Shown piece by piece: positions 1-32,998 of a stretch of 32,998 bases of DNA. The stretch spans positions 1 to 32,998 of the forward strand of contig NHEC01000028.1 in the NCBI GenBank assembly GCA_002171655.1. Reading direction: 5' to 3'. The notes beneath the pieces were generated by a model. It was not told the DNA's origin. It saw nothing but the letters and a program-made list of their open reading frames with translations, and ran no database searches. Both the position numbers and the translations under genes were made by a program. Source of the stretch: Planctomycetes bacterium TMED75. Lineage in GTDB: Bacteria > Planctomycetota > Phycisphaerae > Phycisphaerales > SM1A02. Within the stretch, counting starts at the first letter, position 1, and each line of letters opens with the position of its first letter.

Positions 1-471
1 ACCCGCGGGCGCTGAGATCCCCAACGTCACCCCGGCGATGAGACTGTGGATCGAGAGGGTCATCAGAAGCAGGTAGGGCGCGATGCCACTGCTCTCTCCC
101 GCACCGACCAGCGCTGCGGCTTCCAGGTCCCCTTCCTCGCCACCGGCCGCGATCGCGCGGGGAACCACCCGTTCGAGACCGAGTACCAGAATGAAGGCCA
201 GCGTCGCGACCGCAAACGCCGCGGGGTAGTCCAGGTCGGGATACGCGGCGGCAAATCCGTCGTTCGCATCCGCGAGCAGGTGAATGAGCCCTGCAGCCAG
301 AAGCACCCCACCAGCGAAACTGTTTCCGTAGGCGATTGCACGCTCCCGACCACCACGCGCCGCAAGCCACGGCGCGAGGACTCCAAACCCACCGACGATC
401 GCGATCAAGGCGGCCCAGAGGAGAATCATCGGGAAGCCAATGGAAGCGGATGTCTCGGCGATCCAGATCAT
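1..471 (-). CDS. ZIP-family metal transporter, N-terminal part (cut by window edge)
   Basis: The minus-strand frame is open from an ATG at 471 to the left edge, giving 157 residues with no stop, so the gene continues outside the window. The translation has hydrophobic helices at about residues 13-34, 48-66 and 83-100. It contains the stretches GNSFAGGVLLAAGLIHLLAD and LLLMTLSIHSLIAGVTLGIS. The His-Ser in a small-residue helix, followed by a Gly, resembles the metal-binding helix IV of ZIP transporters (ZupT/Zip family), which import zinc and other divalent metals across the inner membrane. A variable hydrophilic loop (about residues 105-125) precedes that helix, as usual in the family. No clear Shine-Dalgarno is seen before the ATG, so the start is the less certain part. 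Metal specificity cannot be read from this fragment. Confidence 0.72.
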   Translation of the reverse strand, partial: MIWIAETSASIGFPMILLWAALIAIVGGFGVLAPWLAARGGRERAIAYGNSFAGGVLLAAGLIHLLADANDGFAAAYPDLDYPAAFAVATLAFILVLGLERVVPRAIAAGGEEGDLEAAALVGAGESSGIAPYLLLMTLSIHSLIAGVTLGISAPAG

Positions 472-692
472 GGGGAACGAAGTATACGGGACGGGGCCGG
501 ACTGACTTTGCTGTGGCAGTCAAGAAAGGCTGAATCACACCCTCCCGAACTCGGACGTACTCGCTGCCGGGTTGCTTCAAGTCGGCTCAATTGTGCGCCT
601 GAATCAGATGAAGACCTGCCGTGAATCACCTCTGCTCACAAACTCAGTGGTCGCATGACGATGCTGCGAAGCAAGCGAAGGAGACAGGATCG

Positions 693-1097
693 ATGAGTCA
701 CCTGAATTACACAGACTCGAACGCGAAAGCTCCCCTGGGCATTCGGGGAACAGACGGCTTCACCTGGCGCTCCCTTCAATTCGGTGTGGCGCCGCCAGCT
801 GGTGGCTCAAGAGCCTGAGATCCGGGAGAACAGGCTGACGGCTGGGCAGGTCGTCCCTCAGTCATGCGCTTGCAGTTGGATCCCGGATGCATCGCCCAGG
901 CTCATTCGCATCCAGGAAACATCATCTACATCGTCGAGTCGGGTCAGATGACCATTCCCGGCGAAGGCGTGCATGAGGAAGGTGATGTGCACTGGGCATT
1001 GAAGGATTGCGACTGCAACCAGGAACAGATGGGGCCGACCACGACCAGCTAGATCGCGATTCGGCAAGGTGAGTTTGCCGCGGAGTGGACCGAGTAG
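693..1097 (+). pseudogene. Cupin-domain protein broken by two in-frame stop codons
   Basis: A single reading frame from ATG 693 to TAG 1095-1097 (134 sense positions) reads like one small cupin, but is interrupted by TGA at 816-818 and TAG at 1050-1052. A strong AAGGAG (678-683) lies 9 bases before the ATG. The first part includes DGFTWRSLQFG. The middle has LDPGCIAQAHSHPGNIIYIV followed by GQMTIPGEGVHEEGDVHWA, the H-x-H-P-G and later Gly-rich strands of a cupin barrel. The tail reads IAIRQGEFAAEWTE. All three parts sit in the same frame, so the damage is by point substitutions and not by indels, unless compensating indels occurred. It is most likely a recent pseudogene. Sequencing error or stop readthrough are less likely alternatives. 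Substrate unknown. Confidence 0.6.
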
Positions 1098-1169
1098 CCC
1101 GCTCGACTCCGTGGGCTGCGACGAGCCCTCAGCGAACAGACAGATTCGTCACTGATCGAAACAGAACAG

Positions 1170-1202
1170 ACCAGGGCCCCGGTCTTCGACCTGGGCCCTG
1201 GT
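1170..1202 (-). terminator. Hairpin downstream of the mini zinc-ribbon gene
   Basis: Perfect 10-base arms ACCAGGGCCC (1170-1179) and GGGCCCTGGT (1193-1202) enclose a 13-base loop that can itself pair GGTC with GACC. Read on the minus strand the hairpin is followed by a T-rich run (CTGTTCTGTTTC), as expected for a terminator of the minus-strand gene at 1246-1452. On the plus strand no U-tract follows. Confidence 0.5.
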
Positions 1203-1245
1203 GAAACGTGCTGTATAAAGGATGATCTGCGTGCTCGAATGCCGA

Positions 1246-1452
1246 TCAGGCACACGAGACTCGAGCAGCTCGGGAGCGGCGAACCAAGTTCACCACGAGG
1301 CCAACGCCGACTGCGAAGGCAGCGCATGCCAGCATGGTCGGCACGCTCAGTGAAGCGCCCGCGATCGAAACGCTGGCGCATTCAGTGCACATCGAGGCGA
1401 TATCGGTACCCATGGCGGCAGGGGATGCACAATTCGGACAACAGGTGGTCAT
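1246..1452 (-). CDS. Mini zinc-ribbon protein with one membrane helix
   Basis: A 68-residue protein starting MTTCCPNC. I chose the ATG at 1452 because AAGGAGCT (complement of 1460-1467) sits just upstream; a longer reading to 1515 has no such site. Two Cys pairs, CPNC (residues 5-8) and CTEC (about 22-25), look like a small zinc ribbon in the cytoplasm. They are followed by one hydrophobic helix (about residues 38-58) and a basic tail with several Arg. The gene lies 71 bases downstream of the dockerin-protein gene on the same strand, so the two may be co-transcribed. A hairpin at 1170-1202 follows. I do not recognise the family and propose no function beyond a membrane-anchored zinc-binding peptide. 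Confidence 0.55.
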   Translation of the reverse strand: MTTCCPNCASPAAMGTDIASMCTECASVSIAGASLSVPTMLACAAFAVGVGLVVNLVRRSRAARVSCA

Positions 1453-1523
1453 TTCGGGAAGCTCCTTAGTAACAATTGAATGCCAATACACTAAGGGCCC
1501 TGCCGCAGATGTCAAGGGGGGGG

Positions 1524-2888
1524 TCAGAGACAGCTGTTCCAGACCGAAAGCAGGGTTGCCAGGTCGGATCCTCCGACAATTCCGTCATCGTCGAGGTCCG
1601 CTGGGCCGTTGGTCGATCCCCAGACTGCCAGAAGGTTTGCAAGGTCTGCACCGGTCACACAGCCATCTCCGTTGAGGTCACCGATGAGGGTATCGGTGGC
1701 CAGAAACGGCTCAAGCTTTAAGAATCCGAATTGCGAATTGTCCACGGCAACGATTGCACCACCATCACTGGTCAGATCGATGTCTTCTGCGGCCCAATCC
1801 TCACCGGACCCGCCACTGTAGGTGGCCTGCCAGTCCACGCCTCCGCTTGAACTGAACTTCACGATGTACGCTTCCCACTGGTCGGAGCAGACCCCCGCGT
1901 TGCAGTCGGAGTAGGCGTACTCGTCGCCGGTTCCCGCAGAGATGACGCAGCCACCATCGGGAGTCGCCTTGATGCCCCAGGTCTCGTCGTGGATCCAGGT
2001 GGGGTTGAAGCCGCGGGGGTTTCCCTGCTTCGCTTCCCAGAGCTGGTTGCCGCTGGGATCGAGCTTCATCGTGTAGGTGTCCCAGTTCGCCGTCCCGGAG
2101 AGGGTGTGACCCGCAAGAAAGATCGAACCATCCGCACCAAGGTCCATTCCGAAGCAATGGTCTTCGCTGGAACCGCCAAAGGTCTTGTTCCAGAGCACGG
2201 TTCCCGCGGAGTTGACCTTGAGCACACCGTACTGGAGCGCATCCTCGGTACCGCCGGAGATGATGAAGTCGCTGCCCGTGGGTTTGATCCGGTAGGCCTG
2301 GGAGAGGTAGGCGTTGACGCTCTGCCCGCTGATGAAGTTGCCCGCCTGATCCAGGAACGAGATGTAGCCCTGCCCGTACACGAAGAAGGTGTTGTCGGGG
2401 TCCTCCGCCTGTCGGTAGCCGACCGCGAGGAATCCATCGGGGGTTTCAGCGAGGTGCTCGAAGGCGTCGGCCCCACCGTTGTCGCGAGTCTTCTGAAAGA
2501 TCGTGGTACCGGTGGCCTTGTCCAGCTTGATGAGCGCACTGTTGCGCGAAAGCATTCCGGCAATCAGGTAGCCGTCGTCGACCTCGATCGCGGAGTTGCC
2601 CATGTTTCGGTTGCTGGTCCCGAATTCTTTCTTCCAGCCCAGGCTGCCGTTCTGGTTGGTCTTGACCACCAGGATCCGGGCATTGGAGCCGACGAAACCA
2701 GTCTCGCCGATCTGAAGAAAACCACCGTCGGAACATTCGAGAATGTAGTGACCATGAGACTCCTCACGTGAACCGTTGTGGTCGGTGAACCACTCCACAG
2801 AGGGCGCGGCCTGCTGGGCGATCGCAGTGGACGATGAAAGAGTGCCGCAGGTAAGAGCCGTGAACGTCAGGCAGATGAGTGAACTCAT
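1524..2888 (-). CDS. Secreted beta-propeller-like protein with C-terminal dockerin-like domain
   Basis: 454 residues. The ATG at 2888 has AGGAG about 7 bases upstream. Residues 1-25 form a Sec signal peptide with a cleavage site after AIA (before QQAAP). The body (about 30-395) is built of repeats of roughly 50 residues with recurring patterns such as GGSSEDHCFGMDLGADGSIF and TPDGGCVISAGTGDEYAYSD, i.e. the 'DGG/DGS-[FI]-hydrophobic-G' strands of PQQ/delta-60-like propellers. Residues about 403-450 hold two EF-hand-like motifs (GDLNGDGCVTGADLANLL and ADLDDDGIVGGSDLATLL), each followed by a Trp. This is the dockerin-like module common in Phycisphaerae secreted proteins. Planctomycetes generally lack cellulosomes, so the module may serve surface attachment or calcium-dependent folding rather than scaffold docking. 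The ligand or enzymatic role of the propeller is unknown. Confidence 0.8.
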   Translation of the reverse strand: MSSLICLTFTALTCGTLSSSTAIAQQAAPSVEWFTDHNGSREESHGHYILECSDGGFLQIGETGFVGSNARILVVKTNQNGSLGWKKEFGTSNRNMGNSAIEVDDGYLIAGMLSRNSALIKLDKATGTTIFQKTRDNGGADAFEHLAETPDGFLAVGYRQAEDPDNTFFVYGQGYISFLDQAGNFISGQSVNAYLSQAYRIKPTGSDFIISGGTEDALQYGVLKVNSAGTVLWNKTFGGSSEDHCFGMDLGADGSIFLAGHTLSGTANWDTYTMKLDPSGNQLWEAKQGNPRGFNPTWIHDETWGIKATPDGGCVISAGTGDEYAYSDCNAGVCSDQWEAYIVKFSSSGGVDWQATYSGGSGEDWAAEDIDLTSDGGAIVAVDNSQFGFLKLEPFLATDTLIGDLNGDGCVTGADLANLLAVWGSTNGPADLDDDGIVGGSDLATLLSVWNSCL

Positions 2889-3044
2889 GGGTGCGCTCCT
2901 GGGTTGCAGATGGGGGTGGGGATGACCCTAGCGTAGTCACTCTGCGGTAGAAACCCAGCAAAAAGACATGAAGCTTGGTGAGAATCGCCGTCTGTATTTG
3001 TCAGAGCTTCCTGGAGCGTCTCAAGCCCGCCCTTCGTTGATCTC

Positions 3045-3050
3045 TATACT
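3045..3050 (+). promoter_or_regulatory. Possible -10 box (TATACT) upstream of the AOC-like lipoprotein gene
   Basis: TATACT is a 5/6 match to TATAAT in the 229-base region between the divergent genes starting at 2888 (minus) and 3118 (plus). No convincing -35 box lies at the right distance, so the call is weak. It would give a leader of about 60 bases before ATG 3118. Confidence 0.25.
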
Positions 3051-3117
3051 GCCTGCTCGCGAACTGCACCGAGTTTGAATTCCCTCAACCAACACCTCGA
3101 AGAAGAGAATACGCACC

Positions 3118-3687
3118 ATGGTGAACCCGTACTCAGCATTCCGGAAGAGGATTCTGCGTCCCACCCCCCTGCTGCTTTGCCTGCTTGTCTGCCCGTTGCT
3201 GAGTTGTGGCGGCTGTGCCAGCGGTTCAGGAGGATCGATCAACGGAAAACACCACGTTGAGCGTCACGCACCGAGCATGGTGCTGTACAACGCACCACCG
3301 ACGATTGATCACTTTTCCTTTCCCGAAACGAGCCACGCTCAAGGGGAATTCGTAGCCTGGCACGCGGACCTTGACGATGCGGAAGGTGCCACCGCGAACC
3401 GGATCGGGCACTGCAACGGAACGATGATGGTGACCCGGCGCAACGATGGGCATCAGGATGACCGGGAACATCGGATGACCATGATCGAACTGGACTGGGA
3501 GGACTCCGATGACTCGCTACTCATTGCCGGTTCGCATCCCTACAAGCACGGAGCGATACAGACCGACACTGCAATGGTCCGAGCGATCACCGGGGGGACC
3601 GGCCGATACATGTTCGCTCGCGGGCAGATGATCAGCACCAGACTCGAAAGCGGCTGGTACCGACACGAGATCTGGCTGTCGGAGTGA
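3118..3687 (+). CDS. Lipoprotein with allene-oxide-cyclase/dirigent-like C-terminus
   Basis: 189 residues. The N-terminus is basic (residues 9-14) then hydrophobic (17-29) and ends in a lipobox L27-L28-S29-C30, so Cys30 is the likely lipidation site. The mature part contains EFVAWHADLDDA, a GHCNGTMMVTRR strand, and near the C-terminus AITGGTGRYMFARGQMISTR. The 'ITGGTGxYxxARG' signature is typical of allene oxide cyclase-like/dirigent-like eight-stranded barrels, where it marks the strand turn after the central cavity. In bacteria such proteins are poorly characterised; I do not infer cyclase activity. No strong Shine-Dalgarno is visible (AAGAG before the ATG). It is transcribed away from the dockerin gene at 2888. 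Confidence 0.62.
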   Translation: MVNPYSAFRKRILRPTPLLLCLLVCPLLSCGGCASGSGGSINGKHHVERHAPSMVLYNAPPTIDHFSFPETSHAQGEFVAWHADLDDAEGATANRIGHCNGTMMVTRRNDGHQDDREHRMTMIELDWEDSDDSLLIAGSHPYKHGAIQTDTAMVRAITGGTGRYMFARGQMISTRLESGWYRHEIWLSE

Positions 3688-3701
3688 AACACGCCCGAAG
3701 A

Positions 3702-3717
3702 CCACCGCTCGCGGTGG
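3702..3717 (+). terminator. Short GC hairpin after the lipoprotein gene
   Basis: CCACCG, a CTCG loop and CGGTGG form a 6-bp hairpin 14 bases after the stop at 3687. No T-run follows, so it may be a weak or Rho-assisted terminator, or an mRNA-end-protecting hairpin. Confidence 0.3.
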
Positions 3718-3785
3718 CTGAGCGTTGAGAAGACGGGGAGTCGATGGAGACCCACCGTCGGGACCGGTGCACCACAGCAAGTCAC

Positions 3786-4520
3786 CTACTTCGAGGCGGT
3801 GTAGGCGGTCAAGAGACCATGGGTTGTCTGGCACCTGCAGTCATGGAATCCGCCTTGAGCGAGTGATGCCAGAAACAACTCCGGCTGCGGAGTCGTTCGG
3901 ACCTCGCGCCAAAGGTGCCCCAACAGTCTTTGTGAAGTGAGCGAACGGGTCGCTACCAACGCGATGATCCGAGCCGCAATGAGGATGTATGCCTTCGCAA
4001 TCATCCGCAGGAGCACATTGGTTGGTGGGGTAATTTCCAGAATCAGGACCGTACCTCCGGGTTTCAGCACGCGATTGATCTCCCTGAGCGCGCGTCCCGT
4101 GTCCGTGGCGTATCGGAGGGAATAGCCTGCGGTGACAAAGTCGAATGACGACTCTTCGAATGGCAGCTCATCAATGGACCCGATGACTGTCTCGAACGAG
4201 CCTGAAGCCTCGGCAATTTCAAGCATCTCCGCGCAGGAATCCAGGGCGACCACCTGACCGTCCGGGCCGGTGCATTCACGCGCGGTTCTTGCCAGAACCC
4301 CGGTCCCGGTTCCGATGTCGAGGACCTGATCTCCGGCCGAAATACCTAGCTCCCTTATTTGGTCTGCACGATAGCGATAGCCATTGCCAAAGCTGACGGT
4401 CAGGTTCACTCGATCGTACAGGCTGGCGGCCCTTGAATAGAGATGCTCGGTTCGAGAAATCGAATCCCCTACCCGAACGTACTCGGGTGTCATGAGTTTC
4501 TTGTCGTCTGCAGGATTCAT
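3786..4520 (-). CDS. UbiE/MenG-like SAM-dependent methyltransferase
   Basis: 244 residues with a class I Rossmann methyltransferase core. Motif I is VLDIGTGTG (residues 66-74). An acidic end of strand 2 is seen at VVALDSCAEML, motif II/III-like sequence at DELPFEESSFDFVTAGYSL, and REINRVLKPGGTVLILEI follows, which is the UbiE/COQ5 family's post-motif region. The C-terminus has a more hydrophobic helix (about residues 165-190). UbiE/MenG methylate quinone rings, but here the gene is transcribed divergently from the aryl polyene-type operon with only 87 bases between start codons. A tailoring methylation of the aryl head group, as by methyltransferases of known aryl polyene clusters, is therefore a reasonable inference. 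A housekeeping menaquinone role cannot be excluded. Confidence 0.8.
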   Translation of the reverse strand: MNPADDKKLMTPEYVRVGDSISRTEHLYSRAASLYDRVNLTVSFGNGYRYRADQIRELGISAGDQVLDIGTGTGVLARTARECTGPDGQVVALDSCAEMLEIAEASGSFETVIGSIDELPFEESSFDFVTAGYSLRYATDTGRALREINRVLKPGGTVLILEITPPTNVLLRMIAKAYILIAARIIALVATRSLTSQRLLGHLWREVRTTPQPELFLASLAQGGFHDCRCQTTHGLLTAYTASK

Positions 4521-4544
4521 TGTTCTCTATGAGACTTTTTCATC

Positions 4545-4557
4545 GACTTCGCAAGTC
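4545..4557. promoter_or_regulatory. Palindrome in the divergent promoter region of the pigment cluster
   Basis: GACTT-CGC-AAGTC is a perfect inverted repeat in the middle of the 87-base AT-rich stretch between the divergent methyltransferase (start 4520) and the ACP gene (start 4608). Its position makes it a candidate operator controlling both directions. No regulator gene is adjacent, so the assignment is tentative. Confidence 0.3.
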
Positions 4558-4569
4558 TTTTCGTAAGTT

Positions 4570-4599
4570 CTGGCATCGATTATTCTAAGCGTGTATTAT
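4570..4599 (+). promoter_or_regulatory. Candidate sigma70-type promoter of the aryl polyene-type operon
   Basis: TATTAT (4594-4599, 5/6 match to TATAAT) is preceded at 18 bases by CTGGCA (4570-4575, 4/6 match to TTGACA). Transcription would begin at about 4605-4607, directly at the ACP start codon (4608). No Shine-Dalgarno precedes that ATG, so the first gene may be translated from a leaderless or near-leaderless mRNA. Confidence 0.4.
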
Positions 4600-4607
4600 T
4601 TTAACTC

Positions 4608-4877
4608 ATGGAAGAAGCCACCAGTAATTCATCCACCATTCATCGAATGAAGGACCTCCTGCGAGAGGAATTGAAGCTTGGTCCTGATGTGGTTCTTGCC
4701 GACGACGAGGTACTGGTTGGTGGCGAACATGATCTGGATTCGCTCGATGTGTTGCTGATCATTTCAAGCGTCGAGAAAGAATTTGGAATCAAGATTGCCA
4801 ATGAAAAGATCGGGAAGGATGTCTTCCGAGACCTTTCTACACTTTCCCAGTTCATAGACGACTGTGCTGCGGACTGA
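4608..4877 (+). CDS. Acyl carrier protein
   Basis: 89 residues, acidic, with the size and four-helix pattern of a stand-alone carrier protein. The phosphopantetheine attachment site is Ser45 in HDLDSLDVLLII, followed by EKEFGIKI, the usual helix II continuation. It is the first gene of the operon and is inferred to carry the aryl starter and the growing polyene chain for the KS-CLF and dehydratase encoded downstream. Characterised aryl polyene clusters usually encode two carrier proteins; only one is seen here. The ATG at 4608 has no Shine-Dalgarno and lies about nine bases after a -10-like box. An alternative ATG at 4650 would remove part of helix I. Confidence 0.88.
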   Translation: MEEATSNSSTIHRMKDLLREELKLGPDVVLADDEVLVGGEHDLDSLDVLLIISSVEKEFGIKIANEKIGKDVFRDLSTLSQFIDDCAAD

Positions 4878-5295
4878 TCAGTTGATCGAACAACTTCCCC
4901 ATAAGCAACCTTTCCTGTTTCTTTCTGAGGTTCTTGAGATCGAGACCGGGGACTGCGCCGAGGCCCGCTGGGACGTCGTGGGTGATGAGGATTTCTTCAA
5001 AGGACATTTTCCCGGCTCTCCATTGGTGCCTGGCGTCCTCATTGCGGAATCCCTTGCCCAGCTCTCGGGTCTTGTTGTCTTTGCAGACCCCGCGGGCGAG
5101 GTGAGGCAGGCAGTGCTGGCCCAGTGTGATGTACGTTTCGAACGCCAAGTGACACCGCCGGCCAGCCTGGTGCTGACTTCGAAACTCACTCGTTCACTTG
5201 GACCACTGCATTTGTTTGATGTCCGTGCAACCAACGGTTCGGTTCGGGTAGCGCGCGGGAGCCTGGCACTTTCCGCGACCGAAATCTCAGGATAG
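4864..5295 (+). CDS. FabZ-like 3-hydroxyacyl-ACP dehydratase
   Basis: 143 residues from a GTG at 4864, overlapping the ACP stop by 14 bases; a TTG at 4882 is an alternative start. It has the hot-dog fold signature GHFPGSPLVPGVLIAESLAQ with catalytic His48 and Glu62 (numbered from the GTG), as in FabZ and in the ApeI-type dehydratases of aryl polyene clusters. The opening LIEQLPHKQPFLFLSEVLEI is also FabZ-like (family: 'LPHRxPFLLVDRV'). It is inferred to remove water from the beta-hydroxyacyl-ACP in each extension cycle, creating the conjugated trans double bonds. Only one dehydratase is present; aryl polyene systems often carry two. Confidence 0.87.
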   Translation: MLRTDQLIEQLPHKQPFLFLSEVLEIETGDCAEARWDVVGDEDFFKGHFPGSPLVPGVLIAESLAQLSGLVVFADPAGEVRQAVLAQCDVRFERQVTPPASLVLTSKLTRSLGPLHLFDVRATNGSVRVARGSLALSATEISG

Positions 5296-5303
5296 AGGCC
5301 CCC

Positions 5304-5999
5304 GTGAATCTCTTTCTGTTCTGCCTTTGTGGCGCCATCGCCTGTTTGTCCCCGATCCAGGACGCGGCAAAGGATCTTCCACAAGTACTGACCCAGATCG
5401 ACCAGCAATCGAGCGATATCAGCAGCCTGAAGGCGACCTTCAGGCAGGTCAAGCACTCAAGCATTCTCCGCAAACCCCTGGTATCCAGCGGAACGATCCA
5501 GATGCTCGAAGACCGGGTTCGTTGGGATACGAAAGAACCAAACGCCTCAGTTCTGCTCGCCTCCAGTGAGGGCGTACGCATTTACTACCCTGATCTGAAC
5601 GTTATCGAAGTCTACCGGTTGAGTGATCAATTGAGACAGCTTGCGGGATCCCCGGTCTTCCGTCTTTCTGAGCTGAACAGAAACTTCACTATCGATTCCA
5701 ATCTCAAGACATCAGATTCCGGAGTGCTCTCGCTTGAGCTGATTCCCCGCGATGAGTCACTTCGAAAACACTTGAAGTCGATACGCCTGGATGTCCACGC
5801 AGAGACGGGAATCGTACGCCAGGTCGAGCTTCGAAACGTAGATGACGAGCGGACTGAAATATCGTTCGAACGCATTCGCGTGAATCCGACACTGACTACC
5901 CGCGATCTCGATCTTGATGTTCCTGAGAATGTCCGAACCGTTCATCCACTCGGCAACGACCCGGAACTTGACACCTCAATCAACGGAGCTGGCACATGA
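5304..5999 (+). CDS. LolA-like periplasmic lipid/lipoprotein carrier
   Basis: 231 residues from a GTG at 5304, 8 bases after the dehydratase stop. A hydrophobic N-terminus (residues 2-15) is a short signal peptide. The mature part reads as the LolA half-barrel: KATFRQVKHS (about 43-52), SGTIQMLEDRVRWDTKEPNA (the LolA 'G.l.l..p.r.rW.y..P' strand set), then IYYPDLNVIEVY, and SIRLDVHAETGIVRQVELRN. LolA homologues (ApeL-type) occur in aryl polyene clusters and are thought to help move the pigment lipid or a lipoprotein across the periplasm. It works logically with the lipoprotein at 12939 and the MMPL exporter at 13718. Its stop overlaps the next start (ATGA). Confidence 0.75.
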   Translation: MNLFLFCLCGAIACLSPIQDAAKDLPQVLTQIDQQSSDISSLKATFRQVKHSSILRKPLVSSGTIQMLEDRVRWDTKEPNASVLLASSEGVRIYYPDLNVIEVYRLSDQLRQLAGSPVFRLSELNRNFTIDSNLKTSDSGVLSLELIPRDESLRKHLKSIRLDVHAETGIVRQVELRNVDDERTEISFERIRVNPTLTTRDLDLDVPENVRTVHPLGNDPELDTSINGAGT

Positions 6000-6934
6000 C
6001 TGTGCCTGGAAGATCGAAGGGGAGTTGGTATCGGAAACCACTTGCGGATCTCTTTGTCCAGCACGGGCTCTTTTACTTTGGCCGAAAGACCCCCTTTCTC
6101 ATAAAGCTCTTGAAGCCAATGCTGGTCTGGTCTGCCTACATTTTCTCCACCTACCTCCGACGCAACCTCTCGAACAATGCCTCATTCCTCCTGGGTTCGG
6201 ATTCGACTCCCCGCGAGCGCTCTCGATTCGCCCGACGTCTCATCGCCAAGCACTTTGAATTCCTGCAAGACTTCAATCGCATGCAAGATTGGAGCCAGCG
6301 ACAATTTCTAGATTTAATCGATTCCGTCGATGGAATCGAGCACTACCATGCTGCACGCTCTCATGGACGAGGCCTCATCGTCACCACCGCACACATGGGA
6401 TCGTATGAGGTTGGACTTGCTGAGATCATGGCACATGAGACTGATGTACATGTTGTGTATATGCCGAATGACCAGGCCCCATTCGAGCGTTTGCGTTCCA
6501 GGTTTCGCCAACGAATTGGAGCGGTGGAACATGATGCCTCGCAGGGAATCCGTTTGTGGATCGAGCTCAAGAATGCACTCGATCGAAATGCGGTGGTCGT
6601 GATTCAGGGCGATCGAGTCATGCCTGGTCAGAGCGGTCAATTTGTCCCTTTCTCCAACGGGCAGTTGGAGCTTCCGCTGGGTCCGATCAAGCTCGCTGCG
6701 GCATCGGGAGCAGCTGTCCTTCCGATATTTTGTCTTTACTCAAAAGCACCTCGGGTGCGGATCGAGGTCGGTGAACCGATCATTGTTTGCCGGGATGAAC
6801 GGCCATTTGATCAAGCAGCTTTGGAGGCGCTGTCTGGTAGTATTGAACAGGTCGTAAGCAGGCAACCGGACCAATGGCTTGCTGCACACAGTGCGCTGAT
6901 CCAGCCGGTTGATCCAAGGAGTTGTGCAGTTTGA
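5996..6934 (+). CDS. LpxL-like lysophospholipid acyltransferase
   Basis: 312 residues, starting in an ATGA overlap with the LolA-like gene. It belongs to the lipid A biosynthesis acyltransferase/LPLAT type: the HX4E motif is His133-Met-Gly-Ser-Tyr-Glu138 in TTAHMGSYEVG. It is followed by VVVIQGDRVMPGQSGQFVPF, the substrate-binding block with Gly-Asp-Arg, and later AAASGAAVLPIFCLY. A hydrophobic stretch near residues 33-52 probably anchors it at the inner membrane. In aryl polyene clusters a related acyltransferase is thought to transfer the polyene acyl chain onto a glycerol- or sugar-based lipid anchor, and that is the inferred role here. In several known clusters it is fused to a GT2 glycosyltransferase; here a GT2 enzyme is a separate gene at 17084-18403. 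Confidence 0.83.
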   Translation: MTVPGRSKGSWYRKPLADLFVQHGLFYFGRKTPFLIKLLKPMLVWSAYIFSTYLRRNLSNNASFLLGSDSTPRERSRFARRLIAKHFEFLQDFNRMQDWSQRQFLDLIDSVDGIEHYHAARSHGRGLIVTTAHMGSYEVGLAEIMAHETDVHVVYMPNDQAPFERLRSRFRQRIGAVEHDASQGIRLWIELKNALDRNAVVVIQGDRVMPGQSGQFVPFSNGQLELPLGPIKLAAASGAAVLPIFCLYSKAPRVRIEVGEPIIVCRDERPFDQAALEALSGSIEQVVSRQPDQWLAAHSALIQPVDPRSCAV

Positions 6935-9141
6935 GTTTCCAAGCGGTCATCACTGGCGCGGGCCTAGTCTCTTCGATCGGACGAAACAGCGAAGAGTGCT
7001 GGAAGTCGATCACGGCGGGGCAAAGCGGAATCCGCGAGCTGACGTCGATCGAGCAGGAGATCCAACCGGCACCCATCGGGGGCGAAGCTCCTCCCGAGCC
7101 CGAGGATTCTTCCGATCTCCCTCGTGAAGTCATTCGACTCCGCATGGCAATGCAGGAAGTGCTGTGCGAAATCGGGTTGGATGCATCGTCTCAGGGTGAC
7201 GTTCGCCACGGAATCATCCTCGGCACGACTCTTTCCGGAATGCGCAGTGGTGGCAGGTATCTGCGTACCAAGAGAACCGCGGATATCAATGGATTCCTGG
7301 CGGCAAGCACTCTGAGCAGGCTTCTTGAGCCATACGACTGGAAGGGGTTGGCATTGACCACCTCTTCCGCCTGCAGCTCGGGCCTGGCAAGCATCTGCCT
7401 CGGAGTCTCTTTGCTTGAAGCGGGGTTGCTTGATCTCGTACTCGTTGGCGGCTACGACCCGATCAGTGAGTATGCCTACTCAGGCTTCAACTCCCTGCGC
7501 CTGATCTCCGAGAATCGACCCAAGCCATTCAGTGCCAACCGGGATGGTCTGCAGCTCGGTGAGAGCTACGCTCTCCTTGCGTTGGAACGTTCGGAATCGG
7601 CAGAAGCCCGCGGGGCGAACGTGATCGCTCGGATCTCCGGCTTTGGGGAGACCTCAGATTCGTTTCACCTGACCCAGCCACATCCAGATGGTGATGGCGC
7701 AGCGCGTGCCATTCAAACCGCTTTCAACGGGTCCGCACTCAAGCGAGACGACATCGGCCTGATCTCCGCCCATGCGACCGCAACCCCGAACAACGACGCT
7801 TCGGAGTATGCCGCTCTTAAATCGATTTTCCAGGAGCGCCTCGCCCAGACCCCATTGGTGGCGTTCAAGAGTTATCTCGGGCACACTCTGGGAGGAGCTG
7901 GGGCGGCCGAATTGATTCTCACTGCGATGGCAATGCGCTCGAATCGTGTCCCCCAGACCTTGAACATAAAGCGATCCGAGCTTGAATTCAATGACATCGC
8001 CATCAATTGCGATCCGCTCTTTGAATCCCAGATTGACCACACCCTGAGCATTTCACTGGGGTTCGGGGGGTGCAATAGCTGCGTTCTCCTGAGCTCGCCG
8101 GAGGTCGCCGAAGTCAAACCGTCACCCAACCCTTCGCGGGTATCCCAGAACGTGGTGATCACTGGTGTCGGGGCCGTCTTTCCGGAAGCGGTTGGTAACG
8201 ATGCATACATCAGCCAGCTCAAGGAAGGCAGAGATCCGGTCGGAGGAAACATCTGCGAAGCGGAGCTCAACGGCCACATCAACACCCGACGAACCAGACG
8301 CATGAGCATGTTTTCTAAACTCGTGCTCGCTGCGACATCGAATGCGTTGCGCTCGGCGGACATCCAGGATGTCGAATCGTTTTCCCAGACCTGCGGTTCC
8401 ATTCTTGGTTCGTCACACGGGTCGAGTGAATACGCCGAACAGTACTATTCGCAGGTGGTGGAGGAAGGGATTGCTTCAGCAAATCCGGTGATGTTTGCCG
8501 AAGGAGTCCCAAACGTTGGCACGGCCCACATCAGTCTGATGCTCGGCCTCAAGGGACCGGCGCAGACCATCATCGGCTCACGCACCGCAGGGCTTGATGC
8601 ACTCTCACTGGCTGCGATCCGGATACGGCAAGGCGAATGGGAGCGAGCGATCGTCGGGGGCGCAGACGAGTACAGCAGAACCGCCGAACAACTCTATGGT
8701 CACCTGGATCGGGGACTCGTTTCCAGGGCGGGTGGGGTGATGTTCGTTCTTGAGTCGGAAGCCTCGGCTCTTGCCCGGGGTGCCGGTATTTTCGCCCGGA
8801 TCGGTGAATCGGCCTTTGGATTTGATTCAGGTCCATGCGCCGCAAAGGCCCAGAAACGACTGATTTCTGACCAAATCGACTTACCCGAACCCATACTCAC
8901 CTCGATGGCGACCGGTGGGGAGTGTGGCCAGAAGAGGCATGCGGATCAAGCCCAGTATGAAGTAGAATCCCACTGCGTCACCCCGTTGGGATTGATCTCG
9001 GCCGCGCTGCTTGGCAGAATCTTTCTTGGTGAAACGGGTGCTGATTCAGATGGAAGTGTACCGCCTGAATTTGCCGTGCTTGCCAGCGACTTACACGGGT
9101 CCGTAACTGGTTTGGTTCTTGAAGTAGTGGAAAATGACTGA
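6931..9141 (+). CDS. Fused beta-ketoacyl synthase - chain length factor (KS-CLF)
   Basis: 736 residues from TTG 6931, with AAGGAG (6916-6921) 9 bases upstream. A TTG at 6922 would leave one base of spacing. Stop and start overlap as TTGA. Two full thiolase-fold units are joined. Unit 1 (about 1-390) opens QAVITGAG and has an intact triad: Cys148 in SSACSSG, His281 in SAHATATP, and Lys313/His318 in FKSYLGHTLGGAG. Unit 2 (about 407-736) opens VVITGVGAVFPEAVGND, but the nucleophile position reads GSRTAGLDA, with Arg551 in place of Cys, and no HATAT-like motif is seen. It resembles a chain length factor. In characterised aryl polyene systems ApeO (KS) and ApeC (CLF) are separate subunits that form a heterodimer; here one chain appears to hold both. 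Role: condensation of malonyl units onto the aryl starter. Confidence 0.88.
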   Translation: MSFQAVITGAGLVSSIGRNSEECWKSITAGQSGIRELTSIEQEIQPAPIGGEAPPEPEDSSDLPREVIRLRMAMQEVLCEIGLDASSQGDVRHGIILGTTLSGMRSGGRYLRTKRTADINGFLAASTLSRLLEPYDWKGLALTTSSACSSGLASICLGVSLLEAGLLDLVLVGGYDPISEYAYSGFNSLRLISENRPKPFSANRDGLQLGESYALLALERSESAEARGANVIARISGFGETSDSFHLTQPHPDGDGAARAIQTAFNGSALKRDDIGLISAHATATPNNDASEYAALKSIFQERLAQTPLVAFKSYLGHTLGGAGAAELILTAMAMRSNRVPQTLNIKRSELEFNDIAINCDPLFESQIDHTLSISLGFGGCNSCVLLSSPEVAEVKPSPNPSRVSQNVVITGVGAVFPEAVGNDAYISQLKEGRDPVGGNICEAELNGHINTRRTRRMSMFSKLVLAATSNALRSADIQDVESFSQTCGSILGSSHGSSEYAEQYYSQVVEEGIASANPVMFAEGVPNVGTAHISLMLGLKGPAQTIIGSRTAGLDALSLAAIRIRQGEWERAIVGGADEYSRTAEQLYGHLDRGLVSRAGGVMFVLESEASALARGAGIFARIGESAFGFDSGPCAAKAQKRLISDQIDLPEPILTSMATGGECGQKRHADQAQYEVESHCVTPLGLISAALLGRIFLGETGADSDGSVPPEFAVLASDLHGSVTGLVLEVVEND

Positions 9142-10084
9142 GCTGAAAGAAACGATGGTTCGGACGAGACTCCCCGCGGGACTGATAGAGACCCCCGCAT
9201 GGGTGGCTGACTTCGTCGAAGTATCGTGCGGGAGCTGGGAAGATTCGAATGACATCATCAGCGTTCGGACGGTAGAAAGTCCGACGCACGCACTGGTGTC
9301 CATGGTGGCGCGTGATGCCCGGAGCATGTCCGGAGCGGACTTCGCAGATTGTGTGGATTCGATATACGGGTCGCTCCATGAACACCTGGATCAGTTGTCC
9401 GTACGAAGACCGATCAGAATGTGGAACCACATACCTGGAATCCTGGATCCGGTGGGTGAAGGCATGAACCGATACCACCTACTCAACCAGGCTCGGCACC
9501 GGGCGTACTGTCGATGGTACGGCAGTCCCGATGTGTTCAATGAGCACGTTGTGACCGCCACCTGCACGGGCCACGAGGGGAACGATTTCATCTACCACTG
9601 CCTTGCCGGTCGCTCTGGTGGAATCGGAATTGAAAACCCACGACAGGCTGCCTCATATAGGTATTCACAACGCTACGGACCGAAACCCCCATGTTTCGCT
9701 CGTGCGACCCTTCTGCCTCTGGATGATTCGGGGGGGCAAAGAATACTGGTCGGTGGTACCGCAAGCGTCCGCGGTGAAAACAGCATGTTTTCCGGCGACC
9801 TCCGCGGACAGCTCAATGAGACGCTCAACAACCTGGTCTCGATTCTCGGTGCGTCATATTGCGACAGCCCCACCACTGCCACACCTTCCTTGAGTTGGTA
9901 TTCGCACATCCGTGTCTATTACAAGAATGAAGGCGATCGAAGTCAGATCGAGTTCACCGTCAGCCAGAGCTTCCGACCGGATGCCACGGTTGAGTGGGTC
10001 CGGGCACCGATCTGCCGGGATGAATTACTGGTCGAGATCGAAGGCCTGGCGGTGGTTTCAGACGGTTCGGACGACCAAACATGA
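9134..10084 (+). CDS. Chorismatase of the FkbO/Hyg5/XanB2 family (hydroxybenzoate-forming)
   Basis: 316 residues, overlapping the KS-CLF stop by 8 bases. Blocks typical of chorismatases appear in order: RMWNHIPGI (95-103), MNRYHLLNQARHRAY (111-125), ENPRQ (167-171), YGPKPPCFARA (181-191), VGGTASVRGENS (206-217), then GD (221-222) and NET (228-230), and an acidic C-terminal motif ELLVEIEG (297-304). FkbO, Hyg5 and XanB2 split chorismate and release pyruvate, giving a dihydroxycyclohexadienoate (FkbO) or hydroxybenzoates (Hyg5: 3-HBA; XanB2: 3-HBA and 4-HBA). XanB2 supplies the starter for xanthomonadin, a brominated aryl polyene. Within this operon a starter-supplying role is strongly suggested, but which product is formed cannot be told from sequence alone. 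Confidence 0.82.
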   Translation: MTELKETMVRTRLPAGLIETPAWVADFVEVSCGSWEDSNDIISVRTVESPTHALVSMVARDARSMSGADFADCVDSIYGSLHEHLDQLSVRRPIRMWNHIPGILDPVGEGMNRYHLLNQARHRAYCRWYGSPDVFNEHVVTATCTGHEGNDFIYHCLAGRSGGIGIENPRQAASYRYSQRYGPKPPCFARATLLPLDDSGGQRILVGGTASVRGENSMFSGDLRGQLNETLNNLVSILGASYCDSPTTATPSLSWYSHIRVYYKNEGDRSQIEFTVSQSFRPDATVEWVRAPICRDELLVEIEGLAVVSDGSDDQT

Positions 10085-10099
10085 AAGCGACTCTGCTCA

Positions 10100-11461
10100 A
10101 TGACGAGTGAAACAAAGACATACGACGCCATCGTGCTTGGGGGAGGTCCGTCCGGTGCCACTGCTGCGCTTTCGCTGGCCCGCAAGGGACTGAGCGTTCT
10201 GGTTCTTGAAAAGTATGAATTTCCCCGTTTTCGGATTGGGGAATCCTTTCTGCCTGAGACCTATCTGCAGATGAAGCAGCTGGGCCTTGAGCAGGACCTG
10301 CTCGAGCTTCCACACGTTGAAAAACTGGGTGGCGCTTTCAGCCTCGGACACGGAGATCAGGAGCCAGTCGACTTCTGGTTCAAGAACGGGCTGGTCAGTC
10401 GAAACTCAAAGTCATTCAATGTGGAGAGAGCACCCTTTGATCAGATGCTTCTGAACAAGGCGCGTGAGGCAGGTGCCGAAGTTCTTCATTCCGAAAAGGT
10501 ACTGAAGATCAATCGACTGGCAGACAACGATGTTCAAATTCTTTCCGAGAGTGGTCCCAAAAGCGCGCGATTCCTCGTCGATGCGACAGGTTCGGCCACC
10601 GTCGTTGCGAGGCACCTGGGGACCAAGGTCAAGTTCCCCGAGCTGAGCAACATAGGCTGCTTCGCCCACTTCACCGGAGTGCTGAGGAAGTCGGACGAGC
10701 GATCGGGTTTCGCACGAATAGTCATGTGTGAAGATGCGTGGTTCTGGGTGATTCCCATTGATGAACACCGGACAAGCATCGGAGTTGTTGCCGACCACAA
10801 GTTCGTGAAGCGAATGCAGGTTGACCCGAGCCGATTTCTGGAGTGGTCGATCAAACGCTGCCCGGCCATGCGGGAGATCTTTTCTACCGCCCGTGCCTGT
10901 GAGCCTAATGAACTTCCTGCGGGAACGAATCATGTCGTCGCCGACTTCTCCTACACCTGCAAGCCCTATGCCGGGGAAGGGTACTTCCTCTGCGGAGATG
11001 CCGCCACATTCATTGATCCGGTGTTTTCCACCGGAGTCTGCCTCGGCATGCGGAATGGTGAAGACGCTGCAAATTCGATCGCCAGGATCATTCAGCAGAA
11101 TTCGAATCCACGCAAGGTTCGCCGTGGATACAAGAGGCGATCAATCTCGAGCTCAACCCCGATGTTCAAGCTGGTCCGACTGTTCTACCGTCATGAGTTC
11201 AGGGAACTGTTCCTCTTTGGAAAAGGCCCACTGATGCTCCACTCAGCGGTTCTTGAAATCCTGAGAGGCAATGTCTTCCCCCGTCCGCGGTTGGGAATCA
11301 GATGGCGTTTGCAACTGTTTGTCTTCTGTTGCTGGCTGCAGCGCCACGTCAGCCTGACGCCCAAACTCGAGAAGTTCTGGCTGGAAACGGCCTCGGTCAT
11401 CCCGCCGGGTTACGACGTCAAGAGTGAACTCTCCGAGAAAGAGATGAAGTTGGCTGAATGA
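10100..11461 (+). CDS. Flavin-dependent halogenase-like FAD enzyme
   Basis: 453 residues, 15 bases after the chorismatase gene. The N-terminal FAD motif is GGGPSGA (14-20), followed by FPRFRIGESFLP (41-52), close to the 'FPRxxIGESLLP' of phenol and pyrrole halogenases. An exact WxWxIP signature is present as WFWVIP (214-219), together with GDAATFIDPVFSTGV (299-313), matching the FAD/chloride-region block of halogenases. Lys75 in EKLGGAF could be the halogenation lysine. Length and the long hydrophobic C-terminal part (about 345-420) resemble phenolic-substrate halogenases. Xanthomonadins are brominated, so halogenation of the aryl head is a reasonable inference. Related geranylgeranyl reductase-like or monooxygenase activities remain possible, since WxWxIP alone does not prove halogenation. 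Its stop overlaps the ligase start (ATGA). Confidence 0.75.
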   Translation: MTSETKTYDAIVLGGGPSGATAALSLARKGLSVLVLEKYEFPRFRIGESFLPETYLQMKQLGLEQDLLELPHVEKLGGAFSLGHGDQEPVDFWFKNGLVSRNSKSFNVERAPFDQMLLNKAREAGAEVLHSEKVLKINRLADNDVQILSESGPKSARFLVDATGSATVVARHLGTKVKFPELSNIGCFAHFTGVLRKSDERSGFARIVMCEDAWFWVIPIDEHRTSIGVVADHKFVKRMQVDPSRFLEWSIKRCPAMREIFSTARACEPNELPAGTNHVVADFSYTCKPYAGEGYFLCGDAATFIDPVFSTGVCLGMRNGEDAANSIARIIQQNSNPRKVRRGYKRRSISSSTPMFKLVRLFYRHEFRELFLFGKGPLMLHSAVLEILRGNVFPRPRLGIRWRLQLFVFCCWLQRHVSLTPKLEKFWLETASVIPPGYDVKSELSEKEMKLAE

Positions 11462-12939
11462 CTCTGCTGAACAGTGACCGAATGCTCTGGCTGGACAGCA
11501 TCGCGGGTCATGCGAAGTCGATTCCGAACCGAGTTGCAATAAGGAAGATATGCCACACCAGCGGCACGGTGCACAACACCACCTATGGCGAGCTCGAAGA
11601 ACGAAGCAGCCATGCCGCGGCGGTGTTGCAGGGCCTGGTGCCCCCAGGCGGGTCAGTGCTCATTTGTCTCCCAAATGGACCGGAATTTCTGCTGGCTCTC
11701 ATCGGTGCATTCAAGGCGGGGCTTCCTGTACTTCCGGTATCGACTGCATCCACCGCGCACGAACTTCAAGAGATCACCCAGGTGGTGGGCGCCTCTGTTT
11801 TCATTCGCTCCGAAGATGCCTTGCCGCGAATCGATGAACCTGGTGTATACGAAATCGACATCGAGTCACTCTGCAGAGAACCGGCACGTCCGATTGGTGG
11901 ACCCCGTGCAACCCCTTCACTGATGCTTCGGACCTCCGGGACTACTGGCATGCCGAAGGTGGTCTCGCGTGACCTGCACGCACTTGATGATGTGGCAGAG
12001 AATCTCAAGGAAGCACTTCAGCTGACGGTCTCCGATTTGGTGCTGGCTCTGGTTCCAATGTGTCACTCCTACGGAATTGAGCACTGCGTTCTCGCCCCCC
12101 TGCATGCTGGAGCGGAAATCGTTTCGGTCCAGGGGATCGATTCTGCTCCCATACACGCTCTGATCGCCGATGTGAGAGCAACCGTCTTTCCCGGCTTCCC
12201 ATTCGCATACGAGCGGATACTGGAGGAGACGAAGGATCCGATTGCACCTTCGCTGCGACTGGCCTACTCCGCAGGGTCCCAACTTCCCGAATCAGTATCA
12301 GACCGCTTCTCTCAGCAATTTGGCATCACCCTGGGGCAGCTGTATGGCTCTACGGAAGTGGGTTCCGTACTTTTCAATGATCCGCATACCAGCAAACTGA
12401 AAAGCGAATCGGTGGGATTCGCACTACCCGATGTACACGTACTGATACTGGATCCCGAGAATCCAGACCTCGAAGCCCCTTTGGTTGATGGAAACGAGGG
12501 GCAGCTTGCAGTGCGGTCCTCCACCATGTTGTCCCACTATGTCGGCCAGAAAATGAACGACATGCTGGAAGGGTATTTTCTAACCGGTGATCTTGCGGTG
12601 AGAGGTTCCTGCGGCTCAATTACCATCACCGGACGCTTGAAGCACCAGGTCGACATCGCTGGTGCCAAGGTCAATCCCCTTGAAGTTGAGGCGACCATCC
12701 TCCAGATGGATGGTATTTCTGAGTGCCTCGTGGTTCCATGCGTCGTGCGCGGGACGCTCAAAAGATTGCGCGCGCTGCTGGTCACTCAACCGGAGAGAAC
12801 CCCGCCTTCGGTGTCCGAAATCAAGCAACATCTCCGGTCCAGGCTTTCAGCCTACAAAGTACCTCGAATCTACGAGTTTCGAACGAAACTGCCTCGCACC
12901 CCATTGGGAAAGATCATCCGAACGGAAAAGGAACTCTGA
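11458..12939 (+). CDS. AMP-dependent aryl-acid ligase (starter-loading enzyme)
   Basis: 493 residues of the ANL (acyl-CoA/aryl-acid ligase) superfamily. The phosphate-binding A3 loop is LMLRTSGTTGMPKVV (about 155-169). A5-like LGQLYGSTEVGSVLF, A7 YFLTGDLAV, A8 GRLKHQVDIAGAKVNPLEVE and the A10 lysine Lys485 in PRTPLGKIIR are all present, so the enzyme looks complete. In aryl polyene clusters (ApeH; XanA2 in Xanthomonas) such a ligase activates hydroxybenzoate or a cinnamate-type acid with ATP and passes it to the carrier protein. Here the chorismatase two genes upstream would supply the acid, and Ser45 of the ACP (4608-4877) is the likely acceptor. The next gene starts inside its stop codon (TGATG). 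Confidence 0.86.
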   Translation: MTLLNSDRMLWLDSIAGHAKSIPNRVAIRKICHTSGTVHNTTYGELEERSSHAAAVLQGLVPPGGSVLICLPNGPEFLLALIGAFKAGLPVLPVSTASTAHELQEITQVVGASVFIRSEDALPRIDEPGVYEIDIESLCREPARPIGGPRATPSLMLRTSGTTGMPKVVSRDLHALDDVAENLKEALQLTVSDLVLALVPMCHSYGIEHCVLAPLHAGAEIVSVQGIDSAPIHALIADVRATVFPGFPFAYERILEETKDPIAPSLRLAYSAGSQLPESVSDRFSQQFGITLGQLYGSTEVGSVLFNDPHTSKLKSESVGFALPDVHVLILDPENPDLEAPLVDGNEGQLAVRSSTMLSHYVGQKMNDMLEGYFLTGDLAVRGSCGSITITGRLKHQVDIAGAKVNPLEVEATILQMDGISECLVVPCVVRGTLKRLRALLVTQPERTPPSVSEIKQHLRSRLSAYKVPRIYEFRTKLPRTPLGKIIRTEKEL

Positions 12940-13721
12940 TGGTTCAAACGCATACGAAGCTACGTTCGGGATGTCTTTTCGCATTACTGACCCTGTGTGC
13001 ATCCTGCGCACCACACCTGCCCGTTCATGAGTGGACGACTCCGGAATCGGCATTGCAGACCATGAACCGAAATTCATCTCGAGTGGAGACCCTGGCTGCA
13101 GATTGCGTCATACAACTTGAATCGGATTACGACCAGACCATCGTGCTTGATGGCGTGATCTACTCTCAGGAACCAGATCGGTTGAGAATTGCTGGCTGGA
13201 AACTTTCGGATCGAATCTTTGACCTTCTCGTCAAAGACGGGCAGTCCTGGTTCTTTTCAGCCTTGCAGATGCATGGATATATTGATGAGGACACCGGTCT
13301 GGAGCAGATTGGTGCAGATGGGTTTGCCTCGATGTGGCGATACGCCAGCGGGGTGGTGGATACGGATCGCGTTCTTTCCATCGAGTCAGTGGGTGATGAT
13401 CAGTTCGAGATCACGGTTGATGCGGAGGCCAATGGAGTCACCGGTCAAACGAATGCCGGAGAAAGTGCGCAAGTCGTCTATCTGGTCGAGAAGTCGACCC
13501 TGACGGTTCGGGATATTTCCTTTCTGGTGGCACAGGAACTCAGATACCGAGTCTCACTTGGGAAGTACCAGGTGATTGATGGCATCGTGTGGCCAACCAA
13601 ACTCTCTGGTCGCGGGGACCAGGGCGCCTTTGATGTGCGGATGTCCGCTGTCGAATTGAACAGACCCCTTCCCCAGAATGCACTTGAACCCAGCTCGAGG
13701 ATGAGAATTCAGTCGAAATGA
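12939..13721 (+). CDS. LolB/DUF4292-like outer-membrane lipoprotein
   Basis: 260 residues from ATG 12939, which overlaps the ligase stop by one base and has AAAGGA (12927-12932) 6 bases upstream. A longer in-frame reading to 12723 lies inside the ligase gene and is rejected. The N-terminus is a lipoprotein-type signal; Cys23 in LCASCAP is the likeliest lipidation residue, though position -3 is Cys and not Leu, so the lipobox is imperfect. The mature part (LAADCVIQLESDY, YSQEPDRLRIAGWKLSDRIF, LLVKDGQSWFF) shows the half-barrel strand pattern of LolB/LolA-like proteins. Aryl polyene operons carry a lipoprotein at this position (ApeN-type), thought to accept the pigment at the outer membrane. 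It probably pairs with the LolA-like protein and MMPL exporter. The next start overlaps its stop (ATGA). Confidence 0.7.
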   Translation: MVQTHTKLRSGCLFALLTLCASCAPHLPVHEWTTPESALQTMNRNSSRVETLAADCVIQLESDYDQTIVLDGVIYSQEPDRLRIAGWKLSDRIFDLLVKDGQSWFFSALQMHGYIDEDTGLEQIGADGFASMWRYASGVVDTDRVLSIESVGDDQFEITVDAEANGVTGQTNAGESAQVVYLVEKSTLTVRDISFLVAQELRYRVSLGKYQVIDGIVWPTKLSGRGDQGAFDVRMSAVELNRPLPQNALEPSSRMRIQSK

Positions 13722-16291
13722 AACGGCCCTGGTCAACGCCCGGTACCTGGTCCTGGACACTTCCGGTACACCGCCCGTGGCTGGTGGTACTTGCTTCTCT
13801 GCTTCTGGCGGGAGCCGCACTGGTGCTGCTTTCCCGGTTGCACGCCTCGTCAGTCTTGGAAAGCATGTTTTCAGGTTCGAACCCAACGGTTCAGGCCTAT
13901 CTCGATATGCAGCAGTCCCTGGAGTCGAAGGACGAAATCATCATCGTGGCGCATGATGACTCGGATTCGTCGACCACTACGGAGTCCGAAACCAGACTGC
14001 TTTCATTTGCCCTTCGGCTGCAGGACGCGATCGAAAGCTCGAATTCACTGCTCGTTTCTGGAAGCAACCTGCGCTACCGCAATGGATACGTGCCGGACAT
14101 CGCGCGTTATTACGAGGAGGTGGTAGTACCCAACGCTCTCCACTATCTCCAACCTGATGACATCGACGCACTGCTGGTCCAACTGACTCCTGATCGGATC
14201 AAAGCCCAGATTGAACAAAACGAGCGTCTGGTTGCCGCCCCCGGATCAGCCTCCGCCATCGCCGATCAGGTACTCAAAGATCCGCTGCGCATCTATGAGT
14301 TTCTCGGACAACGATTGTCAGATTCGGGATTTCGCGCATCAGAACCCTGGTTTTCATCAGACAAACGACACCTGCTGATCAGGATCACCGGATCCACGCC
14401 GGTGAGTGACATGGACTACACGCGCTCGTTTGTAAACGCGATCCAGGAGATGGCGCAACGAGTGAATGGGGATGGCCTGCTCCTTGAGTACACCGGTGCC
14501 TACCCGATCGCAGAATTGAGTGAGCGTTCAATCCGGTCCGACATGATCACCAGTGTCTTTTGGACTCTGGCATTGCTCTTTATCGTGTTCTTGATCGGCT
14601 ACCGCTCGTGCACCGAATACGTGGTCGCGGGTCTCTCGATAGGAATGGCCATTCTCGTTGCATTCGGTCTCTTCGCATTGCTGCATTCATCCTTGAATCC
14701 AGCGACCGCGGTTGCGGGTGCGATTCTGGCTGGCCTGGGCGTCGATTATTCAGTCCATGTCATGTCGCATGTAAGTCACGAGTCAGCGAATCAGAACCAG
14801 GAACCCCGACTCGGCATTCCTGCGGCACTCCGCAAAGTAGCCGTACCCGTCGCAATCGCCGGAACAACGACGATCATTGCATTCGTGGCGGTCTCGCGTT
14901 CCAGTGTCCAGGCACTACAGGAATTCAGTCTACTCGCTGCTATTGGAATCGCCTGTTCCGTCATTGCAGCCTTGATACTCCTTCCCGCATTGCTGTACCT
15001 CTTTCGAGTCGTGCCATTCCGACTTTTACCGAAACGCGATTCAACCACTGGTTTGCCAAGGAGGCTGGTACGGAGAATTTCGGATGCGCCGGGGACAACC
15101 ATTTCCGCCTGCATTGTGGTCTGGCTTTTCATAATCATTGCAGCCTGGTGGATGCCCGGTGCCGGGGCGCGGGGCGATCAACTCTCGGAGATGCACCCGC
15201 ATCCCAACCCCCCGCTTGAGATCCAGAAGCGAATCGTCGAACTCTTCAGTGAATCGGACGAGACCCTGTTCGTATGGATTGATTCCAACAAGGCGACCGA
15301 TCTTTTGAGAAGCGCCTGGTCGGTCACTGCAGAACTCGAGCGAGATAATTCGAAGGCACTGGGGGTGGTCTCCACCCTGAGCATCGCGAGTCTGTTGCCC
15401 GATCCGAGCGATCCGGCATACAGACTCAGTCGACTTCCAAGCTTCGAGGTGGATCGATTCATCGAGGAATTCGAACAGGCACTGGACCAAAGCATCTTCA
15501 ATCCAGACAGCTATGATCAATACGTTGCATTCCTCCGCCGGCTACTCACCAGTTCGACTCCACCAGACCTCGGCAATCTGGCTCAGTTTCCCTCGATATA
15601 CAGACAACTTGTCGGAACCGATGAAGAGGGCGCACCGATCGGTACCGTAGTGGTGGCCGACATTGGCGGCGATCGACCAGAGATGGATGAGTTGATCCCG
15701 GAACTTGATCGGCGAATCAGCCAGGTTCCCGGTGCGACTCTCACAGGTATTTCCGCCATTGGTCAATACGTGAATGAAGCAGTCGGCAGTGAGCTTTTCA
15801 CCTTGATGGCCTATGCCTTGATCATCATTCTTGCCTTTCTCATGATCATCTTCCGAAGCATTGGAAGTGTTCTACTGGTTCTGCTCCCTTGCCTGTTCAC
15901 CCTTCCGTTCGTATTCGGAATCATGAGACTGCTGGGAATTGAATTCAACATGATCAACCTCATCGGAGTCCCCCTGCTCATCGGAATCGGCATCGATGAT
16001 GGAATCTTCGTAGTCTCGATCGCGCTGCACGGAAGGCGGAATGCGGTCGGTCGTGATGCACTGCTCTCCCGGTTTCGTTCGGTGTGCCACGCAATGCTGG
16101 TCACCACTGCGACCACCGCACTCGCATTTGGCTCACTGGTGTTCACCAGCACGCCGGCCATACAGAGTCTGGGCGTGGTGACCGCGGTCGGGGTCCTGGG
16201 ATGCCTTGCTTCCACGATCGCGGTTCTTTTGCCGATCCTCCTGCTCCTGCACCCGGCCCCGGAACCCCGGACGACTGTGGAACACTCATGA
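13718..16291 (+). CDS. MMPL/RND-family lipid exporter
   Basis: 857 residues with the duplicated architecture of MMPL transporters: a first membrane helix (about 25-45), a large periplasmic domain (about 46-275), a block of five helices (about 278-440, including LALLFIVFLIGYRS and VAGAILAGLGVDYSVHVMSH), then a second helix near 465-485, a second periplasmic domain (about 490-690) and five final helices with MINLIGVPLLIGIGIDDGIF. The GLGVDYSV and GIGIDDG motifs hold the Asp residues used for proton coupling in this family. In aryl polyene and xanthomonadin clusters such an exporter (ApeM-type) moves the pigment lipid from the inner membrane outward. It is the last gene of the tightly overlapping series. 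Confidence 0.88.
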   Translation: MKRPWSTPGTWSWTLPVHRPWLVVLASLLLAGAALVLLSRLHASSVLESMFSGSNPTVQAYLDMQQSLESKDEIIIVAHDDSDSSTTTESETRLLSFALRLQDAIESSNSLLVSGSNLRYRNGYVPDIARYYEEVVVPNALHYLQPDDIDALLVQLTPDRIKAQIEQNERLVAAPGSASAIADQVLKDPLRIYEFLGQRLSDSGFRASEPWFSSDKRHLLIRITGSTPVSDMDYTRSFVNAIQEMAQRVNGDGLLLEYTGAYPIAELSERSIRSDMITSVFWTLALLFIVFLIGYRSCTEYVVAGLSIGMAILVAFGLFALLHSSLNPATAVAGAILAGLGVDYSVHVMSHVSHESANQNQEPRLGIPAALRKVAVPVAIAGTTTIIAFVAVSRSSVQALQEFSLLAAIGIACSVIAALILLPALLYLFRVVPFRLLPKRDSTTGLPRRLVRRISDAPGTTISACIVVWLFIIIAAWWMPGAGARGDQLSEMHPHPNPPLEIQKRIVELFSESDETLFVWIDSNKATDLLRSAWSVTAELERDNSKALGVVSTLSIASLLPDPSDPAYRLSRLPSFEVDRFIEEFEQALDQSIFNPDSYDQYVAFLRRLLTSSTPPDLGNLAQFPSIYRQLVGTDEEGAPIGTVVVADIGGDRPEMDELIPELDRRISQVPGATLTGISAIGQYVNEAVGSELFTLMAYALIIILAFLMIIFRSIGSVLLVLLPCLFTLPFVFGIMRLLGIEFNMINLIGVPLLIGIGIDDGIFVVSIALHGRRNAVGRDALLSRFRSVCHAMLVTTATTALAFGSLVFTSTPAIQSLGVVTAVGVLGCLASTIAVLLPILLLLHPAPEPRTTVEHS

Positions 16292-16359
16292 TCCCTGATG
16301 AATCTTCTCATATGCTGTAGTGAGTTCAAACGTCTTAACAAGTCTCGACAAGGCTCTGC

Positions 16360-17100
16360 ATGTATTTCACTGTCTTCCTGATCACCGCGTTGGTTGCCCT
16401 GATCCTGCTTGCTTGCATTGCCGTGGCGCTTCGTGGAGTCAGCGCACCCCGAAGCACGCTCTTCGGCCCCGTGTCCTATCGTGGCGCAGCGGGCCATGGC
16501 CGAAACGTCGCACTGAGCTTCGATGATGGCCCCGATGAAGAGTTCACAAATCAGATCCTCGATATTCTCAAAGTACATGGCGTGCCCGCGGCATTCTTCG
16601 TGATCGGGCGCTACTCCGAAACCAACCAGGACCTGCTCAGGCGAATTCATGCCGAAGGACATGTCATCGGCAACCACAGTTATTCGCACAATCACTTTGG
16701 CGCGTTTCGCTACACCAGGTACTGGGAACATGAGCTTGCACACACCGACGAGACAATTCACCGAGCAGTCGGACTCCGACCGACCCTAGTCCGACCACCA
16801 ATGGGGCTGCGCAATCCACTGATGATGAAGACTTTTCGTCGCTGCGGCTATACCACAGTCACCTGGAGCTGCCGTGGTCTTGATGGAGTGACGACGACCG
16901 CCAAGAAGATACTTGACCGTATTTCGAAAACCGTACAAGCGGGTTCCATCATTCTGCTCCATGATGGAACCGACCCCTTTGGTCAGCGCAATCCCCAATC
17001 GACGATCGACGCGTTGCCGAAAATCATTGCCGATGTTCGAAGTCAGGGACTGGAATTCGTCCGTCTCGACGAACTCATCGACGTTACCCCGTATCGCTGA
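16360..17100 (+). CDS. Membrane-anchored polysaccharide deacetylase (NodB domain)
   Basis: 246 residues. An N-terminal hydrophobic helix (3-25) anchors it in the inner membrane, and the NodB domain covers about 48-240. Catalytic motifs are all visible: SFDDGPDE with Asp55-Asp56, GNHSYSH with metal ligands His106 and His110, RPPMG (145-149) and LLHDG with His201-Asp202. The enzyme would remove acetyl groups from an N-acetylated sugar. It begins 68 bases after the exporter gene, a looser spacing than inside the operon, so co-transcription is likely but not proven. With the GT2 gene facing it, a role in a glycosylated lipid anchor for the polyene can be inferred; peptidoglycan or exopolysaccharide are alternative substrates. 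Confidence 0.85.
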   Translation: MYFTVFLITALVALILLACIAVALRGVSAPRSTLFGPVSYRGAAGHGRNVALSFDDGPDEEFTNQILDILKVHGVPAAFFVIGRYSETNQDLLRRIHAEGHVIGNHSYSHNHFGAFRYTRYWEHELAHTDETIHRAVGLRPTLVRPPMGLRNPLMMKTFRRCGYTTVTWSCRGLDGVTTTAKKILDRISKTVQAGSIILLHDGTDPFGQRNPQSTIDALPKIIADVRSQGLEFVRLDELIDVTPYR

Positions 17101-18403
17101 CAATTGGTGCGCTTTTTTCCGTGGGTTGCTCACTGGGGATCATGCTGAGTGCCAGGGAAGTGATTAATCCCATGGCCACCCCGAGTACGGTGCCGACCAG
17201 GATCGAACCGACCAGCCACTCCAGAATGACCTCTGCAAACAGCTCTGAGATGCTCAAGGTCATGAAGTCCGCGAGAACCGGCATCTTGAAATGAATCACT
17301 ACAAACCCGGCCCAGATGCTGGCCGCGATCACCAGCGGGCTCAGAGGTGGCATCGATATCTGGGTCCCCGCTACCACCGTCAAGGGATGGAGTCTCAATC
17401 GCTTCGCGAGGTAGAGGGCGAGCAGTGCATGAAAACCGAAGAAAGGAAGTGACCCTATGAACCCACCCAGTCCAACTCCCATCGCCACCGTGGATCGAGA
17501 CGATGGATCACTTCGAATCTGCTTCCAGAGTGCTCGCGGGCTGAACCAGGCGAGAATTCGAGAAACCGACGAGGTGGCTGCCCGCTCGTCGCCCGAAGCG
17601 ATTGGATCTGGGACCGAAGGAAACCGGGCGGGGACCAGAGCTCGGCCGAGTAGCCGAAAATGAATTAAGGCGCCAAGAAGTCCGTCATACACCGGGTGAA
17701 GGTGCGAAACACGTTCGCTGACGTCCTGGTAGATGCATTCCACGGGAATGTTGCGAACTCCAGCACCACCCCACACCGAACGGGTCAATACCTCGGCCTC
17801 GAAAGCGTAACGCCCCATACAGCAGTTGATCGTCTGGAAGATACTGAGTGGATAGACCCGGAATCCACACTGGGTGTCGTTGATTGTGGCACCAGTCTCC
17901 AATCGAGTGGCGAGATCGGAAAGCCACCGACCAAAACGACAGCGTGCAGGATAGGTGGGATGTCGCGAGTCTCGTTCACCCAGAATAATCGACCGCGGAC
18001 TCGACTCCGATGCTCTTTGGAAATCGGGAATCCGACTCGGGCAGTGCTGACCATCAGTATCGATGGTGAGTGCGTGGGTGTATCCAGCTTCAGTAGCGAC
18101 TTCGAAGCCGGTCTTGAGTGCTTCAGCCTTTCCGCGATTCCCGGGGTGCTGCATGATCCTGATTGAATCACCGGGTCGCGATGCCTTCCAGGCCTCAAGC
18201 AGACTCTGTGTGTCGTCGGTGGATCCGTCGTTGACCACTACAACCGAACCACCGACATCCAGAGCCTGGTCCACGATGCCAATGACGGTACGGCCATTGT
18301 TGAACGTTGGCGCAACAACCACGAGGTTGTGGTCGGTTTCTAGGTTCCGTTCGGTGTTCATTCGGCTCAATGGTAAACGGATCCCACCCGTGTCACACAT
18401 CAT
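17084..18403 (-). CDS. GT2 glycosyltransferase fused to DUF2062 membrane domain
   Basis: 439 residues. The GT2 domain (about 26-250) has LVVVAPTFNNG, VVVVNDGSTDDT, the DxD metal site in ALTIDTDGQH (Asp115, Asp117) and DTQCGFRVYPLSIF, as in dolichyl-phosphate-mannose-synthase-like enzymes that use nucleotide sugars and lipid acceptors. The C-terminal part (about 300-425) is a DUF2062 membrane region with several helices (GVGLGGFIGSLPFFGFHALL, LVGSILVGTVLGVAMGLI). The start may be Met1 (18403) or Met15 (18361); no clear Shine-Dalgarno distinguishes them. Its 3' end overlaps the convergent deacetylase gene by 17 bases. GT2 domains are common in aryl polyene clusters, often fused to the LPLAT acyltransferase; here it may build the sugar part of the lipid anchor. 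Confidence 0.83.
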   Translation of the reverse strand: MMCDTGGIRLPLSRMNTERNLETDHNLVVVAPTFNNGRTVIGIVDQALDVGGSVVVVNDGSTDDTQSLLEAWKASRPGDSIRIMQHPGNRGKAEALKTGFEVATEAGYTHALTIDTDGQHCPSRIPDFQRASESSPRSIILGERDSRHPTYPARCRFGRWLSDLATRLETGATINDTQCGFRVYPLSIFQTINCCMGRYAFEAEVLTRSVWGGAGVRNIPVECIYQDVSERVSHLHPVYDGLLGALIHFRLLGRALVPARFPSVPDPIASGDERAATSSVSRILAWFSPRALWKQIRSDPSSRSTVAMGVGLGGFIGSLPFFGFHALLALYLAKRLRLHPLTVVAGTQISMPPLSPLVIAASIWAGFVVIHFKMPVLADFMTLSISELFAEVILEWLVGSILVGTVLGVAMGLITSLALSMIPSEQPTEKSAPIVSDTG

Positions 18404-18715
18404 TTACGGAGTGGTAATCGAGAAATTGAACCCAGTCGAACGATTCCTCAACCCTTCCGTGATGCGATTTCAACGACCGGGTGAAAGGAACAGCGAAAAC
18501 CAGGATTGTGCACTTCAGTAAAAGCAAGTCCTTTTCTTCTGATTCCCAGAAGTCGTTTTCTTGGCGGACCAGCTGAATATCGCCCTTTCACCATTGCCCT
18601 CGAACTTCACCAGAACCGCCACATCAGATCTGCGTATCTCAACGTACTTCGTTGTCGCAACGCAGGGGTGATGTTCTGGGGTGTTTCGACAGAGAACTCA
18701 TGGAGAGCTGCATAT

Positions 18716-20281
18716 ATGAATCCCTTTCACCACGGTTGTTGTGCCGTGCTTGCCCTCGTTGCCGCAAGCACCCCCCTGCTCGGAGATGTGTGTACTGCTG
18801 ACTTTGACGGTGATGGCGAAGTTGACGGAGCGGATCTCACCACCCTGCTCGCCCGGTGGGGAACCTGCCCCAGTCCGTGCGAATCGGACCTTGATGGAAA
18901 CGGCGTCACCGATGGCGCCGACATCACGCTACTTCTCTCTGCCTGGGGCGAATGCGAAGCTCCCTGCCTGGATACGGAGCCATTCACCTATGTGGTGATT
19001 CCCGATACCCAGTACATGACCTCCTATTCGACCGGGCAGATTCCGGAGATGTTCTATCGCCAGACCGAGTGGATCGCCCAGAACGTCGAGAATCTCAACA
19101 TCCGGTTCGTCTCCCACCTCGGTGACATCGTCGATCTGGGTTGGATCAATGCGCAATGGAACATCGCCAATCAGGCGATGACCACCCTGGACGGCGTCGT
19201 GCCCTACGGGCTCACCTTCGGAAACCACGACGCCGACGACGCGGTCTGGGGCCGAAGCGACATCGTCTACAACCAGTACTTTCCCCGAGATCGTTACGCC
19301 GGGAATGCCTGGTACGGGGATGGGTACCCGGCGGGAAAGAACACCAACAGCTACCAGTACTTCGAGGCCGGATGCGAGCAGTACCTGGTGATGCACCTGC
19401 AGTGGGACCCCCCCGCGGACGTTCGTGCCTGGGCGGACGGCGTGCTCGCCGCGAATCCCGAGCAGCGGGTGATCATCTCCACCCACGAGTCACCGGGAAA
19501 CTACGTGCTTTGGAACGAGGTCCTCACCAAGCACGACAACGTCTTCCTGATCGTCTCCGGTCACGAGGGATCGCGTGAACGCTACCTCGAACTGACCAAC
19601 GACTTCGGCAACCGGGTCCCGTCGATCCTGACCGACTACCAGTGGGACAACCCCAACCACGGGATGCTTCGCTACTACACGTTCGAGCCCGGATCGAACG
19701 CGGTCACCGCGACGACGTACGCGACGTGGTCGGACTTCTACGAAGAAGACGCCAGTTCAGCGTTCACCTTCAGCGTTCCCTTCGGTGACGGGACGAATGC
19801 CTGTGCCGATCAGGGCTCGGAACCCTACGGCAATGGAGCGATCCAGCTACCGGGACGACTCGAGGCGGAATACTACGACGTCGGTTGCAACGGCTACGCC
19901 TACTCGGACCTCGACAACATCAACGAGGGCGGCCAGTTCCGGAACGACGGCGTCGACGTCGAGATCGCCTACGATGACGTCCAGGGCTACAACATCGGAT
20001 GGCTGCGTGACGGTGAGTGGATCAACTACACCATCGAGGTGGCGGAATCACGCAGCTACGCCCTGGACCTGCGGGTCGCGAGTGCGGGCAACGGTTCGAT
20101 CATGCGCCTCACGATCGACGGCACCGACCTGGCCGGACCGATCGCAATCGACCCGACCGGGACCTGGCAGTCCTGGACGACCCTCACGGTTCCGGAGGTC
20201 TTCCTGAACGAGGGCGTCCACGAACTGAGGCTTGAAATCGATGACGGTGACTTCAACCTGAACTACATCGACGTGCAGTGA
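18716..20281 (+). CDS. Secreted dockerin - metallophosphoesterase - CBM6 protein
   Basis: 521 residues from ATG 18716, with GGAGAG (18702-18707) 8 bases upstream. A frame extension to 18506 has no start signal and is rejected. Residues 1-23 are a signal peptide ending LLG. Residues 28-80 form an N-terminal dockerin-like pair (DFDGDGEVDGADLTTLL, DLDGNGVTDGADITLLL). The calcineurin-like phosphoesterase domain (about 90-375) shows the metal-ligand blocks VVIPDTQYM, SHLGDIVDLG, FGNHDADD, STHESPG and SGHEG. Residues about 388-521 are a CBM6-like beta-sandwich (LEAEYYDV, DGVDVEIAYDD, GEWINYTIEV, LNYIDVQ end). It is probably secreted and acts on phosphate esters at a polysaccharide surface. Dockerin modules are usually C-terminal, so the N-terminal position is unusual. 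Confidence 0.86.
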   Translation: MNPFHHGCCAVLALVAASTPLLGDVCTADFDGDGEVDGADLTTLLARWGTCPSPCESDLDGNGVTDGADITLLLSAWGECEAPCLDTEPFTYVVIPDTQYMTSYSTGQIPEMFYRQTEWIAQNVENLNIRFVSHLGDIVDLGWINAQWNIANQAMTTLDGVVPYGLTFGNHDADDAVWGRSDIVYNQYFPRDRYAGNAWYGDGYPAGKNTNSYQYFEAGCEQYLVMHLQWDPPADVRAWADGVLAANPEQRVIISTHESPGNYVLWNEVLTKHDNVFLIVSGHEGSRERYLELTNDFGNRVPSILTDYQWDNPNHGMLRYYTFEPGSNAVTATTYATWSDFYEEDASSAFTFSVPFGDGTNACADQGSEPYGNGAIQLPGRLEAEYYDVGCNGYAYSDLDNINEGGQFRNDGVDVEIAYDDVQGYNIGWLRDGEWINYTIEVAESRSYALDLRVASAGNGSIMRLTIDGTDLAGPIAIDPTGTWQSWTTLTVPEVFLNEGVHELRLEIDDGDFNLNYIDVQ

Positions 20282-20314
20282 GGACCACTCCGGACCGACC
20301 GGGCCGTCCGAGGT

Positions 20315-20351
20315 CGGCGTGCAGGAGTGCCGAGAAAGCTCCTGCACGCCG
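20315..20351 (+). terminator. Long perfect hairpin after the phosphoesterase gene
   Basis: CGGCGTGCAGGAG (20315-20327) and CTCCTGCACGCCG (20339-20351) are perfect 13-base arms around an 11-base loop, extendable by a T-A pair. The hairpin is 34 bases after the stop at 20281. No T-run follows, so it may end or protect the mRNA without being a textbook intrinsic terminator. Confidence 0.5.
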
Positions 20352-20355
20352 ATCG

Positions 20356-21005
20356 GACGTCATCGAGGTCGCCCCATTCCGGGCCAACCGTACGCCTCGC
20401 AAGGTCTGGTCCTTCGAGGAGGATGGCGCCATCTTCCCCAACGGGTTCCACCCGACGGCCGGCGACTGCTCGGCCACCAGATCCAGCAGGACGAACAAAC
20501 CGGCGACAGTCACATGCAGCTGGTCCACATCGACCTGGAAGGCGGCGAGGCCGAGATCGCCTACGCCCCGGATGAAGGTGCGGTGCTCGGTTCCTGGTCC
20601 CCGGACGGAGACCTGCTTGTGTTCCAGCGATTCATGACCACCTTCGGGAACACCCAGCCCCGGGGTTTCATTCACGACACCCAGTCGGGAGAGACGATCC
20701 CGATCGGTTCGAGTCCCCTCTGTGACAAACAGTGGGTCACCGGAACCGACGGCTCGCTGGGGCTGGTGTACTGGGAGGACTTCGACTCCGCCCGCTGCAT
20801 TCCGCTCACACGGGGACCGGACGGGACGCTGACCGCCGGGATGGAACGACCGTGGTCGTTGCTCCACCCGGAGGGAACCGTCTCCATGGTGATGGACACC
20901 CTTGGTGGGATGCACTCGATCGTGCGCGGGGACAACGATGCCGCCGCCGGATTCGTCGAACTGATCGAGCACTGGTGGCGCACCGAGGACCGCGAAACAG
21001 GGTGA
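20356..21005 (+). pseudogene. TolB/WD40-like propeller remnant with a frameshift
   Basis: Reading joins two frames. From about 20356 one frame gives KVWSFEEDGAIFPNGFHP; at 20452-20453 the sensible reading moves to another frame and continues DGRRLLGHQIQQDEQTGDSH, then MQLVHIDLEGGEAEIAYA and LGSWSPDGDLLVFQRF, to the stop at 21003-21005. 'FHPDGRRLLG' and 'WSPDGDLLVF' are both typical TolB/WD40-like propeller strands ('SPDGxxLxF'), so one base has probably been lost at the join. No signal peptide or N-terminal part is found, so the gene is also truncated at its 5' end. An ATG at 20514 could start a shortened 163-residue protein but has no Shine-Dalgarno. The function of the original protein is unknown. 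Confidence 0.5.
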
Positions 21006-21096
21006 GCGGATTGCATGCGGTATCAGAGCGGATTCGAGGTGCACGACCGGTCCGAACCTCGTGACCAGGAGCGTCATCTGAATATCTGCCGAAAGA

Positions 21097-21136
21097 ATCA
21101 CCCCCCACCCTGCATGAATGCGGGGCGGGGGGCGAT
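21097..21136. terminator. Bidirectional G/C hairpin between convergent genes
   Basis: CACCCCCCACCCTGCAT pairs with ATGCGGGGCGGGGGGCG around a GA loop, with small mismatches, giving a very stable stem. It lies between the plus-strand propeller remnant (ends 21005) and the minus-strand serine hydrolase (ends 21169). Read on the minus strand it is followed by GATTCTTTC, a moderately T-rich tail. Confidence 0.5.
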
Positions 21137-21168
21137 TGATCAGTCATGCGATTCGTTCCGATTCAGGT

Positions 21169-23085
21169 TCAGCCGGAGCACAGTCCCCATCCGCTGAGCA
21201 GAAGGGTGAGGTCCGCGCCGTTGACGAGGTCGTCTCCGTTGAGATCCGCCTCCTGATCATCGGTTCCCCAGGCGGAAAGCAGTATGGAGAGGTCGGCCCC
21301 TCCCACCTCGCAGTCACCGGTGATGTCACCGATGCAGGACCCCGTACCGGAGGAATCCCAGGCGGCGATCGCGGCGCGGATTCGATCGCGGTAGAGAACG
21401 GCCATCGTGTCCTGGACATTCCCCGTGGCCGTTCCACCCGTACCCACTGCATCAAGGTCGTTGATCCAACAGCCAACGAAGAACTCCTCGACAGACAGAT
21501 CACAACCTTCCTTTCGGGGAAGGGCCAGATAGGCTCCACGTGATCGGTACGCACCGCGATTCAGATGCGCGTTGCTGGAGCAGGTGTAGCCACCGTCCTT
21601 GCCCGCCGCCACGGAAAACGATCGAAACAGATCCTGATCAGCCTCGGAAAGGGATGACGCGCTGAGTTCCTGATCGAGGACCAGACTGAATCCTGCGTAA
21701 TCGTTCACCATCAGGTCGTAGAACGTGTCCCGTAAAGTCCCCAACAGACCGGCACGTACCCGAGTGTGAAGACCGGCCAGATCATCGAGGGTGGTCTGAT
21801 TCGGAGTGGAATCCAGACAGAAACAACCGAGGGTGTGGTTGAATTCGGTCCCGTCTGCCTCGATCAGCATATCTGCGGTGGCTTGGAGGGCCTTGGTACC
21901 GTATCGATTGCGTATCGCTTCAGTGGATGAGTTGTTGGAGTTGATCATCATGTCGAAAAGGGTCTGATTGAGGGTTCTCAGTACGATTGGGTCATCAGGC
22001 TGGGGGCAGGATTCCTTCGAATAGGTGTAGATGAGTGCGTCATCCAGATCGTCCAGGCCAAGCGCGCATTGGCGGATGGTGTGGAAGTGATGAAATGTCT
22101 TGAGCGTACTTGCAGGTTCGAACTGCCGCAGGTCGTTGATCTGGGCATAGCGCTCACCCCCAAGCTCCCTCAGAAGGAGCCCGGAATCGGTCGCGATTTC
22201 AAATGAGCTTCGCAGTTGTGCATTCGCCGCGAGCGCCAGGTCCGTGGAGTTTCGAATGATCAGAACAACCATTCTTTCCTGCCCGTTGAGGAGGTAGCGT
22301 TCCGCATCGGTAATTCGGCCGCCAAGCTTTGCGGCGACTTCAGCGGCGCGGTTGGGATCGACGTTGGGATACAGCCACCATGCAATACCGGTCTGGATCG
22401 GGATCAGAACTGCCGCCCAACTCCCACCGGGAACCGGTTCGAGGTCAACGATTCGTGCATTATTGTCTGCAGCGATCTGGGAGATGAACCCGAGACTGTC
22501 ATCAGTGATGATCCAGGTAAGGGTGAAGTCCGATCCGGTGTTTCCGATCCAGGTGAAGGCGTATCGGGTTTCACCACCGGGTGCGAGGTAGGGTTGAATG
22601 TCATGGATCCGGCGAGTGGGATTGATCGCAATCCAGCTGTTGACCTCTCCCTCGGTGAAACCAGTCTCCCAATCGGTGCTCGTGACTCCGGTCGAACCGG
22701 AATTCGGGACCGCGATTGCGGCGTACCTCAATTCATTCGCGGCGGTGAGGTACGGCTCGAGGTCGATCAGTCTGGCATTGAGCTTGCTCAATCTGTCATT
22801 GAGTTCAGCCTCGGTCTTCAGTGGCCACCACCACCAGCCGGATCCGTAGCTGCCGGAATTGGCGACCATCGTGCAGCCAACCCGCCAGGGATTGGTGTTT
22901 TCAATCTCAAGGTCAACAAGTCGATACCCGGTCTCGAGCAAAGCCTCCACCTCATCAAGGGAGGCGTTGGTGAGGTGGTACCACCCGGTTTGGTCGTACA
23001 GATCATGATGTTCGTCCGCATGGGCAGGTGATCCCCCATGCAGCGCGGCCATGGTACAGGCCATCGCTAAGGAATAACGGTGCAT
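21169..23085 (-). CDS. Secreted serine hydrolase: N-terminal repeats, class A beta-lactamase-like domain, dockerin-like C-terminus
   Basis: 638 residues from ATG 23085, with CAAAGGA (complement of 23094-23100) 8 bases upstream; a reading to 23121 is rejected. Residues 1-23 are a signal peptide ending AHA. Residues about 30-310 hold four to five repeats of roughly 60-75 residues with the theme 'ARLIDLEPY...RYAAIAVPNSGS...WWW'. The catalytic-like domain follows (about 318-585): SxxK as Ser326-Thr-Leu-Lys329 in PASTLKTF, an SxN-type motif SNN (383-385) in MMINSNNSST, TTLDDLAGLH, and KDG (496-498) in place of KTG. This set resembles class A beta-lactamases. The C-terminus has two dockerin-like motifs (GDITGDCEVGGADLSILL, ADLNGDDLVNGADLTLLL). 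Repeats plus a beta-lactamase-like fold recall polyglycine hydrolases, so it may be a peptidase or esterase acting outside the cell. The substrate is unknown. Confidence 0.78.
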   Translation of the reverse strand: MHRYSLAMACTMAALHGGSPAHADEHHDLYDQTGWYHLTNASLDEVEALLETGYRLVDLEIENTNPWRVGCTMVANSGSYGSGWWWWPLKTEAELNDRLSKLNARLIDLEPYLTAANELRYAAIAVPNSGSTGVTSTDWETGFTEGEVNSWIAINPTRRIHDIQPYLAPGGETRYAFTWIGNTGSDFTLTWIITDDSLGFISQIAADNNARIVDLEPVPGGSWAAVLIPIQTGIAWWLYPNVDPNRAAEVAAKLGGRITDAERYLLNGQERMVVLIIRNSTDLALAANAQLRSSFEIATDSGLLLRELGGERYAQINDLRQFEPASTLKTFHHFHTIRQCALGLDDLDDALIYTYSKESCPQPDDPIVLRTLNQTLFDMMINSNNSSTEAIRNRYGTKALQATADMLIEADGTEFNHTLGCFCLDSTPNQTTLDDLAGLHTRVRAGLLGTLRDTFYDLMVNDYAGFSLVLDQELSASSLSEADQDLFRSFSVAAGKDGGYTCSSNAHLNRGAYRSRGAYLALPRKEGCDLSVEEFFVGCWINDLDAVGTGGTATGNVQDTMAVLYRDRIRAAIAAWDSSGTGSCIGDITGDCEVGGADLSILLSAWGTDDQEADLNGDDLVNGADLTLLLSGWGLCSG

Positions 23086-23111
23086 ATGAACAATCCTTTG
23101 ATGTAAGGGCC

Positions 23112-23157
23112 CCGGAAACAAAAACCCGCGCGAAAGGCTTGGCTCTTTCTACGCGGG
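23112..23157 (-). terminator. Intrinsic terminator for the minus-strand membrane protein gene
   Basis: CCCGCG-c-GAAAG (23125-23136) pairs with CTTTC-ta-CGCGGG (23145-23157) around an 8-base loop. On the minus strand the hairpin is followed by GTTTTTGTTTCC (23112-23123), a good U-tract. It would end transcription from the gene at 23390-24271 before the serine hydrolase gene begins. Confidence 0.7.
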
Positions 23158-23389
23158 CGACCGACGAAGGCAAAAAAACGAGGAAGAGTGAAATACCTTT
23201 CGGATCGGTACTGCAGAGGATGAGAAGGGAGGGACTCACCGCACGGTGAGCCCGATCCAGAAAGCTTCCTGCAATCTGTTCTCGGCTTCGAACACACCCA
23301 CGGTCAACGCAACCATCTGCCGGAAGTGAGTCGTTTCAAACGTACCAACGGTGCGAGGATGATCTCCCCGAACGCACCCGCCGAAACGA

Positions 23390-24271
23390 TCATGCGGGCT
23401 CTGGATCCGGTTGATCCACCGCGCGGTCACGGAGCAGGAGATACGAACCCGGGATCCAGGCGAAAGCCAGGGGGAAACCGAAGAAGATTCCCGGCAGACC
23501 ACACGCGGCGAATGTGATCATCATGATCACGATGACCACCACATAGCTGGCTATCAGGCCGATTGCGGCACCGGAGGCAAGGCTCGATCCGCGGGCCAAT
23601 GTCTCAGAAAGCGTCTGGCACTGTTCTCGGAGATCACAAGCGGCGAGTGATGCCCATGGAAGCCAGACGACGATGACGAACAGGGCCGCTACGTAGAAGA
23701 GAACACCCAGAGTCCGCAGTAGATCATTTTGGTTCGCCCTGATGGCGTCGTTTTCTGCATTCAACTGATCGGAAGCCTGTTGGACATCAGGAGGTACGGG
23801 CGTGCCGCTCACACGAAATGTGCTCATTTGGTTTCCCAGGGAAACCTTCTCGGGAATCAGCTTCAGTACTTCAAACGAACCGGGATCACCGATCTGCGAA
23901 CAAATCAGTGCTGGAAGCAGGAGCAAGTGCGCGATGAAGCTGATCAGCAAGACACGTACGAACCAACCCGGCCGCTTTCCACTCTCGTCTCGAATCCGGG
24001 CAATCACGGCAAATATCAGCACGATCGTCACCGGAGTGACTACGAGGGTAAAGAGAGTGAATTGGGCAATGATTGCTGCGATCGCGCCGGAATACAGGGA
24101 ATCCCTGCTCGAGAACGTGATTCCAACCGCGAAGACCACCGCCACGGTGACGAACGTGATGACCAGAAGCACAAAGCTCAAACCCAAGCAGAGTGCGTAA
24201 TTCGATTTGAAGGTATGAAAGGTGGCACCAAATAAATCAGAAAACGCAGTCTTTCGCGCGGTTGTATCCAT
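23390..24271 (-). CDS. Multi-pass membrane protein of unknown function
   Basis: 293 residues if it starts at MDTTARKTAF (ATG 24271); an upstream in-frame ATG at 24316 would add 15 residues that look unlike coding sequence. About six hydrophobic segments are visible: around 27-52, 60-88, 101-125, then after a polar loop (about 128-185, with VSGTPVPPDV) at 190-212, 232-258 and 258-275. The pattern of two hydrophobic halves around a soluble loop, with long Ile/Val/Phe-rich helices, resembles DUF4013/YciC-like proteins, but I do not recognise a specific family. It is probably an inner-membrane protein. It is followed by a clear terminator (23112-23157) and appears to be a single-gene unit. Confidence 0.65.
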   Translation of the reverse strand: MDTTARKTAFSDLFGATFHTFKSNYALCLGLSFVLLVITFVTVAVVFAVGITFSSRDSLYSGAIAAIIAQFTLFTLVVTPVTIVLIFAVIARIRDESGKRPGWFVRVLLISFIAHLLLLPALICSQIGDPGSFEVLKLIPEKVSLGNQMSTFRVSGTPVPPDVQQASDQLNAENDAIRANQNDLLRTLGVLFYVAALFVIVVWLPWASLAACDLREQCQTLSETLARGSSLASGAAIGLIASYVVVIVIMMITFAACGLPGIFFGFPLAFAWIPGSYLLLRDRAVDQPDPEPA

Positions 24272-24424
24272 AAGCCCAAGGCTAGGCAAAAGCATCGGGA
24301 CATGCAGGCAACGCACCGATCCTGCAGGAATATTCCTAGCAACACAGGTGCTACGTCTATTCGTTCAAGAGAGATACCTTCATTATTGAAATTGACAGAT
24401 TTCAGTACATTCCGATCAGACGGT

Positions 24425-26641
24425 TCAGAACCGTATCGTCCAACCGAACTTGGTGATCAACTCGCTCTGGGTCAGAGTGAAGTCGAGATCTTCTGATTCG
24501 ACGTTCTGATTGAAGACTATGTAGAGGTCTGTTCCGGGCTGCGGACTCCAACGGAAACGTGAGTTGATGCCGACCGTGTTGGAAACGTCATCCCACTGCA
24601 CGTAGTTCTGAAGCGAGATGTCGGGAGTGAAATAGACGTCCGCGATCGCCGTCAGCTGCCGGGTGATCACCTTCTGATCCTGCACTTCGATGTCGTTGTA
24701 CTGGAACGTTCCACCGATCACAAACTGCGGCGAGATGCGCCACTCCGAGCCGAACGTCCACTCCAGACGGGTTCCGCCGTAGTACCCACTCCAGCCGAAG
24801 TTCCCATTGAGGGTGAAGGGATTCGCTTCCGAACTCTGGAAGGAAGCTTCGTAAGCGTTCCAGGTGTAGTCACCCTCCGCGATCGTCACCGCATTGGCGA
24901 CGGTGAAAGGCTCGAGGGGAACCTCCCTTCGCCTCAAGTAGTTGAGGTTGATCTGGGTTCCGTCCTCGGTCTCGATCTCGAGTGCTTCGAATTCGACATC
25001 AAGTGATTCGAGGTCACTGTCAAGGTCGGTGACCAGAAATCCGTTCAAGCCAGTCTCGATCGATCGGATGAACTTGTCTTCCGGGCGCCAGCGATACCGC
25101 CAACCTCCGTAGTACTCGTAGATACCGACTCTGGGGTTGAACCCCAACGCAGCGTTGTACGCATCACCGATCCGGGAAAATCCTCCCGACCACCCGATCA
25201 CATCGTTGGGATAACCGACCTTGAATCCGACTGCGGTGCTGTCGCCACTCTGGTCACTGCTGTCGCTGATCAGGGCGAATGCGTTTGCGGTGAGAGAGCG
25301 ACCACCTTCGAAATTGGTGTTCTTGTAGTTGAAGTCGACCCCACCCACCACGTTGTTCTCACCCTCCGCGGGGTCACCGGCAGTCATGATCGCCCCCACC
25401 GTCGACTCCTCGAGTACATCTGAAAAGACTCGAGCCACGCTGTAGTTCTTCCAGAACCCGTTTGATTTCATCTGAACGTTCATGAAACCCACATTCAGAT
25501 CCTCGATCTTTCCGGTCAGCCGGGCACCGGCAAGGATCCCTTGTTCGGCACCTTCAGGACCGATTCCGATGCGCCTTGAGTAGAACGGGAGAGGATTCCG
25601 GCGAATACCTCCGAAATTGAAGAAGCCGGCATCCTCAAGGAAGAAGTCGCGTTTCTCAGGAAAGAACAGCGGGAAACGACCGAAATTGATCTGCCGTTGG
25701 TCGACCTCGGTTTCCGCGAAGTCGTTGTTGATGGTGAGCGCAAGGGTCAGGGACGGGTCGAGCTTCCAGAAGAGATCCAGTCCTGCAGTGGAAGCGAAGT
25801 CGGTCTGATTCTGGCCATTGTCTCGGATATCGGCGCGAACGAAGGGCTTGAGGTCTATGCCTGAACCGATGTCGAGGTTTCCGAACCCCGCAACGAGGTC
25901 TGCATTGGCAACCGACGAAATTCTGATGTCACGGCGCGGTGTCGCCCAGCGAATGGTCTCGTTCTTGCTTCTGATGAACCGCTGTGCGTTGACCCCCCAT
26001 TCGCCGACGTCCGGATCAGCGAGAATCGTCTGAAATGGTATGACCATTTCCGCAGTCCAGCCTTCTCCGTCGACGGAAGTCCGCCCGTACCAGATCCCAT
26101 CCCAGTTGAAGTCCACCCGATCTCCATTCGTGATGCGGCCGTCCTTGCGGGCACCGCCCGCGGTCATCTGGAAGACATAACCGGTTCGCCGATCACGAAA
26201 TGGATCAATGACGATGGTGACATTGTCATCTGGATCAAAGTCACCGTCGTATTTCATCTGAGTGGCACTGATCGAGGCCGCGTCATTGTCCCAGCATCGG
26301 AATCCGACGTAGAAGTTCTTCGAGTCACGCATGAGGTAGACCTCAGTGCGCTCGGTGGGCGGAGCCCCTTCATCCGGATTCACCTGGCGAAAGGACTCCG
26401 AGAGAGGCGTTCCGTACTGCCAGATTTCCTCGAGAATTCCATCGATTTCGGGTGCGGTCTCCACGGTATAGATCGAGTTGGGAAGCGCTTCCGGCACGGT
26501 TTCGATCGATTCGCGTTCGCTCTGATCGAGTTGGGCGCCGGCGAATGCGGTGAGCAACCCCACAGCAATCGTTGACCAGGCAGTCGTGAGGAAATGTCTG
26601 CGGGAGGAGAACACGGGGGGGTGGGCGGCTGAATTCTGCAA
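24425..26641 (-). CDS. Outer-membrane barrel protein with N-terminal CBM9-like domain (DUF5916 type)
   Basis: 738 residues from a TTG at 26641 (no in-frame ATG exists near the N-terminus and no clear Shine-Dalgarno is seen, so the start is uncertain). After the signal region comes a CBM9-like sandwich (about 55-235): APEIDGILEEIWQYGTPL, TEVYLMRDSKNFYVGFRCWD, DDNVTIVIDPFRDRRTGYVF and GWTAEMVIPFQTI. The rest (about 260-738) is rich in alternating beta strands (LALTINNDFAETEVDQRQIN, RFPLFFPEKRDFFLEDAGFF), ending in WTIRF with a C-terminal Phe as in outer-membrane beta-barrels. This two-part layout is typical of DUF5916 proteins. It is probably a surface or outer-membrane protein binding carbohydrate; transport is possible but unproven. 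The N-terminus carries SSRRHFL, a twin-arginine-like motif. Confidence 0.8.
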   Translation of the reverse strand: MQNSAAHPPVFSSRRHFLTTAWSTIAVGLLTAFAGAQLDQSERESIETVPEALPNSIYTVETAPEIDGILEEIWQYGTPLSESFRQVNPDEGAPPTERTEVYLMRDSKNFYVGFRCWDNDAASISATQMKYDGDFDPDDNVTIVIDPFRDRRTGYVFQMTAGGARKDGRITNGDRVDFNWDGIWYGRTSVDGEGWTAEMVIPFQTILADPDVGEWGVNAQRFIRSKNETIRWATPRRDIRISSVANADLVAGFGNLDIGSGIDLKPFVRADIRDNGQNQTDFASTAGLDLFWKLDPSLTLALTINNDFAETEVDQRQINFGRFPLFFPEKRDFFLEDAGFFNFGGIRRNPLPFYSRRIGIGPEGAEQGILAGARLTGKIEDLNVGFMNVQMKSNGFWKNYSVARVFSDVLEESTVGAIMTAGDPAEGENNVVGGVDFNYKNTNFEGGRSLTANAFALISDSSDQSGDSTAVGFKVGYPNDVIGWSGGFSRIGDAYNAALGFNPRVGIYEYYGGWRYRWRPEDKFIRSIETGLNGFLVTDLDSDLESLDVEFEALEIETEDGTQINLNYLRRREVPLEPFTVANAVTIAEGDYTWNAYEASFQSSEANPFTLNGNFGWSGYYGGTRLEWTFGSEWRISPQFVIGGTFQYNDIEVQDQKVITRQLTAIADVYFTPDISLQNYVQWDDVSNTVGINSRFRWSPQPGTDLYIVFNQNVESEDLDFTLTQSELITKFGWTIRF

Positions 26642-26977
26642 TGAGTGACGATCAGGGTGAGAAGGAACTGGGTGATGGTAGCACTCCCACTTCAGCTTTC
26701 TTCGACCACAGACCCAGATGAGGGCCGAGAATCACCGCAGAGGTCTTGGGAGTCACTCAGAAGGGATTGCACAGCCTCTTCAACTGGAAAGAGGGCGATG
26801 TCGAGGGCACGTTGAGCACTCAAGGTGCCTTTCAACAGGTATCTCGTCGCGGCAGCAGCTGATCCAGAGGACAGGCAGGATCACATGCGGTCGGCCATGC
26901 ACACTATCGTCAGGGCAGTCGGATTGATGGCTCACATCAACCAGCCCTCGATCGGACCAACGGGGGGTGAGTCGCGT
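26642..26977. other. Intergenic region without a convincing gene
   Basis: The 336 bases between the minus-strand barrel gene and the end of the D-lactate dehydrogenase gene contain short open frames without ribosome binding sites or recognisable protein patterns. It must include the upstream region of the barrel gene (starts 26641, minus), but no clear -35/-10 pair was found. I saw no strong hairpin for terminating the lactate dehydrogenase transcript. Confidence 0.4.
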
Positions 26978-28669
26978 CTAACTCGGAGATTGGCGGGATT
27001 TACTGGTCTTACCGATCCCGGGATTGAAGGTATTGGTCGGGTCAAGTCCCTGGTGGAAGTCCTTGACGACCTGCTCAGCTTCGTACAGATGACCCACGTT
27101 GTGTTCGGCGGGGAACTTCGCGCCCCGGGACTCAAGACGTTGAAGCATCAGCGTCTTCATTCGATCAAGGTCGGTCCCTTTACGAAAGACATAGATGTTG
27201 TGAAAAACATGACACAGATAGTGGCCATAGGACAAGTCCAGAACCATGTCTCTGGTCAGTTCCTCGGGAAGCTCCTCCACCCATTCCGGATCACTACTCA
27301 GCAAAGCCACGTCGAGTGCGAGCACCTCTTCAGTGGTGCGTTGGTGCAGGTTCTGATACCGGATGCCGGCACCTGCCGCACTAAATCGATGGAGCAGGGC
27401 CGCTTCCTGCTCCTGCTCCGTACATTCGAAGAATCCCACGCCATCGGTCTTCCCCCAGTCTTCTTCAAGATAACTTCGGGCCTCATCGATCGCTTCGTCG
27501 GCGGTGATCAGAATCAGGAGGTGCTCATAGGCATCTCGGAATTCGCGCAATCGTCTCGGCAGGTGCTGAGGGAAGAGCTTGCACGCGTAGTAGAGAAATA
27601 TATCGGGAAGGTACTTCGGAAGAAGGGGGATCTTGTTGAGGAGGTATTCCACCTTCGCCTTCAGGGCATATGCCTTGGGAAGTCGATCGGTTCCGATGTA
27701 CTTGATTGAAAGCGCCACATCCTTGGCGTACTTCTCCGCGATGCTGAAAGTAGAACGGTTCATGTACTCGCACATCTCGGGAAGATGTTCGAACGTACTC
27801 AAAATGTGACGGCGCATCTTTACGAAGTGCTGCGGATCATTGGTTCCAAGAATGAAAACCTGCTTTTCCCTGGGGGCCGGATAGGTGTCGACCCTGACCG
27901 CGAAACACGCCACTTTCCCTGCGCTTCCACTGGCCTCGTAGAGACGTCTTGGATCAGCGTTGTAGCGGTTGGGTACCGTTGATTCAAGATTTCGAATGCG
28001 GTTGACGTAGTCAACATCCGAAGCCGATCGGCCATCGTCGATGAGATCTGAATCTGAAAAGTCGCCTGATTCGAGGGAATGGAGAATCTCCTCCGGGGTC
28101 TCTCCAAGATTCCGGATTCCCAGGTGATCGATCAGTTCGAGTTTCCCCTCGCGATTTACCCGCGCGTACAGCGCGAATTCGGTGTAGGAGGATCCTCGCT
28201 TGCACAACGCACCACCTGCATTGTTTGCCACACCACCGATCACGGTGGCGCCTATCGAGGTGGATCCGAGCACCGAATGCGGAACCCGATCGATTCTCTT
28301 CAGCTCCTGGCCAAGTTCGAACAAGGTCGTTCCGGGGAACGCCAGTGCCTGAGTGCCGCCCTTGAGCAGGCGAAGACCCCTGACGTGGCTGGTATTGATG
28401 ATGACGACATCGCGGTCGTAGTCGAATCCGCTCGGGGATGATCCACCGGTGAGACCCGTCTTGGTCGCCTGCATGATGATTGCGCACCCGGCGTCGACTG
28501 CTGCCTGCAGAACCCGCCATTGCTCGACCAGGTTCGACGGGAACACGACTGCCGCAGCGCCACCAAATCCGTAGCGATATCCGGATCGGTAGTAGGCCGT
28601 CTCAACATCCTTGGTGAGTACGTTTCCGTCTCCCACGATGTCCTTGAATATCTCGGCGATGTGTGCCAT
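26978..28669 (-). CDS. dld: Quinone-dependent D-lactate dehydrogenase
   Basis: 563 residues, close to the length of the Escherichia coli enzyme (about 570). The N-terminal PCMH FAD-binding domain includes VVFPSNLVEQWRVLQAAVDA, MQATKTGLTGGSSPSG (about 66-81), SVLGSTSIGATVIGGVANNA and KRGSSYTEFALYARV. These blocks are characteristic of membrane-associated respiratory Dld, which oxidises D-lactate to pyruvate and passes electrons to quinone. The C-terminal cap contains the basic and hydrophobic membrane-binding segment (KVEYLLNKIPLLPKYLPDIF), ALLHRFSAAGAGIRYQ, SYGHYLCHVFHNIYVFRKG and the final AEHNVGHLY...LDPTNTFNPGIGKT motif with likely substrate/metal His residues. It stands alone on the minus strand with no partner genes. 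Confidence 0.93.
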   Translation of the reverse strand: MAHIAEIFKDIVGDGNVLTKDVETAYYRSGYRYGFGGAAAVVFPSNLVEQWRVLQAAVDAGCAIIMQATKTGLTGGSSPSGFDYDRDVVIINTSHVRGLRLLKGGTQALAFPGTTLFELGQELKRIDRVPHSVLGSTSIGATVIGGVANNAGGALCKRGSSYTEFALYARVNREGKLELIDHLGIRNLGETPEEILHSLESGDFSDSDLIDDGRSASDVDYVNRIRNLESTVPNRYNADPRRLYEASGSAGKVACFAVRVDTYPAPREKQVFILGTNDPQHFVKMRRHILSTFEHLPEMCEYMNRSTFSIAEKYAKDVALSIKYIGTDRLPKAYALKAKVEYLLNKIPLLPKYLPDIFLYYACKLFPQHLPRRLREFRDAYEHLLILITADEAIDEARSYLEEDWGKTDGVGFFECTEQEQEAALLHRFSAAGAGIRYQNLHQRTTEEVLALDVALLSSDPEWVEELPEELTRDMVLDLSYGHYLCHVFHNIYVFRKGTDLDRMKTLMLQRLESRGAKFPAEHNVGHLYEAEQVVKDFHQGLDPTNTFNPGIGKTSKSRQSPS

Positions 28670-28932
28670 GAGCGGGACTCAGATTCGATGAATGAAGACC
28701 GCAGGCCAGATTCTGGCTGCCGGGTGATGGCAACAGATCGAAACAGACACTCCTGCCAAAAAAACCGTAGCAGCTGGATACGTAGATTTCCATCGCAAGA
28801 ACCGATCATTCGCCCTCTGCCGTCGAGAATAATCCTGAACTCGGAATACCGAAAGGTTCAATCGAACAGATTCAGGAGTTGAAAAGTGCATGAAGGCCTG
28901 GTGAATGGGCCTGCCATCAATTCGCTCCGAGC

Positions 28933-29640
28933 ATGTACGATGAAACCGATGGCGCAGCGTACGCGAAGAACAGAATGCGGACGGTGAACCGCAATCCCTG
29001 CTTCTCAACTGTTGCGGGATACGTCTTTTCATTTATCTGCATCCCATTCATTCTCAGTCTTGCTCTGTTCTCTGCCGCGGTGACGGCCATGCCGGTCATC
29101 GAAGGATTCGAATGGGTGAGCGTGCAGGCACTGATCTTTCCGCCCATGTCGAAGATATCCTCCGGCGAACAAGAGAACCTGAGGGTGGCCGTTGCTGAGA
29201 TGATCAGCGAATCCAATATTCTGCTTCAGACGTACGTGACCGCTGCGTGGATCTTCGCCGGCTGGATGTGCATGCTCTTTAGTACGGGGATCCCCCGCTG
29301 CAACTGCGTACTGTCTTCTCGGGGAGGTTGCCAGCTCGTTCTATGTGGTTTCGATCTCGCACAGATATTCCATTATTATTGGGTTGTGGACGCCATGGAC
29401 GACAGTCAGATACTTGCAAAGGAGCTGCATGAACCTGTTCAACGCTCTTTCCCTCTTTGGTTTTTCATTGGCAATCCTCGGAGTAACGGCGGGACTGGGC
29501 GCGTCTTTCGCACTCAGGAAACTGATCGCCCACCTGAAGGAGCGCGGGGTCATCGACGACAAGTATCCGGACGGCGGCCTCTGGAAGTGCTGAACGCAGG
29601 CGCCTGGTCTCCGCACGACCACCGCCGATTGGTCAGTTGA
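28933..29640 (+). CDS. Membrane protein ORF, probably frameshifted in its second half
   Basis: The open frame from ATG 28933 is 235 residues, but only the first about 117 look like protein: a long helix (about 25-52, TVAGYVFSFICIPFILSLAL), a soluble part (PVIEGFEWVSVQALIFPPMS ... ENLRVAVAEMISESNILLQ) and a second helix (TYVTAAWIFAGWMCML). Beyond about 29282 this frame becomes Arg/Gly/Pro-rich and implausible, while the frame one base further on reads GSPAATAYCLLGEVASSFYV and continues without a stop into the small membrane protein at 29429-29593. A one-base shift near 29275-29284 would give a single protein of about 220 residues with four helices. The family is not recognised; a real break, a sequencing error or two separate genes are all possible. 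Confidence 0.4.
   Translation: MYDETDGAAYAKNRMRTVNRNPCFSTVAGYVFSFICIPFILSLALFSAAVTAMPVIEGFEWVSVQALIFPPMSKISSGEQENLRVAVAEMISESNILLQTYVTAAWIFAGWMCMLFSTGIPRCNCVLSSRGGCQLVLCGFDLAQIFHYYWVVDAMDDSQILAKELHEPVQRSFPLWFFIGNPRSNGGTGRVFRTQETDRPPEGARGHRRQVSGRRPLEVLNAGAWSPHDHRRLVS
29429..29593 (+). CDS. Small single-helix membrane protein, or C-terminal part of the preceding gene
   Basis: 54 residues from ATG 29429, with AAAGGAG (29418-29424) 4 bases upstream, a short but usable spacing. A helix covers about residues 3-26 (FNALSLFGFSLAILGVTAGL) and is followed by a basic-acidic tail, LRKLIAHLKERGVIDDKYPD. The reading frame is open upstream to beyond 29285 with hydrophobic, protein-like sequence, so this may instead be the C-terminal end of the membrane protein that starts at 28933, separated from it by a frameshift. 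No function is assigned. Confidence 0.4.
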   Translation: MNLFNALSLFGFSLAILGVTAGLGASFALRKLIAHLKERGVIDDKYPDGGLWKC

Positions 29641-30817
29641 CGGTGGCGCTGGTGGCGCGGATCGCGTCCAGAATCCGATCCCCGGCTCGCCGCGCGCCCG
29701 CGATGTTTCGCGATACCGGACCCAGTTCGAGTTCCGCAAGTGGGCCCGAAACGAAGATCCGTGGGTGCCAGCGAAGCGAGGTATCGACGATCGGGTACCC
29801 GCAGCCAGAACACGGAAGCGACGCCGAGGTGATCAACTCATCGATCATCGATCCGCCGGGACGCTGGGAGTCGAAGCCCGTCGCCAGGAGCACGCGATCT
29901 GCGCAGACCGTGGCGTCGGTCGAGAGTGCGACCTCGAGACGATCGCTCGTCGAGGCGAGCTGAGTGACTTCAGCTTCATGCCACTGAATCCGATTACGAG
30001 TGATCGCTCTGCGCAGTGCACGTCCGATTTCGGGAGACACCGACCCGGTGTGCCGGGCATCCGTGATCAGGCCCCGTCGATGATCGAAATCCAACTCTCG
30101 GCTGAACACGTTCGTGTACTTCCACGCGAGCCAGCCGGGATCGCTGTCGAACTGGTGCTGGCGAAGAGTATGTCGTGAGACGAGATGAACATCATGGCCT
30201 TCTTCGAGGAGCCGCAACACCACGTGCCCTGCGGAGATTCCCCCGCCGATCACCACCACGGTTTCACTTGATGTGGGCCACCCATCGAATCCCGGATCAA
30301 AGACATGGTGGACACGCTGATTGCACCGTGGCGCCCAATCGGGCCAGTGCGGCTGATCGCTTGCACCGATCGCCAACACCAGGTTCTTTGCTTCGAGTTC
30401 CTTCCCATCGACAAGCCGGACCGAGACACGATCGCAGTCGACGGAACACGACACCGCCTGATTGCTGATGTGAAGGTCCGCAAGACCATAGATCTCCTCC
30501 ACCTCATCGCAGTGTGTGTTGAAGAGTTCCAGTGATGGCCTTTCGAACGGAAGGGCGAAGCGGCTGCTCCGTTCACGCTTGTGCTTGCGTGCAAAGCGTT
30601 GGAGTGCCCCATGCTCGATTCCGAGGTGGTGCACCGATGGTGAGCGTAAATGCGACATCCCGGTGGCCTCGGTACAGCTTCGCCAGCGTGCCAACAGTCG
30701 GTCGCCCGGATCGACGATCCGAAGCCGTTCGGGTGAGATGTGTGCATCACCGAGGAGGCGAGCGGCAATGTGCACACCGTGAATTCCGCCACCAATGATC
30801 AGCCAGTCCAGAGTCAT
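29633..30817 (-). CDS. FAD/NAD(P)H-dependent oxidoreductase, SidA/flavin-monooxygenase-like
   Basis: 394 residues from ATG 30817 (MTLDWLIIGGG); a longer frame to 31009 runs through the neighbouring FmdB-like gene and is rejected. Two dinucleotide-binding motifs are seen: LIIGGGIHGVHIA (6-18) for FAD, and VVVIGGGISAGHVVLRLLEE (near 180-200) for NAD(P)H. Between them is LEAKNLVLAIGASDQPHWP and near the C-terminus RVLLATGFDSQRPGGSM, the 'ATG' block of flavin-containing monooxygenases and ornithine N-hydroxylase-like enzymes. The pattern HLRSPSVHHLG after the first domain is also found in such proteins. It probably oxidises a small organic substrate or acts as a reductase; the substrate is not indicated. 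The FmdB-like gene ends 7 bases upstream, so the two are probably co-transcribed. Confidence 0.75.
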   Translation of the reverse strand: MTLDWLIIGGGIHGVHIAARLLGDAHISPERLRIVDPGDRLLARWRSCTEATGMSHLRSPSVHHLGIEHGALQRFARKHKRERSSRFALPFERPSLELFNTHCDEVEEIYGLADLHISNQAVSCSVDCDRVSVRLVDGKELEAKNLVLAIGASDQPHWPDWAPRCNQRVHHVFDPGFDGWPTSSETVVVIGGGISAGHVVLRLLEEGHDVHLVSRHTLRQHQFDSDPGWLAWKYTNVFSRELDFDHRRGLITDARHTGSVSPEIGRALRRAITRNRIQWHEAEVTQLASTSDRLEVALSTDATVCADRVLLATGFDSQRPGGSMIDELITSASLPCSGCGYPIVDTSLRWHPRIFVSGPLAELELGPVSRNIAGARRAGDRILDAIRATSATVN

Positions 30818-30824
30818 GATCAGG

Positions 30825-31127
30825 TCAACAGCAGTCACACCCGGAGCCGGAACAGCATCCACCGCCGCCGATCCCAAGGGCCTTACCGGATCTGGGGGGC
30901 AGCACATGCCCAGTCCCGAGCAACCGCTCGACCGGCGACTCTGGTTTCGTTTGACCGACGTCCACCGAGGCCAGGTCGCACAGTTCACCCCAGGTCGAGA
31001 TGCGAACACTCATGGCGTGGAATACGCTGACTTCGTGACCGTTCTCCGGACAGATGTAGTCGTAGGTGGGTATCTGCAAACCTCCATGGTGCGAGTGCTC
31101 AGGCCGGTTGCTTCGAAACAGCCTCAT
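30825..31127 (-). CDS. FmdB-like small protein with Cys-rich tail
   Basis: Up to 100 residues if started at ATG 31127. The conserved part begins PTYDYICPENGHEVSVFHAM and continues STWGELCDLASVDVG and SPVERLLG, matching the divergent FmdB-like family found in planctomycetes ('MPTYDY...GH...', '...TWGELC', '..VxRLL'). The canonical two CxxC pairs are not both kept (CPENGH, then one Cys at WGELC). The C-terminus is GGGGCCSGSGCDCC, which could bind metal. Family members normally start at Met-Pro-Thr-Tyr; here the codon at that point is ATA (31071-31073), 7 bases after GGAGG (complement of 31081-31085). The true start is therefore either this ATA, the TTG two codons before it, or the ATG at 31127, which overlaps the stop of a small upstream ORF. 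Confidence 0.6.
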   Translation of the reverse strand: MRLFRSNRPEHSHHGGLQIPTYDYICPENGHEVSVFHAMSVRISTWGELCDLASVDVGQTKPESPVERLLGTGHVLPPRSGKALGIGGGGCCSGSGCDCC

Positions 31128-31315
31128 GGCGTTTCCCGCTTTGCCAGCCGGTTACAGAGACTATCAACAATAGGTTGCCATTTGATTGGGGGCAAGTTCC
31201 GACCGGTTGAATCCCGGAGTTCATCCAATGTCGCATCGGTCGGGTGGACTTGAGAATGGCTCCTGAACGAGGTCAGCTTGACGCATTGTCGCCAAAGAGC
31301 CCTCGAATCAATCAT
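31124..31315 (-). CDS. Hypothetical small protein
   Basis: A 63-residue open frame, mostly polar, with ATLDELRDSTGRNLPPIKWQ and a basic C-terminus NRLAKRETP. Its stop overlaps the upstream-most ATG of the FmdB-like gene as ATGA, the arrangement used for translational coupling elsewhere in this window. No Shine-Dalgarno or family was recognised. It could be a real leader gene of the FmdB-like/flavoprotein pair or a chance frame. Confidence 0.3.
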   Translation of the reverse strand: MIDSRALWRQCVKLTSFRSHSQVHPTDATLDELRDSTGRNLPPIKWQPIVDSLCNRLAKRETP

Positions 31316-31430
31316 GGGATTGATGCACCCACACCCTGGGACGCAAACCTGAACAGGACCAGAAACACATCAATGCTGACTCAAAGAAGAACGTTCAGGA
31401 TGACCGCGACCCGAGGACGCTCATGGTTGT

Positions 31431-31559
31431 TCAAGCCATGACTGAGCAGGCTGGTTTGACCCGCGCCGGGTTGACCAGTCCGGTCCATTCCGCCCCCGAA
31501 CGACTCTTCACCAGAACCAGAACCGCCGCAAAGGCCGCAGTCAAGAGGTACTTTTTCAT
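31431..31559 (-). CDS. Hypothetical small secreted or membrane peptide
   Basis: 42 residues from ATG 31559: MKKYLLTAAFAAVLVLV is a good signal peptide or single membrane helix, followed by a short basic tail ending PARVKPACSVMA. Upstream ATGs at 31568 and 31640 are in frame but give a less typical N-terminus. No clear Shine-Dalgarno. The function is unknown. Confidence 0.35.
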   Translation of the reverse strand: MKKYLLTAAFAAVLVLVKSRSGAEWTGLVNPARVKPACSVMA

Positions 31560-31640
31560 CAGAAGCATGAGATGAGACTCACTGCTCGGAAACAGAAGTG
31601 CTGAAGATATTTCTTGTGAAATTACAAGCCACTCATTCAC

Positions 31641-31949
31641 TGGAATTTAGATGACGTTGCATTGGCCCATTCGCGGTGCCCCTGAGTGGATTCAAACAAA
31701 TGTATGGGGCGCTGTTCGAGCGGACAGGGGGATGCAACCAGGCTCGAGGAAGTGATCGGTTGTTCAAGAACTCCTGAGGATCTCTAACACCCCCCACAAC
31801 CTGAGATCTTTCCTATACAGTGCCCGACCCTATCTATGGGGATTTGGAGAAGGGTTTCCTGCCCGAAGCCCTCTCCGGGAATGCACGAGTACCAAGTACC
31901 TTTCCGAAACAATGAAACTACCTTATTGAAAGTTCAGGAGATAAGACCA
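31641..31949 (+). other. Leader/intergenic region upstream of the NTF2-like lipoprotein
   Basis: No convincing gene. A possible promoter is TTGTTC (31760-31765), 17 bases, then TCTAAC (31783-31788), which would give a leader of about 155 bases; a TATACA at about 31814 is an alternative -10 without a good -35. An open frame runs into the lipoprotein gene from 31836 but has no ribosome binding site. No riboswitch-like structure was recognised. Confidence 0.3.
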
Positions 31950-32531
31950 ATGAGAAACAAGACTCTTCTTTCCGTTTCAGTTCTTGCGGCATCCATGGCA
32001 TCTCTGCTGCTTGCGGGCTGCGCCAACAACCAGCACACCGGTGGTCATGGAGCAAGCGGATCCCACGGACCTATCTCGAAGGCTGAAGTCATGGCTGCAC
32101 AGAAGGAATGGGGCGATGGCATCGTCGACATTTCACGCGTCTACGCCAAGACCGGTGACGCCAAGGCCCGAGCAACCGAGCACATCAAGTCGCTCTATGC
32201 CTACGGCAACACCATCGTCCTCTTCAAGCCGACGCTTGCTTCCGAGAAGCAGTTCCGAGGCGACTTCGACGGTGCACTGTCGTACTTCATCGGCCGTGAA
32301 GGAACCGAAGACACCGGGTTCGCAATCAGTGGATGGACCAACGTCCGCTTTGAAAACGAAGGCGTCTACTCCGGCAGCGATCTGGCCATGGCAATGGGAA
32401 ATTACTTCTTCACCGGTCCTGACGGCTCGGAGACCAAGGTCGAATACTCCTTCGGCTACGTCCGTGGTCCTGACGGCAAGCTCCAGATCATGCTGCAGCA
32501 CTCCTCGGTGCCCTACGGCTCCTGGAAGTAA
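31950..32531 (+). CDS. Lipoprotein with SnoaL/CaMKII-association-like (NTF2-fold) domain
   Basis: 193 residues from ATG 31950, with CAGGAG (31935-31940) 9 bases upstream. The longer open frame from 31836 has no such site. Residues 1-23 are a lipoprotein signal with a textbook lipobox L21-A22-G23-C24. The mature domain contains AAQKEWGDGIVDISRVYAKT, IVLFKPTLASEKQFRGDFDG, ALSYFIGR, ISGWTNVRFENEGVYSGSDL, AMAMGNYFFTGPDGSETKVE and a closing strand LQIMLQHSSVPY. This is a conserved stand-alone family with the cone-shaped NTF2/SnoaL-like fold, related to the CaMKII association domain. Members are often periplasmic or secreted and of unknown activity. A strong intrinsic terminator follows (32617-32659), so it is transcribed alone. 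Confidence 0.8.
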   Translation: MRNKTLLSVSVLAASMASLLLAGCANNQHTGGHGASGSHGPISKAEVMAAQKEWGDGIVDISRVYAKTGDAKARATEHIKSLYAYGNTIVLFKPTLASEKQFRGDFDGALSYFIGREGTEDTGFAISGWTNVRFENEGVYSGSDLAMAMGNYFFTGPDGSETKVEYSFGYVRGPDGKLQIMLQHSSVPYGSWK

Positions 32532-32616
32532 GTTCCATCCACTCGACCGGGAGCTTCTTGTCCCTTGGTCGAACAGATCGGTTCCGCCTTCGGCGGGGTT
32601 CCGATGAATCAGACTC

Positions 32617-32659
32617 ATGAACCCCTGGCGCACCCAAGACGCCAGGGGTTCATTTATTT
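32617..32659 (+). terminator. Intrinsic terminator of the NTF2-like lipoprotein gene
   Basis: ATGAACCCCTGGCG (32617-32630) and CGCCAGGGGTTCAT (32640-32653) form a perfect 14-bp stem with a 9-base loop, followed by TTTATTT (32653-32659). It lies 85 bases after the stop at 32531. A smaller hairpin, CCGCC-TTC-GGCGG, lies just before it at 32585-32597. Confidence 0.9.
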
Positions 32660-32809
32660 CTGAATCGAGTGTTCGAACCGGCGAGGGCTGGGTGGTCGCA
32701 AATGGATTTTCGCTTTGATTTGTTGGATACCCGTTCCATAATGAGGAACCGCACCCAGCTTTGAGAGCTGATCACAGAATTGAGAACTCGAACGTGAGAA
32801 AGAAGACCC

Positions 32810-32998
32810 ATGTTGAGACATACGCTTGTCTGCACTGCGCTGCTTCTTGGCCATCATGCCTGGGCTTCGAACCCCGTGAACGGGGTGGAAGAGCACCTGA
32901 CAGGCGAAGTCACTCTGAATTCCAACCCAGTGGCCAAGGCGGAAGTGACGCTCTTCAAGAGCGGTCCGATCCGGCGAGAGGGTGCGATACCACTCGCG
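32810..32998 (+). CDS. Secreted protein, N-terminal part (cut by window edge)
   Basis: 63 codons open to the right edge from ATG 32810. The N-terminus MLRHTLVCTALLLGHHAWAS is a signal peptide with likely cleavage after AWA. The mature part (HLTGEVTLNSNPVAKAEVTL) resembles the start of a carboxypeptidase regulatory-like (Ig-like) domain, whose consensus is 'G.V.d..G.pv.gA.V.l'. The upstream GAGAAAGAAG is only a weak ribosome binding site. The remainder of the gene lies outside the window, so no function can be assigned. Confidence 0.6.
   Translation, partial: MLRHTLVCTALLLGHHAWASNPVNGVEEHLTGEVTLNSNPVAKAEVTLFKSGPIRREGAIPLA

Follow-up and report, generated by a model that had tools for sequence, protein, structure and literature searches.

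The window that we analyzed, a 32,998-nucleotide stretch of DNA from Planctomycetes bacterium TMED75 (contig NHEC01000028.1), contains an operon-like run of plus-strand genes, adjacent members of which overlap or nearly so. Within this run, a single reading frame (6931-9141) encodes a ketosynthase (KS) fused to a chain length factor (CLF). Upstream of the fused gene there are genes for an acyl carrier protein with a DSL serine (ACP; 4608-4877), a FabZ-type dehydratase with a GHFPG motif (DH; 4864-5295), a LolA-type lipoprotein carrier (5304-5999), and an LpxL-like acyltransferase (AT; 5996-6934). Downstream are genes for an FkbO/Hyg5-type (XanB2-like) chorismatase (9134-10084), which by homology is the likely maker of a hydroxybenzoate starter; a flavin-dependent halogenase-like protein with WFWVIP and GxGxxG motifs (10100-11461); an AMP-dependent ligase that, also by homology, likely activates the starter acid (11458-12939); a small lipoprotein with a lipobox-like LTLCASC motif (12939-13721); and an MMPL/RND exporter (13718-16291). 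Two cluster neighbors follow, a polysaccharide-deacetylase-like protein (16360-17100, plus strand) and a GT2-DUF2062 glycosyltransferase (17084-18403, minus strand). Elsewhere in the window there are a metallophosphoesterase that carries a CBM6/CBM35 carbohydrate-binding module at its C terminus (18506-20281) and, on the minus strand, a 650-residue protein with a Beta-lactamase2 domain match in mid-chain (21169-23121).

This gene content is that of xanthomonadin-like and aryl polyene clusters (PMC3949708, PMC3691225). An assignment to this kind of cluster had been made in the original prediction, and the ACP, DH, LolA, AT, AMP ligase and MMPL exporter genes around the KS bear it out. The companions of the xanthomonadin type, a chorismatase and a halogenase-like gene, are also present, with activities predicted from their sequences; the chorismatase matched PF21168 above the cut-off and TIGR04444 below the curated cut-off (144 of 325 bits). 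Much of the set (ACP, DH, LolA, AT, KS-CLF, chorismatase, halogenase, ligase, lipoprotein and MMPL exporter) is kept in most of the Phycisphaerales loci that we fetched with wide flanks. The lipoprotein, located between the AMP ligase and the exporter, had no match in Pfam or NCBIfam, and is conserved in most of the clusters fetched. There was no ketoreductase among the scanned genes of the window, in an otherwise complete cluster (4608-16291). SDR-type reductase matches were found elsewhere in the same incomplete genome, and the reductase is presumably supplied from there; it could be a FabG shared with fatty acid synthesis.

The fused gene consists of 736 codons that are open without interruption. 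Its TTG start (6931) is preferred over the first possible start (6922) because there is a ribosome-binding site, AAGGAG, read directly from the sequence 9 nt upstream (6916-6921), and because the TTG shares bases with the stop codon of the upstream acyltransferase gene (TTGA). Around the junction of the two units (8060-8200), there are stop codons in the other two frames and none in the reading frame. Ketosynthase-type domains were the only Pfam domains on the 736-residue chain, with no further DH or AT domains: the N and C domains of ketoacyl synthase on the first unit, and a second stretch of N domain.

The first unit (residues 5-390; 6943-8100) matches both the N and C domains of Pfam ketoacyl-synt. 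All four of the catalytic residues named in the original prediction, Cys148 (codon TGC, 7372-7374), His281, Lys313 and His318, are present in the sequence, numbered on the 736-residue chain. They are nearly invariant in the family: Cys148 in all 51 members that have a residue at that column, His281 in 52 of 53, and Lys313 and His318 in 53 of 53. From its sequence and this conservation, the first unit is judged to be an active-type ketosynthase. A linker of about 14-17 residues (8101-8142), with lower model confidence (block means of 79-82), joins it to the second unit.

The second unit is a chain length factor (residues 405-732; 8143-9126). The two units had been described as both complete. 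This holds for the first; the second is shorter (about 330 residues). Its first thiolase half is complete, and the other half is reduced and divergent, with low model confidence at residues 663-675. The reading of Arg551 (codon CGC, 8581-8583) as the residue that aligns with the nucleophilic cysteine was confirmed, and the position of the second catalytic histidine is also changed, to Glu679. With Arg551 in place of the cysteine and Glu679 in place of the second histidine, the CLF half is predicted to be catalytically dead.

We used AlphaFold2, with 48 fused homologues as input, to predict the fold of the whole chain (mean pLDDT of 92.6, pTM of 0.94). In a Foldseek search of the PDB with this model, the top match was 6riw, the KS-CLF didomain of PfaC (E = 8.5e-45, 895 alignment columns); single KS chains ranked below it and covered about one half of the protein. 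The whole didomain superimposed on 6riw with an rmsd of 7.6 Å and a TM score of 0.79, indicating that the placement of the domains differs somewhat from that in PfaC. A profile search of the PDB with a cut-off of 1e-100 gave no matches, most likely due to the cut-off. The pTM and the fold match to PfaC support the docking of the two halves as a 1:1 KS-CLF pseudo-heterodimer within one chain, as had been proposed.

The original prediction called for a search for the same fusion in other genomes, and we found it to be conserved in about 50. We searched 400 genomes of the order Phycisphaerales (Planctomycetota) with the second unit and obtained a match in 59. From the strong matches (E below 1e-20) we fetched 51 loci, some of which were truncated at the end of a contig. 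The KS and CLF were in one frame in 50 of the 51; in the sole exception (G550), the sequence starts within the gene, close to the end of its contig. Across the alignment, members were between 72% and 29% identical to the window protein. The named matches among the carriers were Planctomycetota, mainly Phycisphaerae/Phycisphaerales. A scan of the genome contigs with the 48-member alignment yielded 79 loci, and a single-sequence scan of the contigs, made with conserved peptides, gave none. Among the carriers is Phycisphaera mikurensis NBRC 102666 (G356), a type strain with a closed genome; it was identified by the first 4 kb of its second contig (81,157 bases), which are 100% identical to plasmid NC_017081 of that strain. 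This distribution of sequences argues that the KS-CLF fusion is a real, inherited variant and the common form in Phycisphaerales.

We think it very probable that the product of this gene is the condensing enzyme of a xanthomonadin/aryl-polyene-like polyketide synthase of type II, with the KS and CLF made as one polypeptide and the CLF half dead and docked. The basis for this explanation is sequence, conservation, phylogeny and predicted fold, from which we infer the chemistry, the product and the role of the arginine. The KS half would use Cys148, His281 and His318, with Lys313, for a Claisen condensation of the ping-pong type. The CLF half, presumed to dock on the KS as in PfaC and ApeO-ApeC, would set chain length by closing off the polyene tunnel at its end. 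The fusion would fix a 1:1 stoichiometry and allow the two halves to fold together.

A different reading accepts the fusion and assigns Arg551 a specific catalytic or gating role, in malonyl-ACP decarboxylation or carboxylate binding. Arginine is the majority residue among the 50 sequences of the order (Arg in 39, Val in 5, Ala in 4, Leu in 1 and Ser in 1), and a scan of named loci, overlapping heavily with this set, gave the same pattern. It also occurs at the aligned position of E. coli ApeC, a remote homologue for which the register at this column agrees with the spacing to the next strand. In addition, the half-size CLF of Lysobacter, ORF16, has an essential glutamine (Gln166) in the region that matches residue 551 (PMC3691225). 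However, the same site is Val, Ala, Leu or Ser in fused relatives, Glu in the sister-group CLFs outside Phycisphaerales, and Ile in ApeC of X. doucetiae, and we regard a dedicated role as improbable. The arginine had been singled out as unusual and as a residue that may change gating or decarboxylation, and the comparison supports neither description. Since Val, Ala, Leu, Ser, Glu, His and Ile all occur and E. coli ApeC has Arg, the position tolerates many residues, and an arginine there is not needed for the fold and not peculiar to these proteins; across the sequences compared, Arg551 reads as a signature of the clade. Most likely it fills the dead pocket in a structural capacity, and it may lie near Glu679. 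A pairing of Arg551 with Glu679 is chemically attractive, since the two stand where the dead site would have its Cys and His, but has no support from covariation: nine proteins with Val or Ala at 551 retain Glu679, and we rejected a salt bridge between the two. P. mikurensis (L025:8220-10520) has Ser551 with Arg679, unlike the rest of the clade.

Less probable still is a tandem ketosynthase whose second unit would itself be an active enzyme, or a thiolase with its nucleophile displaced. Weak thiolase-like NCBIfam matches fall on the second unit, and phmmer searches with it rank FabF chains first. Against this, the unit lacks both the cysteine and the second catalytic histidine, and not one family member has a cysteine at 551. 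Furthermore, in a joint tree every CLF-type unit, the second unit of the window protein included, falls outside a supported KS clade (100/98). The possibility that the second half would align better with an active KS was thus answered by the tree, which places it with the CLFs, and we rejected both the thiolase and the second active KS on the missing Cys and His together with the tree. Hardly credible is the joining of two separate genes by an assembly or sequencing error: the window does come from a fragmented assembly (79% completeness), but the frame runs through the junction without a stop or a shift, and about 50 other genomes of the order share the fusion (29-72% identity), the closed genome of P. 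mikurensis among them, which rules out an error.

The trees also bear on the origin of the fused condensing enzyme. The second unit clusters with CLFs that other Planctomycetota (L035, L036 and L038) make as discrete proteins, and the KS units of these same genomes are sister to the KS clade of the window, so the histories of the KS and the CLF mirror each other. Separate KS and CLF trees mirror each other as well, and the Phycisphaerales fusion clade is monophyletic in both. The window KS groups weakly with ApeO (84/52). An overlap of a few codons between the KS and CLF frames is seen in L035 and L038, an arrangement that is a plausible precursor of the fusion. The fusion probably arose in an ancestor of these Phycisphaerales, when adjacent KS and CLF genes came into one frame.

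There were other proteins of similar layout in the loci examined. A second, apparently independent KS-CLF fusion is present in another family of Planctomycetota (f25; L026:1580-4183 and L027:6201-8111), with Glu at the nucleophile position of the second unit; we detected no aryl polyene gene set near either copy. These two fusions nest among genomes with two adjacent genes, apart from the Phycisphaerales clade. On these sequences, fusion appears to have occurred at least twice in one phylum, in Phycisphaerales and in the lineage of L026 and L027. A plasmid of Streptomyces sp. NBC_00335 (L193:2117-4483) encodes a 788-residue protein in which an active KS unit is joined to a second unit that has His where the nucleophile would be; it adjoins a FabZ gene and a further KS, and is annotated just as a beta-ketoacyl synthase family protein. 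Like the window protein, the fusions of both these other lineages have an active KS and a Cys-less second unit in one frame. One locus (L036:12168-14363, from G306) contains, in addition to a discrete KS-CLF pair, a 732-residue protein in which a KS unit is combined with a second, KS-like one that is highly degenerate. A broader scenario, in which a clade-wide, vertically inherited fusion serves as the standard condensing enzyme of the aryl-polyene-like synthases of Phycisphaerales, an Arg-Glu pair that usually replaces the Cys-His of the dead site in the CLF stabilizes the pseudo-heterodimer, and fusion occurred at least twice in Planctomycetota, is possible as a whole, and we hold it only tentatively.

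KS-CLF fusions have precedents in the KS-CLF-DH2 architecture of PfaC and the KS-CLF-AT architecture of HglC (PMC3098273). As in the PfaC didomain of bacterial PUFA synthases (6riw), an active KS is followed by an inactive CLF in one polypeptide. PfaC, however, belongs to a large PUFA synthase of many domains, DH domains among them, whereas the window protein is a stand-alone didomain of 736 residues, and the ACP, DH and AT of its type II cluster are discrete proteins. The ApeO-ApeC heterodimer (PDB 6qsp; A. baumannii, 7f28) comes from the same kind of cluster, sharing the ACP, DH, LolA, acyltransferase, AMP ligase and MMPL exporter, and also has an inactive CLF partner. ApeO and ApeC are encoded by two separate genes, and separate polypeptides are a trait of type II KS-CLF pairs from which the single frame in the window, and in about 50 genomes, departs. 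ApeC is about 240 residues long and essentially one thiolase fold (PMC8358021); it is thus reduced further than the CLF unit of the window, which retains a reduced second half. In the xanthomonadin and arcuflavin systems, the KS and a half-CLF are again separate (Lysobacter ORF17/ORF16 and Azoarcus ArcK/ArcJ), and the half-size CLF of Lysobacter is essential for pigment (PMC3691225). The companions there are similar to those in the window: chorismatase, halogenase, AMP ligase, LolA, exporter, polysaccharide deacetylase and glycosyltransferase. In the literature that we searched, most subscription journals being outside it, we found no earlier description of a KS-CLF fusion for aryl polyenes, Planctomycetes or type II polyenes, and none of the pigment clusters of Phycisphaerales. 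The KS-CLF fusion itself is known; its occurrence in aryl-polyene-type clusters seems to be undescribed.

What is distinct here is a stand-alone KS-CLF didomain in a type II aryl-polyene-like cluster, in the form common in Phycisphaerales. A natural single-chain KS-CLF of the aryl polyene type would sidestep the problems of co-expression and stoichiometry that come with KS-CLF pairs, and would offer a compact means of testing the control of polyene chain length by the CLF. The fused gene could serve as a gene-level marker of the pigment clusters of Phycisphaerales, and its apparent double origin in one phylum points to a route, taken more than once, by which split synthase subunits become fused.
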